This document shows, in pieces, positions 1 to 64,000 of a DNA stretch of 64,000 nt. The position numbers and the translations under genes were made by a program. The DNA comes from Polynucleobacter sp. MWH-Jannik1A5 (lineage in GTDB: Bacteria > Pseudomonadota > Gammaproteobacteria > Burkholderiales > Burkholderiaceae), in the NCBI RefSeq assembly GCF_018881795.1, contig NZ_JACVPQ010000001.1:1710963-1774962 (forward strand), read 5' to 3'. The stretch's first letter is position 1. The number at the start of each line of letters is the position of its first letter. The notes beneath the pieces are model-generated. The model ran no database searches, was not told the origin of the DNA, and saw only the letters and a list, made by a program, of their open reading frames with translations.

Positions 1-3000
1 GGTGGTCACATCGAGACTAGCTCTAAGGGCAATGTTGCTATTGCAGCAAGCGCTGCTGTGGATACCTCTGCTCCTAAAGGCAGAAGCGGTATGTGGGTTA
101 TAGACCCAATAACGTTGATCATCGATAGTGCAGCAGCATCCGCTATTAGCAATGCATTGAACACCACTAGCGTTACCTTAGATGCTACTGGTAGTGCCTG
201 CGCATTTGGTTCTTGCACTAATAGCCAGTCTGCATTGATTCGTATCATGGCTGGTGCCGACATCTATTCAAGCAATACAGCAACCTCATTGAACTTGATT
301 GCTACTGGTGGCCAGATTGATATCCATAGCAACATCACTGCTGGATCTGTTTACGCAGTTGCGCAATCAATCAATGTGTATGGTTCTGTAAATACGAATG
401 GTGGATCTAATTCCAATATCTATTTAGCTGGTGCGATTATTAATATTCTTGGAAATATTAATTCCAATGGTAATAATCAAAATAATTCCAGCTCAAGCAA
501 TTTAAATTCTGCAAATACTATTACTGGTGCAAATCGTCGCAATGGCCAAAATGGATTAACTGCAGATTCAAATACATATTCAAGCAATGGTGGATTAATT
601 AACATTCTTGCAACAGGCGATATTACCGTTGATACAAATAGTTATATTTCTAGCAACGGTGTAAATGGTGGAGTAGTTACGATTACTTCAACAGCCGGTA
701 AAGTAACTATTAACGGTATTGTTGATTCAATCGGAAAATCAAATACTGCTGGCAATATCATGATTGCTGGCAAAACTGAAACCAATCTCATTGGTTCATT
801 AATTAGTGTAGAAGGTTTGAATGTTGGCGGCATGATCAATCTTGGTCAGATCAACAACCTCGGTAACGGCACAATCCTCGCGCCACCTGCAACTGCACCT
901 CCAGCACTTATTACTTTTGTACATGATTCAGTAGCAGCAGCAACAAGCAACAACGCAACAAGTATCACTAGCAGCAACATCAATATTGATAGCCAAACTG
1001 GCATCAACGCACCAAACGGCAACATCGTCGTATTCGGTGACCAAATTCAAGTAAACAATTCCAGTATCACAGCGACAAATGGCACGATTGCTATTGGCCG
1101 TGAGGCATATTCAGCTGGTGCATTAGCAGCGCTTGCTGTAGTGAGCAATTCCACATTGATTGCTAATCGAGTGGAAACATCTGGTGCTTGGTTGGGTACG
1201 GAAAACAACACGATTCGAGCGCTTGAGTGGTTATTAGATCCAAATAACGTCACCATTACAGCGGCGGCGACTACTGGCGGTACATTGCCAAACTACAACG
1301 CATCACTCACCACGTCAAACGTTAATACTGTTCAAATTCAAAATGCCATTAATGCTGGCACTAGCGTCACCATTGTTGCTAACGGAACCATCACACAGTC
1401 TGCGGCATTAGCATTCGCACCAGCAACTGGCGTAAGCGCTACTTTGACCTTGGATAACAGAACATCTGCAGCCTCGGTAATGACCATCAGTGCGGCCACG
1501 ACCAATTCTGGAGCGGGCACTGTAAGCCTCGTTTACTTGAGTAGCGGCGCTATTACTTTGGGCGCAATCACCTCAACAAACGGCAAGATTAATGTAACGG
1601 CGCAAAGTACTAAGCAAATTGCAGTTTCGTCCAATATCAATGTGAACGGCAATATCACTACCCGTGGAGGCGATATTGTTCTGGATGGTACTGGTGGAAC
1701 TATTAATGGAACCACTATTACTCGCGCTCCAAATCTTCCTAGTGGTGCGAGCGGTGCTGGCGGTGGAGTGGTTTTTGATTCAACCGCTACGGTTGCTGTC
1801 ACTATCAACACAACGACAGATGGTGGTGCTGTAGGCGCAGCAACAACTGGTGGCGTTTTAAATATTGCATCGTCAGGCACACTTGGTATGAACTTAGCTA
1901 CGCTGAATATTGGCGGTAGCGTGGATATGAATATTGTTGGTGGTAACAATGGTACAACCGGTGCTTATGGCTTCTTGTCTGATGTAAATACATCGCCCAT
2001 GATCGCTAAGGGCAATATCAATATCTACCTCAATTCGATCAACGTAAATACCAATTTCTGGGCACGTTCACCAATTACCTCCTATTCAGGTAGCGTCACA
2101 ATCTACGCAACTGAAATCCAGGCAGGAAATCCTAGTATTAACTTGGAGGGCGCAATCAGCGGGTATGCCGGTGTAAGTCTTACCTCCGTAGCTGGAGCAT
2201 TAACGGCTAAGGCCATTATCACAACCGCCCTAGGCACGCTCACCAGCGCAACCGGAACGGTCACGGTGTCTGGCACTACCCAACAAGTGGCAAATAATCA
2301 ATATGCCGTCAATCTCGGGGGTGCAATAAGCGCCCCGAAGGTAGTCATTACGGGTGCGAATACCAGTACAGCTGGTAAGGCAGTTAATAGCACCGCACCA
2401 ATTACGATCACAGCTGATCCAAGTATCTCCTTCCTGACAACGCCTGGTGATGCGCTCACTATTACAGGTAACGTCGCAACAACAGGTATCGCTGGTGGCA
2501 TCAATCTTTCTGCTGCAGCAACCATTACAAATAATTCCAATGGTGGCAATGTAACGATGGTGACTGCCGGTGATCTCACTGCCTTGGGCGCTGTGAATTT
2601 TGCTACCGCCAACACAACCAATCATTCTCAAACTATTACGTATGACACTAGAACAGGTAATACAACTAGCCTAATCACTACCGGCGCATTTACTTACAAT
2701 GCGACTGGCGCAACAGAGAAGGTTAACTATGTAGTTGAATCCAATGGCTCAAATCTTACTGTTGGCGCAACTGCAGTATCTGGTTATATCAATATCGATA
2801 ACACTTGCCCATCTTGCATAACACCATTAACCCCCGCATCAGCTGCAGCCTCAATGACGACATCCGCTGCGATCACTGTAAGCGGGGCGCTGAGTTCTGG
2901 CGACTATATTTACTTAAATGGATTGAATAACAGTGCAACACTGAATGCAGTAGTTTTAGGTGCAAGTACTCTTACTATTACCAGTGCATCAACAGCAACA

Positions 3001-6000
3001 GACGCAATTACAGTCATCGGTAATCACAATGCCGCAAATAAGGGAAATGTTGGCATCGCTTCATCTGGGGCAATTGTTAATCAATCATCTGCTGGTGGAA
3101 ATATATCTTTTACCTCTAACGGTGACATTACTCAATCGGGCGCTCTAACTCTCTCAGCCAATAACTCTGGCCATTCACAGACGGTTACTTACGATACAAC
3201 CACTGGAAACTTAAATAGTTCGATTACAGCTGGCGTGCTCACGGCAGCCACTGGAACATCGCCATTAAATTACATAGAAAGATCTAGTGGTTCTGGCATT
3301 ACTGCTGGGGCGCTAACAATTTCTGGCTTTGTAAATTTAGACAATACCTACGGCTGTGCTGGTGTGGGGTGTACCCCAGTTAGTGGATATATCAACACAA
3401 ATACCGAGGCATCTACATTGGCAGTTCAAGCTGAAAATGGAATTTATATTAGTGGATCTATTAGTGCTGATAGTTTTACGGCAAACGCCATCAACTATCC
3501 AACAAGCACAAGCGTTACATACCCTGCATTTGCGTTGGGCAAACTCGGGAATACAACGCCTGTAATTACCACTGTAGGTGATATCTTAATCACGGGAATT
3601 GGTGCTGGCACATCTTTGAATTCGGGTGTCGATATTCGTGGTGGGATGATTTCGACCGCAGGTGACATTACTTTAACCGGTACCAATTACAGCCCGATTT
3701 ACGGTTCACTTAACATATGGAATGGTCCAATAAGAGCTGCCGGCGCTTTAACTATGACGGCTAACGCTTACAATACCAGTAACTTCCCCCTCTACATTGA
3801 TGGAAAGAGTACAAGCGCTATACAAGGCGCCTCTGTCACCTTGACTGCGAATGAATATTCAACCGCAGCAAATGCTTCAACTACTGCTGGAGCAATCTTC
3901 TCTGCAAATGCCATCCAGCCAATTATTGCTACAAATGGTGATATTACTATCACGACAAACGTTGCCAATAAGGCAAACGACGGCATTAATTTATCTGGCC
4001 CAATCATTCAAAATACAAGTGGTGGAGATATCACGTTCTCCGCAAATTCAACGATCTCTCAGACTGGACCAGTTACCCTGGTAGGCAATACGAGCGGTGC
4101 AGTATCAAGCGTTACGTACGACACAACTAGGGGTAATAATGTTTCAACTATTACTTCTGGACCCCTAACGGTTAATAGCGCATCTACTGATGCTATTAAC
4201 TTTATTGAAAAGTCTACTGGAGCTGCATTAACTGTTGGTGCAATTTCTATTCCCGGTTACATTTCTCTAGACAATACTTACGGCGGAACTGCTGGTGCAG
4301 GCGGTACTCCGACCTCTGGATTTATTACTTACGCCAATGCGTCAACCTTAGCTACCGTAGCCACTGGTATCTCTATTAATGGCGCACTTTCTACCGGCGC
4401 GTTCTCGGGTCCACAGGCTATTACTGTATTTGGTGTTTCTGCTGGCCCAACCGTTACTAACGGTGTGTCGGTTGGCGCCACTACCAATACTAGCGCTTCA
4501 CTGACAGCTGCTACAGGCAGTATTAATGTGACGGGTATTACTAAAACTGGCGATAAAGGCATTGTTGCTTACGCCCCAATGACCGCGACCAACGGCAATA
4601 TTAATTTGATTGGTATTACTGGTTCCACTTCCACAACTGCTGCCCTTGCAGAGGGCGTGGCTATCATGCCGGCTGCAAACTTGACAGCTAGTGGAGTGGG
4701 GGCTGGAAATATCACGATTGCTGGTAGCGTGCTTTCTACAGCTAACACAGGTAACGGTATTCGTGTCGACGGTTTAGCTACTGGCGGACCAACCATCATT
4801 AATGCAAGTGGTACTTTGACCTTTGCCGGTTACGATGCAGCTACTGGTGCTACTGCAGCTCACTCAGTCTATATCGCTCGAGCATCTAAGGTTTATCTCA
4901 AGTCTGGTCTTGACACTATTATTGCCGGCTCCATTCCAGGTGGTACAGGCGGCTCTACTGGCGCGAACATCTCCTTGGGCGTTAATTCTGGAACAATCGG
5001 TGTTGTTATCAATGCTGGCCGCGATTTAATTATTGAAGGCGCTGTTTTAACAACGCAGACCAATTCTTCAGGAGCAAGCATTCCGAACGTGGCTACTCCT
5101 TCAGCTAACTCAGCTGCTTTAGCAGGCGCAACTGGTGGCATTGCAATTGAAATCCTTAATCAACAGTCTTATGTTGATGGGGGAGTGAACTATACAGGCT
5201 TTAATGCGGTTCGTAATATTTGGATGCATGGTATTGGTGGTGAGGGTGGTATTGCGGATAACGGCGTACCACTAACATCCACCACTGGAAACATCACCTT
5301 GCTCGGTACGGCGCAAGTTACCTCAAAAACAGCCATCAAAATATCCTCTAGCGGTTCTCCTGCTGGAACTGGCGCAATTTTAGCCAAAGACGGTGTTGTT
5401 ACTATCACTGGTAACTCTATTGCCGGTGCCAGTGGTTACGCCGTATGGGATGCAGCCCCTATTACTGGTAACGCAATTATTGTTACTGGCAACGCATCAG
5501 GATTACCTACAACTATCGTTAGCTTGGGTGTAATGACTATCAATGCTTGCGCGGCAGGGGTTGATTGCACATCACATGATCTAGAGGTATATGCGTGGGG
5601 TGGTGGCGCTCAGACTTCTGTTACAAACACAGGCAGTACGACTGGTATTACGCAAACTGGAGCAATTGCTGCCAACGCTAACGGTGGAAGCATTCTTTTC
5701 AAATCCAATAACGTCATTACTCAAGGTGGGGCAATTACGATTGCTCAAAATACCAGCGGGACTGATTCTTTAATTAGTTACGACACCACATTTGGCACAC
5801 GTTTATCGTCCATTGATACAGGCCCACTGACCTTTAATGGCACATCAACTAATTACATCAACTACAACAATATTGCGAGCGGTGCGCCGATTATCGTTAA
5901 TGCTGCCTTGACTGTGCCCGGCTCAATCACTTTTGACAATACCTACCTCAATGGGGTGCAGGGCGGCATCAATACCAATAATGCATGGCAGTATGCAACG

Positions 6001-9000
6001 ATTGCACCAGCAGCCAAAGGGATTTACGTCAGTGCCAGTTTGACAGCTAGTGATGGCATCTACATTCGTGGAGCTATTGGAGCAAGTACGGCATTAGTAG
6101 CATCTTGCTGTAATGCAGTTTCATTGGATGGCACATTCACATTGCAAACTGTAGGTAGCTTTGCTACTGGTAATACAGAAAGTGCTATTGAAATTATTGG
6201 TATTCAGCCTATAGCGAATATGACTGCGACAACAATTCAAAATGCAATTGAATTGCGCTCTAACGTCAGCCTTATTAACAACTCAATTAACGGAAAAATC
6301 AATATTGTGGCCATCTCTGGTCACTATAAGGATATTGTCTCTATTACGAGCGCATCAACTGCTGGTTCTATTGATGTCAGCGCTATTGGCCTAAATGCTC
6401 AGGTTTATACAGTTGCTGGAACATTGTTTACGCAAAATTCTAACGCTGGTATTTTTATTGCCACCTCTGAAAACGGTAACGTTTTGCCGCCCAAGATTGT
6501 CAATAATGGAACGGGTCCTGTGGTTATTGCGGCCGGTACATATTTTCCAGTAGGTACAGTGAATACTTCCTGTTCTGTCGGCGGACCAGGGTCTTGCGGT
6601 CAGATTTACACAGTTAGCGGAAACAACATTACTTCACCTAACGGCAATGTATTTCTGTATGCGGGCTCGCCTGGAACGGGAACTATTAACTCCCTAACAT
6701 CGCAGTCGATGTTGTCTTATTTAGATAGCAGATTAGGTAACTTAACTTTTGCCAATACCTTATTCGGTCAAGCTTATGCGGTAGGCAATGTGCCGGCAAC
6801 ATTAATTCCGATTGATGCCATTGCAGCCCTTAATACAGCCAATGCTGCACCGGGTACGGGCTATACAAGCTATACAACTTCAGCTACAACGTCAACCAAT
6901 GGCGGTCCAGTTATTCAATTCCGTATTCAACCATCTGTTCAAGCGAACTTGAGTGGAAACGTAACCAAGGTTTATGGAGCGGATGACCCATTAGCCACCT
7001 CTGGTAACTTAGCTACCGTAGGCTCATTGGATTACCAGTTAAATGCACTCTTCGTTAAAAATGCTACCGTTAATCCAGGGTATGTAGCCAATGGTGCAAC
7101 TGGTTGCTTGAATCAACCATCTGGTTGCATGAAGACAACCGTAAACGGCTTGAATTTCTTCCTGCCAATGGATGATTTCATTAATTCATTGCAAGCAACT
7201 TTGCCAACTCCACGCGCTTCATATGGCACTGTTCCTGGTGAGCAGGTGAACGGTACAAGTTCTACTGCCTTCACTTCAAGCTATGCCTATAACCTTTCCA
7301 GTACGCATGGCGTCATGGTAAGTTCTGGAATCTCCGTTAACTTACAGCCGGCTAGCGGTTCAGTCGGCCTGGTAATTACTCCTGCACCATTAACGATTAC
7401 TGCGTCTAACCAAACGATCCAAGCGGGTGATGCCTTTACTGCTGGAACTACTGCATTCACAACAAGTGGATTGGCACTAGCGCCAAACGGAGTTGTGTTG
7501 GCCGACGCGATTTCCGGCGTAACTTTAGCTGCCCCAACTTACACCGGGCAAACAACAGCTGGCGCTTATGCAATTAATGCAAGCGCCCCGGTATTTAGTA
7601 CTGGCTCTGCAAGTAACTACACCATTACCTATGCGCCTGGTACTTTAACAACGACAACCAATCTCATTATTACGATTACTGCATTGGCTGAATCAAAGAT
7701 CTACGGATCAAGCGCTATTAGCTCACCATCCTCAATTACATACAACGGATCCGGCGTAGCAGTTGTCAGTGGGCCAGCGTCTGCTCTTTATACGATTACA
7801 GGATTGCCGGTAGGTGGTACTTACACCATTGATAGTTTGACATTCACGAGCGCCGGCGGAATTGCCTCTGCCAGTGTTGGAGGTAGTCCTTACACTGTTA
7901 CACCATCTGCAGTATCTATTACAACTGCAAGTGGCTCACCTTCAATAGCTGGCGCAAGCTATATTTATCAGCCCGGCCTAATGACGGTGACTCCTCGTCC
8001 GATCACGATTACCGCAACACCAGTTACTACTACTTACGGTAGCGCTACACCAATTACTCAAACTGGCTATACCGCATCTAACAACTTGGTAGCAGGGGAC
8101 ACGATTACAGGCGCAACTGTAAATTATGTTGGTGCATCTACTTCTACGACTGTTCCTGGTACATTGGGTGCTGGTACTTACAGCTCTGCAATTGTGCCAA
8201 GCGCTGCAACTGGTACTGGTGGATTTAACTCAACTAACTATGCGATTACCTATGCTCCAGCTGATTTAGTTGTCAATAAATTGGCCGTGATAGTTACTGC
8301 TAATGCGCAATCTACTGTTTACGGTACTGCTTTAGCTCTTGGCACAACAGCTTTTACTAATAGCATTGGCACATTACCGAATGGCGATGCTATTACTGCT
8401 GCAACACTTCAATACAATGGCTTACCTAGTGTCCCAGCCACGACCAATGCTGGTAGCTACACCATCGCGGCAAGCGCAGCTACCGGAACGGGTGGTTTTG
8501 GCAGCGCCAATTACGATGTTACCTACGCAACAGGTCCGCTGACTGTTACACCTGCCCCTATAACCATTAGCGCGACAGCACCTACACAGTCTGTTGTCTA
8601 CAGTGGTTCTGCTCAAACCTTCAATGCAGCAACTGGATTGACTATCAGCGGCCTGAAAAATGGAGAAACTGCGGTTTTAGGAACCACTGGCTTGGGTTCT
8701 GGAACCAACGTAGGCGTGTATACAAACACGGTTGATGCCAATTTAATTACCAGCATTACTGGTGGCAATGCGCTTCTATCAAATTACACGGTTACTTATT
8801 CTGGTGCACAAGCAGCATTGAATATTATTCCAGCGCCGTTGTCGATTACTGGCGCATTTACATCGGCTGTATATGATGCTGCCGCCCATACTAATGCTGC
8901 TCCTACTGTTAGCGGCTTAAAGGGTAGTGACGCAGTTGCATTGCCAATGGGCGTTCTTGGCATGGGCACTAATGCTGGTACATATGCGGATGTATTAGCC

Positions 9001-12000
9001 CCAGTATTTACTACTGGGTCAGCAAATAACTACACCATCACCACTACTAATGGTGCTTTAACAATTACTCCAAAAGCCGCAACCGTTACCGGTAATACAA
9101 TCGTTAATCAATATAGCGGGGCTTTACAAACCAACACGTACACCACTACCGGAATTATTACTGGGGATGCTGTGACAGTGGGTGGGGTAGCTACCGCCAC
9201 TCACGTATCACAAGGTACTGTCCCTGATGTCTTTACTGTTAGTGGTCCTTCCGCTGGTAACTACACTTTCACTTATGCTCCGGGCTCAATCACCATTACG
9301 CCTGCGCCATTAACTGTGACTGGCGCCATTACGACGGCCGTTTACAACAAGACTACACAAACTAATACTGCCGCAAACGTTACTGGATTACTGGGATCCG
9401 ATACAGCCACCATTGGCGGTACATATGGTTCTGGTATCAATGCAGGTGTTTATACAGATAGCCTCTCTGTAGGCCTGTCAAACCCAAGCGACTATTCCGT
9501 CAGCATCACCAACGGTACCCATACGATTACTCCAGCAATTATTACCGTTAATGGTATTACTGCCCAGAACAAGGTGTATGACGCCACTACAGCAGCCACT
9601 CTGAATGTAGGCACTATTACTACAACTGGTGTATTGCCAGGTGATACTGTCACACTCCAAACCAGCACTTTATCTGGTGTGTTTACAGATAAGAATGTCG
9701 GTAATGGCAAAACCGTACTTATTAGTGGTGTTGTTTTAGCCGGCACAGATTCTGCAAACTATCAGCTATCTGGAGGTGCTAACACCGCAACGACTGCGAA
9801 CATTACTCCAGCACCATTGACTATTACTGGAGCGGATTTAACAACCACTTATAACGCTTCAGTACAGTCTTTGGCGGCGCCTACCGTTGCTGGGTTGATT
9901 GCTGGCGATAACGTCACTGTCGCTGGGAATGCTACCGGCACTAATGTAGGTAGCTATTCTGCTACTTATACAGCGAGTGGTGTCGATGCAGGTAATTACA
10001 CCGTTACAGCTAATACGCCAGTGTTGACGATTAATAAAGCCAATTTGGTAGTAACAGCAAATAACGCAGGTAAGTTCTATGGACAAGCAGATCCAGCATT
10101 TACTGCGACTATTGCTGGATTGCAGGGATCTGATACGGCTACAGTTAACGCTGTAACTAGTAGCGTTACTGGAACTACTGCAGCAACAGGTACATACCCA
10201 ACAGCAATTAATGCAAGTGGGGTCACTAGCACTAATTTGGCAAATTACAACGTAACTTATGTTCCAGGTGCATATACAATCACACCAGCAGGTGTTCTTG
10301 TAATCACCATGAACGCGGCAACAACGACCTATGGAACTGCAGCATCGCCAACTGTTGCTACTATCCAATTTGCTACTGGTACAGGTATAAATACAACCGT
10401 AGTGACTTTGACTAAGTCTGGGGATACTTATACTGATGGCGCATACTCAATTACCGTTACTCCAGCGATTACCGACCAGGGCGTAACGCCAGTAGTTACT
10501 GGCGCAAGTACTACATGGAATGTAGGTGCATACACGAATGCTGTAAGCAATACAAATAATTACAACCAAACTGGTAGTCCATTTACTGGTGTAACAACTA
10601 TTACCAACACCTTAACGATTACGCCAGCACCACTAGCGATCATTGTTGCAAGCACATCAAAAACTTATAACGCTAGCGCATTTACAGCTGCACAAGCATC
10701 TCTGTCTTCCGTTACCGGTTTGTTAAATGGCGATACGATATCTGGATATTCAGGGGTTACAGCTGGTAATTTGGGTGGTGTAACTTTTAGTGGTTCGTCC
10801 ATTGGAGCCATTAATGCAAGTGCTACAACATATCCAATTAATGGATCTGTAGGATCAGGATTCTCAAACTACAACGTCACAATCACTAACGGTGCTTTAA
10901 CTATTAACCAAGCTCCGTTGGTTGTTAATGGCGCAGTAACAACTACACAATATAACGGTGCCACTCAAACCAATGCTGCTGCAACCGTAACTGGCTTGCA
11001 GGGTAGTGATAGCGTAGTAGTTTCTGGTTATGCGACTGCAACGCATGTGAGCCAAGGTATTGTTCCTGATGTGTTAGTGGCTAGCGGGGCGTCTGCAAGC
11101 AATTACAGTATCACTTATAACAATGGCTCAATTGCCATTACACCTGCCTCCCTTTTGGTAACAGGTGTAGCCAATCAGTATGCCTATAACGGCGCATTGC
11201 AAACCAATACAGGTGCATCCGTAAGCGGTCTTAAAGGAACTGATACTGCAACCGTTGCGGGTTATGCGACAGCAACTCATGTGAGCCAAGGTATTGTTCC
11301 GGATGCGTTAGTAGCTACCTTGCAGTCCGCTAATACAGCTGATTACACAGTGACATATGTCCAGGGTAGCCTGCAAATTACACCTATCGTTATTACTGCA
11401 GTAGTAAATTCCGCCACCGTAATGTACAACGCCAATTCACAAACCACTGGCTTTGTTGTAACTGGCCTGAAGGGTAGCGATATTGCAGCTGCAGCTTCTG
11501 GTACGGCTACTGGTACCAACGCAGGTACTTACACTAGCAACTTGGTATTGACCACCTCTAGTGACTATACCGTTGGCGCTATTACTAACGGCACTTTGAC
11601 TATTACCCCAGCACCACTAACCATCAGCGCTGGCTTGACAGCCAACAACAAGGTATATGACACCACTACAGCAGCAACCATTGCAGTAACTGGTAATCAA
11701 GTGCTCGAGGGTGTTCTAGGTGTTGATGCTGTAACTGTGTCTTCAACCGGTCCTTATACAGGCGCAACATTTAGCCAATCTAACGTAGGCTCAGGTTTAA
11801 CAGTAACCCCAGGTACTTCATCTACCGTGATTAATGGTGTGACTTACACCACTATGGCTGGCGTAACTTTGACTGGCGCTGCAGCGGGTAACTACTATGT
11901 TGCTGGAGTAGGGCCACAGACTTTAACTGGCAACATTACGCCTAGGCCAATTACGATTGCTACTGGTTTGACTGCTAGCGATAAGGTGTACGACGCAACA

Positions 12001-15000
12001 ACTGCAGCGACAATTACATCTGCAACACAAACATTGTCTGGCGTACTGCCATCTGATTCTGCTAATGTTTCTGTAAGCTCAAACGGCCCTTATACTGGGA
12101 CCTTTAGCCAGTCAAACGTGGGCGCTGGTTTGACGGTCACCCCAACGTCTACAGCAACAACTATCGCGGGTGCTAGCTATGATGCAATGACTGGCGTAAC
12201 TTTAAGTGGATCAGCAGCGGGTAACTATTACGTAACTGGAACAACTTCACCAATCACAGCAAGCATTACGCCTTACATCATCAACTTTGGTGCGGGTGGT
12301 ACAGGCCCTAATATCACCGCAGTAGCAAATAACAAGGTCTATACATCCACGACTTCTGCCAATGGAACCTTGGCGATGGTGAACTTATTCGGAACTGATT
12401 CTGTGGACGTTACATTCACAAGTGCATCTTTTGCCAATCCGAATGTTGCCAATAGCATTCCAGTAACCTTCAGTGGCGTTACATTGTCAGGTGCTTCTGC
12501 GGGCAACTATGCACTTGGTAATACTCCGATAACCTCCAGTGCAAATATCACCCAAGCACCGCTTACGATTACGGCTATTGATAAGGCATCTTTCTATACC
12601 CAAGCTACCGCTGATTTAACCCAGGCTTATGCACCAGCAGTTGGTCTCTTGGGTGCTGATGTCGTAACTGGAGCAACCGTCACAACAACTGCTACAAATA
12701 CATCCGCAGTGGGCACCTATCCAATCTCTATTGGTTCAGCTACAGGTACAGGCCTATCGAATTACTCAATTACATATGTACCAGCAACATATACGATTGT
12801 TGGCCCAGGTGGATTGTTGATTTCCACTACTGGAGTAACAACACCTTACGGTACCGGTACCTCTGGAAATATCATTGCGCCAGCATTGCCAACAGCATCC
12901 TATATTCTCGGCGGCTCAAACAGCTCTTTAACATATGTCAGCTCGTCAACGACTGGCAATGTCACTAGATATGTATTCAAGGATGTGGCAAACGTAACCG
13001 TTACTTTTGACCTTACGCCATCTAATACGTCTACTAGTGGTTCTGGCAATATCAATATTGGTAGCTACCCATATGCAACATCGAATTTATCTGCTGGCAG
13101 TACCGGTTTAACTTCGGCAATTCCATCTGGTAACTTCACTGTTACTCCGCTAGCTATTACCATTACAGCATCTCCAGAAACCCACGCATACAACGGTAGC
13201 GTGCAAATCCAGGCTTCTGCTACATCCTCACCAGCGATCAAAACGAATGACATAGTCACCATTACTGGCTCGGCTTTGGGTAAAAATGTTGGTACCTACG
13301 GCTCAAGTCTATCGGCAACTGGCGCTGATATTGCTAACTACAGCATTACTTATGTCAATGCTGATCTAACTATCACACCATATATCTTGGGCTCCGGCGG
13401 GGCGGGTACGCCAGCTATTACAGCAACAGCCAATAACAAGGTATACGAGACAACTACAGTGGCTACCGGCAGCTTGGCAATGGCCAATCTATTCGCGGGT
13501 GATACCGTAGCAGCGAATTATGCAAACGCTAACTTTGCCACTCCAAACGTTGCTAACGGTCTGACCGTAACCTTTGGTGGTGTAACTCTATCTGGCCCGG
13601 ATGCCGCAAACTACGCCGTAGGATCTTCACCGATTACCGCAACTGCCAACATTACCCCAGCACCACTAACCATCAGCGCTGGCTTGACAGCCAACAACAA
13701 GGTATATGACACCACTACAGCAGCAACCATTGCAGTAACTGGTAATCAAGTGCTCGAGGGTGTTCTAGGTGTTGATGCTGTAACTGTGTCTTCAACCGGT
13801 CCTTATACAGGCGCAACATTTAGCCAATCTAACGTAGGCTCAGGTTTAACAGTAACCCCAGGTACTTCATCTACCGTGATTAATGGTGTGACTTACACCA
13901 CTATGGCTGGCGTAACTTTGACTGGCGCTGCAGCGGGTAACTACTATGTTGCTGGAGTAGGGCCACAGACTTTAACTGCGAACATTACGCCTGCACCTCT
14001 GACAATCAGCGCTGGATTAACTGCTAACAATAAGGCCTATGACGGCACTACTGCCGCAACCATAACTGCTGTTGCCGGAGCTCAAACACTCGTTGGTCTG
14101 GTGGGAAGTGATATCAGCACAACCAATGTAGTAGTGAGCTCTTCCGGAGCCTATACAGGCAACTTTAGCCAGTCTAATGTTGGCAATAATTTGGTGGTAA
14201 CGCCAACGACTACTGCAACTGTGATTGCTGGCGCTAGTTATAACGCTATGGCGGATGTCACTTTATCTGGCATCTCTGCTGGCAACTATTACGTTACAGG
14301 CACCACATCCCCAATTAGAGCTAACATCACGCCATATATCATCGTGCCTGGCGTTACAACCGGCCCTGCTATTACTGCGGTAGCAAATAACAAGGTTTAC
14401 ACCTCTACCGATGGAGCCAATGGCACATTGGCAATGGTGAACTTATTTGGTACGGATTCAGTGTCGATAAGCTATACCGGCGCTACATTTGCAAGTCCTA
14501 ACGTAGCCAATGGCATTACAGTGACATTTACTGGTGCCGCATTGTCTGGACCGTCTGCAGCAAACTACTCCATAGGTGCTGGCGCTATTACTGCAACAGC
14601 TAACATCACGCCTGCACCTCTAACAGTGACTGCCAATGACCAGGCATCCCTGTATACACAGCCATTAGTTACATTGTCAGTGGCTTCTGCTATCGGATTA
14701 TTAGGCGGACAACAAGTCACTGGCGCAACCTTAGCAACTACGGCAGCCACTAGTGGTCCGAATTCTTCTGCTGGTGCATACCCAATTTCAATTAGCGCTG
14801 CAACTGGAGCAAGTGGATTTATTGCCAATAACTACACCATTAGCTATGTTCCAGCTACCTACACCATTGTTCCGGCAGGGCAGCTATTGGTATCTACCTC
14901 TGGATTGACCACTATTTACGGTAGCACTGTGGTTTCTGGAAATATTGTTACACCATCAATAAACCCAACACTTTCTTACTTAACTACTGGCGGTGCTGTG

Positions 15001-18000
15001 ATTAGCAACCTGACCTATGTAAGCAAGACGGTTACAGGCAATGTAGTTACTTATAACTATGTAGATGGCTCAAGCCATACAGTCAGCTTTAACCTGACCC
15101 CAACTGGCACAAGCACCAGCACATCAGGAAATATTAATGTTGGTTCTTACTCCTACGCAGCAACCAATGTATCTGCTCCTGGTACAGGTTTAAGCTCAAC
15201 ATCAGGTGTAGCTACCGGTGATTTAGTGGTGACACCTTTGGCTTTGACAATTACTGCGCCAATTACAGGCCCATTAACTTATAACGGCACGAATCAAAAT
15301 CAAGGAGCTGTTACCTATTCAACACCAATTCTGTCGACTACTGGCGTTGGTACAGATCAAGTCAATGTAAGCGGTTTAGCATCTGGCAAGAATGTCGGTA
15401 TCTATGGTTCTAATCTAGCTGTGAGTGGGGCAGATACCTCTAACTACGCAATCACATTGGTTAACAACAATCTGACAATCACTCCGTTTGTCATAACCCC
15501 TGGATCAACTTCACCTACTGATCCACGTTTAACAACCGCAGCTAACAACAAGGTATACGACACCACTACTGCAGCAACAGGTAGCTTGGCGATGATTAAT
15601 CTGTTTGCTGGTGATTCTGTTGCCGTAAATTACGCCAGCGCCGCTTTTGCTAGCGCCAATGTCAATTCACCATCAAGTCCTCAAACCGTTACATTTAGTG
15701 GCGTTACCTTGTCGGGGGCATCGGCGAATAACTACACCATTGGTAGTGGGGCGATTACTGCCACTGCAAACATTACACCAGCGCCTGTAACTATTAGTGG
15801 TTTAGTAGCGCAAAACAAGGTTTACACCTCCACTAGCAATGCTGTAATTACTGGCACCCCAATTGTGACTGGCCTCTTGGGTTCTGATGCCTCAACAGCT
15901 ACTGGCACTGCTGTAGGAACATTCGTATCGCCCAATGTTGCCAATAGTATTTCAGTAGCAGCTGATTTAAGTGGAATGACATTAAGTAATCCTAACTATG
16001 TGATTACAGGTTTGACAGCGCCTTTAGCGGCTAATATCACCCCAGCACCATTGACGATTAGCTCTGGTTTGTTTGCTCAGAATAAGGTGTACGACATCAC
16101 AACTGTGGCAACGATTGCAGCAATTGGCGCACAAACATTGGAAGGTGTCCTTGGCTCTGATGCAGCGAATTTAGCCGTAAGCTCATCCGGTCCATACACG
16201 GGTAGCTTTAGTCAGGCAAACGTTGGCAACGGATTAACAGTTTCTCAAGCTACAGCCACAGCTGTTATCAACGGCAAAAGTTATACGACCATGGCAGGCG
16301 CAACCTTGTCTGGTTCAGCTGCAGGTAATTACTATGTGACTGGCCCAACCAGTGCATTAACAGCAAATATCACAAAAGCGCCGTTAACCATTACCGCCAT
16401 TAATCAAGCTTCATTTGTAACTCAGCCAATTGGCGCTTTAACATATGCATCTATTGGCTTGTTAGGTAGTGATGCGATTTCTGCTGTAACTCTGGCAACG
16501 GCTGCATCAAATACCCAACCAGCGGGCCAATATGCTATTACCGCCTCTAATGCAACTGGAGCGGCAATTGGTAACTACCAAGTAACCTACGTGCCAGGCA
16601 CTTACACTATTGTTCCTGCTGGTCAACTTCTGATTCATAGCAGTGGGGCGGTGACGCCTTATACAACTGCACCTACTTTTGCTAATCCAACAGTGGCTTA
16701 TGCAACCTCTGGTGGCGCCATTATTAACAATCTTTACCTCACTGCAAGTAGTACTGTGAATGGCATTACAACTTACACCTATTCTGATGGGGCAGGCGCA
16801 AGCTTGATCTTTAACTTTGCGCCGACTAATCCAGTCATGAGTGGTTCAAATAACGTGAGCGTTGGGACCTATGGCCTATCGGCTGCTAACTTTGCCATTA
16901 CTGGTAATAACATTACTAATATTTCACCAGTGGTTACTGGTGACTTAACGGTAACCCCACGTGCAATCACAATTACTGCAACACCTGCCACTTATGTATA
17001 CAACGGTACTGTTAGAGTGTTAGCTAATACCACTTCTACGCCAGGGATTGTTGCTGGAGATTTGGTAACAGTCGTGGATACAACGGCCGGTAAGAATGTC
17101 GGTAATTATTTCTCCGCATTGGCTACGACTGGGGCAGATTCTATAAACTATCAAACAAGCTTTATCAACGCAAATCTGTCGATTACTCCATACGTATTGG
17201 GATCCATTGTGGGTGGCCCAGCAATCAGCCCTTCTGCAAATAATAGGGTCTACAACACGACTACTGGCGCAACAGGTAGCTTGGCGATGACTGGTTTATT
17301 CCCCGGTGATGTTGTTACGGCCGATTTCACAAATGCATCATTTGCTAGTCCTAATGCTAATAACGGCATAACAGTGACCTTTAATAGTGTGACCTTGTCT
17401 GGTGCTGCAGCAGCAAACTATGTCTTAGGGGCGGCACCGGTATCAACGACAGCCAACATTACTAAAGCGCCCGTGACGATTAGCGGTTTGCTTGCTCAGA
17501 ATAAGGTATTTGATGGCACTCCGGCGGCCGTCATCACTGGTAACCCTGTAATTGCAGGGCTATTGGGATCTGATGTTTCTACTCTATCGGGAGCTGTGCT
17601 TGCTGGTTTGTTTGCTAGTTCGAATCCGGCGGATAGAATTTTGGTTAAAGCGATCTTAGATGCCTTAATTTTAGGTAACCCTAACTATTACATTGCGGGT
17701 GTGACTTTCCCATTAGTCGCGGATATTACGTCCCCACCACAAACCATCAATAATATGGCGATTGTGCAGCAGCAAGTTGCTCAAGATTTTGTGCAAGATC
17801 GTCCAACAGATCACATCAAAAAAGGCGAGTTGATCTATGTTCGCGATAAAGACAACTTGCCTGAGTACCTGCAAGCGATTGAAGTTCCCTCAACTGGTGC
17901 TTTCAAATTCCCGGTACCAGATTCAATTATTCAAGACTTGATTAACCTGTCAGGTGAGAATGCTGAATTGGCTAAACAGGCTGGTAGCTATAAGTTGCTA

Positions 18001-18198
18001 TTGCTGCCTAAGGGAAGTAAATTGGTTGTAACCCTGCCAGATGGCGCAGCATTACCGGCCGGCATTATGTACGATACGGGAACTAACACTTTTGTAGTGC
18101 CCAAGCTTGGCAACATTACATTACCACTATCGGTAAAAGTAACCTTGATGCGCGGTAAACAGACGTTGAGCCAGAAGATCATGGTGGTTACTAAGTAA
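1..18198 (+). CDS. Giant secreted filamentous-haemagglutinin-like adhesin with MBG repeats (5' partial)
   Basis: The frame is open from base 1 to a TAA at 18198, giving more than 6060 residues; the true start, signal peptide and any TPS secretion domain lie upstream of the window. The first residues (GGHIETSS, then GMWVIDP) match the segment found in FhaB-type exoproteins. Bases 1 to about 6900 encode Gly/Asn/Thr/Ser-rich beta-helix-like sequence, including a module of about 60 residues repeated four times. From about 6950 to 17736 there is a train of roughly forty MBG-type units joined by ITPAPLTI-like linkers, many containing NNKVYD or KVYG. The last 150 residues are non-repetitive and richer in charged residues, with no visible membrane anchor. 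The role as surface or released adhesin is inferred from the family. All visible cysteines lie upstream of 7140, mostly in close pairs. No TpsB transporter gene is in view. The opposite-strand open frames are shadows of the repeats. Confidence 0.93.
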   Translation, partial: GGHIETSSKGNVAIAASAAVDTSAPKGRSGMWVIDPITLIIDSAAASAISNALNTTSVTLDATGSACAFGSCTNSQSALIRIMAGADIYSSNTATSLNLIATGGQIDIHSNITAGSVYAVAQSINVYGSVNTNGGSNSNIYLAGAIINILGNINSNGNNQNNSSSSNLNSANTITGANRRNGQNGLTADSNTYSSNGGLINILATGDITVDTNSYISSNGVNGGVVTITSTAGKVTINGIVDSIGKSNTAGNIMIAGKTETNLIGSLISVEGLNVGGMINLGQINNLGNGTILAPPATAPPALITFVHDSVAAATSNNATSITSSNINIDSQTGINAPNGNIVVFGDQIQVNNSSITATNGTIAIGREAYSAGALAALAVVSNSTLIANRVETSGAWLGTENNTIRALEWLLDPNNVTITAAATTGGTLPNYNASLTTSNVNTVQIQNAINAGTSVTIVANGTITQSAALAFAPATGVSATLTLDNRTSAASVMTISAATTNSGAGTVSLVYLSSGAITLGAITSTNGKINVTAQSTKQIAVSSNINVNGNITTRGGDIVLDGTGGTINGTTITRAPNLPSGASGAGGGVVFDSTATVAVTINTTTDGGAVGAATTGGVLNIASSGTLGMNLATLNIGGSVDMNIVGGNNGTTGAYGFLSDVNTSPMIAKGNINIYLNSINVNTNFWARSPITSYSGSVTIYATEIQAGNPSINLEGAISGYAGVSLTSVAGALTAKAIITTALGTLTSATGTVTVSGTTQQVANNQYAVNLGGAISAPKVVITGANTSTAGKAVNSTAPITITADPSISFLTTPGDALTITGNVATTGIAGGINLSAAATITNNSNGGNVTMVTAGDLTALGAVNFATANTTNHSQTITYDTRTGNTTSLITTGAFTYNATGATEKVNYVVESNGSNLTVGATAVSGYINIDNTCPSCITPLTPASAAASMTTSAAITVSGALSSGDYIYLNGLNNSATLNAVVLGASTLTITSASTATDAITVIGNHNAANKGNVGIASSGAIVNQSSAGGNISFTSNGDITQSGALTLSANNSGHSQTVTYDTTTGNLNSSITAGVLTAATGTSPLNYIERSSGSGITAGALTISGFVNLDNTYGCAGVGCTPVSGYINTNTEASTLAVQAENGIYISGSISADSFTANAINYPTSTSVTYPAFALGKLGNTTPVITTVGDILITGIGAGTSLNSGVDIRGGMISTAGDITLTGTNYSPIYGSLNIWNGPIRAAGALTMTANAYNTSNFPLYIDGKSTSAIQGASVTLTANEYSTAANASTTAGAIFSANAIQPIIATNGDITITTNVANKANDGINLSGPIIQNTSGGDITFSANSTISQTGPVTLVGNTSGAVSSVTYDTTRGNNVSTITSGPLTVNSASTDAINFIEKSTGAALTVGAISIPGYISLDNTYGGTAGAGGTPTSGFITYANASTLATVATGISINGALSTGAFSGPQAITVFGVSAGPTVTNGVSVGATTNTSASLTAATGSINVTGITKTGDKGIVAYAPMTATNGNINLIGITGSTSTTAALAEGVAIMPAANLTASGVGAGNITIAGSVLSTANTGNGIRVDGLATGGPTIINASGTLTFAGYDAATGATAAHSVYIARASKVYLKSGLDTIIAGSIPGGTGGSTGANISLGVNSGTIGVVINAGRDLIIEGAVLTTQTNSSGASIPNVATPSANSAALAGATGGIAIEILNQQSYVDGGVNYTGFNAVRNIWMHGIGGEGGIADNGVPLTSTTGNITLLGTAQVTSKTAIKISSSGSPAGTGAILAKDGVVTITGNSIAGASGYAVWDAAPITGNAIIVTGNASGLPTTIVSLGVMTINACAAGVDCTSHDLEVYAWGGGAQTSVTNTGSTTGITQTGAIAANANGGSILFKSNNVITQGGAITIAQNTSGTDSLISYDTTFGTRLSSIDTGPLTFNGTSTNYINYNNIASGAPIIVNAALTVPGSITFDNTYLNGVQGGINTNNAWQYATIAPAAKGIYVSASLTASDGIYIRGAIGASTALVASCCNAVSLDGTFTLQTVGSFATGNTESAIEIIGIQPIANMTATTIQNAIELRSNVSLINNSINGKINIVAISGHYKDIVSITSASTAGSIDVSAIGLNAQVYTVAGTLFTQNSNAGIFIATSENGNVLPPKIVNNGTGPVVIAAGTYFPVGTVNTSCSVGGPGSCGQIYTVSGNNITSPNGNVFLYAGSPGTGTINSLTSQSMLSYLDSRLGNLTFANTLFGQAYAVGNVPATLIPIDAIAALNTANAAPGTGYTSYTTSATTSTNGGPVIQFRIQPSVQANLSGNVTKVYGADDPLATSGNLATVGSLDYQLNALFVKNATVNPGYVANGATGCLNQPSGCMKTTVNGLNFFLPMDDFINSLQATLPTPRASYGTVPGEQVNGTSSTAFTSSYAYNLSSTHGVMVSSGISVNLQPASGSVGLVITPAPLTITASNQTIQAGDAFTAGTTAFTTSGLALAPNGVVLADAISGVTLAAPTYTGQTTAGAYAINASAPVFSTGSASNYTITYAPGTLTTTTNLIITITALAESKIYGSSAISSPSSITYNGSGVAVVSGPASALYTITGLPVGGTYTIDSLTFTSAGGIASASVGGSPYTVTPSAVSITTASGSPSIAGASYIYQPGLMTVTPRPITITATPVTTTYGSATPITQTGYTASNNLVAGDTITGATVNYVGASTSTTVPGTLGAGTYSSAIVPSAATGTGGFNSTNYAITYAPADLVVNKLAVIVTANAQSTVYGTALALGTTAFTNSIGTLPNGDAITAATLQYNGLPSVPATTNAGSYTIAASAATGTGGFGSANYDVTYATGPLTVTPAPITISATAPTQSVVYSGSAQTFNAATGLTISGLKNGETAVLGTTGLGSGTNVGVYTNTVDANLITSITGGNALLSNYTVTYSGAQAALNIIPAPLSITGAFTSAVYDAAAHTNAAPTVSGLKGSDAVALPMGVLGMGTNAGTYADVLAPVFTTGSANNYTITTTNGALTITPKAATVTGNTIVNQYSGALQTNTYTTTGIITGDAVTVGGVATATHVSQGTVPDVFTVSGPSAGNYTFTYAPGSITITPAPLTVTGAITTAVYNKTTQTNTAANVTGLLGSDTATIGGTYGSGINAGVYTDSLSVGLSNPSDYSVSITNGTHTITPAIITVNGITAQNKVYDATTAATLNVGTITTTGVLPGDTVTLQTSTLSGVFTDKNVGNGKTVLISGVVLAGTDSANYQLSGGANTATTANITPAPLTITGADLTTTYNASVQSLAAPTVAGLIAGDNVTVAGNATGTNVGSYSATYTASGVDAGNYTVTANTPVLTINKANLVVTANNAGKFYGQADPAFTATIAGLQGSDTATVNAVTSSVTGTTAATGTYPTAINASGVTSTNLANYNVTYVPGAYTITPAGVLVITMNAATTTYGTAASPTVATIQFATGTGINTTVVTLTKSGDTYTDGAYSITVTPAITDQGVTPVVTGASTTWNVGAYTNAVSNTNNYNQTGSPFTGVTTITNTLTITPAPLAIIVASTSKTYNASAFTAAQASLSSVTGLLNGDTISGYSGVTAGNLGGVTFSGSSIGAINASATTYPINGSVGSGFSNYNVTITNGALTINQAPLVVNGAVTTTQYNGATQTNAAATVTGLQGSDSVVVSGYATATHVSQGIVPDVLVASGASASNYSITYNNGSIAITPASLLVTGVANQYAYNGALQTNTGASVSGLKGTDTATVAGYATATHVSQGIVPDALVATLQSANTADYTVTYVQGSLQITPIVITAVVNSATVMYNANSQTTGFVVTGLKGSDIAAAASGTATGTNAGTYTSNLVLTTSSDYTVGAITNGTLTITPAPLTISAGLTANNKVYDTTTAATIAVTGNQVLEGVLGVDAVTVSSTGPYTGATFSQSNVGSGLTVTPGTSSTVINGVTYTTMAGVTLTGAAAGNYYVAGVGPQTLTGNITPRPITIATGLTASDKVYDATTAATITSATQTLSGVLPSDSANVSVSSNGPYTGTFSQSNVGAGLTVTPTSTATTIAGASYDAMTGVTLSGSAAGNYYVTGTTSPITASITPYIINFGAGGTGPNITAVANNKVYTSTTSANGTLAMVNLFGTDSVDVTFTSASFANPNVANSIPVTFSGVTLSGASAGNYALGNTPITSSANITQAPLTITAIDKASFYTQATADLTQAYAPAVGLLGADVVTGATVTTTATNTSAVGTYPISIGSATGTGLSNYSITYVPATYTIVGPGGLLISTTGVTTPYGTGTSGNIIAPALPTASYILGGSNSSLTYVSSSTTGNVTRYVFKDVANVTVTFDLTPSNTSTSGSGNINIGSYPYATSNLSAGSTGLTSAIPSGNFTVTPLAITITASPETHAYNGSVQIQASATSSPAIKTNDIVTITGSALGKNVGTYGSSLSATGADIANYSITYVNADLTITPYILGSGGAGTPAITATANNKVYETTTVATGSLAMANLFAGDTVAANYANANFATPNVANGLTVTFGGVTLSGPDAANYAVGSSPITATANITPAPLTISAGLTANNKVYDTTTAATIAVTGNQVLEGVLGVDAVTVSSTGPYTGATFSQSNVGSGLTVTPGTSSTVINGVTYTTMAGVTLTGAAAGNYYVAGVGPQTLTANITPAPLTISAGLTANNKAYDGTTAATITAVAGAQTLVGLVGSDISTTNVVVSSSGAYTGNFSQSNVGNNLVVTPTTTATVIAGASYNAMADVTLSGISAGNYYVTGTTSPIRANITPYIIVPGVTTGPAITAVANNKVYTSTDGANGTLAMVNLFGTDSVSISYTGATFASPNVANGITVTFTGAALSGPSAANYSIGAGAITATANITPAPLTVTANDQASLYTQPLVTLSVASAIGLLGGQQVTGATLATTAATSGPNSSAGAYPISISAATGASGFIANNYTISYVPATYTIVPAGQLLVSTSGLTTIYGSTVVSGNIVTPSINPTLSYLTTGGAVISNLTYVSKTVTGNVVTYNYVDGSSHTVSFNLTPTGTSTSTSGNINVGSYSYAATNVSAPGTGLSSTSGVATGDLVVTPLALTITAPITGPLTYNGTNQNQGAVTYSTPILSTTGVGTDQVNVSGLASGKNVGIYGSNLAVSGADTSNYAITLVNNNLTITPFVITPGSTSPTDPRLTTAANNKVYDTTTAATGSLAMINLFAGDSVAVNYASAAFASANVNSPSSPQTVTFSGVTLSGASANNYTIGSGAITATANITPAPVTISGLVAQNKVYTSTSNAVITGTPIVTGLLGSDASTATGTAVGTFVSPNVANSISVAADLSGMTLSNPNYVITGLTAPLAANITPAPLTISSGLFAQNKVYDITTVATIAAIGAQTLEGVLGSDAANLAVSSSGPYTGSFSQANVGNGLTVSQATATAVINGKSYTTMAGATLSGSAAGNYYVTGPTSALTANITKAPLTITAINQASFVTQPIGALTYASIGLLGSDAISAVTLATAASNTQPAGQYAITASNATGAAIGNYQVTYVPGTYTIVPAGQLLIHSSGAVTPYTTAPTFANPTVAYATSGGAIINNLYLTASSTVNGITTYTYSDGAGASLIFNFAPTNPVMSGSNNVSVGTYGLSAANFAITGNNITNISPVVTGDLTVTPRAITITATPATYVYNGTVRVLANTTSTPGIVAGDLVTVVDTTAGKNVGNYFSALATTGADSINYQTSFINANLSITPYVLGSIVGGPAISPSANNRVYNTTTGATGSLAMTGLFPGDVVTADFTNASFASPNANNGITVTFNSVTLSGAAAANYVLGAAPVSTTANITKAPVTISGLLAQNKVFDGTPAAVITGNPVIAGLLGSDVSTLSGAVLAGLFASSNPADRILVKAILDALILGNPNYYIAGVTFPLVADITSPPQTINNMAIVQQQVAQDFVQDRPTDHIKKGELIYVRDKDNLPEYLQAIEVPSTGAFKFPVPDSIIQDLINLSGENAELAKQAGSYKLLLLPKGSKLVVTLPDGAALPAGIMYDTGTNTFVVPKLGNITLPLSVKVTLMRGKQTLSQKIMVVTK
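2629..5954 (+). repeat. Four dispersed copies of an N-terminal module inside the adhesin
   Basis: A module of about 60 residues recurs four times, starting near 2629, 3178, 4105 and 5770. Each copy begins with a T-Y-D-T-(T/R)-x-G-N-like motif, has a variable centre, then a V/I-N-(Y/F)-(I/V)-E-like strand, and ends in G-(Y/F/S)-(I/V)-x-(L/I/F)-D-N-T. Each is preceded by a GG(N/D)I-x-F/TQ(S/T)G-like beta-helix rung. The copies have diverged at DNA level, so they are old internal duplications. Confidence 0.75.
11602..11929 (+). repeat. 328-bp exact direct repeat, copy 1
   Basis: These 328 bases are identical, with no mismatch that I could find, to 13651-13978; the offset is 2049 bp (683 codons, in frame). 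The repeat covers one complete MBG-type unit, from ITPAPLTISAG to PQTLT. Neighbouring units are only loosely similar, so this pair reflects a recent duplication or gene conversion. Confidence 0.95.
13651..13978 (+). repeat. 328-bp exact direct repeat, copy 2
   Basis: Second copy of the repeat at 11602-11929. Identity stops sharply on both sides: the base before each copy differs, and after it the first reads gc where this one reads cg. Recombination between the copies would delete or add 683 codons in frame. Confidence 0.95.
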
Positions 18199-18215
18199 CC
18201 ATCCGGCGTGATTTC

Positions 18216-18512
18216 ATGGTTTCAGTTAACACCCCGAAGCATGGACGCAATCTAGGTAGACTGCTCAAAGAAGCCCGAGAATCTCAAGGTCATAACTTAG
18301 CCATACTTGCTAGGCAATGCGATCTTTCAGTTGTGCAATTAACAGCGATAGAGCGCGGTGACACATTGGCTTTTGCGCGCTCACAATCCAATCTCCTTGT
18401 GGCAATTCAAACTTATGCCCAAGTGCTGGGGGTTAGCTTTGAGCATATTGAGGGGCTTAATAATAGTCCGGATGACGATATCTACATTCCTGAATTTCTG
18501 AGAAAGAAGTAA
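18216..18512 (+). CDS. Small helix-turn-helix protein (RodZ/XRE-type N-terminal HTH)
   Basis: The product is 98 residues. Residues about 10-75 look like an XRE/HTH_25 helix-turn-helix: GRLLKEARE, LAILARQCDLSVVQLTAIERGD, then a helix ending in YAQVLGVSFEHI. This is the fold seen at the N-terminus of RodZ, but there is no membrane segment or periplasmic domain, so it is not RodZ. It starts 17 bp after the giant adhesin stop, and its TAA shares one base with the next ATG, so the three genes probably form one transcript. A regulatory role for the adhesin operon is inference. The ribosome-binding site is weak, so translational coupling is possible. Confidence 0.8.
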   Translation: MVSVNTPKHGRNLGRLLKEARESQGHNLAILARQCDLSVVQLTAIERGDTLAFARSQSNLLVAIQTYAQVLGVSFEHIEGLNNSPDDDIYIPEFLRKK

Positions 18513-19072
18513 TGAAGTCTTTCTTAAGAAGGCTTTATCTTGCCTTTCTACTGACTTTCTTTAGTGGATATCTATGGGCAATTGAGAGGGTAGTTATCGG
18601 CAATTGGATTGTTCAAACCTCCCCTGGGTCTATTGAGGCCTCAACAAGTGCGGGCTCAACCTCTTTTGGAATTTACTGTCAGGCAGACCAGTGCATGTTC
18701 TACCTTCATGACAGCTTAAGATGCCATCCGGGGAGTAAATCGCCTATCTTGATGAGTGGGTTGGGTAATGCAGCGTCTCTTAATATGCAGTGCGCTCAAA
18801 TAAACGGGGTACTCTTTCAGATCCTCGAACCATTTAATGTGGTACTAGATGAGGTTAAGCGCGGTGGTTTGGTGAGCTTTGCAGTACCGCTTCAAAACGG
18901 TTCTTTTGGCGTCTCTCGCTATAGCTTGAATGGCGGCTTTGAGGCGGTGAGGAAAGCATTGCAAGAAGCGGGCAACGCAAAAAGGACGCTACCAAAACCG
19001 GTAGATCCTTTGCCGGCACAGCCGCTTCAGCCTGTGCCAGGATCAAGACGTCTTCAGGACATCATGATCTAG
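18512..19072 (+). CDS. Exported protein of unknown function, possibly IalB-like
   Basis: The product is 186 residues with a clear signal peptide: MKSFLRRLYL, a hydrophobic stretch, then cleavage near WA-IE at about residue 23. The mature part has four cysteines (YCQADQC, LRC, MQC) and a beta-rich pattern. The GNW motif near the start, the cysteines and the later GFEAVRKALQEAG helix recall the invasion-associated locus B family, but the resemblance is not strong enough for a firm name. The tail is Pro-rich (KPVDPLPAQPLQPVPG). It overlaps the upstream HTH gene by one base and ends the adhesin transcript. A periplasmic helper for adhesin export or stability would fit, but this is inference. Confidence 0.75.
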   Translation: MKSFLRRLYLAFLLTFFSGYLWAIERVVIGNWIVQTSPGSIEASTSAGSTSFGIYCQADQCMFYLHDSLRCHPGSKSPILMSGLGNAASLNMQCAQINGVLFQILEPFNVVLDEVKRGGLVSFAVPLQNGSFGVSRYSLNGGFEAVRKALQEAGNAKRTLPKPVDPLPAQPLQPVPGSRRLQDIMI

Positions 19073-19082
19073 GCTATCTTGT

Positions 19083-19913
19083 TTACTGGGTAATTCTAGC
19101 GCGTCCACGAAGGTCTTTAACAGTCTCAACTAAGTATTGCTGTACAAAGGCTTGACGTAATTGAGGTTTGGATTCTTCATACCCTGGTAGCTTGAAGTTG
19201 CGCTTATCGTCTAGTTTGATGATAGCCCAGCCACCTTGTACTTGAATAGGGGCGCCATAGATTGCCCCTTTATTCAATTTGGATACTAGCTGCTGCAGTT
19301 CCGGGCTAAGTTGTCCTGGGAATAGCCAACCCAATTGTCCACCATTACTCTTAGCGCCATCGGCAATAGAGTATTGCTGGGCTAATTTACCAAAAAGTTC
19401 ACTCTTATTGATGCGATTGATAAGGTCTATAGCATCGGATTCATTAACAACAATGATCTGGCTAACTCGGTATTGAAAACCAGTAGTGGCATCGCCAGTT
19501 AATTTTCGTTGGCGGTCGTATTCTTCGCGTAACTGGGCGTCGGTAATAGGGGACTTCTTAAAGTGCGCTTCCACTAATGCCTGAATGAGTAGGGTTTGGC
19601 GTAATTGGGTGTATTGATCATCTAAATCAATGCCTTTTTCCAGATCCATGCGCTCAGCCTGTTGGGCTAAAAGCTCACGATTAATTAACTCATCTTTTAA
19701 GGTTTTTTGGAGCTCGGGAGTATTTTTCTGGCCCTGTGCAACAGCTGCTTTGATATTGAGATCCAGCAAGCCTTTTGTGAGCATGGTGCTATTCACTGTA
19801 GCAAAGAAGTTGATATTTGAGGCGCTGGAGCTACTAGCTTCTGGGGCGGCAATGACGCCGTAGGAAATGCTTAATAGAGTAGAGAAGAGGAGTGCAAAAA
19901 CATGTTTTTTCAT
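19083..19913 (-). CDS. Periplasmic parvulin-type peptidyl-prolyl cis-trans isomerase
   Basis: The product is 276 residues counted from the ATG at 19913, where MKKHVFALLFSTLLSISYG starts a typical signal peptide; the frame continues upstream to 19988, but that would put 25 residues before the signal sequence. An N-terminal helical chaperone part (about 30-140) is followed by a parvulin domain with YRVSQIIV, FGKLAQQYS, NGGQLGWLFPGQLSPELQ and GAPIQVQGGWAIIKLDD. These are hallmark elements of the PpiC/SurA/PrsA group, which catalyse prolyl isomerisation and help fold exported proteins. Its 3' end faces the adhesin operon with only 10 bp between. A role with the huge secreted adhesin is tempting but not shown by the sequence. 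Confidence 0.9.
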   Translation of the reverse strand: MKKHVFALLFSTLLSISYGVIAAPEASSSSASNINFFATVNSTMLTKGLLDLNIKAAVAQGQKNTPELQKTLKDELINRELLAQQAERMDLEKGIDLDDQYTQLRQTLLIQALVEAHFKKSPITDAQLREEYDRQRKLTGDATTGFQYRVSQIIVVNESDAIDLINRINKSELFGKLAQQYSIADGAKSNGGQLGWLFPGQLSPELQQLVSKLNKGAIYGAPIQVQGGWAIIKLDDKRNFKLPGYEESKPQLRQAFVQQYLVETVKDLRGRARITQ

Positions 19914-20260
19914 CTTCCAATTATAAAGCGTGAAACCTTTAAATCTCCATGGAGTTTCTGGTATGGGAGCCTCTAGAACGTCTATCAAGTTGACAAAAAT
20001 TAAAACTGTTTAAATTGTGGGGGGTATCAAAATTCGCACAGCCCGTTGACTCGACATAACATGGAGGGCTATTTTTGGATGCTCGGCAAATCATCAATCT
20101 ACTGGATAGATCTGCGAGCAATGGACTATAGATCCGATGAAAATACTTGCATCTAGAGGCACTTGAAATCGAATTCAAAAATTTCTAAACCGTTCATATA
20201 TCAGGCTGCTCGGAAATCGGATACCCCCCACGTCGGTTTGATACCCCCTGGGGTCTATAG
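19914..20260. other. Intergenic region with inverted and tandem GGGGTATC motifs; possible island edge
   Basis: No convincing gene lies in these 347 bases. They hold ggggggtatcaaaa at 20019-20032, and two tandem copies in the opposite orientation, gatacccccc at 20220-20229 and tttgataccccc at 20237-20248, the latter two 20 bp apart. The last copy ends 12 bp from the stop of the DUF2075 gene. Oriented short repeats of this kind resemble the arm-type sites bound by tyrosine integrases, so this may mark the left edge of the island whose integrase is at 28-29.6 kb. No duplicate of the tRNA-Asn 3' end is visible here. Confidence 0.5.
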
Positions 20261-21898
20261 CTATAACTCTTTTATTCCGCACGCCTTTAAATAGTTAAAG
20301 GTCTCATCGTAGAATTCGGGAGGTCGCGTATGGTCCGATACCTCGCCTTTAGGCACATATATGGCAATCCCTTGCCGTGCTCGAGTTAAAAGCACTCTAT
20401 ATGCATTCTTGAGGTACAGCTTGCGCTGCATCTTATGCACACCTTGCCAGCTTGTTCCTCTAAAGTTGTAATGATTCCATGCGTTATTCTTATAGCGGAA
20501 ATCAGCGTCCCAGCCGACAATAATCCAATCCAACTCCAGCCCTTGAACGTCAAACTCAGTTGCAACTTCTTCCAAATAAAACGATGTTCGTATATCTGAT
20601 TGGTCATTCAGGAACCATACTGAAGCATCAATCTTGTCTTTTACGTTGATACCATCGGGCCGAAGTCTTATAGCCCCTGAAGAGGCAACTAAACCATATC
20701 TCTCCGTACCCCTTGCTTGGGATTGCACCCACGTTTTTGCTGCGCCCATATCCCTGGTTAATACGATAGGGTACCGATCAGCAATACGCAAATAGGCTTC
20801 TTTTGCTCTCTCGGGTTGATTCTCAATTACATGGCTAGCAAACTCAGAAAGAGCATCCGCTCTAAACGAGCGCATTGAAACAGATAGATGTAATTCTGGT
20901 TCATATTGACAAGCGATTTTGGAGATCGATTCACTGAGTTCAGGATCCCAGAAGTAATCTCTATCATTTAGTCTATTGGATACATATATATCCCAGTCCT
21001 TATATTGTTCTTTAAGGGCGATTAACCATTCGGAGATACCGGCTTCCCCTGTATTGATTTCTTGACCGCCACCAATAAGGCAAACAATGGTGCACCAGTC
21101 GTGATGCCTATCCATTGCGCCTATGAGAAATGCGGGTTCAGACATATTGAAATCAGGATACCCACGTTTTTGTTGCATAAATTTACTGGCTTGTTCTTTG
21201 CCCCAGGCTCTTTGTGCCTCGTCAAAAATAACTACTTTTTCATATGGGGCAAGCTCCGACTTGAGGGCCTCATCACGAAAGTGATGGATATTTTGAATAA
21301 AACTCGCAACCTTACGATGCGCATCTTTCTTGGGGATACCCTCTCTTATGGATTCATCTCTAGCTAGAGCCTCTCTTAACACTTCAACTAAAGGGCCATT
21401 TCCAGACAAGAAGACTGCATGTTCGTCGTTGTGTTCCTTGGCGCGCACTGTCGCTATATTGAGCCCGGCAAGTGTTTTCCCTGCCCCTGGAACTCCCGTA
21501 ACAAAGCAAATTGATTTTTTATTGTTTTTCTTTGAGACTTCAATAATTTGGGAAATCTTATTTGTAGTAACCGTTAGATTATGTGCGCTAGCATCTGATC
21601 TAGTGATTTCTTCCACTTGATGGTCTCGATATAGCGCCTGCGCAGCTTCAATAATGGTGGGTGTAGGGTGGTAACCTGACTGTGACCATTTGTCTGGATC
21701 GATTTCAGTGCGAGGGAGCACTTGTAGGGCGCTTGAAATAAACTCCATTAACTCATTTGACGTTAGGCATATCGGGGTGGCAACCAAATCATTAGCTAAT
21801 TTAATAGACGGCAATCCCTTAGGAGTTGAGTTGGTAGCAATGAGGATGGGGATGACGTAAGTGCTGTGTGACCCTTTATGAAAGTTTTTCAGATCCAA
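20261..21898 (-). CDS. DUF2075 (Schlafen-type) P-loop helicase part of a frameshifted gene
   Basis: The open frame gives 545 residues. Walker A GVPGAGKT is at 135-142, Walker B VVIFDEAQ at about 222-229, and the C-terminal VLLTRARQGIAIYVP helicase motif VI is intact. This is the DUF2075 / Schlafen group 3-like superfamily 1 helicase domain. Full-length relatives carry a PD-(D/E)XK nuclease-like domain in front. Here that domain is encoded just upstream, partly in this same frame above the ATG at 21898 (RADVV, then VIEFKVG) and partly in another frame (see 21899-22221). The annotated start is therefore probably not the original one. The family is common in defence islands and mobile elements; the activity is unknown. 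Stop is TAG at 20261. Confidence 0.85.
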   Translation of the reverse strand: MDLKNFHKGSHSTYVIPILIATNSTPKGLPSIKLANDLVATPICLTSNELMEFISSALQVLPRTEIDPDKWSQSGYHPTPTIIEAAQALYRDHQVEEITRSDASAHNLTVTTNKISQIIEVSKKNNKKSICFVTGVPGAGKTLAGLNIATVRAKEHNDEHAVFLSGNGPLVEVLREALARDESIREGIPKKDAHRKVASFIQNIHHFRDEALKSELAPYEKVVIFDEAQRAWGKEQASKFMQQKRGYPDFNMSEPAFLIGAMDRHHDWCTIVCLIGGGQEINTGEAGISEWLIALKEQYKDWDIYVSNRLNDRDYFWDPELSESISKIACQYEPELHLSVSMRSFRADALSEFASHVIENQPERAKEAYLRIADRYPIVLTRDMGAAKTWVQSQARGTERYGLVASSGAIRLRPDGINVKDKIDASVWFLNDQSDIRTSFYLEEVATEFDVQGLELDWIIVGWDADFRYKNNAWNHYNFRGTSWQGVHKMQRKLYLKNAYRVLLTRARQGIAIYVPKGEVSDHTRPPEFYDETFNYLKACGIKEL

Positions 21899-22221
21899 AG
21901 CATAGTCATGAACTTGGTCTATGGCAGCTCTATCATGCTCGGATGCCCCAACCTTAAACTCAATGACAAAAATAACTCCCGAGATAATTAGGACAACATC
22001 AGCCCTTTTCCCATGCGCGGGGTTGAGAATTCGAAGTAAATTGACCCCACTTCGAGGTCCCGAAGTGAATGCTTAAGAAGTCTAATTTGCTCTTGCCAGG
22101 CAACTCTTTGTTGGATCTCTAATGCAAACCCATGCTTTTCAGTTAATTGCCCAAGGATCTCTGCTGCATTAGTTGAGCAGAAGTGAGGGATAGGGGAGCT
22201 GTAGTAGGCAATATGAACATG
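21899..22221 (-). pseudogene. N-terminal part of the DUF2075 gene, separated by a frameshift
   Basis: Reading the minus strand from about 22221, one frame gives HVHIAYYSSPIPHFC, then ALEIQQRVAWQEQIRLL, then EVGSIYFEFSTPRMGK, and stops at TAA near 21990. The next frame continues homologously as RADVVLIISGVIFVIEFKVG, then AAIDQVHDYALDLKNFH, running into the 20261-21898 frame. The switch lies at minus-strand GGGAAAA (plus-strand 22006-22012): a -1 slip there restores RMGKRADVV. The catalytic-looking D and ExK of a PD-(D/E)XK nuclease follow immediately. No in-frame ATG, GTG or TTG is found at the expected start; an ATG one frame off at 22220 suggests a second lesion or an unusual start. It could be a decayed gene, a sequencing error or a programmed frameshift. 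Confidence 0.75.
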
Positions 22222-22230
22222 TATTAATTA

Positions 22231-22390
22231 TGACTTAATGTCATTTTTACCAACCCTTTTTTTGATAGCCAAATTACCAACGGTGCGCCACTCCGATGGT
22301 TGATGATGATTCAATCTTAAGATAAATAATCTTTGCTTTGTTGTAAGTGAATTCATGAATTATTATTGACTGAATATATAAAGGGTATCA
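22231..22390 (+). promoter_or_regulatory. AT-rich divergent promoter region before the DUF3800 gene
   Basis: This 160-bp segment separates the decayed DUF2075 5' end from the DUF3800 ATG. It is markedly AT-rich, with a tatata segment shortly before the aaaggg ribosome-binding site. No operator repeat is evident. Confidence 0.4.
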
Positions 22391-23170
22391 ATGAGTCTAA
22401 GTGAATACATGGTTTTTGTTGATGAGAGCGGCTCTCCATCTATGGGTAATATAGACCCCAATTACCCACTCTTTGTACTTGCATTTCTAATTGTTAAAAA
22501 AGATGAATATGTCAGCTCATTGACACCAGCAATACAGAGGTTCAAATTCAAACACTTTGGTCATGACCAAGTTATCTTGCATGAGCGTGATATTCGTAAG
22601 GATATTGGCGCCTTTTCAGGTCTTAAAAATCCTGCTATCAAAGTATCATTCTTGGATGAATTGACCACAATTATTGCTGGACTTCCATTTCATTTGGCAT
22701 GCGTCGTAATTGATAAAGATGGGCATAAAAAGAGGTATTCTTCTCCCATAAACCCCTATCATTTAGGCCTTGAATTTGGGCTTGAAAGGGTAAGAAACTT
22801 TCTGATTCAACAAAAAGAATGGATTGAGCCAAGTGTTGCCGTTCATCTTGGTCAGGTTGAGCATTTCAATCCAAAATTACATGTCATTGTTGAAAAAAGA
22901 GGCAAAGCTGAGGATGATGACCTGGAGTTAGAATTTCGCCGAATCTGTGATGGTTCAAATTTCCATGGTGAGAAATTTAATTTTGAAGTTGTGTTCTCGG
23001 ATAAAAAGTCTAATGCCGCTGGATTGCAAATTGCTGATTTAGTCGCAAGACCAATTGGAATATCTGTACTCAGGCCTGGTCAATCTAACAGAGCTGTAGA
23101 TGTTTTGCAGTCGAAGCTACTTAAGAAGAATGGGAAGACTGATGGTTACGGTCTTAAGAAATTTCCGTAG
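22391..23170 (+). CDS. DUF3800 domain-containing protein
   Basis: The product is 259 residues. It starts with the family signature YMVFVDESGSP (the FxDESG motif of an RNase H-like fold), followed by a FVLAFLIV strand, and ends with GLQIADLVARPIG, the conserved C-terminal motif. Further acidic and basic positions (HERDIRKD, VIDKDGHKKRY) fit the family. DUF3800 proteins are predicted nucleases or nucleic-acid-binding proteins, often found in mobile and defence-rich regions; the actual activity is unknown. A good ribosome-binding site, aaaggg, lies 6 bases before the ATG. The gene stands alone on the plus strand, divergent from the DUF2075 gene, with AT-rich promoter-like DNA between them. It is likely cargo of the island. 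Confidence 0.9.
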   Translation: MSLSEYMVFVDESGSPSMGNIDPNYPLFVLAFLIVKKDEYVSSLTPAIQRFKFKHFGHDQVILHERDIRKDIGAFSGLKNPAIKVSFLDELTTIIAGLPFHLACVVIDKDGHKKRYSSPINPYHLGLEFGLERVRNFLIQQKEWIEPSVAVHLGQVEHFNPKLHVIVEKRGKAEDDDLELEFRRICDGSNFHGEKFNFEVVFSDKKSNAAGLQIADLVARPIGISVLRPGQSNRAVDVLQSKLLKKNGKTDGYGLKKFP

Positions 23171-23544
23171 ACCATAAAAACAAAAAGCCCCGGTAAACCG
23201 GAGCTAGTTGTCGACCGAGAATCCCCAGTCCTTGTCGTTATTCTATCAGGTCTTAAACCAACCCTCAAGCAGTTGCTTTACCCTTAAATTTACTATGTTT
23301 AGTGCATTTTGAGGCCTAGTTACGATATTTAATAGGGCGCGAATCAGGGCTGCCAACGGTTTGGTTATCCGTTTAGCATACAGAATTATTTAAATCAGAC
23401 TCCTCTTATCAGGCTGACATCACTTTGAGGCTTAGTGCTTTTATAGTAGTACTCTTGCGGATTTTGTACCTAATCTTGTACACGATAAGCCCGGGTATCA
23501 TCTTTACCCTCATGTATATGCCTTTAGGGCTCTCAACCTACGGA
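23171..23544. other. 374-bp gene-free stretch between DUF3800 and the minus-strand operon
   Basis: No reading frame with a start and family resemblance is seen. The stretch holds the terminator at 23186-23208 and half of the hairpin at 23536-23560. It also has two near-copies of ttgaggcYtagt about 115 bp apart (near 23308 and 23427) and paired ttgtac words near 23466 and 23476. It would be the 3' untranslated tail of the 24530-23545 transcript, so a small RNA is possible but unsupported. Confidence 0.4.
23186..23208 (-). terminator. Rho-independent terminator, minus strand
   Basis: On the minus strand an agctccggt/accggggct hairpin is followed by TTTTTGTTTTT. It would end minus-strand transcription coming from 24530, leaving an untranslated tail of about 340 bases. 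On the plus strand it also lies 16 bp after the DUF3800 stop, but without a T-tract. Confidence 0.7.
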
Positions 23545-23560
23545 TTACAAATCCGTAGGT
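23536..23560 (-). repeat. Perfect 11-bp hairpin resembling a tRNA anticodon arm
   Basis: The arms acctacggatt and aatccgtaggt pair perfectly around a 3-base loop. Read on the minus strand, ACGGATTTGTAATCCGTAGGT resembles the anticodon arm plus variable loop of a tRNA with a TGT (Thr-type) anticodon. Twelve bases, TAATCCGTAGGT, are also identical to the 3' side of the anticodon arm of tRNA-Asn at 29752-29827. D-arm and T-arm are absent, so it is not a tRNA. The stop codon of the 23545-23925 gene lies inside the hairpin. It could be an attachment-site relic, an integrase core site or a plain hairpin. Confidence 0.6.
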
Positions 23561-23925
23561 GCTAATTCTCTCCATTCCTTGAATGCTGCATTCAGTGCGG
23601 GGCTAAACCTGTAAAGGCAACCTTCTGGCTTGTCGATTCCCTCAGACTTGTACCATTTCCATCCAGGGACATTTCTATCTGATTCCGGTGTTGATACTAG
23701 GATGATGTCACTTCTTCCTTCAGGTGACCTATGAAAAGTAATGAGGGTCTCCGTAGCGCTAAAGTTTTGAGCTGCGAGCATTTGTACCAATTCGCATTTA
23801 GAGGGCCTAGGACCGAAGATGGGGATAAAAACTAGGGCTGTTTTAAACGACCCTCCTTGAGCCTGTTGCAGGGCTGCCTGCATCGAATCTAGCAGCTTAG
23901 TAAGCTCCTCAAGTTTCGAGCTCAT
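23545..23925 (-). CDS. Unknown island protein, 126 aa
   Basis: I do not recognise a family. The N-terminal 20 residues (MSSKLEELTKLLDSMQAALQQAQG) look like an amphipathic coiled coil. An alpha/beta part follows with FKTALVFIPIFGPRPSKCELVQMLAAQNFSA and then GRSDIILVSTPE, a mostly hydrophilic region with Trp residues (GWKWYKSEG), and a C-terminal helix FKEWREL. No signal peptide or membrane segment is seen. The ATG overlaps the stop of the upstream 202-aa gene by ATGA, so the two are translationally coupled and likely work together or share regulation. It is the last gene of the satellite-like module. Confidence 0.7.
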   Translation of the reverse strand: MSSKLEELTKLLDSMQAALQQAQGGSFKTALVFIPIFGPRPSKCELVQMLAAQNFSATETLITFHRSPEGRSDIILVSTPESDRNVPGWKWYKSEGIDKPEGCLYRFSPALNAAFKEWRELAPTDL

Positions 23926-24530
23926 GGGAGCGTGCTCACGATGTCAATTTGAGCGATGTTGTTCTGTGCCTCTCTCGAAGAAATTTCTTCAATTTGCTTT
24001 TGGAGTGAGTATATGCGGTCTACTATCGCACCGCTTAGAGATACAGAGCCAGCTTTTTCAAGCAGAGCCATAGCTTTTGAGGCACCATCAGCATCCATTT
24101 GGCCTGTTGCAGCAGCCGTAACAATTGAGTGAGCTGTTTGATCGACGGTAGGTTGGATGCTAAATTTTAGGAGTTGCTTTCTCTCGGGAAGGAATCGATT
24201 TATTAAAAGTTGAGAGGCTTGAATATCCCCACTGAGAGCTTTATCAACAAGGGCTTGCGTAATCCCTTCAGCATTATTAATTACGATTTCTAGAGCTCTT
24301 TGAGCCTTTGAGTGGGCATTTTCTAGTGCCGATTCAGGTAAGTCTTTGGGAGCGATGCTCTTTAGCTGATATACAAGCGCTTCTTGAGCAATTTCAGTCG
24401 CCACAGATTCAAAGCGTTTCCGCTCCTGAAATGCACGTGTTCTTAAGGTACTCTCACCTAGGGGCTGTCCGTCTGCCTTTCTTTTTCGCCCACCTTTTTT
24501 CTTCGGTGGCGGCAGGGTAGTTGGTTGCAT
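23922..24530 (-). CDS. DUF5681-like / possible small-terminase-like DNA-binding protein
   Basis: The product is 202 residues. A basic, Pro/Lys/Gly-rich N-terminus (PPPKKKGGRKRKADGQPLGEST) leads to a helical segment with ALVDKALSGDIQASQLLINRFLPERKQLLKF, a GD-x-QA-x-(L/R)-LL-x-R-x-(L/I)-P pattern seen in DUF5681-type proteins of phages and integrative elements. Then come ATGQMDADGASKAMALLEKAG and a C-terminal coiled coil (IYSLQKQIEEISSRE). A DNA-binding role is likely from the charge pattern. A small-terminase-like role is a guess from position in a satellite-like operon. It starts after a 221-bp intergenic segment with an inverted repeat, so it probably has its own promoter. Confidence 0.65.
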   Translation of the reverse strand: MQPTTLPPPKKKGGRKRKADGQPLGESTLRTRAFQERKRFESVATEIAQEALVYQLKSIAPKDLPESALENAHSKAQRALEIVINNAEGITQALVDKALSGDIQASQLLINRFLPERKQLLKFSIQPTVDQTAHSIVTAAATGQMDADGASKAMALLEKAGSVSLSGAIVDRIYSLQKQIEEISSREAQNNIAQIDIVSTLP

Positions 24531-24606
24531 TGTTCGATACCGTTCTATTCAGATGCTTTAACTATATGGAATACGCACCACATTTGGAAGTAATAATCGG
24601 TACACA

Positions 24607-24622
24607 AGTACACGTGTGTACT
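24607..24622. promoter_or_regulatory. Inverted repeat agtacac-gt-gtgtact, candidate operator
   Basis: Two perfect 7-bp arms flank a 2-bp centre, 77 bp upstream of the 202-aa gene start. A further gtgtact lies at 24691-24697, bracketed by two gtgtccc words at 24681 and 24700. The segment 24531-24751 otherwise holds no gene. The layout suits a repressor or activator site for the 24530-23545 operon, or part of a replication origin after the primase-helicase genes; nothing in the sequence decides between them. Confidence 0.5.
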
Positions 24623-24726
24623 GAAGTTTTATAGAAAGTATTTATTCAATTTTTAAGAAAAAGATAGTCCCTAAAAACAAGTGTCCCCATGTGTACTGGT
24701 GTCCCGATCATCATCCTGCAGATAAA

Positions 24727-24750
24727 AAAAGGGGGGGGTGGACCCCCCCA
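24727..24750 (-). terminator. Rho-independent terminator after the helicase gene
   Basis: On the minus strand, immediately after the helicase stop at 24752, seven G and eight C form a very strong hairpin around tcca, followed by seven T. The unbroken G and C runs are also a place where sequencing errors would be expected, but the position and T-tract fit a terminator well. Confidence 0.85.
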
Positions 24751-24751
24751 T

Positions 24752-26245
24752 CTATTCACCATTTGTTTCAATAGATTTTTCACCTAGACTCTCTTTATCA
24801 GCGACATACAAGTCAAGCTTTTCACGGCTATTAATTTTGCGTTTGATATCTTGGAGTCGGTCCAATTCAGTTTTGAGTTCAAAGGGCCTGCGACCATTCC
24901 ATTTTTCATGTTCTCTAATTACGTAAACGGTTACAGCTTCTCTTTCTGACACCTTAACCCTTTTTAAATATCTTCTGATATTGGCTCGATGAAGCGAGTG
25001 ATGCTGCGCTGCAGTTGGCCTCCCGTTATCCTCATACCCCGAAAAAATCGTTTTGATGTCTTTGACGTCGATGAGGTCGCTAGGCCAATGCTCTGCTATG
25101 AGACGAGCATACTCATCGGAATCAGAGAGACTGACCTCGATTGCTTGCTGTTTTGCATCGGTCATGGAAGCCTTTTGACCTGGATTGAAATCCTTAATTT
25201 CGCGCATCCGAAGATAGTGCCCGACACTTCTTATAAAAAGTGGATCCTCCAAGGCCTTATAAAGAGCAATATAGTACTGAGCTTCTTTAGGCTCCTTTTC
25301 CGTATAGACCACCTCAAACCTCCTGTCACCTTGGTCAATAGGAATGGCAGCAATATGGTTGCTAAACATCAGCCATCTACATGAGTTGTACTCAATTGAT
25401 TGGCGCCCATATTTTGGGTTTATAACCCGAGTTTCTTCTGTAATGAGAGATTTCATTTTCTCGGCATGCCGCCATCTAGCCTCTCCACCTCCTTCCCGAA
25501 TTTCGTCGACGATAGCCAATATCTTTCTCGAAAGGTGACCGTTGTAGCCGCTATTAAGTAGGGCAGGCAAGTCAACGTTAGCGGCAACATTGCCTTTCCA
25601 CAGTCTAACTAGAACAGATGCCACCCAGTTTCTCCCCAATCCGAACGATCGAGAGATATGGAGCCAGGCTGTATGGGGCAAAATTTCTGGTTGTTGCTCG
25701 ATATGAGCCAACCAGTCCAGAAATCTTGGCGCCTGTGAGTCAAAGAGAAAGTTTATATGCTCAAGAAAAATCTGGATCCGCGCTTCCCAATCACTAGGAT
25801 TGTCCTCTCTCCATGGCATTCGCCAGGAATTCAGAGCGGGTCGCCCCTGAGGGTCGTTTATGAAAACCGGACCTCCTGCTTTAAATGAGTGCGTTTGAAC
25901 AGTCTTTCTCTCTGGTGAAAAAAGCCATAGCTTAGAGATCTGAACAACATCAAATTGAGACACATTCCGCTTGGAGGGTACTTCATCACTTGATGCCAGC
26001 ATTGCATTAACCCAATCCTGTTTGCTAGTAACAAAATTTGGGGAATTTAAATCTCCTATGAAAGACCCATCCGAAATGAAGACAAATCGCCTTAGTGCCT
26101 CCTCAAGATCGATCAACTCAGCCAAGGGTACTACGTCCCCCTCGCCGATAAGCTGATTCTCAAGTTTTTGATCTGATCTGCGTTTAGCCTTCAATGCCTT
26201 TGTAATTTCAGCTGCTTGTTCTTCGAGGTTGTCATTTGCAGGCAT
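24752..26245 (-). CDS. Primase-associated SF3-like helicase (DUF5906/D5-like), with altered Walker A
   Basis: The product is 497 residues. Residues about 150-420 have the layout of the phage/satellite DUF5906 helicase group: FLDWLAHIEQQP, then LHISRSFGLGRNWVASVL at the P-loop position (about 196-212), then KILAIVDEIREGG as Walker B (about 241-253), then EYNSCRWLMFSNHIAAIPID as the sensor-like strand and DRRFEVV. The P-loop reads GLGRNW, with Arg at about 205 where the catalytic Lys of GxGK(S/T) is expected. It should act as the replicative helicase of the element with the primase, whose 3' end it overlaps by 14 bases. The C-terminal 100 residues are charged and helical and could bind DNA or the primase. 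A strong terminator follows. Confidence 0.8.
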   Translation of the reverse strand: MPANDNLEEQAAEITKALKAKRRSDQKLENQLIGEGDVVPLAELIDLEEALRRFVFISDGSFIGDLNSPNFVTSKQDWVNAMLASSDEVPSKRNVSQFDVVQISKLWLFSPERKTVQTHSFKAGGPVFINDPQGRPALNSWRMPWREDNPSDWEARIQIFLEHINFLFDSQAPRFLDWLAHIEQQPEILPHTAWLHISRSFGLGRNWVASVLVRLWKGNVAANVDLPALLNSGYNGHLSRKILAIVDEIREGGGEARWRHAEKMKSLITEETRVINPKYGRQSIEYNSCRWLMFSNHIAAIPIDQGDRRFEVVYTEKEPKEAQYYIALYKALEDPLFIRSVGHYLRMREIKDFNPGQKASMTDAKQQAIEVSLSDSDEYARLIAEHWPSDLIDVKDIKTIFSGYEDNGRPTAAQHHSLHRANIRRYLKRVKVSEREAVTVYVIREHEKWNGRRPFELKTELDRLQDIKRKINSREKLDLYVADKESLGEKSIETNGE

Positions 26246-27263
26246 TTATGCCTCCTTGACCTATAAATGCAAAAAGATCCTTGAGATTCTTATCCCGGCA
26301 TGACCTGTGGAAGCAGTGAAAAGCGCCAATCCAGCCATTACGTATATTTGGAGAAGCTAGCCCAGCTATTCGTGCGGCTTTGTCAGTGTGATTTTCTGAC
26401 CATGGGCATTCGACTGTTATCCATTCGTTGTTTAAATTTACACCTTCGATAAGATTTTTTGATTCAACTTTTGAAAGTAAGTTTTCCCAATATTGATCTA
26501 CATCTTGTTTTAACTGAACCCCGATATCTATCTGTTTTATCCGGCGATTTCCAAATGGTCTCAAGCTCAAGTTGTAATGGGAGATCAATTCATCCAGGGC
26601 ATAAATCTTTTTTGGCTCCCAGTGAATAAGTCTCGTTTGAAAATATTGACCATTTTTTTCAGTAAGATGTTTTTTACTATTCGAGCCCACGGGAAGTCTC
26701 ATGAATCGATTTAAGCCCTTAGCTCCACCATCGGTAAGGCCTGCATCGGCTAGACCATTTATTACCTTCTCACACTTCGTTCTGTTGTATGTGTCGTCAC
26801 CAGCGAGAAAGTAGTGGGCCTGATAGTTTCCAGGGCTTGTTTCGATAATCGCCGAAGGAGGAAGGGTAACTGAATTTAAATTAACTTTTTTCCCAAGGTC
26901 ATCCAGCGAGATACATTTCATTTGATGGAAAAACTCACTTTTTCTGCTCCAAAGTGCTGTTTTATGCTCCAGGCCGTCAATACCGACAATTTTGCTCATT
27001 TCGCTCGGCAAAAACGAGCTAATGCAGAAATAGTTATTTGAATCTGGAGAAGAGGGAATCTGGGATAAATTGCTAATGGGGATACCCCGAATCCCGGCTG
27101 CCTTCACTCTGGCTTCAAAACTCCCCAGGACTTTCCCGCAAATCATTCTGGCAGGGTACTTTCCCATCGGGAATTTATCGCCACATACGGCGCTTAAAAA
27201 GTCAGCATTACTAACTCCCATGCTACTTTTTGTTTGTGATGCTTCAATTATTTTTTTTAACAT
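26232..27263 (-). CDS. RepB-type (archaeo-eukaryotic-like) DNA primase of the island
   Basis: The product is 343 residues. ISLDDLG at about 118-124, IETSPGNYQAHYFL at about 140-153 and GLNRFMRLPVGSNSK at about 183-197 are the characteristic elements of RepB-like plasmid and phage primases. The C-terminus has CPWSENHTDKAARI and then FHCFHRSCRDKN, a Cys/His cluster likely to bind zinc, in the arrangement seen where primases are paired with a helicase. The gene overlaps the helicase gene by 14 bases, so the pair forms the replication module. Such modules are known in P4-like satellites, phage-inducible islands and some plasmids. The region just upstream (27264-27449) has short tandem repeats that could be an origin or operator. 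Confidence 0.85.
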   Translation of the reverse strand: MLKKIIEASQTKSSMGVSNADFLSAVCGDKFPMGKYPARMICGKVLGSFEARVKAAGIRGIPISNLSQIPSSPDSNNYFCISSFLPSEMSKIVGIDGLEHKTALWSRKSEFFHQMKCISLDDLGKKVNLNSVTLPPSAIIETSPGNYQAHYFLAGDDTYNRTKCEKVINGLADAGLTDGGAKGLNRFMRLPVGSNSKKHLTEKNGQYFQTRLIHWEPKKIYALDELISHYNLSLRPFGNRRIKQIDIGVQLKQDVDQYWENLLSKVESKNLIEGVNLNNEWITVECPWSENHTDKAARIAGLASPNIRNGWIGAFHCFHRSCRDKNLKDLFAFIGQGGINACK

Positions 27264-27382
27264 ATCGGTTCCTAAATAAAAGTTATGGAACCATCACCAT
27301 TTGTCACGCAGCTTGTGCGTCGAGATGGGTGTCGAATTTACTAACCGGGGGTGCTAATTACATCTGTGGCTTCGACGGTATG

Positions 27383-27409
27383 TGGTCTAGTCTGTCAAGT
27401 CGGTCAAGT
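27383..27409. repeat. Three tandem 9-bp iteron-like repeats upstream of the primase gene
   Basis: Plus-strand units tggtctagt, ctgtcaagt and cggtcaagt lie head to tail, 120 bp before the primase ATG. A short inverted repeat acgca/tgcgt with a 5-base gap lies at 27306-27320. Tandem short repeats beside a primase or initiator gene are typical of plasmid and satellite origins, or of autoregulatory sites. The first unit is diverged. Confidence 0.5.
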
Positions 27410-27420
27410 TGGGCATATGT

Positions 27421-27443
27421 TTTTATTTCCAGCTGAAATAAAA
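27421..27443 (-). terminator. Weak AT-rich hairpin after the 222-aa frame
   Basis: The arms ttttatttc and gaaataaaa pair perfectly around cagct, just past the stop at 27450 on the minus strand. The stem has almost no G-C pairs, so termination would be weak; read-through into the primase gene is likely. Confidence 0.35.
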
Positions 27444-27449
27444 GGGTGG

Positions 27450-28091
27450 CTACAAATCGTTATATAGATAGAGTTCCTCCTCCTCGGATTTTGGTTGAGT
27501 TGAGGTTGGATCGTATAGAGCCACTATTTTTTTCCTGTATATCGGTATTGCCTCCATAGTTTCTTTCATAACAGCTGCTTTTGCATGAATGAGCGTGGGA
27601 AATTTATGAGGCAAGAATCCGCTAGGATTACGAGCCCAAAATAGTTTGGAGCTCCCTTTATAAGGACCCACGTTATAAAAGCCGCCTTCAATATTTACCC
27701 ATTCAGATTTTCTTGAATAGCTTTCGGTCCAAATTTCACCCGATAAAAGGCCCGAACTTTGCTTGTCGATTCTATTCAACATGTAACTCACTTCTTCATT
27801 CGGAAATTTACATAATGGGATGGCGCAGCCAAAACACATGTTCATGTAAACGTACCTTACTTCTCCGATGCTCCTTTTGTATTTTTGGCCGATCGACATC
27901 AGCCCCTCACCAGTTTTCTTGCACTTCTCGCATAAATATTTAGAGGTATAGCCAGAAATGCCAAATGGACTCATCCGATCATAAATACTCACCCATTCGC
28001 GAGAATCTTTTTCAATTTTCGGAATTAATCCATTTTCAAAATCATCCGATGAATATCTTTTAAAACCGCAGCCGTGGTTCCAGTTGATCAT
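27450..28091 (-). CDS. Unknown island protein with cysteine pairs (putative zinc finger)
   Basis: The product is 213 residues from the ATG at 28091. That start is preferred because GGAGG sits 9 bases upstream and the ATG overlaps the stop of the preceding AlpA-like gene as ATGA; the frame itself extends to 28118. CEKCKKTGEGLM at about 55-66 and MCFGCAIPLC at about 85-94 supply CxxC pairs suited to one zinc site. The rest is alpha/beta with aromatic residues (EWVNIEGGFYNVGPYKG, KLFWARNPSGFLPHKFP) and an acidic C-terminus. I recognise no family. Its place between the AlpA-like and primase genes suggests an early function of the element. Confidence 0.7.
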   Translation of the reverse strand: MINWNHGCGFKRYSSDDFENGLIPKIEKDSREWVSIYDRMSPFGISGYTSKYLCEKCKKTGEGLMSIGQKYKRSIGEVRYVYMNMCFGCAIPLCKFPNEEVSYMLNRIDKQSSGLLSGEIWTESYSRKSEWVNIEGGFYNVGPYKGSSKLFWARNPSGFLPHKFPTLIHAKAAVMKETMEAIPIYRKKIVALYDPTSTQPKSEEEELYLYNDL

Positions 28092-28288
28092 TTGGAGATC
28101 CTCCGTTTTGATACCCAAGAAATAACATCGCTCCTTAAGTAGACGGGGGTCCTTTTGTCAATCCAAGAGCATGGTATTGGGTCCATGCTCACTCTGTTGC
28201 GATCTACCCATCTCTTGGTTTTGCCGAGCATGGACCCAACTTCATGCGAACGCATGGGTTGGTCAGTTAAGTTAACTTCAGTTTTCAT
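28088..28288 (-). CDS. AlpA/excisionase-like small DNA-binding protein
   Basis: The product is 66 residues. SHEVGSMLGKTKRWVDRNRVSMDPIP is a MerR/AlpA-type helix-turn-helix, followed by the short beta-hairpin region with PVYLRSDVISWVSKRR, as in AlpA and excisionases. AlpA activates the integrase of CP4-type elements, and related proteins act as directionality factors. The gene overlaps the integrase gene by 11 bases and the next gene by 4, so the three are co-translated. It probably controls excision or early transcription of the island. Confidence 0.8.
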   Translation of the reverse strand: MKTEVNLTDQPMRSHEVGSMLGKTKRWVDRNRVSMDPIPCSWIDKRTPVYLRSDVISWVSKRRISK

Positions 28289-29582
28289 CTTTACTACCTT
28301 TCATAGGTGTTGTCTGATCCGCAATTTCTTCAACAAGATTTGCTAGGGTTTGCCATGCTTCGGCTACGGATTCAGGATCTACCGAATAATGGCGGTCCAT
28401 TGTTGAAGTCTGTGAGTGGTCCAGCATTGCTTGGACCAAATGGGAGGGGATGTTCTTATAACGAGCAATCGACGCTGAGCATTTCCGCATATCTTTTGGT
28501 CTATATGCGTATTCACCTTCGCGTCCAAGCTCTTTATTGATCTGAGTAAGTACAACCCGCCCCTCGTTTACTTGGAATATCTTTTCAGTTGGACTCCTGC
28601 CAGCACATTGCTCTTGAATGATTGCTAATGCTTGTTTGGACAAATAAATTACGTGAGGCGTCCTAGATTTCATTTCCCTAATGGTTAATGTTTTCATTTT
28701 GGGATTGAAGTCAGATACCGTAGGGCGAAGTGGCTCTTCAGATCTTTTCGCCGTCAATAGCAAGAACTTTATGTAATTAACAGCGTCTCGGTATTGATCT
28801 TTAAGTCCGTTAAGCTGCGCCCAAAATTCAGGTAGTCCAGATCTCCATAGCCGGCCTTCATCCGAGGAAGACTTGTTAAGGGTCACATAGCTTTCATGAC
28901 CTTTTACGAATATATTTTTGGCTATGGGAAATTTGGAGTTAGATAGCACAGCCTTTAACCATGCTGCATCAGACGCAGATCTTATTGGGGCTTTATTTGA
29001 ATAGTCCTTGTACCATTCAAGTAGCTCTTGTGCGCCGAGGTCCTTAAGTTTCGTATTGGTGAATTCAAATAGAGGGCCGGGTTTTCTTGCCTTTTTGGCA
29101 TTTCCAAATGCTGCTCGGGACTGATCAGCTGTAATGCCTGGGGCAATCAAGCCCAATATTTGTTTTTTAGAGCGGTCTGAAAGGTTAAGCACTTCACCTT
29201 TTCTATTTTTTCTGGTGTGCTCATTTGCATAACGCTTAAAGGCTTCTCCAAGCGTAATGCCAAGTTTGGCATCTTCTTGATTGTTGGCGGTGAAATCTAA
29301 GCCCTCAACCTCGTTACCAAGCTCTAGATTTGCATTGATTCGCTTTACCCAGCTCCTAGCTTCTGTAATGGGGTGTGCATCTGGATTAAGCCCCGATGTT
29401 AGAAAGCAGGCCTTACCTTTGAAGGTTCTTCTGTATACCCACGATTTAGCGCCACTCTTCAGGGAGCGGAGAAAGAGGTGAGGCTCCTTATCGTCTTTTC
29501 TATATTGGCTAGATTGTGGGTTCATTGATGTGCCTTTTTGGTAAGCACATCCGATAGTATGGAATTCGGGGTCGATTTCCAA
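28278..29582 (-). CDS. Tyrosine recombinase (island integrase)
   Basis: The product is up to 434 residues. An arm-binding-like N-terminus (HLFLRSLKSGAKSWVYRRTFKGK) and a SAM-like core domain precede the catalytic domain. The tetrad is recognisable: Arg280 in LLLTAKRSEE, a beta-hairpin Lys305 (REMKSRTPHVIYLS), Arg366 in RPKDMRKCSAS, His389 in MLDHSQ, and the nucleophile Tyr399 in MDRHYS. The first histidine of the usual HxxR box is replaced (K-D-M-R). It lies directly beside the 3' end of tRNA-Asn, the classic position for a tRNA-targeting integrase. An internal ATG at 29525 with aaaaagg upstream is an equally good start and would remove 19 residues. It overlaps the AlpA-like gene by 11 bases. 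Confidence 0.92.
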   Translation of the reverse strand: MEIDPEFHTIGCAYQKGTSMNPQSSQYRKDDKEPHLFLRSLKSGAKSWVYRRTFKGKACFLTSGLNPDAHPITEARSWVKRINANLELGNEVEGLDFTANNQEDAKLGITLGEAFKRYANEHTRKNRKGEVLNLSDRSKKQILGLIAPGITADQSRAAFGNAKKARKPGPLFEFTNTKLKDLGAQELLEWYKDYSNKAPIRSASDAAWLKAVLSNSKFPIAKNIFVKGHESYVTLNKSSSDEGRLWRSGLPEFWAQLNGLKDQYRDAVNYIKFLLLTAKRSEEPLRPTVSDFNPKMKTLTIREMKSRTPHVIYLSKQALAIIQEQCAGRSPTEKIFQVNEGRVVLTQINKELGREGEYAYRPKDMRKCSASIARYKNIPSHLVQAMLDHSQTSTMDRHYSVDPESVAEAWQTLANLVEEIADQTTPMKGSKDEN

Positions 29583-29714
29583 GAAATAGTCGTAGATAGC
29601 CAGATTTGGACTAACGACCTATGCGTTTGATTCATTCATTTCTCCTTGTACAAAAATTGGACAAAGAGGTAGAACAAAAGACTTTTTAGGCTGGGCAGGG
29701 TGCCCACCAAAGAA

Positions 29715-29747
29715 AAAACCCTGTAGCTATTAGGCATACAGGGTTTT
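29715..29747 (-). terminator. Terminator of tRNA-Asn
   Basis: On the minus strand, 4 bases after the tRNA CCA, the arms aaaaccctgta and tacagggtttt form an 11-bp stem, followed by further T residues. It ends tRNA-Asn transcription and separates it from the integrase gene. Confidence 0.85.
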
Positions 29748-29751
29748 AATT

Positions 29752-29827
29752 TGGCTCCTCGACCTGGGCTCGAACCAGGGACCTACGGATTAACAGTCCG
29801 GCGCTCTACCGACTGAGCTATCGAGGA
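29752..29827 (-). tRNA. tRNA-Asn (anticodon GUU)
   Basis: The minus strand folds as a full 76-base cloverleaf. The acceptor stem TCCTCGA pairs with TCGAGGA, the D-arm is GCTCAGTCGGTAGAGC, and the anticodon arm CCGGACTGTTAATCCGT has GTT in the loop. The variable loop is AGGTC, the T-arm CCTGGTTCGAGCCCAGG, the discriminator G, and CCA is encoded. The tRNA is intact, as expected if the island restored its 3' end on integration. Confidence 0.97.
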
Positions 29828-29848
29828 ATAAGCCGATATTATAGCAAG

Positions 29849-30733
29849 ATGAAATCACTTCTTCCCACTTCTGTGCAGATCCCCAAAGTACTGACGATTG
29901 CTGGGTCTGATAGCGGCGGCGGGGCGGGGCTCCAAGCCGATCTCAAGGTCATCACTGCCCTTGGTGGCTATGGCATGTCGGTGATAACCGCAATTACTGC
30001 TCAAAACACCTTGGGTGTCACGCGTATTCAGGATATTGATCTAGATATTGTTGAGGCTCAGATTGATGCAGTTTTATTGGATATTGGGGCTGATATTGTC
30101 AAAATTGGCATGTTGGCCAGCCCAGAAATAGTCAAGATCGTAGCTAAATCTTTACGCAAGCACGGCGTGAAACGTATTGTTCTTGATCCTGTATTGCGAG
30201 CGACTTCTGGTGCAAGTTTGGGTGGTGATGACACTGCGCAGGCCATGATTTCTGAATTGTTTCCAATTGCAACATTGATTACGCCCAATTTAGATGAGGC
30301 TTCTTTATTGCTAGGTCGTGAGATTCGCGGGCCCAATGATTTCAAACTGGCCGCCGAAGAATTGCTTGATATGGGACCACAGGCAGTGCTGATTAAAGGC
30401 GGACATCTTGATAGCACGCATACCCAAATTACAGACTACCTAATGTGGCGCACCATCGAAGATGGTTTGGAAGTAGTGCAGACAAAAGAATTCAAACACT
30501 ATCGTGTAAATACGGTAAATACCCATGGCACTGGATGTTCATTAGCCTCTGCAATCGCTACATACCTTGCTGATGGTCATGACCTCAGCCACGCAGTAGC
30601 TAAGGCAATTGCCTATGTAGAGGCAGGTCTTGAGGCGGGTCGTTTCTTAAGTATTGGTGAGGGTCCTGGGCCTTTATGGCACATGCACGACTTTTATCCA
30701 ACCGCGCTTTTGGATGAGAAAGATAAGTACTAA
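29849..30733 (+). CDS. thiD: Hydroxymethylpyrimidine/phosphomethylpyrimidine kinase
   Basis: The product is 294 residues, a ribokinase-fold ThiD that phosphorylates HMP to HMP-P and then HMP-PP for thiamine synthesis. TIAGSDSGGGAGLQADLK, TAITAQNT, a VLDPVLRATSG strand, LITPNLDEASLLLG and the C-terminal VNTHGTGCSLASAIA anion-hole motif are all present. The length is slightly more than usual (about 265-270) because of a short N-terminal extension and a C-terminal tail. It starts 21 bases beyond tRNA-Asn on the opposite strand and converges on thiE, so it is outside the riboswitch operon although in the same pathway. Confidence 0.95.
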   Translation: MKSLLPTSVQIPKVLTIAGSDSGGGAGLQADLKVITALGGYGMSVITAITAQNTLGVTRIQDIDLDIVEAQIDAVLLDIGADIVKIGMLASPEIVKIVAKSLRKHGVKRIVLDPVLRATSGASLGGDDTAQAMISELFPIATLITPNLDEASLLLGREIRGPNDFKLAAEELLDMGPQAVLIKGGHLDSTHTQITDYLMWRTIEDGLEVVQTKEFKHYRVNTVNTHGTGCSLASAIATYLADGHDLSHAVAKAIAYVEAGLEAGRFLSIGEGPGPLWHMHDFYPTALLDEKDKY

Positions 30734-30758
30734 AAAATATTGTTAAAGCTATTTTTAC

Positions 30759-31685
30759 TTAAGCTTGCATTAATTCTTGCAAGTGTTTGACCGAAGCCTT
30801 TGGATCTTTGGCTTGTGTAATGGCTCTGACTACAGCTACTGAGCCCACACCACTTCTAGCGACCGCATGAATACTGTCTTGATCAATGCCGCCAATAGCC
30901 ACTAGCGGGTAGTGACTCATGAGCTTGGCATATTGATATAGACGACCAAGACCTTGTGGTGCTGTAGGCATCTTCTTTAAGTTCGTCGGAAATACTGCGC
31001 CCATGGCGATATAGCTTGGGCAGAAACGATCTGCATAGGCAAGCTCCGCATATCCATGGGTACTTAAGCCTAAGCGCAAACCTGCCGCACGAATCTCATC
31101 TAAGTCAGCCACTTCCATATCCTCTTGACCTAAATGCACGCCATATGCGCCCGCATCAATTGCTTCTTGCCAATAGTCGTTAATAAATAGCAGTGTTTTA
31201 CTATCTTTAACTGCGGCAACAGATTCTTTGATTTGTTTTCGAATCTTGGACTTATCTTCGGATTTAAATCGTAATTGCACTGTCGGAATTTCTGCATCGA
31301 CCATGCGCTTCACCCAATCAGCATCTGGCATCACGCCATATAAGCCTAAGCGTTTTGGACACTCCTTAAACGCATTGGGATTCATATTGCGAGTCCAAGG
31401 GAGCAAATCAAAATGTTCTGGTCTGCTGGGCCACTTAAATGGATTAAAGCCCCCATCCTGCAAAGTCATGCGTGACCAAGCTTTACCAAGAACTTTGGCA
31501 TCCGCTTCGATAAAGCCCATGTCAATGGCAGCTAAGGCGCCAGCCAATTCGTAATGATCAACTGCCGCCTCGTTATCTATCTGTGGTGGTGGCGTGTTTA
31601 AGCTGAAGGTCGGAATCGGAATGCATAGATCCGCATTGCGATGCGCTGCAACGATTTGGTCGGCAAGATCACGTATTAAGCTCAT
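30759..31685 (-). CDS. thiE: Thiamine-phosphate synthase with N-terminal extension
   Basis: The product is 308 residues. The C-terminal 200 form the TIM-barrel that joins HMP-PP and thiazole phosphate: RLGLYGVMPD, TVQLRFK, LFINDYWQEAIDAGAYGVHLGQEDM, LGLSTHGYAEL, YIAMGAVFPTNLKKMP, PLVAIGGIDQDS and GVGSVAVVRAI. The usual IINDR reads FINDYW, so an active-site arginine appears replaced. The first 110 residues (IPTFSLNTPPPQ, ADAKVLGKAWSRMTLQDGGFNPFKWPSRPEHFDLLPW) form an extension not present in E. coli ThiE. Last gene of the riboswitch operon, 22 bases after thiG. Confidence 0.88.
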   Translation of the reverse strand: MSLIRDLADQIVAAHRNADLCIPIPTFSLNTPPPQIDNEAAVDHYELAGALAAIDMGFIEADAKVLGKAWSRMTLQDGGFNPFKWPSRPEHFDLLPWTRNMNPNAFKECPKRLGLYGVMPDADWVKRMVDAEIPTVQLRFKSEDKSKIRKQIKESVAAVKDSKTLLFINDYWQEAIDAGAYGVHLGQEDMEVADLDEIRAAGLRLGLSTHGYAELAYADRFCPSYIAMGAVFPTNLKKMPTAPQGLGRLYQYAKLMSHYPLVAIGGIDQDSIHAVARSGVGSVAVVRAITQAKDPKASVKHLQELMQA

Positions 31686-31707
31686 CAGTTCAGTGTACTG
31701 AAGTTCA

Positions 31708-32526
31708 CTACGATTGATGCCAAAAAGGCGTTCCCACCAAAGGCGTGCTGGCTTGAGCTGATGCTTGGGGTTTCATGGCGCCCGATAAATAGGCTGCACG
31801 TCCTGCATCTACCGCCATTGCAAAGGCTTTGGCCATGACTACAGGATCGTCGGCCAATGCCACTGCGGTATTGAGGAGTACACCATCAAAACCCCATTCC
31901 ATCACGGTACATGCGTGCGAAGGAAGGCCTAAGCCCGCATCGACTAAGAGCGGCACTTTCAAACGATCGCGCAAGAGTTTCATGGCATATGGATTCAAAG
32001 GTCCTTGGCCTGTACCAATCGGTGCTGCCCATGGCATTACTGCTTGGCAACCCACATCGACTAAACGTTGGCACAAAATCAGATCCTCAGTGCAATATGG
32101 CAAGACCTTAAAGCCATCTTTAATTAAAGTCTCAGCAGTTTGTACTAAGCGCAAAACATCGGGTTGCAAAGTGTAGTCATCACCAATGAGTTCTAACTTA
32201 ATCCAATCCGTTTCAAAAACTTCACGGGCCATTTGTGCAGTGGTAATGACTTCTTGCGGACTATGGCAGCCAGCTGTATTAGGTAGTACAGGTACGGCCA
32301 TCTTTTTGAGTAATTCCCAGAAGCCACTATGCGATTCAGCGGTGGAAGTGCCTTGACGACGCAAGCTCACGGTAATCATGGCTGGATTAGATGCCTGCAC
32401 AGCATTTTCTAAAACCTGAGGAGAGGGGTAACGTGAAGTTCCCAATAGCAAGCGACTAGCGAAACTCTCGCCATATAGAACGAGGGTATCAGCGCTACTG
32501 AGATTGCTAGGTAATGGGGCGTTCAT
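31708..32526 (-). CDS. thiG: Thiazole synthase
   Basis: The product is 272 residues, a TIM-barrel protein that forms the thiazole ring from deoxyxylulose 5-phosphate, dehydroglycine and the ThiS thiocarboxylate. [60 protein letters not shown] (with the Schiff-base lysine), [49 protein letters not shown] are all typical. It lies 22 bases after thiS in the riboswitch operon. With ThiO upstream, dehydroglycine comes from oxidation of glycine rather than from tyrosine by ThiH. Confidence 0.97.
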
Positions 32527-32548
32527 ATTAAGTCAGTTCGTTATTGCA

Positions 32549-32746
32549 TCACCCGCCAGTAACGGGGGCGATCACTTCAATTTGGTCATTCTCATTCAAG
32601 ACAAACTCTTGATGCTTTGTCTTGGGTACAAAATTCAGATTCACAGCAACAGCATAGGGCGGTTTAGCGTTAATCAGCGCTAGCGCATCGCTCACCAGAC
32701 TTTGACTTGGTAAGTCGTACTCCACTTGATTCACGATTACGCGCAT
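32549..32746 (-). CDS. thiS: Sulfur carrier protein
   Basis: The product is 65 residues with a ubiquitin-like beta-grasp fold ending in the required Gly-Gly (VIAPVTGG), which is adenylated and thiocarboxylated to supply sulfur to ThiG. The pattern MRVIVNQVEYDLPSQSLVSDAL and YAVAVNLNFVPK fits the family. Its start overlaps the end of thiO by 10 bases, so translation is coupled. No thiF is in view, so adenylation would depend on a ThiF/MoeB protein encoded elsewhere. Confidence 0.95.
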   Translation of the reverse strand: MRVIVNQVEYDLPSQSLVSDALALINAKPPYAVAVNLNFVPKTKHQEFVLNENDQIEVIAPVTGG

Positions 32747-33888
32747 ATGGCCTCAACTTGATTGTCATCTTGCGTCATGCTTAAACCCAATTCCAATGCG
32801 GTCTTGCTAGAACCTTCTGCCAGCAACTGCAAAGCGCAATCCAAAACTGCCGGAGCAATCATAAAACCATGGCGGTATAGGCCGTTGATCATGATCAAAT
32901 CCACCAACCCTTTTTCTTTTCTCACCCGAATTTCTGGAAGATTATTTTTTAAAGTAGGGCGACACTGCGTTGCCATTTCTAAAATACGGGCTTCTGCAAA
33001 GCCGCTATGGATGGTATAGACCGCACTCAGTAGCTCCATCGCAGAGCGCACACTCATCTCTGAGAGGTCGTCGGATTCAATCTCGGTAGCGCCCACCACG
33101 TAGATATCGTTTTCCTTGGGGGCAATATAGATTGGGTAGCGTGGGTGAATCAATCTTGTGGGGCGGCGCAGTTTAACTTCGGGCGCATAAAGTCGCACCA
33201 CCTCACCACGAACACCACGCAAGGTATTAGGCTTGTCACCAGAAGACCAGGACTCTTTTGCGCCAGTGCCGCGACAGTCAATGACCGCTTTGTAGCTAGA
33301 CTGCCGACGTAGCTCTTGCGGGTCAACTTCCGTGTGCCAATGGCAATTCACCTTCAATAGCTTGAGCTCACTAGCAAGTGCATTGAGTAATTGGCGATTA
33401 TCTAGCTGACCTTCATTAGGTAAGTACATGCCTTGAGTAAAGCGATCGGCAACACCTGGTTCTAAATCACGTAAAGCATCACTATTTAACTTTTGTGGTG
33501 CGCTTAAATCCGAGTTAGAGCGGCAGTTTTTTTCTAGATGCGCTGCAAAACGCTCAGCTTCACTAGCGTCTTGTCGATGCCAGAGGATAAGCGTCCCATC
33601 TTGCTGAAAGTAAACTGAATCAGACAACTCAGAAATGAGCTCCTTCCACCGAGGCAGGCTATGCAAGCCCATACGGACAACAGAGTCCTCCGTAATTGCC
33701 GATTCCGCTAATGGCGCCAGCATTGCCGCCGCAATTCGTGCTGCAGCATGTGCCCCCTCAGCACCACCCTTATCGAATAACTCAACCTGAGCACCGCTCC
33801 TAGCAAGGGCAACTGCCAGCAAGCGACCCATGAGGCCGCCACCGACAATTGCATACTTACTTTGAGAGAGGTTCAAGCTGTTTGCCAT
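32737..33888 (-). CDS. thiO: Glycine oxidase (FAD-dependent)
   Basis: The product is 383 residues. The N-terminal Rossmann motif YAIVGGGLMGRLLAVALARSGAQVELFD binds FAD. The middle has the DAO-family substrate region (YLPNEGQLDNRQLLNAL), and the C-terminus has NGLYRHGFMIAPAV, typical of glycine and sarcosine oxidases. It oxidises glycine to iminoglycine, the ThiG substrate, using oxygen. It lies 15 bases after thiC and overlaps thiS. The presence of thiO instead of thiH marks an aerobic-type thiazole pathway. Confidence 0.95.
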   Translation of the reverse strand: MANSLNLSQSKYAIVGGGLMGRLLAVALARSGAQVELFDKGGAEGAHAAARIAAAMLAPLAESAITEDSVVRMGLHSLPRWKELISELSDSVYFQQDGTLILWHRQDASEAERFAAHLEKNCRSNSDLSAPQKLNSDALRDLEPGVADRFTQGMYLPNEGQLDNRQLLNALASELKLLKVNCHWHTEVDPQELRRQSSYKAVIDCRGTGAKESWSSGDKPNTLRGVRGEVVRLYAPEVKLRRPTRLIHPRYPIYIAPKENDIYVVGATEIESDDLSEMSVRSAMELLSAVYTIHSGFAEARILEMATQCRPTLKNNLPEIRVRKEKGLVDLIMINGLYRHGFMIAPAVLDCALQLLAEGSSKTALELGLSMTQDDNQVEAICA

Positions 33889-33903
33889 CGTATAAATCAG
33901 TAG

Positions 33904-35853
<1,950 letters not shown>

Positions 35854-35895
35854 CTAGCTGTTTTAGATGGACGAAACCGGGTGTCGGTCTGATGT

Positions 35896-35984
35896 AACTC
35901 CCCACGCCAGCATTACCTGGATCGGGTTAAAGGGTCTTTCTCAGCGCCTTCAGACTAAAAACCTCTGAAGGGCACCCCTGTTTC
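35896..35984 (-). promoter_or_regulatory. TPP riboswitch (thi box) upstream of thiC
   Basis: The minus strand has the conserved thi-box elements in order: aggggtgccc, a long P3 hairpin (cttcag...ctgaag), gcgctgagaaagacccttt with the CUGAGA motif, aacccgatccaggtaatg with the pyrophosphate-sensing helix, then ctggcgtggggag closing near P1. It should shut off the thiCOSGE operon when thiamine pyrophosphate is plentiful, probably by hiding the thiC ribosome-binding site or by termination; no obvious terminator lies between it and thiC, which favours translational control. Confidence 0.96.
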
Positions 35985-36074
35985 ATCCTTAATCAGGATT
36001 TAACCACGAATTAGGGTCTTGATGCATGACTTCGGTCAAGCAGGTCTTTCAAGGAGTGATTGGGGCTTAGGATC

Positions 36075-36908
36075 TTACTTATTGCGACGCAATATGAAGT
36101 CAGCTGTCACAAAGGCGGCATCCGAAGTAAATTCATCAGCCAAGATTCTGGCAGCAGCTTCGCCCAGGGAAATCTCTATAAAGCCGCTCACTTCGCCATC
36201 ATGGTTTGTTGGCACAAAGTTATCGGCTAATTCTAGGTCGTAAATATAGAGCTGCTCATCATGAAAGCCTCGACCTAAAGAGGGGCGACGCATATGAATA
36301 CGACCTACGGGCTCAATTTGATCCGCAATTTGCTCGGGTACGCCAGCTTCTTCCCAAAGCTCACGACGTGCGCTAACCCAAGGAGTTTCATCTGCAGTGA
36401 TGCCGCCAGCAGATAAGTTATCTAACTTACCGGGATCAGTCGGTTTTGTTTCACTACGCCTGCCCAACCAAATCGTATTGCTTTGGGTATAGCCATTGAT
36501 ATGTGTTGCCATACTCCGAAAGCCAAAGGTACGAAACGCAGCACGCTCCATGCGAAAGTACTTGTGACCATTTTGATCGACCCAAGCAAAATCCTCATTA
36601 CGCCAACCAGGAATAAATCCAGCTACGCGCATGCGATTGGCTAACTGATAAAGACTGTTCGATAAATCTCTTGGTTTACTTAATTGAATCGTGAGCTTGT
36701 CATGACCCATGGAAATGTACGGAACAGATTCCTTTTGCAAAGATTCCTGCAAATAGGGAATGAATTCAGGATTGAGATGACCAATCAACTGCTCGTCTAT
36801 TGCGCTGCGAGATAAATAGATTGGCAAATAATCAGCAGGGGCAGAACGCGCCGTGTTTTGGAGCATTTCCTCAAGGGCTGCTAGCGTGCTGGTTGAAAGA
36901 CTGGTCAT
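36075..36908 (-). CDS. NUDIX hydrolase with DUF4743 N-terminal domain
   Basis: The product is 277 residues from the ATG at 36908 (taggg just upstream); a GTG at 36959 would add 17 residues of little resemblance to the family. The N-terminal half (VPYISMGHDKLTIQL, LANRMRVAGFIPGWRNEDFAW, RMERAAFRTFGFRS) is the DUF4743 domain found with thiamine-pyrophosphokinase-related NUDIX proteins. The NUDIX box is GGITADETPWVSARRELWEEAG, with the REx2EE core intact. The family removes pyrophosphate from nucleoside or cofactor derivatives; fungal relatives act on oxidised thiamine pyrophosphates. Its place beside the thiamine operon makes a thiamine-related repair role attractive but unproven. Confidence 0.85.
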   Translation of the reverse strand: MTSLSTSTLAALEEMLQNTARSAPADYLPIYLSRSAIDEQLIGHLNPEFIPYLQESLQKESVPYISMGHDKLTIQLSKPRDLSNSLYQLANRMRVAGFIPGWRNEDFAWVDQNGHKYFRMERAAFRTFGFRSMATHINGYTQSNTIWLGRRSETKPTDPGKLDNLSAGGITADETPWVSARRELWEEAGVPEQIADQIEPVGRIHMRRPSLGRGFHDEQLYIYDLELADNFVPTNHDGEVSGFIEISLGEAAARILADEFTSDAAFVTADFILRRNK

Positions 36909-37072
36909 GGCCCTAAGTGTAAGGGAACTTGGCTCCTTAACACATAACTGCAGCAGCACTGACTTAAATATTGGTCAGTAATTGCGCAAAGAAGGGGAAT
37001 CAAGTCTGCACACAATTTAGGCAAGCTAGGTCAGCCTATACAAATCTGTGACTTACGAAAACTTTTGCTGAT

Positions 37073-37095
37073 TTATCCACAAAGCCTGTGGATAA
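37073..37095. promoter_or_regulatory. Two perfect DnaA boxes in inverted orientation
   Basis: ttatccaca (37073-37081) and tgtggataa (37087-37095) both match the strict DnaA box consensus TTATCCACA, face each other and are 5 bases apart. They sit between tRNA-Arg and the NUDIX gene, not beside dnaA. The pair also forms a 9-bp hairpin after the tRNA 3' end, but without a T-tract, so it is a poor terminator. Confidence 0.75.
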
Positions 37096-37109
37096 GTATG
37101 ATGAATTTC

Positions 37110-37184
37110 TGGTCCCGCCGACAGGAATCGAACCTGTATCCCACGCTTAGGAGGCATGTGCACTATCCATTGTGCTACGGCGAG
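37110..37184 (-). tRNA. tRNA-Arg (anticodon CCU)
   Basis: The minus strand gives a 75-base cloverleaf. The acceptor CTCGCCG pairs with CGGCGGG (one U-G pair), the D-arm is GCACAATGGATAGTGC, and the anticodon loop CTCCTAA holds CCT, which reads AGG. The T-arm is ACAGGTTCGATTCCTGT, the discriminator A, and CCA is encoded. AGG is a rare codon in many proteobacteria, and this tRNA is a frequent integration site, but no element is inserted here. Confidence 0.95.
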
Positions 37185-37239
37185 ATGCGATAAAAATAAA
37201 AGTGTGTTATGCGAATTCTAATGAATGATCAGCCACAAA

Positions 37240-37383
37240 TTACCAACCACACAAAGCCCATACTTGATTTGTGATGGCCACCATCATATCGGGTGCAAAG
37301 TACATTGAAAAAATAAACAACAAAATCAATAAAGCAAACCCATAGGAAGTGATTTTCCAAAATGCGGACTTCTTCTTAAGCAT
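37240..37383 (-). CDS. Small single-pass membrane protein (47 aa) following the MFS gene
   Basis: An ATG at 37383 opens a 47-codon frame ending in TAA at 37240. It begins MLKKKSAFWKITSYGFALL, continues through a hydrophobic segment to FSMYFAPDMMVAIT, and ends ALCGW. Three lysines before one transmembrane helix of about 20 residues is a typical positive-inside small membrane protein. The start overlaps the last codons of the MFS gene (ATGCTTAA), so it is translationally coupled to it. It may be a small partner of the transporter, as seen for some oxalate/formate-type MFS proteins; that is inference. The sequence is too short for routine gene calling. Confidence 0.7.
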   Translation of the reverse strand: MLKKKSAFWKITSYGFALLILLFIFSMYFAPDMMVAITNQVWALCGW

Positions 37384-38608
37384 TAGCTACTCTATGAATG
37401 GCACGCTCTTTTACTGGAAGATTGACTAGGAAGGCAAAGACGCCCAATCCAATCGCAATTTCCCAAACGATTAAATACGAACCTGTTTGATCAAATAAAT
37501 ATCCACCCAGGAATGCACCACAGAAGCTGCCTAATTGATGCGAGAAAAATACCAACCCTGAAAGCATTGTTAAATACTTAACACCAAAAATTTGTGCAAC
37601 GATGCCGTTAGTTAAGGGAATGGTAGATAACCACAAGAAACCCATCACCGCTGCAAAGATATAAGTGCTCAAGGGCGTTGGTGGCAGCAATAAGAAAGCG
37701 GTAATGGCTATTGAGCGACCCAAATAGATTGCAGAAAGTAAATAGCGCTTTGGAAAGCGTTGAGCCAGGATTCCAGAGCTATAGGTGCCAAAAATATTAA
37801 AGAGCCCAATCAAGGCTAGAGCGGTAGTGGCAACTACTGGGGCGCCAACCGCTGGATAGTTAGTAGATAGTTCTTTGAGATAGGGTGCCAAATGAACCGC
37901 AATAAATACCACCTGAAAACCGCAAACAAAGTAGCCTAAGGTGAGGTAACGAAAGCTGGGATTATTAATCGCTTCTTTCAATGCCTCCTTGATTGTTTGA
38001 TCACCCAAATTGTGAGAGTGGGTGAAATTCTTCTCACGCAGCATAAATGCAGTTGGAATCATTAGGCTGGCCATGAGTGCCAACATGAGAAGTGCATCTT
38101 GGGCGCCAAAGGCGCTTAACAATCCTTGCTCAGCTGGAATCATTAGGAACTGACCAAAGGATCCTGCTGCTGCAGCAATACCCATTGCCCAAACCCGTTT
38201 TTCTGCAGGAACGTTGCGACCCAAGATGCCGTACACCACACTGTAAGTGGTAGCTGTTTGCGCCAAACCAATCAGCAAGCCACCAGCCAAAGTGAAGTTC
38301 ATGACATCGCTAGATAGGGCCATGCCCGCTAAGCCCAAGGCATACAAGATGCCACCCGCAACCATAATTTTAAATGCGCCGTAACGATCCGCCAAGGCGC
38401 CAGTAATTGGTTGTACTGCACCCCAAATGAGATTTTGCAGTGCAATCGTTAAAGCAAAAGTTTCACGGCCCCAACCATTGGCTGAGGTAATCGGTAGGTT
38501 AAAAAGACCAAAGCCATGACGAATACCCATAGACATGGTGACCATGAGTCCACCATAAATGAGGACTTGTTTCATTGAAAGTCCTGCGTTGCTGATTGGC
38601 TTAGTCAT
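37376..38608 (-). CDS. MFS transporter, monocarboxylate/organic-anion type
   Basis: The product is 410 residues with about twelve hydrophobic helices. MGIRHGFGLFNLPIT, then GALADRYGAFKIMVAGG (the loop 2-3 MFS motif GxLaDrxG) and FGTYSSGILAQRFPKRYLL (repeat in the second half) identify the major facilitator superfamily. The substrate is not determined by the sequence. It lies 5 bases after a CaiB/BaiF CoA-transferase and overlaps a 47-aa membrane protein, so the three probably form one operon, and an organic acid handled as a CoA ester is a reasonable substrate guess. Confidence 0.88.
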   Translation of the reverse strand: MTKPISNAGLSMKQVLIYGGLMVTMSMGIRHGFGLFNLPITSANGWGRETFALTIALQNLIWGAVQPITGALADRYGAFKIMVAGGILYALGLAGMALSSDVMNFTLAGGLLIGLAQTATTYSVVYGILGRNVPAEKRVWAMGIAAAAGSFGQFLMIPAEQGLLSAFGAQDALLMLALMASLMIPTAFMLREKNFTHSHNLGDQTIKEALKEAINNPSFRYLTLGYFVCGFQVVFIAVHLAPYLKELSTNYPAVGAPVVATTALALIGLFNIFGTYSSGILAQRFPKRYLLSAIYLGRSIAITAFLLLPPTPLSTYIFAAVMGFLWLSTIPLTNGIVAQIFGVKYLTMLSGLVFFSHQLGSFCGAFLGGYLFDQTGSYLIVWEIAIGLGVFAFLVNLPVKERAIHRVANA

Positions 38609-38613
38609 ACGCT

Positions 38614-39834
38614 TTAGATAATGCCCTTGTTGCGCAAATCTTCAATAGCCTTATCGTCGAGCTTGAGACGCTCATGCAAGATTTCTTCGGTATGCTGCCC
38701 AAGTGTGGGCGGCGCCATCCGAACTTCAGTAGGCGTTTTAGATAGCCGCATGGGGCTAGCAACCAATTTCATGCTGCCAACCGTCGGGTGTGGAGCCTCG
38801 ATCTGCACGCCGCGATGAATGACCTGTTCGTTTTCAAAGACTTCTTTGAAGTTATTAATGGGTCCGCAGGGAACTTTAGCTTTTTCTAGTAGCGCAATCC
38901 ATTCGCCCTTAGTTTTTTTGCGCGTCATTTGCTCTAAGAGCGGAATGAGTTGCTTGCGATGTTCTACGCGTAAGGGGTTTGAGGAATATAGAGGGTTATC
39001 AGCTAAATGCGCTTCTCCACCTGCGCTCACAAAATGCCGAAATTGCCCATCATTACCAGCGCCCACAATCATCCAGCCATCAGATGTCGGAAAGGTTTGA
39101 TAGGGAACGATGATGGGAGAAGCATTACCCCAGCGTTTTGGCACTTCGCCAGAGGTGAGGTATGCACTGGATACATTGGCCATCACTGCTACTTGGGTAT
39201 CGAGCAAGGACATGTCGATGTATTGACCTTCGCCGGTGTGGTCGCGATGAACAATGGCAGCCAAAATTGCGGTGCTGGCGTACATACCAGTAAAGATATC
39301 GGCGATTGCAACACCGGATTTTTGTGGACTGGCACCTTCAAAGTCATGGGCTTCGCCTGTGACGCTCATAAAGCCACCCATTCCTTGAATAATGAAGTCG
39401 TATCCAGGGCGGTGTGCGTAAGGTCCAGTTTGGCCAAAGCCGGTGATGGAGCAATAAATGAGATCAGACTTCACTTTTTTGAGGCTGTCATAGTCAAGGC
39501 CGTATTTAGCTAGATCGCCCACCTTGTAATTTTCAATGACGACATCTGATTCAGCGGCGAGCTGGCGAATGAGTTCTTGGCCCTCGGGCTTGGCAATATC
39601 AACGGTGATAGAGCGCTTATTGCGGTTGATGCAAATAAAATAGGCAGATTCTTCAGTTTCCTTGCCGCTGGCATCTTTGGCAAAAGGAGGACCCCAATGA
39701 CGGGTATCGTCCCCAGAGCCAGGTCTTTCAACTTTAATGACATCCGCACCCAAATCCGCCAGGTTCTGAGCGCACCAAGGACCAGCCAAGACTCGGCTAA
39801 GGTCTAAAACGCGAATATGACTTAAGGCTCCCAT
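38614..39834 (-). CDS. CaiB/BaiF family (class III) CoA-transferase
   Basis: The product is 406 residues. LSHIRVLDLSRVLAGPWCAQNLADLGADVIKVERPGSGD is the family N-terminus. INRNKRSITVDI, GFGQTGPYAHRPGYDFIIQGMGGFMSVTG and SGVAIADIFTGMYA, containing the predicted catalytic Asp, follow. The C-terminal part has VPCGPINNFKEVFENEQV. Such enzymes move CoA between organic acids through an aspartyl-CoA thioester; succinyl-CoA:glutarate, formyl-CoA:oxalate and related specificities cannot be told apart by eye. It heads an operon with the MFS transporter and is divergent from parE. Confidence 0.92.
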   Translation of the reverse strand: MGALSHIRVLDLSRVLAGPWCAQNLADLGADVIKVERPGSGDDTRHWGPPFAKDASGKETEESAYFICINRNKRSITVDIAKPEGQELIRQLAAESDVVIENYKVGDLAKYGLDYDSLKKVKSDLIYCSITGFGQTGPYAHRPGYDFIIQGMGGFMSVTGEAHDFEGASPQKSGVAIADIFTGMYASTAILAAIVHRDHTGEGQYIDMSLLDTQVAVMANVSSAYLTSGEVPKRWGNASPIIVPYQTFPTSDGWMIVGAGNDGQFRHFVSAGGEAHLADNPLYSSNPLRVEHRKQLIPLLEQMTRKKTKGEWIALLEKAKVPCGPINNFKEVFENEQVIHRGVQIEAPHPTVGSMKLVASPMRLSKTPTEVRMAPPTLGQHTEEILHERLKLDDKAIEDLRNKGII

Positions 39835-39913
39835 TCCCCGATTTTGGCATGGATGACAGGGTAATACCTGAAAAATTCGGTCTGGATCTCAGACATGACT
39901 ACAATTTGCGCGC

Positions 39914-41902
39914 ATGGCTACTCGTAAAACTTCTGAATACAGCGAATCGTCGATTCAGGTCCTAAAAGGACTAGAACCAGTCCGTCAACGGCCTGGAATG
40001 TACACCCGCACCGATAACCCACTCCATATCATTCAAGAGGTCCTTGATAACGCATCGGATGAGGCCTTAGGTGGATTCGGCAAGCAAATCATTGTCACCA
40101 TGCATACCGATGGCAGTGTGAGTGTCGAAGATGACGGACGAGGTATTCCTGTCGGAATGCATCCAACTGAGAAATTGCCGGTAGTGGAAATCGTTTTTAC
40201 ACAGCTGCATGCAGGTGGTAAGTTTGAAAAGGGCACTGGTGGTGCTTATGCTTTCTCAGGTGGTTTACATGGCGTAGGTGTTTCAGTAACCAATGCTTTA
40301 TCCAAAAGATTAGAAGTGACTGTTTGGCGTGATGGCCAAATGTCAACATTGACCTTTGCTGACGGCAAGGTAATAGAAAAACTTAAATCAAGACCATCCT
40401 CAAAAGAAGATAAATCCCACGGCACACGCGTTCGTGCCTGGCCAGATGGTAAGTATTTTGATAGCTCGGCTATTCCAATGCCAGAGCTTATTCGTCTCTT
40501 GCGATCTAAGGCGGTTCTGTTGCCTGGTGTAAAGGTCACGCTGATTCAAGAAAAAACCGGCGATACCCAGACTTGGCAATATGCACAAGGCTTACGCGGC
40601 TATTTAAATGAAGCGATTGCACAGGCAGGACATGGTGCAGAAGTCATTCCGCCATTCGAGGGCGAGCAATACGCGACTGGTAATGGTGATGATGATTCCT
40701 TTGCCGAAGGTGAAGGCGCAGCTTGGGTGGTTTGCTGGACTGAAGATGGCGCACCTGTGCGTGAGAGTTATGTGAACTTGATTCCTACTCCCGCAGGCGG
40801 AACCCATGAAAGTGGTTTGCGTGAAGGCTTATTTAATGCTGTAAAAGGCTTTATTGAAATGCATGCATTGCAACCAAAAGGCGTGAAGCTCATGCCTGAA
40901 GACGTATTTGCACGCGCATCCTTTATTTTGTCTGCCAAAGTATTAGATCCACAATTTCAAGGACAGATTAAAGAGCGTCTCAATTCTCGTGATGCAGTGC
41001 GCTTGGTTTCTGGATACGTGAAATCAGCTCTAGAGTTATGGTTAAACCAGCACGTGGATTACGGCCGCAAGCTAGCCGATTTAGTAATCAAGCAGGCTCA
41101 AGCGAGAACCCGCGCAGGACAAAAAGTCGAGAAGAAGAAATCTTCTGGCGTGGCTGTGCTGCCTGGCAAGCTGACTGATTGTGAGAGCCAAGACATTGGC
41201 ATGAATGAAATCTTTCTGGTCGAGGGTGACTCTGCTGGCGGCTCGGCCAAAATGGGCCGTAATAAGGAATATCAAGCGATTCTGCCATTGCGCGGCAAGG
41301 TGTTAAATACCTGGGAAGCTGAGCGCGACCGCTTGTTTGCCAATAATGAAGTGCACGATATCGCTGTTGCGATTGGTGTTGATCCTCACGGACCAAATGA
41401 CAATCCTGATTTATCCAATTTACGCTATGGCAAGGTTTGCATTTTGTCTGATGCGGACGTCGATGGTGCGCATATTCAAGTTTTACTCTTAACGCTGTTC
41501 TATAAACATTTCCCGAAATTGATTGAGTTGGGTCATGTGCATATTTCACGTCCACCACTATTCAGGGTAGATGCACCAGCGCGTGGCAAGAAGCCTGCGC
41601 AAAAGATATATGCATTAGACGCTAGCGAACTTCAAGCTATTGAAGATAAGTTGCGTAAAGATGGTGTGAAAGAAACTGCATGGCAGATTTCGCGCTTTAA
41701 AGGTCTGGGAGAGATGAGTGCTGAGCAACTTTGGGATACGACTCTCAACCCAGATACACGCCGCTTGCTCCCGGTTACGCTAGGCACCTGGACCGAAGAC
41801 GAAACCTTTAAAACAATGGATATGCTGATGGGTAAATCTGAGTCTGGAGCACGTCGCGATTGGCTTGAAGAGCGCGGCAACGAAGTGGAGGCAGATATCT
41901 AA
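39914..41902 (+). CDS. parE: DNA topoisomerase IV subunit B
   Basis: The product is 662 residues. GHKL ATPase: [39 protein letters not shown]. The transducer domain follows, then the TOPRIM motif [14 protein letters not shown] with downstream [18 protein letters not shown], and the C-terminal IGRYKGLGEM-like [16 protein letters not shown]. It is distinguished from GyrB by its adjacency to parC and its length. With ParC it decatenates daughter chromosomes. The TAA shares one base with the parC ATG, so translation is coupled. It starts 79 bases from the divergent CoA-transferase gene; tacaat at about 39900 could be the -10. Confidence 0.95.
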
Positions 41903-44349
41903 TGGCAACTAAAAAGACTCCTGGAAAAAATAATCCAGCGGATCAGGCGGATTTATTCTCCAACCCAATCGAAATGGATATTGTTGAAGTCGATGAGGCG
42001 CCAGCAGTTGCTGCTTCTTCTGGCGGTGGCTCCAGTAATCATGATCCTAAGACTGTCGACTTAAACGAAGATGGTAAAGACAGCTTAACTTTAGCGGTTT
42101 ATGCAGAGCGTGCCTATTTAGACTACGCCATTAGCGTCGTTAAAGGGCGCGCATTACCAGATGTAGCTGATGGTCAAAAGCCAGTACAGCGTCGCATATT
42201 GTTCTCGATGAGCGAGATGGGATTGCGAGCAGATGCGAAGCCAGTAAAGAGTGCCCGTGTAGTTGGCGATGTACTTGGTAAATTCCATCCGCATGGTGAC
42301 CAATCAGCCTACGATGCCTTGGTTCGTTTGGCGCAAAGCTTCTCATTGCGTTATCCCTTAATTGATGGTCAAGGAAATTTTGGTTCACGCGATGGCGATG
42401 GCGCAGCAGCAATGCGTTACACCGAAGCTCGTTTAACCAAGATTGCTAGTTTGCTCTTAAGCGAAATTGACGAAGGTACTGTAGATTTCGCGCCAAACTA
42501 TGACGGTTCATTCCAGGAACCTAAGCTATTACCAGCACGTCTTCCATTTGTATTACTCAATGGCGCATCCGGTATTGCTGTCGGTATGGCCACGGAGATT
42601 CCTTCTCATAACTTACGTGAAGTCGCCTCTGCTGCAGTTGCTTTAATGAAGTCTCCGAAGATGAGTACTGCAGAGTTGCTAGAGATCATGCCTGGCCCTG
42701 ACTATCCAGGTGGTGGGCAAATCATTTCGTCTGCTGCAGAAATTGCACAGATATATGAGGCAGGGCGCGGCAGTATTAAAGTGCGCGCACGCTGGTCAAT
42801 CGAAGAGTTGGCTCGCGGCCAATGGCAGATTGTGGTCAATGAATTGCCACCAGCAACATCCTCACAACGTGTCTTGCAAGAGATCGAGGAGATTACCAAT
42901 CCTAAAGTGAAGGTTGGTAAAAAGACCTTAACACCCGAGCAAAATAATCTCAAATCAACCATTCTGAATGTGCTCGATGGTGTGCGCGACGAGTCTAGTA
43001 AAGACGCAGCAGTCCGTTTGGTATTTGAGCCTAAGAGCAAAAATATTGATGTGAATGAGTTTGTGAACCTATTGCTTGCACATACCTCATTAGAGTCCAA
43101 TGCGCCAATGAACTTGGTGATGATTGGTAATGATGGTCGTCCACGTCAAAAAGGCTTAAAAGAAATCATTTCTGAGTGGATTGCGTTCAGGGTCGCTACG
43201 GTTACCCGTAGAACACAACATCGCTTGGGTAAAGTTAAAGATCGTATGCATATTTTGGAAGGGCGTTTAATCGTTCTTCTTAATATTGATAAGGTGATCA
43301 AGATCATTCGCAATAGCGATGAGCCAAAAGCGGATTTGATTAAAGAGTTCAAGTTAAGCGATCGTCAAGCAGAAGATATTCTGGACATTCGTTTGCGTCA
43401 GTTGGCTCGCTTGGAGGGTATCAAGATCGAGCAAGAGCTTAAAGAACTCAAAGCGGAGCGCGATGACTTAGAGGGATTGCTGCAAAGCGATACCGTTTTG
43501 CGTAAACGCATCATCAAAGAAATCGAATCCGATATGAAGGATTTTGGTGATGATCGTCGCACCCTCATTCAGGAAGATAAGCGTGCCGTAGCGGAAACTA
43601 AGGTGATTGATGAGCCGGTAACGGTAATTGTTTCTCAAAAGGGTTGGGTCCGCGTTCGTCAAGGGCATGAGCATGATGCAACGCAATTTAGCTTCAAAGC
43701 AGGCGATGCTTTATATGCCACTTTTGAGGTGAGAACAGTTGATGTCATTCAAGGATTTGGTAGTGATGGTCGCGTGTATACCGTACCCGTTAGTGAATTA
43801 CCCGGCGCAAGAGGTGATGGTTCGCCATTGACCAGCTTTGTTAATTTAGCTGCAGGCTCACAAATGGTTGCCTACTATGCAGGCCAGGCTGATGATTTGG
43901 TATTGCTTTCTACTAAAGCAGGCTTTGGTTTCTTGGCCAATGTTGCCGATATGACTACTCGCAATAAAGCGGGTAAATCATTCTTGAGTATGGATGCCAA
44001 GGTTCCAGGTGATGCACCTTTGGGTGCGGCAAAAGTCAAAGTAGGTATGAAGCAAGTTGCCTGCTTATCAGAAGCCTCTAAATTGCTAGTCTTCCCATTG
44101 GATGAGCTCAAACGCTTGCCCACTGGCGGCAAAGGAGTGATCTTGATGGGCTTAGACGATAAAGAGTTCTTGGCCTCAGCAATTGCTGTAGGCCCTGATG
44201 GCGCAACTTACTCCGGAGCGGGACGCGCTGGCAAGCCAACCGAACTGAGCTTGGACGCAAAAACCTTGAAATCGTTTGCGGGTAACCGTGCACGTAAAGG
44301 TCACTTTGTAGAGCCACGCTTAAAAGATGGCAAGCTCACAGCTAACTAA
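41902..44349 (+). CDS. parC: DNA topoisomerase IV subunit A
   Basis: The product is 815 residues. [60 protein letters not shown] and MRYTEARL with the catalytic tyrosine define the type IIA A subunit. The breakage-reunion domain, coiled coil (about 430-500) and a shorter C-terminal beta-pinwheel ([37 protein letters not shown]) fit ParC rather than GyrA; the canonical GyrA box is not evident. An acidic low-complexity stretch is found at about residues 15-60. It ends 4 bases before the convergent xdhC-like gene. Confidence 0.95.
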
Positions 44350-44353
44350 GACC

Positions 44354-45313
44354 TTACGTTTTCTTGGGAACGCTAATCCCGTATTTGACGGCAATCACTT
44401 CGGCCAGAATCGATACCGCGATCTCTGGTGGAGTGAGGGCCCCAATATAAAGCCCAACGGGGCCATGTAATTTTTCCAGTTGCTCCTGGCTCACATCAAA
44501 TTCAAGTAAGCGTTCTTTGCGTTTCTGAGTATTTTTGCGGCTTCCTAGTGCGCCCACATAAAAAGCGGTCGATTTCAGCGCCTCCATTAAGGCCATATCA
44601 TCCAACTTAGGGTCATGTGTCAGGGCTACGACAGCTGTATGAGAATCTACGCCGATTTCTAACAAGACGTCATCAGGCATGCCTTTAAAAAAAGTAATGT
44701 CCGTGCGATTGAGGCCTTCTGCGTATTCCTCGCGGGGATCAATCACGATGACTTCAAAGTCAGAAGCCAAAGCAAAATCAGCCGTGTATAGAGAGAGCTG
44801 TCCTGCGCCAATAATGACCATGCGCCAACGCGGACCATAGGTAGTTTGCATGAGCTCTTCGGTGCAAGCAAACTCGTCGCTACGATCACCAGTGCTGAGG
44901 GTAGATTTGCCAGTGCGGAAGTTCACTGAGCGACGGGTAATTTGATGTGAAGAAATATTCTCCAGCAACTTTTCTAAAATAAACAGTTCTGGTTTGGGTT
45001 CAACTAATAAACGAAGGGTGCCACCACAGGGAAGTCCAAAACGTGCTGCCTCTTGTTGGGTTACACCATAAACGACCATTTCTGGGATATCGCGTGTCAG
45101 TATTTCAGTTTGCACTCGGCGGATAAGGTCGTCTTCTACACATCCACCTGAAACTGAACCCGCTACCTGTCCATCGGCACGTATCGCCAGCCAAGAGCCA
45201 ACGGGTCGTGGAGCAGAGCCCCATGTTTGGACTACAGTGGCAATCGCTACAGATTGGCCCGATTGGAGCCATTCCACGGCAGATTTAAGGACGCTGAGAT
45301 CAGTGCTGTTCAT
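44354..45313 (-). CDS. XdhC/CoxF-family molybdenum-hydroxylase maturation protein
   Basis: The product is 319 residues. The N-terminal XdhC domain has SVAIATVVQTWGSAPRPVGSWLAIRADGQVAGSVSGGCVEDDLI and FGLPCGGTLRLLVEP, with the conserved cysteines. The C-terminal Rossmann-like domain has MVIIGAGQLSLYTADFA, VIVIDPREEYAEG, DSHTAVVALTHDPKLDDMAL and FYVGALGSRKN. XdhC proteins bind the molybdenum cofactor, help its sulfuration and load it into xanthine dehydrogenase-family enzymes. Divergent from the MocA-like gene, 51 bases apart. The enzyme it serves is not in the window. Confidence 0.92.
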   Translation of the reverse strand: MNSTDLSVLKSAVEWLQSGQSVAIATVVQTWGSAPRPVGSWLAIRADGQVAGSVSGGCVEDDLIRRVQTEILTRDIPEMVVYGVTQQEAARFGLPCGGTLRLLVEPKPELFILEKLLENISSHQITRRSVNFRTGKSTLSTGDRSDEFACTEELMQTTYGPRWRMVIIGAGQLSLYTADFALASDFEVIVIDPREEYAEGLNRTDITFFKGMPDDVLLEIGVDSHTAVVALTHDPKLDDMALMEALKSTAFYVGALGSRKNTQKRKERLLEFDVSQEQLEKLHGPVGLYIGALTPPEIAVSILAEVIAVKYGISVPKKT

Positions 45314-45364
45314 GCTTTTTTACTTTTGACATTACTTTATAGATAACTATTTATTATCACTCTA

Positions 45365-46018
45365 ATGACTATTTTTAGTGAATCTTCCAAAAACCCAAAT
45401 ATGCGTCTAGCCATTTTGTTGTTGGCTGCAGGCGAGGGGAGTCGTTTGGGTGGATTTCCTAAGGCGCTACTGAAAAAAGAAGGTGACACCTTATTGAAAC
45501 GCTTTATCACTTCAGTCCAGTCTCTCCAGCCGATAGAAACCCTGGTTGTTACTGGTTTTTATTCTGCAGAAGTTGAACAAGAAGTTCAAAGTCTGAAAAG
45601 TGCTTGCCCATATTCGCTGTCTACTGTCAAAAATCTAATGCCTGAATCAGGGCAACCCTCTTCAGTGAGGTTAGGCTTAGAGTCACTACAGTCTGACTAT
45701 GATGTTTTGATAATTGCATTGTGCGATCAACCGAATATCAGCAGCCCAGAGATTGAGGCTTTGGTATTGCAATTTAAACAAGCGGGTTCGGGAAAAGAGA
45801 TCGTATTGCCCATGGTGCATGAAAAGCGCGGCAACCCAGTGCTATTTTCGAGAAGGGTGATTGATCAAATTCTCTTAATACCGGGAATGGTCTGTAGACC
45901 CTTTATGGATCAGCATCCAGAGCTTGTCAAAACATTTGTAAGCAATAACCCAGCTTATCTAATGGATGTCGACTCCCAGGCCGACATCCAAAAACTAGGG
46001 CTTGATCCTATTAAATGA
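45365..46018 (+). CDS. MocA/MobA-like molybdenum cofactor nucleotidyltransferase
   Basis: The product is 217 residues. RLAILLLAAGEGSRLGGFPKALLKKEG is the nucleotide-binding signature. VTGFYSAEVEQEV, PSSVRLGLESL, DVLIIALCDQPNISSPEI and a late GNPVLFSRRVIDQIL follow the CTP:molybdopterin cytidylyltransferase pattern. Such enzymes make the cytosine dinucleotide form of the cofactor used by bacterial CO dehydrogenases, aldehyde oxidoreductases and isoquinoline oxidoreductases. An internal ATG at 45401 is a second possible start, nearer the conserved motif. It pairs divergently with the XdhC gene and converges on the RidA gene. Confidence 0.88.
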   Translation: MTIFSESSKNPNMRLAILLLAAGEGSRLGGFPKALLKKEGDTLLKRFITSVQSLQPIETLVVTGFYSAEVEQEVQSLKSACPYSLSTVKNLMPESGQPSSVRLGLESLQSDYDVLIIALCDQPNISSPEIEALVLQFKQAGSGKEIVLPMVHEKRGNPVLFSRRVIDQILLIPGMVCRPFMDQHPELVKTFVSNNPAYLMDVDSQADIQKLGLDPIK

Positions 46019-46029
46019 ATGTAATTGAA

Positions 46030-46494
46030 TTAAATCTCAGCGATGAGTTCAATTTCAACACAAGCACCCAGCGGAATTTGCGCAACACCAAAAGCGCTAC
46101 GTGCATGCTTGCCGGCATCACCAAACACTTCAAAAAGTAACTCAGAGCAGCCATTCACCACTAAGTGTTGCTCAGTATAGGTGTCGGTTGAGTTCACTAA
46201 GCCCATTACCTTAACAATGCGTTTTACCTTATCTAAAGAGCCTAAGTGATTTTGCAAAGTCGAGATTAAATCAATTGCGATAGAGCGCGCAGCTGCCTTG
46301 CCCGTATCGGTATCCATGTCTTTACCAAGCTTTCCTACCCAAGGTTTGCCATCGCGTTTAGCAATATGCCCGGATAAGAAAACGGTGTTGCCAGTGGTTG
46401 CTGCCATGACATAGGCTGCAGCTGGAGGTCCTGGAGGCGGCAAATCAATACCAAGAGTTTTAAGGCGTTCGCTAATGTTTGTAGTCATGGTCAA
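46030..46494 (-). CDS. RidA/YjgF-family enamine deaminase
   Basis: The product is 154 residues. A RidA-type alpha/beta fold with a longer N-terminus: GIDLPPPGPPAAAYVMAATTGNTVFLSGHIAKRDGKP, ARSIAIDLISTLQNHLGSLDKVKRIVKVMGLVNS, and GKHARSAFGVAQIPLGACVEIELIAEI. The C-terminal arginine in GKHARSAFG and the final glutamate match the residues that bind the keto-acid or imine group. The length and the PPPGPPAA start are typical of the YgjF-like/DUF1028-neighbour subgroup rather than E. coli RidA itself. It hydrolyses reactive enamines or imines; the specific role is unknown. It lies between the MocA-like gene and the CoxE-like gene. Confidence 0.88.
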   Translation of the reverse strand: MTMTTNISERLKTLGIDLPPPGPPAAAYVMAATTGNTVFLSGHIAKRDGKPWVGKLGKDMDTDTGKAAARSIAIDLISTLQNHLGSLDKVKRIVKVMGLVNSTDTYTEQHLVVNGCSELLFEVFGDAGKHARSAFGVAQIPLGACVEIELIAEI

Positions 46495-46543
46495 TATGTT
46501 GATTTCAATTAAAGAGAGAGTTTAAAGACTGAATATCCAAATC

Positions 46544-47719
46544 TTACTTGGAAAGTTGACGCATGGCACTCTCAAGGCCATTTAAGGTCACTGGATACAT
46601 CCGATCCTTCATGAGGTTTTGCATGATGTCAATTGACTGACGATATTGCCAAATAGATTCTGGCTCAGGGTTAAGCCAAGCAAAATGGGGAAAGTGATCA
46701 ATTAATCGATTGATCCAAACGGCACCAGCTTCTTTATTGTTGTATTCCACCGAGCCATTGGGACTCAGAATCTCATAAGGAGACATTGTTGCATCGCCAA
46801 CGAATATCAGCTTGTAGTCTGGACCATATTTATTGATGATGTCTTGGGTTGGCGTTGCTTGATCGCGTCTGCGACGATTGCTTTGCCAGAGGTTTTCATA
46901 AACACAGTTATGAAAGTAATAATGCTCTAGATGTTTAAATTCGGCTTTAGCGGCAGAGAATAATTCAGCAATACGCTGAATATGATCGTCCATCGAGCCG
47001 CCAACATCCATGAGAAGCAATACTTTTACTTGATTGTGGCGCTCGGGACGCATTTTGATATCAAGCATTCCCGCATTCGCTGCGGTGGAATGAATCGTTT
47101 TATCTAAATCAAGCTCTAGGGTAGAGCCTTCTCTAGCAAAGCGACGTAAACGACGTAGAGCTACCTTGATATTGCGTGTGCCTAAAGCCAAATCACTGTC
47201 ATAGTCTTTAAACTCACGCGCTTCCCAAACCTTGATTGCTTTTCTATTGCCAGCGCTCTCGCCGCCAATTCGAATGCCTTCTGGGTGATAGCCGCTATGG
47301 CCAAAAGGTGAGGAGCCGCCAGCACCAATCCATTTATTGCCGCCACCATGCCACTCTTTTTGTTCTTTTAGGAGCTCTTCAAGTCTCTTTTTAAGTGCAT
47401 CAGGCCCACCTAGTTTCTGAAGTGCTGCTTTTTCTTCATCCGTCAGTACGCGCTGAAGCTTTTTCTCTAGCCAGTCCAAGGGAATATCTGGGGAAAGTGC
47501 AATGATTTGTTCAATACCGTTGAAGTAGCTGCCAAACACTTGATCAAAACGATCAAAGTGTTGCTCGTCTTTCACCAAAGTCATACGAGCAAGCTGATAA
47601 AACTCATCAATCGATGGATTGATGACGCCAGATTTCAAAGCTTCCAGAAGAGTTAAAAACTCTCTCACTGAAACAGGCACTTTGGCCTCTTTCAGATTTA
47701 AGAAGAATTGAATCAACAT
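46544..47719 (-). CDS. CoxE-like VWA domain protein
   Basis: The product is 391 residues. The N-terminal helical region (FLNLKEAKVPVSVREFLTLLEAL) and a Gly/His-rich loop (GGGNKWIGAGGSSPFGHSGYHPEGIRIGG) precede a VWA fold. The metal-ion site reads LLMDVGGSMDDH instead of the classical DxSxS, as in several CoxE-family proteins; the later KLIFVGDATMSPYEI and HFAWLNPE are typical. CoxE works with the MoxR ATPase CoxD to mature the active site of CO-dehydrogenase-type enzymes. The gene lies 27 bases after the MoxR gene on the same strand. Confidence 0.9.
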   Translation of the reverse strand: MLIQFFLNLKEAKVPVSVREFLTLLEALKSGVINPSIDEFYQLARMTLVKDEQHFDRFDQVFGSYFNGIEQIIALSPDIPLDWLEKKLQRVLTDEEKAALQKLGGPDALKKRLEELLKEQKEWHGGGNKWIGAGGSSPFGHSGYHPEGIRIGGESAGNRKAIKVWEAREFKDYDSDLALGTRNIKVALRRLRRFAREGSTLELDLDKTIHSTAANAGMLDIKMRPERHNQVKVLLLMDVGGSMDDHIQRIAELFSAAKAEFKHLEHYYFHNCVYENLWQSNRRRRDQATPTQDIINKYGPDYKLIFVGDATMSPYEILSPNGSVEYNNKEAGAVWINRLIDHFPHFAWLNPEPESIWQYRQSIDIMQNLMKDRMYPVTLNGLESAMRQLSK

Positions 47720-47746
47720 AGACGCAGAGCGTTATCGTTAAATGCT

Positions 47747-48616
47747 TTAGCGATGATTGCGATTCATCATCACCAAGCGCTCAAATAGGTGAATATCTTG
47801 CTCATTCTTAAGTAAGGCGCCATGTAATGGTGGTACGACAATCTTTTCATCGTTGCTATACAAAGCTTCCGGTGGAATATCCTCGGCCAACAAGAGCTTG
47901 AGCCAGTCAATTAACTCCGATGTAGAAGGCTTCTTTTTAAGACCCGGTAGGGAGCGTATTTGATAAAAGGCCTTGAGGGCTGCATCCAATAGATCTTGTT
48001 TGATATTGGGGTGATGGACATCGACAATGCTTTGCATAGTGCCAGCATCTGGAAAAGTGATGTAGTGGAAAAAGCAGCGACGCAAGAATGCGTCAGGCAA
48101 TTCTTTTTCGTTATTTGAGGTGATGATAACTAGAGGGCGGTGTTTTGCTTTGATTAATTCCCGAGTTTCATAAACATAAAATTCCATACGATCAATTTCG
48201 CGCAATAAGTCATTGGGAAACTCAATATCCGCTTTATCAATTTCATCAATCAATAAAACGGTCGGCTCATTGGCTTCAAAAGCTTGCCAGAGGACCCCCT
48301 TCACAATGTAGTTCCGAATATCTTTGACTTTCTCGTCGCCTAACTGAGAATCACGTAAGCGACTTACGGCATCGTATTCATAAAGACCTTGTTGAGCTTT
48401 GGTGGTGGACTTAATATGCCATTGCATGAGCGGCATGTTGAGGGCGGCCGCAACTTCTTCGGCCAGCATGGTTTTGCCCGTACCTGGCTCACCCTTTATT
48501 AGCAGAGGACGTTGCAGCGCAATGGTGGCATTTACAGCTAATTTAAGGTCTTCAGTGGCAACGTAGCTTTGGCTGCCTGAAAAGCGGTTTTGGGATGATG
48601 GGGTCGATTTGCTCAT
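47747..48616 (-). CDS. MoxR-family AAA+ ATPase (CoxD-like)
   Basis: The product is 289 residues. Walker A LIKGEPGTGKTMLAEE, Walker B VLLIDEIDKAD and sensor 1 PLVIITSNNEKELPDAFLRRC are intact, the last containing the arginine-rich lid typical of the APE2/MoxR subfamily. QQGLYEYDAVSRLRDSQLG and YVYETRELIKAKHRP fit CoxD-type proteins. MoxR ATPases are chaperones that, with a VWA partner, fold or load metal centres. Together with the XdhC-, MocA- and CoxE-like genes it forms a molybdenum-hydroxylase maturation set. Confidence 0.93.
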   Translation of the reverse strand: MSKSTPSSQNRFSGSQSYVATEDLKLAVNATIALQRPLLIKGEPGTGKTMLAEEVAAALNMPLMQWHIKSTTKAQQGLYEYDAVSRLRDSQLGDEKVKDIRNYIVKGVLWQAFEANEPTVLLIDEIDKADIEFPNDLLREIDRMEFYVYETRELIKAKHRPLVIITSNNEKELPDAFLRRCFFHYITFPDAGTMQSIVDVHHPNIKQDLLDAALKAFYQIRSLPGLKKKPSTSELIDWLKLLLAEDIPPEALYSNDEKIVVPPLHGALLKNEQDIHLFERLVMMNRNHR

Positions 48617-48743
48617 GGCCTGCCTAAGGAGTGCTTGTTTAAGCGTTCAAGTATAGGTAAATGAGGCAAAATTTTCAGTGTTTCTACTGATTTTGGCCTC
48701 CAGAATGGCGAGAAGGGCGGCTGTCCGCTATACTCTTCCCAAA

Positions 48744-48757
48744 TTGATCTAAATCAA
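48744..48757. promoter_or_regulatory. FNR/ANR-like box before the cytochrome c genes
   Basis: TTGAT-CTAA-ATCAA matches the FNR/ANR consensus TTGAT-N4-ATCAA on all ten conserved bases. It lies only 11 bases before the ATG at 48769. A possible -10, tatact, is found just upstream at 48729-48734, which would place the box downstream of the start of transcription and suggest repression under low oxygen. Confidence 0.6.
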
Positions 48758-48768
48758 ACTCATTAATA

Positions 48769-49143
48769 ATGATTTCTATGAAAAAACTCTCCATTCTTCC
48801 TCAATTGGCCGTAACTGCAGCTTTGGTTTTTGCTGGCTCTGTTGCTCAGGCTGATGAAGTTAAAGGTAATGCTGCTGCAGGTAACGGCAAGGTTTGGCTT
48901 TGTGTTGGTTGCCACTCAATTCCTGAATATCGTGCAGATTACCCATTGGTTTACAAGGTGCCTATGATTGGTGGTCAAAATGCCGCCTACATCGCTAGTG
49001 CGTTGGCTGCTTACAAAAAAGGCGAAAGAAAGCATCCTACGATGCGTTCTATTGCTGCCAGCTTGTCTGATCAAGACATGGCCGATATTGGCGAGTATTA
49101 CGCTGCGCAAACTGCCAGCTCACCTAACAACCCATTGAAGTAA
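48769..49143 (+). CDS. Monohaem c-type cytochrome, periplasmic
   Basis: The product is 124 residues. A signal peptide (KKLSILPQLAVTAALVFAGSVAQA) is followed by one haem site CVGCH; the axial methionine is probably in VPMIGGQNAAYIASALAAYKKGERKHPTMRSIAASLSDQDMADI, a cytochrome c553/c4-like half-domain. An ATG three codons downstream (48778) is an alternative start. It carries electrons in the periplasm. It is followed 32 bases later by a second small cytochrome, so the two may act as a pair, like the two halves of cytochrome c4. Confidence 0.92.
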   Translation: MISMKKLSILPQLAVTAALVFAGSVAQADEVKGNAAAGNGKVWLCVGCHSIPEYRADYPLVYKVPMIGGQNAAYIASALAAYKKGERKHPTMRSIAASLSDQDMADIGEYYAAQTASSPNNPLK

Positions 49144-49175
49144 TTCATTCAATAAAGATACATAGAGATACTTTT

Positions 49176-49529
49176 ATGAAATTTGCCCTCATTACTGCAG
49201 TTTTGCTATCGAGCATTGGTTTAGTAAACGTAGCAAATGCTGCTAACAAAGAAAAAGGTCAGGCATTAGTAGAGAAGGCTAATTGCGCTTCTTGCCATGG
49301 TGCTGGTCTTAATGCGCCAATCCTGCCTGCTTACCCAAAACTAGCTGGTCAATACGCTGACTACCTATACTACGCTTTGAAGGCCTATAAAGTAGGTAAC
49401 GGAAATGCCCAGTTTGGTCGCAATAACGCGGTAATGGGTTCTCAAGTGCAAAACTTTAGCGATGCAGACTTACAAGATATGGCTGCTTATATTGCTTCTT
49501 TACCCGGTAACTTTGTAGTGAAAAAGTAA
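49176..49529 (+). CDS. Second monohaem c-type cytochrome
   Basis: The product is 117 residues. A signal peptide (MKFALITAVLLSSIGLVNVANA) and one haem site CASCH are present. LPAYPKLAGQYADYLYYALKAYKVGNG, then MGSQVQNFSDADLQDMAAYIASLPG give the usual class I cytochrome c fold and distal methionine. It resembles its upstream neighbour in layout but is clearly diverged. It is the last gene before a hairpin terminator. Electron donor and acceptor cannot be told from the sequence; the nearby Mo-enzyme maturation genes make a Mo-hydroxylase partner possible. Confidence 0.92.
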   Translation: MKFALITAVLLSSIGLVNVANAANKEKGQALVEKANCASCHGAGLNAPILPAYPKLAGQYADYLYYALKAYKVGNGNAQFGRNNAVMGSQVQNFSDADLQDMAAYIASLPGNFVVKK

Positions 49530-49557
49530 TTCTTAGTAGCTCTGGCTACTTACAAAA

Positions 49558-49594
49558 AAGGCTTAGATTGATCATCTAAGCCTTTGTTTTTTAT
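49558..49594. terminator. Rho-independent terminator, probably bidirectional
   Basis: An 11-bp stem (aaggcttagat/atctaagcctt) with a 5-base loop is followed by tgtttttt on the plus strand and preceded by an A-run that gives a T-run on the minus strand. It separates the convergent cytochrome and GntR genes. Confidence 0.88.
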
Positions 49595-49607
49595 CGGTTA
49601 TATGAAA

Positions 49608-50246
49608 TTAACGAAGCGCTTCAAGGCCTCTTTCTAGATGCTTGCGCATCGTTTGCTCTGCTGCATGTTCATCTCGCTTCAGAATGGATCTCAGAATCTC
49701 CCGATGCTCCACTAAAGAGTTTTGCAATCTTCCGGTGCTGGTAAGCGAATCTCTGCGGTGAAGCTTAAGCACTTTACGCAGATCAGCAATAACGCCATTC
49801 ATCCATCGATTTCCAGCAATTTCTTGTATTAACTCATGAAATTTGCCATTAATCTCGAAAAATTGCTCTATATCCCGATCAGCTGCAGCTTTTTCCAGGC
49901 GATGATGCAGGTGATCCAGAAGGTTTAACTCTGCCTCGGTTGCTTTGACTGCTGTTTCTTTGGCTGCTTGACCCTCTAGTAGGGCCAGAATGGTAAAAAT
50001 CTGCTCCAAGTCTTTGCGGATAACCTCGGTAACGTAGGCTCCCCGACGCATTTTGATGGTTACCAGGCCTTCAGAAGCTAGAACCTTAATCGCTTCACGC
50101 ATTGGTGTGCGGCTAATGCCAAACTGATCCGCCAAGGATTGCTCATCCAACCAGCTTCCAGGAGCTAATTGCTTGCTAAAGATCTGTTCGCGAAGCCTGT
50201 CAGCGACGTCTTCGTATAGGGGTCTATTATTCAGTTTTGTATTCAT
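49608..50246 (-). CDS. GntR-family regulator, FadR/FCD type
   Basis: The product is 212 residues. The winged helix at about 9-75 has YEDVADRLREQIFSKQLAPGSWLDEQSLADQFGISRTPMREAIKVLASEGLVTIKMRRGAYV. The FCD ligand domain has FTILALLEGQAAKETAVKA, FFEINGKFHELIQEIAGNRWM and SLVEHREILRSILKRDEHAAEQTMRKHLERG, with the Asp/His metal-binding pattern. It is divergent from the propionyl/methylmalonyl-CoA operon, 94 bases away, so regulation of that operon is likely; the ligand would be a small organic acid. A 22-bp palindrome covers its own start codon. Confidence 0.93.
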   Translation of the reverse strand: MNTKLNNRPLYEDVADRLREQIFSKQLAPGSWLDEQSLADQFGISRTPMREAIKVLASEGLVTIKMRRGAYVTEVIRKDLEQIFTILALLEGQAAKETAVKATEAELNLLDHLHHRLEKAAADRDIEQFFEINGKFHELIQEIAGNRWMNGVIADLRKVLKLHRRDSLTSTGRLQNSLVEHREILRSILKRDEHAAEQTMRKHLERGLEALR

Positions 50247-50259
50247 AATTATGAATACA
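50238..50259. promoter_or_regulatory. 22-bp perfect palindrome over the GntR start codon
   Basis: tgtattcataa is followed directly by its reverse complement (50238-50259), covering the start codon of the GntR gene (ATG at 50244-50246 on the minus strand). A looser gacaa/ttgtc pair lies at 50267-50284. Symmetry and position fit an autoregulatory operator that could also control the divergent scpA operon. Confidence 0.7.
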
Positions 50260-50340
50260 TTATGTAGACAAATTGAAAATTGTCAAGCAGAATGTAAGGA
50301 CATTTCGATGCAATGCAACAAAAATTAAACGGGAGTTTTT

Positions 50341-52515
50341 GTGAGTTCTAAAGAAAACAATTCATGGCCACCATTTCCAGATACCAATCTCGATGCCTGG
50401 AAGAAGTCAGCCCAGAAATCAGCCCCTAATGGTGACGTTGATTCTTTGGGTTGGAAGACACCTGATGGAATTCACTTAAAAGCTTTGTACACATCATCGG
50501 ATATTGAGGGGCTCAATTACACCGATACTTTGCCCGGTTTTGAACCATTTGTACGCGGACCACAAGCGACGATGTACTCAGTGCGTCCTTGGACTATTCG
50601 TCAGTACGCAGGCTTTTCTACTGCTGAAGAATCGAACGCCTTTTATCGCAAAGCATTAGATGCGGGTGGTCAAGGTGTATCCGTTGCGTTTGACCTAGCA
50701 ACCCATCGTGGTTACGACTCCGATCATCCTCGTGTTACCGGTGACGTTGGTAAGGCTGGTGTTGCGATTGATTCCGTAGAAGATATGAAGATCTTGTTTG
50801 ATGGCATTCCGCTAGACAAGGTATCTGTTTCAATGACGATGAACGGCGCTGTATTACCTGTTTTGGCTGGCTACATCGTGGCCGGTGAAGAGCAAGGCGT
50901 GAAGCAAGAGCAGTTATCTGGAACGATTCAGAACGATATTCTGAAAGAGTTCATGGTGCGTAATACTTATATTTATCCGCCAGAGCCATCCATGCGCATC
51001 ATCGGTGACATTATTGAGTACACCGCTAAGCACATGCCTAAGTTCAACTCGATTTCAATCTCGGGCTACCACATGCAAGAAGCTGGCGCCAATCAAGTAT
51101 TGGAATTGGCGTTTACATTGGCAGACGGTAAAGAGTATGTCAAAACTGCTTTAGCAAAAGGATTGGATGTAGATGGCTTCGCTGGACGCCTTTCATTCTT
51201 CTTTGCGATTGGCATGAATTTTTATTTAGAGGTTGCTAAGTTACGTGCTGCTCGTTTGTTATGGTGGCGGATCATGAAATCCTTCGAGCCAAAGAATCCA
51301 AAGTCTTTGATGCTTCGTACGCATTGCCAAACTTCTGGCTGGTCTCTGACTGAGCAAGACCCATACAACAACGTTGTAAGAACTACTGTTGAAGCGATGG
51401 CTGCCGTATTTGGCGGCACACAGTCATTGCATACCAACTCATTGGATGAGGCGATTGCGCTTCCTTCAGAGTTTTCCAGTCGTATTGCCCGCAATACACA
51501 GTTAATTCTTCAAGAAGAGACTCATATTCCGAGCGTGATCGATCCATGGGCTGGCTCTTACATGATGGAAAATCTCACGCAAGAGATGGCTGATAAAGCT
51601 TGGGAAATCATTCAAGAAGTAGAAGCCATGGGTGGTATGACTAAGGCGGTTGAGAGTGGTTGGGCTAAGCTGAAAATTGAAGCAGCTGCCGCTGAAAAAC
51701 AAGCGAAGATTGACTCAGGCTCTGATGTGATTGTTGGCGTTAACAAATACAAACTTGGTAAAGAAGATCTTGTTGATGTGTTGATGATTGATAACGACAA
51801 GGTGCGCGAAGGTCAGGTCGCACGTCTCAAAGACATTAAAGCAAAACGTGATACTCAAAAAGTACAGGCCGCATTAGAGGCTTTAACTAAGGCTGCAGAA
51901 GATAACTCCGGTAACTTATTAGAGTTGTCGGTAAACGCTATTCGTTTGCGTGCAACCGTTGGTGAAGTTTCAGATGCATTAGAAAAAGTTTACGGGCGCC
52001 ATCGCGCCGATACTCAAAAGGTGACCGGTGTGTATGCAGCCGCTTATGACTCAGCTGAGGGCTGGGCAAAACTCCAAACAGAAATCGCTGACTTTGCTAA
52101 AGATTTCGGACGTCGTCCGCGGGTAATGATTGCTAAGTTAGGCCAGGATGGACATGACCGCGGCGCGAAAGTGGTTGCCACTGCCTATGCTGACTTAGGC
52201 TTTGACGTAGACATCGGACCTTTATTCCAAACCCCTGAAGAGTGTGCTCGTCAAGCGATTGAGAATGACGTACATGCCTTAGGGGTTTCTACTTTGGCGG
52301 CCGGCCATAAGACATTAGTTCCGGCCATCATTGCTGAATTGAAAAAACAAGGCTCAGACGACATCATTGTGTTTGTTGGTGGCGTGATTCCAAGACAAGA
52401 TTACGAATTCCTCTATGAGGCAGGTGTAAAAGGAATTTACGGTCCTGGCACTCCTATTCCGGCATCAGCCAAGGATGTGCTTGAGCAAATTCGCAAGTCT
52501 GTTAAACCCGCTTAA
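50341..52515 (+). CDS. scpA: Methylmalonyl-CoA mutase (single-chain, B12-dependent)
   Basis: The product is 724 residues starting at GTG with cgggag upstream. The N-terminal barrel has [123 protein letters not shown] and [16 protein letters not shown]. The C-terminal cobalamin domain has [17 protein letters not shown] (DxHxxG) and [14 protein letters not shown] elements. This is the Sbm/MutB-like form that converts (R)-methylmalonyl-CoA and succinyl-CoA into each other. First gene of the propionate operon; meaB follows after 14 bases. Confidence 0.97.
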
Positions 52516-52529
52516 TACGGATCACAGGC

Positions 52530-53555
52530 ATGCTCGAAGCTGCTGATCAGGATCTAGTGAATGATCTCACTGGTGCGCCATCGCTTAAACAGCGACGCGC
52601 ACTGGCGAAGATCATTACTTTGCTTGAGTCAACACGCCTAGATCACCGTCATCGCGCTGATGACGTACTCAATTCTTTATTGCCTAAAACGGGCAAATCA
52701 TTCCGTCTCGGTATTTCCGGGGTGCCAGGCGTTGGTAAGTCAACCTTAATTGAATCTTTGGGCCTTTACCTCATAGAAAAAGGCCATCGGGTAGCCGTTT
52801 TGGCAATCGATCCTTCATCTAGTTTGTCCGGGGGATCAATTCTCGGCGATAAGACCCGCATGGAACGTTTATCTGTTTTAGAAAATGCATTCATACGTCC
52901 AAGTCCATCCTCATGCACCTTAGGCGGTGTAGCCGAGAAGACGCGTGAAGCCATGTTGGTCGCTGAAGCGGCAGGGTTTGACGTCATCATTGTGGAAACG
53001 GTTGGTGTAGGGCAGAGCGAAATCGCGGTTGCTGGTATGACCGATATGTTCTTGTTATTGCAGTTGCCGAACGCCGGTGATGATCTCCAAGCAATCAAAA
53101 AAGGGGTGATGGAAATCGCCGACCTGATTGTGATTAATAAGGTTGATATAGATCCAGATGCTGCAATGCGTGCCCAGCTCTTTATTACCAGTTCATTGCG
53201 ATTATTGGGATTCCAAGGCAATCCCGATCATGCATCGCACGACAAAGAGTTTTGGCACCCTCAAGTGATGACCTTAAGTGCCTTGGAAGGCAAGGGCGTC
53301 CCAGAGCTATGGGATAAGGTTTCTCACTTCCAAAAACTTCAAAAGGCGAACGGTAAATTTGATTCCCGTCGCCAACATCAAGCAGGCGCATGGATGTGGG
53401 ATCGCATCGATGCCGGACTCAAGAATGCATTTCGTAGCAATGTGGCGGTGCAAGAACTTCTACCAAGTTTGGTTGCACAAGTAAATCAAGGAACTATGGC
53501 GGCCTCAGTAGCAGCAAGAAGACTACTGGAGTCCATGGGGCATGAATTTTTCTAA
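52530..53555 (+). CDS. meaB: Methylmalonyl-CoA mutase-associated GTPase
   Basis: The product is 341 residues. G1 [60 protein letters not shown], then [41 protein letters not shown] and the NKVD specificity motif ([10 protein letters not shown]). MeaB protects and reloads methylmalonyl-CoA mutase with adenosylcobalamin. Its position directly after the mutase gene is as in many bacteria. The pccB gene begins within or just after its last codons. Confidence 0.96.
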
Positions 53556-53565
53556 GGAGCAGGAA

Positions 53566-55098
53566 ATGAAGGAAATCATTCAACAACTGGAAGCCAAGCG
53601 TGAGCTTGCCCGATTGGGTGGCGGGCAAAAGCGTATTCAGGCTCAGCATTCCAAGGGCAAATTAACCGCTCGCGAGCGTATTGAGCTCTTGCTAGATGCT
53701 GGCACTTTCGAAGAATGGGATATGTTTGTTGAGCATCGTTGCCATGACTTTGGTATGGGCGATCAAACAGTTCCAGGCGACGGTGTGGTTACTGGTTATG
53801 GAATGATCAACGGACGTTTGGTATTTGTGTTTTCACAAGATTTCACCGTGCTAGGCGGCTCCTTATCAGAAGCGCATGCTGAAAAGATTTGCAAGATCAT
53901 GGACCAAGCTCTCAAAGTTGGCGCACCTGTGATTGGTTTAAATGACTCTGGTGGCGCACGTATTCAAGAGGGTGTCGCATCACTCGGTGGCTATGCTGAA
54001 ATTTTCCAGCGCAATGTGACTGCGTCTGGCGTGATTCCACAGATCTCTCTGATCATGGGTCCGTCAGCTGGTGGCGCGGTTTACTCACCAGCCTTGACCG
54101 ACTTCATTTTCATGGTCAAAGATAGCTCATACATGTTCGTGACTGGTCCTGAAGTGGTTAAGACTGTTACTCATGAAGACGTCACTGCCGAAGAGTTAGG
54201 CGGTGCTGTAACGCACTCCACAGTGTCGGGCGTATGTGATCTCGCATTTGATAACGATGTTGACGCAATCATGATGTTGCGTCGTTTCTTCAACTACTTG
54301 CCGCTCTCAAATCGTGAAAAACCGCCTTTGATTAAAGGTGCTAATCGTACTGAAGAGCCTGATTTCTCCTTGGATACCTTGGTTCCATCAAACCCAAATC
54401 AACCTTACGATATGAAAGAGTTGATTGAGAAGATTGTGGATGATGGCGAATTCTTCGAATTACAGCCTGACTACGCAAAGAATATTGTGATTGGTTTTGC
54501 ACGCATCGAAGGACGCTCAATCGGTATTGTCGCTAACCAACCTTTGGTTCTTGCTGGTTGCTTGGATATCAAGGCATCTATTAAGGCAGCTCGTTTTGTG
54601 CGCTTCTGTGATGCCTTCAATATTCCAGTAGTGACTTTGGTTGACGTTCCAGGCTTTATGCCTGGCACCGCTCAAGAATACGGCGGCATCATTAAGCATG
54701 GTGCGAAATTACTCTATGCGTACGCAGATTGCACGGTACCTAAAGTAACCTTGATTACACGTAAGGCCTATGGTGGCGCTTATGACGTGATGGCTTCCAA
54801 GCATCTACGAGGTGACGTGAACTTTGCTTGGCCTTCAGCAGAGATTGCTGTGATGGGCCCTAAAGGGGCTGTTGAAATTATTTTCCGGGAAGAGAAATCG
54901 GATCCTGAAAAAATCGCAGCACGTGAGGCCGAGTACAAATCCAAGTTTGCTAACCCGTTTGTAGCGGGTCGTCGTGGCTATATTGACGATGTCATTCTGC
55001 CGCACGAGACTCGTAAACGTATTGCACGTTCACTAGCAATGCTCAAAGACAAAGACTTGAAGAATCCTGCGCGTAAACACGGCAACATTCCTCTGTAA
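53566..55098 (+). CDS. pccB: Propionyl-CoA carboxylase beta subunit
   Basis: The product is 510 residues from the ATG at 53566, chosen because aaggag lies 7 bases before it and [20 protein letters not shown] matches the family start; an ATG at 53542 inside meaB is possible. [112 protein letters not shown] and [12 protein letters not shown] are the carboxyltransferase hallmarks. It transfers CO2 from biotin to propionyl-CoA. The biotin subunit is encoded 15 bases downstream. Confidence 0.95.
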
Positions 55099-55113
55099 AG
55101 GCGCTGACAAATT

Positions 55114-57150
55114 ATGACTACGAAAATGTTTAAGAAAATATTGATTGCTAACCGCGGTGAGATTGCTTGCCGTGTTATGGCTACCGCTAAAAAGATGGGC
55201 ATCAAGACTGTTGCTGTTTATTCAGAGGCGGATAAAGAGGCACGTCACGTTCAGTTGGCTGATGAGGCAGTATGTATTGGGCCGGCACCTTCTCGTGAAT
55301 CCTACTTGGTAATGGACAGAATTATTCAGGCTTGCAAAGATACTGGCGCTGAGGCGGTGCATCCTGGTTATGGCTTCTTATCCGAGAACGAGCAGTTTGC
55401 AAAGCGTTGTGAGGAAGAAGGTATTGTCTTTATCGGTCCCAAGTATCAATCTATTGCTGCAATGGGTGACAAGATTGCCTCTAAGAAGCTTGCGCTAGAA
55501 GCCAAGGTCAATACCATTCCTGGTTACAACGAAGCAATTGATACCAATGAAGAGGCAGTCAAGATTGCTCAAGGTATCGGTTATCCCGTCATGATTAAGG
55601 CCTCAGCAGGCGGTGGCGGTAAAGGTCTGCGCGTTGCCTTTAATGACAAAGAAGCTGCTGAAGGTTTTGCAGCCTGTAAAACCGAGGCAATGAATAGCTT
55701 TGGTGATGACCGTATCTTTATTGAGAAGTTTGTAGAAGGCCCACGTCATATTGAGATTCAGGTTTTGGGTGATTCTCATGGCAATGTGGTTTACCTTAAC
55801 GAGCGTGATTGCTCGATTCAACGTCGTCATCAAAAGGTAATCGAAGAGGCGCCATCACCTTTTATTGATCCAGCCACACGTAAGGCTATGGGTGAGCAAG
55901 CGGTTGCGTTAGCTAAAGCAGTTAACTACCAATCAGCGGGTACTGTTGAATTCGTAGTTGGTAAAGATAAGTCTTTTTACTTCCTCGAAATGAATACTCG
56001 CCTGCAAGTTGAGCATCCAGTTACTGAAAGCATTACTGGTCTTGACTTGGTTGAGCAAATGATTCGGGTTGCTGCAGGAGAGAAGCTTTCATTTAAGCAA
56101 GAAGACGTGAAGCTCGATGGCTGGTCCATGGAGTGCCGTATTAATGCCGACGATCCATTCCGCAACTTCCTGCCTTCTACAGGCCGCCTGGTTAAATACC
56201 GTCCACCAGAGTCAGTGAATGGTGTGCGTGTAGATACCGGGGTCTATGAAGGCGGTGAGATCCCGATGTACTACGACTCTATGATTGCAAAGTTAATTGT
56301 GCATGGTAAGGATCGCACAGAAGCCATTGAGAAGATGCGCGCCGCATTAAATGATTTCGTGATTCGCGGAATTCACTCCAATATTCCATTTCAGGCTGCA
56401 TTGCTTCAACATCCGCGCTTTGTAAATGGCGACTTTACGACTGGCTTTATTGCAGAAGAGTATCCAGAGGGCTTTAAAAAGGATTCTGTTCAGCCTGTGG
56501 ATGCTAAGCGCTTGGCTGCACTAGCTGCATTTATGCGCTACCGCTATCTTGAGCATATTCAAATGATTGATGGTCAGTTAGCTGGCCATGAAATGATCAT
56601 TGGCAAGAAGTTTGTGGTGGTCACCGGCAAAAAATCGGGTTCCATGAATGACCCGCATGAGGTACCAATTCGTGTTGAGCTTAAAGATGGGGTTTATTCC
56701 GTTTATATCGATGAGGTAGACGGTGTAAGCCGCTATGACATCGTGAGCGATTGGCGTCCTGGACAAATTTGCCTGAACGCCACCATTAATGGCACTCACA
56801 AGATTACTGCACAGGTTGAGCGCCGTGGTGTGCGCTATGTATTGATTCTTGATGGTGTTCATTACGAGTGCATGGTGCTAAGCCTATTAGGTGCCGAGCT
56901 CCAGCGTCGCATGCCAGTGAAGTTGCCACCAGATACTTCCAAATTGGTGATGTCTCCAATGCCAGGTTTGCTAACGAAAATTGCTGTCAAAGTTGGCGAA
57001 GCTGTCACTGCCGGTCAGAAGTTGGCCTCTATTGAAGCAATGAAAATGGAAAATACACTATCAGCCGTACAAGATGGTGTGGTTGCTGAAATTTGCGCAA
57101 AAGAGGGCGATAGCTTAGCGGTTGATCAGTTAATCATTCGCTTCGAATAA
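55114..57150 (+). CDS. pccA: Propionyl-CoA carboxylase alpha subunit (biotin carboxylase and carrier)
   Basis: The product is 678 residues. The biotin carboxylase part has [46 protein letters not shown] (ATP grasp), [36 protein letters not shown] and [14 protein letters not shown]-type connecting domain at about 470-600 is specific to propionyl-CoA-type holoenzymes. The carrier domain ends with [10 protein letters not shown], whose lysine is biotinylated. Together with PccB it makes methylmalonyl-CoA. The length (about 670) matches PccA and exceeds AccC. Confidence 0.95.
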
Positions 57151-57164
57151 AAAGGTTGATGACT

Positions 57165-57632
57165 ATGAGCGCTAAGCCATTCAAAATTTTAGGCATTCAG
57201 CAAATTGCTATTGGTGGTGAGAACAAAGATCGACTCAAGAAATTATGGGTTGATATGCTGGGCTTTGAATACAAGAGCACTTTTGTCTCTGAGCGTGAAA
57301 ACGTGGATGAAGATATCTGTGCAATCGGTAAGGGTGCCCATGAGATTGAAGTGGATCTGATGCAGCCATTTGATATTGAAAAGAAGCCAGCGGTACATCA
57401 AACCCCGTTGAATCACATTGGTTTATGGGTAGATGACCTACCTAAGGCGGTTGAATGGCTGTCTGCCAATGGCTTGCGTTTTGCGCCTGGTGGAATCCGC
57501 AAGGGTGCGGCTGGCTATGACATCACTTTCGTACACCCAAAAGGAAATGACGAGTTTCCAATTAGTGGCGAAGGCGTGCTTATTGAGCTGGTTCAAGCCC
57601 CTCCCGAAGTGATTGCCGAATTAAGTAGATAA
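57165..57632 (+). CDS. VOC-family protein, probable methylmalonyl-CoA epimerase
   Basis: The product is 155 residues from the ATG at 57165, which has aaaagg 9 bases upstream; ATG 57159 and TTG 57156 are in frame just before. Two beta-alpha-beta-beta-beta VOC modules are present, with metal ligands in [11 protein letters not shown] (His) and [12 protein letters not shown] (Glu). The first-module ligand position reads IQQIAIGG, with Gln where epimerases usually have His, as in some glyoxalases. Position directly after pccA, in a pathway that needs (S)- to (R)-methylmalonyl-CoA conversion, supports the epimerase role; a glyoxalase-like enzyme is the alternative. Confidence 0.75.
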
Positions 57633-57665
57633 TTTGATTTTGTAAGTAAATTAACAGGACTTAAA

Positions 57666-58370
57666 TTGGCAAATATATTGGCCATCGACACCTCCTCAGC
57701 TTGGTGTTCGGTGGCTTTATCGTTAGAGGGTCAGGCAGTGCAATTCAGGCATGAAGCCGTCACAGCCGGCGCTAGTCAATTGTTATTGCCATGGATTGAG
57801 TCGCTCTTAAGTGATGCAAAAGCTTCCCTGAAAGACCTTGATGCGATTGCCGTAGGTGTCGGTCCTGGTGCGTTTACTGGTGTTCGTTTAGGTGTGGCTG
57901 CAGTACAAGGCTTGGCTGTATCGCAAAACATACCTGTAGTGCCGGTATGCAGCCTTGATGCCATCGCCGCGCAACTTTTAGATTCAGCAGTATTTAAATC
58001 CTCTCATCCTCAGCGATTGATGATTGCAATTGATGCCCGGATGGAAGAGGTCTATTGGGCTTCTTACGGTATTCAAGAGAAGCGCTTGCCAAATCGCATT
58101 GGTGATATTCACCTGACCAAGCCAGAAGATCTCAATTTAGAAGACGTGCAATTACTTGCTGGTAGCGCTTTAAATGCCTATAGCCAACGCTTACCGCAAT
58201 TCGCAGGCCCAATCGATCCAGATGTCTCTATTTCCGCATTAGGAATTTTGAAATGTGCGCAGCAATCTCTACTTGATGGAGTGCATTGCGAAGTACGGCA
58301 GCTTGAACCCATGTACGTTCGCAATAAAGTCGCTTTTACTACTGCCGAGCGTGCAGAGGGCAAGCAGTAA
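57666..58370 (+). CDS. tsaB: tRNA threonylcarbamoyladenosine biosynthesis protein TsaB
   Basis: The product is 234 residues starting at TTG with acagga 6-9 bases upstream. ILAIDTSSAWCSVALSLEG is the ASKHA N-terminus; LLPWIESLLSDAKASLKDLDAIAVGVGPGAFTGVRLGVAAVQGLA is the family signature, and an acidic EEVYWASY loop follows. TsaB scaffolds TsaD and TsaE to make t6A37 in ANN-decoding tRNAs. Its stop shares one base with the rimI start, a common gene pair. Confidence 0.95.
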   Translation: MANILAIDTSSAWCSVALSLEGQAVQFRHEAVTAGASQLLLPWIESLLSDAKASLKDLDAIAVGVGPGAFTGVRLGVAAVQGLAVSQNIPVVPVCSLDAIAAQLLDSAVFKSSHPQRLMIAIDARMEEVYWASYGIQEKRLPNRIGDIHLTKPEDLNLEDVQLLAGSALNAYSQRLPQFAGPIDPDVSISALGILKCAQQSLLDGVHCEVRQLEPMYVRNKVAFTTAERAEGKQ

Positions 58371-58897
58371 TGTCAGATCACTCAGCAGAAAGCGCTGCAG
58401 AACTTTCTTTCTTGCCAATGCAGCAGGCAGATTTAGATGAAGTCCTCAAAATTGAATCTGTTTCTCATGTACATCCTTGGACTAAGGGTAACTTTTCAGA
58501 TTCATTGGCAGCTGGTCACTGGGCATATTGCATACGACCTCAAGCAGATCAAGTAGTGAAGGGTTCCTATTTAGATCCAGCAATTCTTTGGGCATATTGC
58601 ATCCTATTTCCCGCTGTTGATGAATTGCATCTCCTCAATATCACCGTTTCGCCTCATTTGCGCAAGTTGGGACTTGGGCAAAGAATGATGGCAGCCATTG
58701 AGGGTGTGGCTTTCCAGCAAAAAATGCCACGCATCATCCTAGAAGTAAGACCAACCAATTCAGCTGCTATAGCGCTTTACCAAAAGTTGGGTTACGAGCA
58801 AATTGGCGTACGTAAGAACTACTACCCCGCAAGTCCTGAGACGGGTGGCCGCGAGGATGCGCTTGTATTAGCCAAATCGATTAAGCTAGAGGTATGA
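58370..58897 (+). CDS. rimI: Ribosomal protein S18 alanine N-acetyltransferase
   Basis: The product is 175 residues, a GNAT fold: DEVLKIESVSHVHPWTKGNFSDSLAAGHWAYCI, DELHLLNITVSPHLRKLGLGQRMMAAIEGVA (the acetyl-CoA loop RxxGxG/A) and IILEVRPTNSAAIALYQKLGYEQIGVRKNYYP. The WTxxxF and ALYxKLGF motifs are those of RimI. It is slightly longer than E. coli RimI (148) because of an N-terminal extension and an inserted loop. It overlaps tsaB by one base and the next gene by four (ATGA). Confidence 0.95.
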   Translation: MSDHSAESAAELSFLPMQQADLDEVLKIESVSHVHPWTKGNFSDSLAAGHWAYCIRPQADQVVKGSYLDPAILWAYCILFPAVDELHLLNITVSPHLRKLGLGQRMMAAIEGVAFQQKMPRIILEVRPTNSAAIALYQKLGYEQIGVRKNYYPASPETGGREDALVLAKSIKLEV

Positions 58898-59418
58898 GCA
58901 ATACACATTCAAGCTTTTTGAAAGAAATGGGGATCACCGAGTGGACTTCTCGGGATGCGATTTCAGCTCAAGCTGAAGTGTCTGCCGCAGTCAGTTCTGA
59001 ACCCAATACTCAAGAGAAGCAAGCATCACCAAGAGCAAGTAATGGCATCTGGTGGTTTTTTGGTAATGAGCCACAAGGTGATGCCCAGATTTTGTTTCAA
59101 AATCTCATTCGTGTGCTGGGTTTGGCTACAAATGAGTGGTCATGGAAGAGTCCATCAACAAATCTAGGCCAGCTTGAAAATCCTGGGCTCCCAGTAGTGG
59201 CACTTGCCTTTGGCGGGCCAGTGGCGCAAAAAATTACAGGCGAGAGAGATCCTTTGCCGCAGTTGCGTGAGACGATCCTTGCCTTAAACACAGGCAATGA
59301 CGAAGAGATTCCGGTGATTGCTTCTTTTGAGTTAAATCAAGTGCTGACCAAGCCCAAAGAGAAGGCTTTACTTTGGCAGGATTTGTTGATGGCGAGATCG
59401 GTACTGCAAAACAGCTGA
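58894..59418 (+). CDS. Degenerate UDG-fold protein, candidate DNA polymerase III psi-like subunit
   Basis: The product is 174 residues. The first residues FLKEMGITEW resemble the N-terminal peptide of HolD (psi), which contacts the clamp loader. The body reads GIWWFFGNEPQGDAQILFQNLIRVLGL, then PVVALAFGGPVAQKI and IPVIASFELNQVLTKPKEKALLWQDLLMARSVL. The last part follows the C-terminal pattern of family 4/5 uracil-DNA glycosylases, (V/I)-x-x-(S/T)-(Y/F)-(H/E)-P/L-x-x-(L/V)-L...(K/R)-x-x-x-W-x-D-L, but the catalytic histidine and the GEAPG-type motif are absent. In E. coli holD sits beside rimI, as here. So this may be the betaproteobacterial psi counterpart; a decayed glycosylase is the alternative. 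Confidence 0.55.
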   Translation: MSNTHSSFLKEMGITEWTSRDAISAQAEVSAAVSSEPNTQEKQASPRASNGIWWFFGNEPQGDAQILFQNLIRVLGLATNEWSWKSPSTNLGQLENPGLPVVALAFGGPVAQKITGERDPLPQLRETILALNTGNDEEIPVIASFELNQVLTKPKEKALLWQDLLMARSVLQNS

Positions 59419-59423
59419 TCAGC

Positions 59424-60743
59424 TTAGTGCTTGTGTTCGCCGATCAGATGCATTGAGTCATATTCCGCCTGGTTTCTTGCGTGACGTTTAATGACTAACC
59501 ACATAATCAGGCTGACGGCCACACCAAATCCAATGATCACAATTTGAATGGGTACATCCAACCAAATCAGCAATGAGTAGATTAATAGCATCATCAATAC
59601 TGAAATATTTTCATTAAAGTTTTGCACGGCAATAGAGTGTCCCGCAGACATGAGAACGTGCCCGCGATGTTGCAAGAGGGCATTCATCGGAACTACAAAG
59701 TACCCTGCCAGCCAACCAACCAAAATTAATAAGAAGTAAGCTGGCAATAAGTTCAGGGTAACGTCAAACTTTCCAAAGCTAAACACGCTGGTATTTGGTA
59801 GCAGGTCTGAGTTATACACGGCCATCACGCAGACCACTAGACCCATGGCAATTCCGTAGGGTAGTACATTCAAGGATTTGCGCAGAGGTATACGCCAAGC
59901 GGCATATACGGCACCACCAGCTACACCTACTGCAGAAATGGCTTGCAAAATTGCGCCTTGAGAAAGATTCATGTGAAGGGCAACTTGAGCCCACTTAATC
60001 ACAATAAATTGCAAGGTGGCGCCGGCGCCCCAGAATAGAGTGGTAACTGCTAGAGAGATTTGACCTAAGCGATCATTCCAAAGGGTTTTGAAGCAAATGG
60101 CAAAATCTTTAACCAATTCAATAGGATTGGTTTTCTGGGAAACGTAACGTGCGCCAGTATCTGGAATTTTCAGATTAATGATTGCAGCAACGACATAAAT
60201 CATCATGATGATCATAATTGCCGACTCAGCCGGGGTATCAATGCCGGTGTCAAAAGTCGGCATATCTAATGCCAGCAGACTTTGCGAAACAGTACTACTA
60301 ATGAGTACGCCGCCTAAAACGGTGCCCAAAATAATGGAACCCACGGTGAGGCCTTCAATCCAACCATTGGCAGCAACTAATTTTTCAGGGGGCAACAGTT
60401 CAGTTAGGATTCCGTATTTCGCAGGAGAGTATGCGGCTGCACCTAAACCGACGATCGCATAAGACAATAAAGGGTGGCTTCCGAAAAGCATCGCCACGCA
60501 ACCAACGAACTTAATCGTATTTGTGATGAACATGACATTACCCTTGGGGCGGGAATCAGCAAAAGCTCCAACAAAGGCTGCCAGTATTACGTAGGACAAT
60601 ACGAAGAATAATTTCAGCAAAGGGGTCATCCAGGCCGGAGCGTGAAGCTGGGCCAGGAGGGCAATTGCCGCTATCAGGAGAGCATTATCAGCAAGCGACG
60701 AAAAAAATTGCGCCGCCATAATGATGTAAAAGCTACGGTTCAT
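59424..60743 (-). CDS. lplT: Lysophospholipid transporter LplT-like MFS protein
   Basis: The product is 439 residues with about twelve hydrophobic helices. FYIIMAAQFFSSLADNALLIAAIALLAQLHAP, SYVILAAFVGAFADSRPKGNVMFITN and PAKYGILTELLPPEKLVAANGWIEGLTVGSIILGTVLGG are the LplT/Aas-type MFS hallmarks. LplT flips lysophosphatidylethanolamine across the inner membrane for re-acylation. No aas acyltransferase gene is beside it here. It is divergent from alr. Confidence 0.92.
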   Translation of the reverse strand: MNRSFYIIMAAQFFSSLADNALLIAAIALLAQLHAPAWMTPLLKLFFVLSYVILAAFVGAFADSRPKGNVMFITNTIKFVGCVAMLFGSHPLLSYAIVGLGAAAYSPAKYGILTELLPPEKLVAANGWIEGLTVGSIILGTVLGGVLISSTVSQSLLALDMPTFDTGIDTPAESAIMIIMMIYVVAAIINLKIPDTGARYVSQKTNPIELVKDFAICFKTLWNDRLGQISLAVTTLFWGAGATLQFIVIKWAQVALHMNLSQGAILQAISAVGVAGGAVYAAWRIPLRKSLNVLPYGIAMGLVVCVMAVYNSDLLPNTSVFSFGKFDVTLNLLPAYFLLILVGWLAGYFVVPMNALLQHRGHVLMSAGHSIAVQNFNENISVLMMLLIYSLLIWLDVPIQIVIIGFGVAVSLIMWLVIKRHARNQAEYDSMHLIGEHKH

Positions 60744-60793
60744 TCGTACAATCTAGTCATTACTACAATTAAAACATGAAAGGAGGGGTGATT

Positions 60794-61909
60794 ATGGGTG
60801 ATTCAGCTAACGGCCTGATTAATAGACCAATTTTGGCATCTATTCATACAGCCGCCTTTCAACATAATTTAAACCGAGTTCGGGAATTGGCGCCGGAGTC
60901 CAAAATATGGTCTGTCATTAAGGCTAGAGCCTATGGCCATTGTTTTGATGCGGCCCTCAAAGGTTTGGCATCTACCGACGGATTTGCCTTGTTAGATATC
61001 CAAGATGCGGCATGGTTACGTGATCATGGCTGGAAGGGTCGAATCCTGCTTTTAGAGGGCTTTTTTCATGAAAATGAACTAACTCTTGCTGAAGAGTTGG
61101 CGTGCGATTTGGTGGTTCACTGTGAAGATCAGGTGGGCTGGCTTGAGCGATTTAAAGGCAAAAACCATAAACCATTCAATGTCTTTCTGAAGATGAATTC
61201 CGGCATGAATCGACTGGGTTTAAAGCCAGATGCGTATCGGATTGCTTTTCATCGTTTGCACGCTGCTGGCTATCACATGCATCACATGACCCATTTTGCT
61301 AATGCGGATCAAGTAGATCGATTACCTTCGGTTGGCTCTCAACAAGAGCTATTTAATCAAACCATTGAGGGCTTAGATGCTCCGACCTCATTAGCAAATT
61401 CAGCCGCTATATTGTGGCATCGCAATGCATTGGGAGATTGGGTACGACCCGGCATCATGCTTTATGGCGCATCACCAACAGGCCTTCATGCTGATATCGA
61501 GCACGCCAATCTTCAACCGGTAATGCAGCTGCATAGTGAAATTATTGATACACAGGATTTACAAAAAGGTGATCGTATTGGCTACGGTGGTCGATATCAA
61601 GCATCGGAATCGATGCGCATTGGTATTGTTGCTTGTGGTTATGCGGATGGATATCCGCGTCACGCTAAAGATGGCACTCCGGTTTGGGTTGCTGATGGTG
61701 ATACAGGCGCCATATGTCCTTTGGTAGGAAGAGTCTCTATGGATATGTTGGCGGTGGATTTACGTAATGCTCCCAATGCAAAGGTAGGAGCTGCTGTTCA
61801 ACTCTGGGGCGATAAGGTCGCAGTAGATGATGTTGCGCAGATGAGCGACACGATAGGTTATGAATTGCTTTGCGCAGTAGCACCTAGAGTGCCAGTAGCT
61901 ATCAAATAA
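60794..61909 (+). CDS. alr: Alanine racemase
   Basis: The product is 371 residues from the ATG at 60794, placed 7 bases after a perfect aggagg; an upstream ATG at 60776 is in frame but lies before that site. PLP lysine in WSVIKARAYGHCF (the usual KANAYGHG has Asn where this has Arg). FLKMNSGMNRLGL, MTHFANAD, ANSAAILWH, VRPGIMLYG, the catalytic tyrosine region IGYGGRYQAS with VACGYADGYPRHA, and VGRVSMDMLAVDL are present. It makes D-alanine for peptidoglycan. A terminator follows. Confidence 0.95.
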   Translation: MGDSANGLINRPILASIHTAAFQHNLNRVRELAPESKIWSVIKARAYGHCFDAALKGLASTDGFALLDIQDAAWLRDHGWKGRILLLEGFFHENELTLAEELACDLVVHCEDQVGWLERFKGKNHKPFNVFLKMNSGMNRLGLKPDAYRIAFHRLHAAGYHMHHMTHFANADQVDRLPSVGSQQELFNQTIEGLDAPTSLANSAAILWHRNALGDWVRPGIMLYGASPTGLHADIEHANLQPVMQLHSEIIDTQDLQKGDRIGYGGRYQASESMRIGIVACGYADGYPRHAKDGTPVWVADGDTGAICPLVGRVSMDMLAVDLRNAPNAKVGAAVQLWGDKVAVDDVAQMSDTIGYELLCAVAPRVPVAIK

Positions 61910-61937
61910 AAAATCCTCCGTGCTGGAGGATTTTTAA
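61904..61937. terminator. Terminator between alr and bamD (bidirectional)
   Basis: The stem aaatcctcc/ggaggattt with loop gtgct is flanked by A-rich and T-rich sequence on both sides, so it can stop transcription of the convergent alr and bamD genes. Confidence 0.9.
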
Positions 61938-61951
61938 TGAGTACATGGTGT

Positions 61952-62839
61952 TTATTTATTCCAGAACTGCCACCATTGACGTTGTTTTTTAACGCGTTGA
62001 CCAGTTTCTAGCATGTCGCTATCTGGAAAGTTCAATTTAAAAACACGGGCAGAATCGTTACTCAATTGAGTCATGCCAAGCTTTTCATAAGACTTGGTGA
62101 GAAGATATAAAGCCTCTTCAACCGCAGGCGCGCGGTCGTAATCGCGAATAACTAGCTGAGCACGATTTGCCGAAGCCAAATAGGCGCCGCGCTGATAATA
62201 AAAGCGCGCTACGATGACATCCGCCTCTGCTAATGAGTTCACGATATAGCGCATACGATCTAAGGCATCGGGCGCATATTTACTGTTTGGGAAACGCTCA
62301 ACAACCACCTTAAAAGATTCAAAGGCTTCCCTTGCTGCTTTAGGATCACGCTCACTGAGATCTTGACCAGTAAATTTACCGAGCCAACCTAAATCATCGT
62401 TAAAAGTAATGAGCCCTTTTAGGTAGTATGCGTAATCCAGGTTTGGGCTGCCTTGGTGTAACTTAATAAAACGGTCGATTGCAATGAGTGCTTGAGTTTG
62501 CTCTTGAGCCTTCCAATAACAATAAGCGGCATTAATTTGAGCTTGCTGAGAATACGGACCAAAAGGAAAGCGAGCTTCCAGTTTCTCGAAGTACTTGCCG
62601 CACTTAGCAAAGTCGGCATCATTGAGTTTTTCCGTTGCTTCTGAATAGAGTTTGGCTTCTGACCAGATATCGGTATCGTCTTTGCTGCCATCACTGCCTG
62701 CACACCCACTTAATAGCGTCAGGGCAAAAAGCAGTGCTAACAGTAGTGCAATAGGCAGGCTATTTAAATTGCGAGCCTTATTTTGTGCGGAAGAATTCCC
62801 GGCAAGCCTTAAACTGGCGTCTGATATTACGTCGGACAT
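61952..62839 (-). CDS. bamD: Outer membrane assembly lipoprotein BamD
   Basis: The product is 295 residues from the ATG at 62839. The frame continues to 62866, but that start would overlap rluD. A lipobox LTLLSGC follows the hydrophobic stretch SLPIALLLALLFALTLL. The N-terminal part before it, about 28 residues, is unusually long for a lipoprotein. TPR units: LYSEATEKLNDADFAKCGKYFEKLEARFPFGPYSQQAQINAAYCYWK, ALIAIDRFIKLHQGSPNLDYAYYLKGL and FKVVVERFPNSKYAPDALDRM. BamD joins BamA to insert beta-barrel proteins. Divergent from rluD, as in many beta- and gammaproteobacteria. Confidence 0.93.
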   Translation of the reverse strand: MSDVISDASLRLAGNSSAQNKARNLNSLPIALLLALLFALTLLSGCAGSDGSKDDTDIWSEAKLYSEATEKLNDADFAKCGKYFEKLEARFPFGPYSQQAQINAAYCYWKAQEQTQALIAIDRFIKLHQGSPNLDYAYYLKGLITFNDDLGWLGKFTGQDLSERDPKAAREAFESFKVVVERFPNSKYAPDALDRMRYIVNSLAEADVIVARFYYQRGAYLASANRAQLVIRDYDRAPAVEEALYLLTKSYEKLGMTQLSNDSARVFKLNFPDSDMLETGQRVKKQRQWWQFWNK

Positions 62840-62859
62840 AACTGAAAGGCTCTCTAAGC

Positions 62860-63900
62860 GTGGCATTGCCGCAAACTCCTGATTCGAATCCCATTGATTA
62901 TATCGATGATGAGGATTTCATCTCCCTAGAAATACCCTTGGAGATGGCTGGCGAGCGCTTGGACAAGGTGCTAGCAGGGTCTTTGCCTGATTATTCCCGC
63001 AATCGTTTAAAGGCTTGGGTAGAGGCTGGGGCGGTAATGGTTGACGGAAAGGTCACCAAAGCCCGCTATCTTCTGCGAGGGGGAGAGAGTATTAAGGTAT
63101 TTCCTCAAGAAATGCCCGAGCAATTTGCCTTTAGTCCCGAAGAGATTCCCCTGGATGTGGTTTATGAGGATGAGGATGTGATTGTCATTAATAAGCCTCC
63201 TGGCTTGGTGGTGCACCCAGCAGCTGGCAATTGGTCGGGCACACTTCTCAATGGGCTTCTGTTTCGGTATCCGGAGCTAAAAATGCTCCCCAGGGCAGGC
63301 ATTGTTCATCGTTTAGACAAAGATACCTCTGGCCTTATGGTGGTGGCTAGAACCGCTCATGCGCAGACATCCTTGGTGCGCCAATTACAGGATAGAACGG
63401 TTGGGCGTCGCTACCTAGCTTGGGTCTGGGGTGAGGCTCCAAGCCAAGGCAAGGTACTAGCTTCAGTGGGTCGAGATCAGCGTGATCGCCTCAAAATGGC
63501 TGCTGGTAGCCCCCAAGGCAAGCCTGCGGCTACCTTATTTCGACGTTTAGCCAAAGGTCTTGTTCAAGAATCTGCTGTAACTCTTTTGGAATGCAGGCTT
63601 GAAACTGGGCGCACCCATCAAATTCGAGTCCACCTGGAATCATTGGGCTTTCCATTGGTTGGCGATCCTGTGTATCGCAAAAAGACACCTGGTGCCTCTA
63701 AAAATCTTACTTTTAATCGTCAGGCCTTACATGCATTTGCACTTAGCCTTCTGCACCCAGTAAAAAATGAAACCATGACTTGGTTCCGCCTCCCGCCACA
63801 GGACATATTGGACCTACTGCCGCAATTGGGCATGACTGAAGAGGTGCTACCTAAAGAAGCAGTCGTTTTGGCTTCAATTCAAAATGAATCTCAAACATGA
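62860..63900 (+). CDS. rluD: 23S rRNA pseudouridine synthase RluD
   Basis: The product is 346 residues starting at GTG with aaagg 10 bases upstream. The N-terminal S4 domain has ERLDKVLAGSLPDYSRNRLKAWVEAGAVMVDGK. The catalytic domain has VIVINKPPGLVVHPAAGN, GIVHRLDKDTSGLMVVAR with the active Asp, and TLLECRLETGRTHQIRVHLESLGFPLVGDPVY. It modifies U1911, U1915 and U1917 of helix 69. Its stop overlaps the next ATG (ATGA), pairing it with pgeF. Confidence 0.95.
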   Translation: MALPQTPDSNPIDYIDDEDFISLEIPLEMAGERLDKVLAGSLPDYSRNRLKAWVEAGAVMVDGKVTKARYLLRGGESIKVFPQEMPEQFAFSPEEIPLDVVYEDEDVIVINKPPGLVVHPAAGNWSGTLLNGLLFRYPELKMLPRAGIVHRLDKDTSGLMVVARTAHAQTSLVRQLQDRTVGRRYLAWVWGEAPSQGKVLASVGRDQRDRLKMAAGSPQGKPAATLFRRLAKGLVQESAVTLLECRLETGRTHQIRVHLESLGFPLVGDPVYRKKTPGASKNLTFNRQALHAFALSLLHPVKNETMTWFRLPPQDILDLLPQLGMTEEVLPKEAVVLASIQNESQT

Positions 63901-64000
63901 GTTTGATACAGCCTCAGTGGCCCAGCCCACCTAATATTCATGCACTACTGAGTACGCGCTCAGGTGGGGCGAGCAAATCTCCCTATGATTCTCTAAACCT
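63897..64000 (+). CDS. pgeF: Start of PgeF/YfiH (laccase-domain protein), 3' partial
   Basis: The first 34 codons are in the window: MSLIQPQWPSPPNIHALLST, then RSGGASKSPYDSLN. The W-P-x-P-x-N-(I/V)-x-A-L-x-(S/T)-T-R-x-GG-x-S-x-x-P-(Y/F)-x-S-L-N pattern is the N-terminus of the YfiH family, implicated in peptidoglycan editing and purine nucleoside phosphorolysis. The ATG overlaps the rluD stop as ATGA, a common gene order. Confidence 0.88.
   Translation, partial: MSLIQPQWPSPPNIHALLSTRSGGASKSPYDSLN

Follow-up and report, generated by a model that had tools for sequence, protein, structure and literature searches.

Tycheposons were reportedly first described in Prochlorococcus. In the Methylophilaceae they are outlined as elements of 4-200 kb with a tRNA border, a tyrosine recombinase and a large variable cargo (PMC10872708). 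Gram-negative PICIs are characterized by an end-placed integrase, a small regulator and a primase-type replication gene, without virion genes; their genome is given as about one third of that of the helper, and some of them carry terS and phage-resistance genes (PMC6092414). PICMIs of the Vibrionaceae have integrase, AlpA and primase genes without capsid-remodelling genes and are described as protecting the host from other phages; PICMI115, of 6.1 kb, lies beside fis, is packaged as concatemers, and its authors found no terS homologue in it (PMC10803314). The locus described here resembles tycheposons in its tRNA border, tyrosine recombinase, large exchangeable cargo and genome-streamlined aquatic host, and shares with PICIs and PICMIs an integrase and a primase-type gene, a small ORF that may be AlpA-like, and a phage-defence candidate, with no virion gene among the proteins scanned.

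We analyzed a window of 64,000 nucleotides of Polynucleobacter sp. MWH-Jannik1A5 (G000). ARAGORN called a tRNA-Asn(gtt) at 29752-29827 (minus strand), and the 3' half of this tRNA is present twice, as an exact 49-bp repeat whose copies are 36,766 bp apart. The second copy lies 7 kb to the left of the window. The features that define the element are as follows.

29752..29827, minus strand: tRNA-Asn(gtt), the insertion site, with its 3' half supplied by the element (ARAGORN and comparison with G177)
29749..29797, minus strand: attL repeat, from the tRNA-Asn anticodon loop to the 3' end plus 3 bases; exact second copy at G000:C1:1703945-1703993
1..29797, no strand: in-window part of the inserted element, which extends 7,018 bp further left, to G000:C1:1703945 (repeat and G177 empty site)

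In G177, a single-contig genome of the same species, the site holds a single intact tRNA-Asn with a terminator-like hairpin behind it, the whole intervening DNA is missing, and the left and right flanks overlap by exactly the 49 bp of the repeat. This locus is the empty site of the 36.8-kb element, and integration into tRNA-Asn, as claimed in an earlier note on this DNA, is confirmed. The same note had described a compact element confined to 23545..29827. This extent proved wrong, because the repeat and the empty site make the seven-gene cluster only one end of a larger, cargo-bearing element: the cluster is the tRNA-side module, and the remainder is variable cargo. A compact 6.3-kb unit ending at 23545 is ruled out by the same two observations. 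The tRNA match near 23545 extends over no more than 12 bp; matches of at least 12 bp occurred somewhere in 7 of 100 first-order random sequences of island length, so that over the full island a match of this length could arise by chance, and the longest interior match, of 13 bp, is located away from 23545.

The module consists of seven ORFs behind the tRNA-Asn, all open and all on the minus strand.

28278..29582, minus strand: predicted tyrosine integrase, 434 aa (Phage_integrase 1.3e-10; phrog_1 5.4e-24)
28088..28288, minus strand: small DNA-binding-type protein, 66 aa, possible AlpA/excisionase (phrog_2528 1.6e-4; phrog_4745 0.0066)
27450..28118, minus strand: Cys-containing protein, 222 aa, no assigned function; 32%-identical counterpart at the same place in G216
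26232..27263, minus strand: predicted primase, 343 aa (RepB_primase 3.9e-11; phrog_4861 1.1e-19)
24752..26245, minus strand: predicted replicative helicase, 497 aa (DUF5906 4.4e-15)
23922..24530, minus strand: distant DUF5681 relative, 202 aa, predicted TerS-like packaging-specificity protein (profile comparisons)
23545..23925, minus strand: 126-aa protein, no assigned function; 3' neighbour of the 202-aa gene, also in L027
23536..23560, minus strand: perfect inverted repeat of 11 bp where the 126-aa gene ends, tRNA anticodon-arm-like, possible relic att core

The integrase gene adjoins attL at one end of the element, and its product also matched Arm-DNA-bind_3 at 1.7e-5, below the cut-off of that Pfam family. 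Four neighbouring pairs of ORFs overlap by 11, 31, 14 and 4 bp, confirming the one-strand, overlapping order noted earlier, while the 222/343-aa and 497/202-aa pairs are spaced by 186 and 221 bp. The 66-aa ORF had been called alpA-like, which is plausible from the matches to phrog_2528 and phrog_4745 (the latter labelled 'DNA binding protein'); these are weak and were its only PHROG matches, and the Pfam scan assigned it to no family. The helicase matched phrog_1156 ('DNA primase', 5.4e-14) and phrog_24712, which has no named function (1.8e-14). The model of the 126-aa protein (mean pLDDT 80) showed no clear fold match; in L028, a 122-aa ORF with 23% identity to it follows the 202-aa-type gene. 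No virion genes were found among nine proteins scanned with Pfam and PHROG, nor among four further island proteins scanned with Pfam, in agreement with the earlier note.

The 202-aa gene had been proposed to be small-terminase-like. This proposal gains indirect support from a two-step profile chain to terminase-adjacent phage genes, but direct comparison and fold comparison were weak. The protein scored 17.3 bits against Pfam DUF5681, below the gathering cut-off of 27.5, and all 32 members of its family matched this domain sub-threshold (best 4.9e-4). By hhalign, whose E-values apply to one comparison each, the 202-aa family matched the DUF5681 set at 96.7% (E 3.9e-10), and the DUF5681 set matched the terL-adjacent phage set at 99.2% (E 1.3e-19) over 120 columns, whereas the 202-aa family compared directly with the phage set gave a probability of 11%. 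Since the phage set was gathered by a search with a DUF5681 protein, its link to DUF5681 was partly selected for. Fourteen phage records were matched and five were inspected: in four, the DUF5681 relative lies directly before terL, with an 8-bp overlap and the portal gene next, and in the fifth, Kosakonia phage Kc259, one gene separates it from terL. All five relatives belong to phrog_9747, which was matched weakly by 8 of the 32 members of the 202-aa family (best 0.023); neither phrog_9747 nor DUF5681 has a functional name. The family has further weak matches of no lower quality, to DUF2058 (8/32, best 6.6e-4) and to a PHROG holin family (6/32, best 0.0085). The AlphaFold model was poor (mean pLDDT 60), and no TerS was among the fold matches listed. 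No terL lies beside the 202-aa gene in this element, the terS position being seen only in the phage relatives, and no relative of the 202-aa protein was found in 50,697 phage records. Small terminases would not be expected in virions; a DUF5681 protein has been reported in a list of the virion proteins of a Salmonella phage.

A viral contig collection was also searched. Helicase relatives (35-48% identity) were present on 18 contigs of up to 48 kb, primase relatives accounted for 362 of 436 stretches, the best 80 of which were taken on, and the integrase was not found. When the 98 loci from the helicase and primase searches (L102-L199) were scanned, the DUF5681 profile detected a clear gene in L152 and a weak one in L123 (4.6e-5), the 202-aa profile matched L152 only (1.6e-5), and the 126-aa profile matched none. 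The 202-aa family profile detected no relative in the viral contigs, and the sole single-sequence match there (L023) falls within a 310-aa phage ORF and looks unrelated.

Two elements with tRNA-Thr att sites have a comparable architecture, with anticodon-loop repeats, an integrase, a primase-helicase, DUF5681 and then other genes. L091 spans 18.55 kb between 48-bp repeats and encodes an integrase, a PrimPol-DUF3987 protein, a bona fide DUF5681 protein and type I restriction; L090, also with a bona fide DUF5681 protein, spans 9.6 kb between 46-bp repeats. They differ in that the integrase, primase and helicase of the window have no match there except for one distant integrase, found with the integrase of L028 and located outside the repeats of L090; their DUF5681 protein is shorter, and the 126-aa gene was not found. 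In L028, a pair of 205 and 122 aa is followed by methylase and PbeA/PbeC-type defence genes. The 202-aa protein could be a replication or partition accessory of the primase-helicase rather than a packaging protein, and the weak direct comparison with the phage set is consistent with this, as is gene order: among five loci other than the window's own that were inspected at length, a DUF5681-type gene follows a primase/helicase-type gene in four (L028, L090, L091, L152), the exception being L026. We nevertheless consider such a role less likely than not, for the phage relatives occupy the terS position and the profile match extends over 120 columns.

Beyond the module, the element carries the following cargo in the window.

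22391..23170, plus strand: DUF3800 protein, 259 aa (Pfam 3.6e-17)
20261..21898, minus strand: PDC-S41 candidate for phage defence, a 545-aa helicase of the Schlafen group 3 type (Pfam 7.3e-80; PADLOC PDC-S41 6.4e-248)
19083..19988, minus strand: PpiC-type peptidyl-prolyl isomerase, 301 aa (Rotamase 1.5e-14)
18512..19072, plus strand: 186-aa protein, no assigned function; also adjoins the adhesin locus in G183
58..18198, plus strand: giant ORF, 6,046 aa, likely (part of) a two-partner secretion adhesin

The PDC-S41 match covers profile positions 109-653 of 657. The giant ORF, whose repeats and haemagglutinin-like sequence we take to be those of an adhesin, is likely (part of) the adhesin of a locus with a ShlB/FhaC transporter, which is encoded just left of the window (ShlB 1e-26, L005:11740-13512). 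A kinase/regulator pair is further cargo.

The same gene set, which the earlier note proposed to look for at tRNA-Asn in relatives, was found there in a different species (G216, L027). The flanking thi genes of G216 and G000 are 77-79% identical, while the identity is 95% for the integrase, 91% for the primase, 97% for the helicase, 95% for the 202-aa gene and 97% for the 126-aa gene, which suggests recent movement or exchange. Two genes of the module deviate: the identity is 79% for the 66-aa gene, and the 222-aa gene has no DNA match. About 200 bp around attR are 99% identical, whereas the cargo with the adhesin part is only 65-86% identical, and a different gene occupies the defence-helicase/DUF3800 slot in G216. 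The 29 kb between attR and yegQ in G216 might have held a second element, but this idea was dismissed: no satellite gene was seen there, and the genes are presumably metabolic. The integrase search gave matches in 15 of 121 genomes, own included, the others with only 22-47% identity over parts. No relative examined carries the module inside a full prophage or conjugative element, a setting that the earlier note had named as speaking against a satellite, but relatives of the helicase do occur on the 18 viral contigs mentioned above.

The unequal conservation of module and adhesin part would also be seen if a compact satellite, from the tRNA to about 23545 or 20200, had been inserted before an older adhesin island and the att site between them had decayed. 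The inverted repeat at 23536..23560 could mark such a site (its best match elsewhere in the genome is tRNA-Thr(tgt), with 2 mismatches in 19), a 17-mer that resembles the att site, with 2 mismatches, is located ~0.3 kb inside attR, and in G183 the adhesin locus is present away from tRNA-Asn without this satellite, so that the inserted DNA could have been built up in two or more steps. However, the element contains no internal copy of a 46-49-bp repeat, the candidates being only 17 bp with 2-4 mismatches, and in G177 all of the DNA from one copy to the other is missing. Moreover, the outer attR arm is conserved like the integrase and thus travels with it, not with the adhesin part, as would be expected of an integrase that functions as a unit with both att arms. 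A tandem pair is thus rather improbable. It is also improbable, to a similar degree, that the locus is a defective or immobile island whose integrase and replication genes derive from an old prophage: although neither a virion gene nor a relaxase was seen among the scanned proteins, none of the seven module ORFs is interrupted, the two repeat copies are identical, and the high identity of most of the module in G216 indicates recent movement or exchange. Conjugative transfer as an integrative mobilizable element, which the size and cargo would fit and for which small elements may use an unrecognized oriT or relaxase, is very unlikely, as no relaxase, mating-pair or type IV secretion gene was detected by Pfam among 13 island proteins, a set that did not include the small ORFs, the kinase/regulator pair or the giant ORF.

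We read the locus, as best explained, as a tycheposon-like element that exchanges its cargo and probably travels as a satellite of phages. With a modest lean in its favour, we propose that the 36.8-kb element excises, replicates itself and is packaged by a helper via the TerS-like 202-aa protein; that it is phage-borne is suggested because this protein seems distantly related to proteins whose genes adjoin that of the large terminase in phages. The integrase would recombine the two 49-bp copies, releasing a circle from the tRNA-Asn anticodon loop, and replication would likely depend on the element's own primase and helicase. The 66-aa protein may act as a regulator or excisionase, the 202-aa protein may recognize the element DNA and recruit the helper's large terminase, and the 126-aa and 222-aa proteins may modulate the packaging step or the helper. 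The cargo, comprising the defence-candidate helicase, the DUF3800 protein, the likely giant adhesin with its transporter and the kinase/regulator pair, would pay the host and be exchanged between elements.

Compared with the known systems, the element fits the size range of tycheposons, and its cargo differs between the two species, but for this element the att repeats proved exact and an unoccupied site was found, the module has a TerS-like gene, and defence-candidate and adhesin genes take the place of nutrient genes as cargo. The PICI- or P4-like satellite suggested earlier is retained in part. The integrase beside the att site, the satellite-type replication genes (RepB_primase, DUF5906) and the lack of a virion gene among the scanned proteins agree with it, but the locus is not a standard PICI: primase and helicase are separate genes, and 36,766 bp as one third of a helper genome (PMC6092414) would imply a helper of ~110 kb. 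At 36.8 kb the element is larger than usual satellites, which counts against a satellite. It differs from PICMIs in its site at tRNA-Asn instead of fis, its size and its TerS-like gene.

As a more tentative extension, which we would not yet favour, DUF5681/phrog_9747 may be a class of small terminases, and the element may belong to an unrecognized class of Burkholderiales anticodon-loop satellites that combine an integrase, an interchangeable primase-helicase, TerS and a cargo bay, with helper phages delivering defence and adhesin islands of 10-37 kb between freshwater species. If so, DUF5681, a domain that recurs beside mobile-element replication genes, would have a function. The locus also shows that a satellite module seen from one end can be the tip of a far larger element. 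The satellite reading would account for the spread of very large surface and defence loci among streamlined freshwater bacteria, on elements in which no conjugation gene has been found.

The window occupies G000:C1:1710963-1774962, G000 being the genome of MWH-Jannik1A5. A search of this genome with the region located an exact 49-bp recurrence of window 29749-29797 at G000:C1:1703945-1703993, which is to the left of the window by 7,018 bp, and, besides the region itself and this copy, two other short, weaker matches. The repeat spans the anticodon loop to the 3' end of tRNA-Asn(gtt), plus three bases. In G177, a genome of the same species in a single contig, the yegQ-side and the tRNA/thiD-side flanks (97% identical to those of G000; we take the flanking genes to be yegQ and thiD, thiE and thiG) overlap by exactly the 49 bp, and one intact tRNA-Asn precedes the sequence found after the far copy in G000. 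Since the flanks overlap exactly around a single intact tRNA-Asn, 36,766 bp have been inserted, or lost, as one unit in the anticodon loop, and the element brings a 3' half of its own that makes the tRNA whole again. The compact 6.3-kb satellite proposed in the earlier note is thus only the tRNA-side end of this element, although its order of seven minus-strand genes was read correctly, as ORF, Pfam and PHROG scans showed. Stretches bounded by tRNA-Asn 3' halves were also found in two further species (~26.5 kb, G010:C1:891148-917713; ~17.5 kb, G121:C1:1069263-1086788), and it is thus likely that tRNA-Asn is an integration hotspot of the genus.

The same element was found at tRNA-Asn in G216, spread over two contigs, so that a second species carries the gene set at the site where the earlier note had proposed to look for it in relatives. 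G216 is a different species, with thiD, thiE and thiG 77-79% identical to those of G000. The two copies were compared feature by feature.

Features of the element and G000-G216 identity. The seven ORFs are in order from the tRNA and head away from it.
29752-29827, tRNA-Asn(gtt), insertion site
tRNA-integrase spacer: 93%
434-aa ORF, minus strand, integrase: 95%
66-aa ORF, minus strand: 79%
222-aa ORF, minus strand: no DNA match, protein identity 32%
343-aa ORF, minus strand, RepB_primase: 91%
497-aa ORF, minus strand, DUF5906 helicase: 97%
202-aa ORF, minus strand: 95%
126-aa ORF, minus strand: 97%
192 bp after the 126-aa gene: 99.5%, sharp break at window 23353
~200 bp around attR, the far copy: 99%
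Cargo, PpiC isomerase: 86%
Cargo, outer-membrane-type ORF (Phenol_MetA_deg): 82%
Cargo, response regulator: 71%
Cargo, kinase: 65%

In addition, G216 has a different gene in the defence-helicase/DUF3800 slot. Because their identity is higher than that of the cargo, most of the seven-gene module and both att arms share a history not common to the cargo, the 66-aa and 222-aa genes excepted. This pattern would be expected of a single integrase-att unit whose cargo can be exchanged. The primase has seven matches in the protein collection and the 126-aa protein six, its own copy among them. A perfect 11-bp inverted repeat at window 23536-23560 spans the stop of the 126-aa gene; its closest other match in the genome is tRNA-Thr(tgt), with 2/19 mismatches, a tRNA type also used by the related elements L090 and L091. 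The repeat may be a remnant of the att core of a shorter ancestral element.

The 202-aa protein, for which a TerS-like function had been suggested, has 31 matches in the protein collection, one being the window's own, and in Pfam showed only a sub-threshold match to DUF5681 (17.3 bits against a cut-off of 27.5). Among the 32 aligned family members, DUF5681 was matched by all (best 4.9e-4), DUF2058 by eight (best 6.6e-4), phrog_9747 by eight (best 0.023) and a PHROG holin family by six (best 0.0085). The family profile retrieved three DUF5681 proteins in the order (matches in 4/399 genomes, own included), and an earlier profile retrieved one in the genus (3/186 genomes, own and G216 included); all four exceed the Pfam cut-off. 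When one of the DUF5681 proteins was used as query against phages, 14 of 50,697 records matched. Gene neighbourhoods were inspected in five of the 14: in four, the relative directly precedes the large terminase, overlapping its start by 8 bp, and portal follows, while Kosakonia phage Kc259 has one gene in between. All five relatives belong to phrog_9747, annotated as 'unknown function'. By hhalign, the 202-aa family aligned with the DUF5681 set (probability 96.7%, E 3.9e-10, 69 columns) and the latter with the phage set (99.2%, E 1.3e-19, 120 columns), whereas the 202-aa family compared directly against the phage set gave 11%. The structure model is of low confidence (mean pLDDT 60), with no TerS among the fold rows listed, and did not help. 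The DUF5681 chain thus makes it probable that the 202-aa protein belongs, in diverged form, to a terminase-adjacent family, and it may act as TerS.

A similar plan was observed in other loci. L028, from a Comamonadaceae MAG, contains an integrase, an HTH protein, other replication genes, a 205-aa relative (61% identical to the 202-aa protein), a 122-aa ORF, a methylase and PbeA/PbeC-type genes. L091 (genome G540) has tRNA-Thr(tgt), an integrase, PrimPol-DUF3987, DUF5681 and type I restriction genes; 48 bp of the tRNA 3' half are repeated exactly, and the two copies bound 18.55 kb. In L090 (genome G397), 46-bp copies of a tRNA-Thr 3' half lie 9.6 kb apart and enclose an integrase, a 702-aa protein related to the L091 DUF3987 protein (27%) and DUF5681; since the stretch yielded no complete tRNA, L090 may belong to a tandem pair. 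L152, from a viral collection, has a primase relative and a DUF5681-type gene, and L026 has a DUF5681 gene with no primase within the 3.3 kb read. Thus, the order integrase, primase-helicase, DUF5681-type gene and cargo recurs with unrelated replication genes. Separately, L028:6518-14928 is a defence cluster of unusual kind, in which an N6/N4 methylase and PbeC- and PbeA-type genes adjoin the 205-aa relative and a large protein matches RNA-polymerase-alpha-CTD and sigma-70 region 4.

Another locus of G000 (L218, G000:C1:192126-193520) contains a primosomal-type gene, a 79-aa ORF, a 134-aa gene in the terS position and a large-terminase gene, with a permease-like ORF adjoining; portal was not seen in the 4.4 kb read. 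In G183, a genome of another species, a 134-aa gene and a large-terminase gene 96% identical to that of L218 lie behind tRNA-Ser, in a cluster with a 71-aa ORF that we take to be AlpA-like. These clusters look like another type of mini-element carrying its own terminase pair.

In the mechanism we propose, the integrase would recombine both 49-bp copies, restoring tRNA-Asn, and the excised circle would be replicated by the primase and helicase. The 202-aa protein would tag the DNA for the large terminase of a helper, and particles would carry the element into a new cell for entry at tRNA-Asn. The host would gain the cargo, including a PDC-S41 defence candidate and a likely giant adhesin. The PDC-S41 protein (window 20261-21898) lacks about the first 108 positions of its profile, owing either to a start further upstream or to truncation. 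Because the records of the phages with terminase-linked relatives are 37.9-42.4 kb long, the 36.8-kb element might in principle fill a phage head of that kind; this likeness in size is a coincidence and not evidence. The element would work like a tycheposon or satellite. Its size falls outside the PICI criterion given in PMC6092414, and its integration site is not that of the PICMIs in PMC10803314. No published description of such an element was found in the literature searched, outside which most subscription journals lie.

The adhesin block of the cargo comprises the outer-membrane ORF, kinase, regulator, transporter, giant ORF, a 186-aa ORF and the isomerase; PDB relatives confirmed the kinase and regulator assignments. 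Transporter relatives at E 1e-30 or better occur in 74/186 genomes of the genus, most of those listed being 30-50% identical. G183 also carries the block, at a different site (G183:C1:955634-978655) ~8 kb from the tRNA-Ser; between window positions -6514 and -228 (6.3 kb) the identity is 96%, beyond them 64-93%, and its transporter protein is 98% identical. Neither a tRNA-Asn half (up to 6 mismatches) nor a satellite gene was found in the 52 kb around it. The adhesin locus is therefore travelling cargo in its own right, and the G183 block counts against insertion of the 36.8-kb element in a single step. Its presence in G000 and G183 means that a very large surface-protein locus has been exchanged between species.
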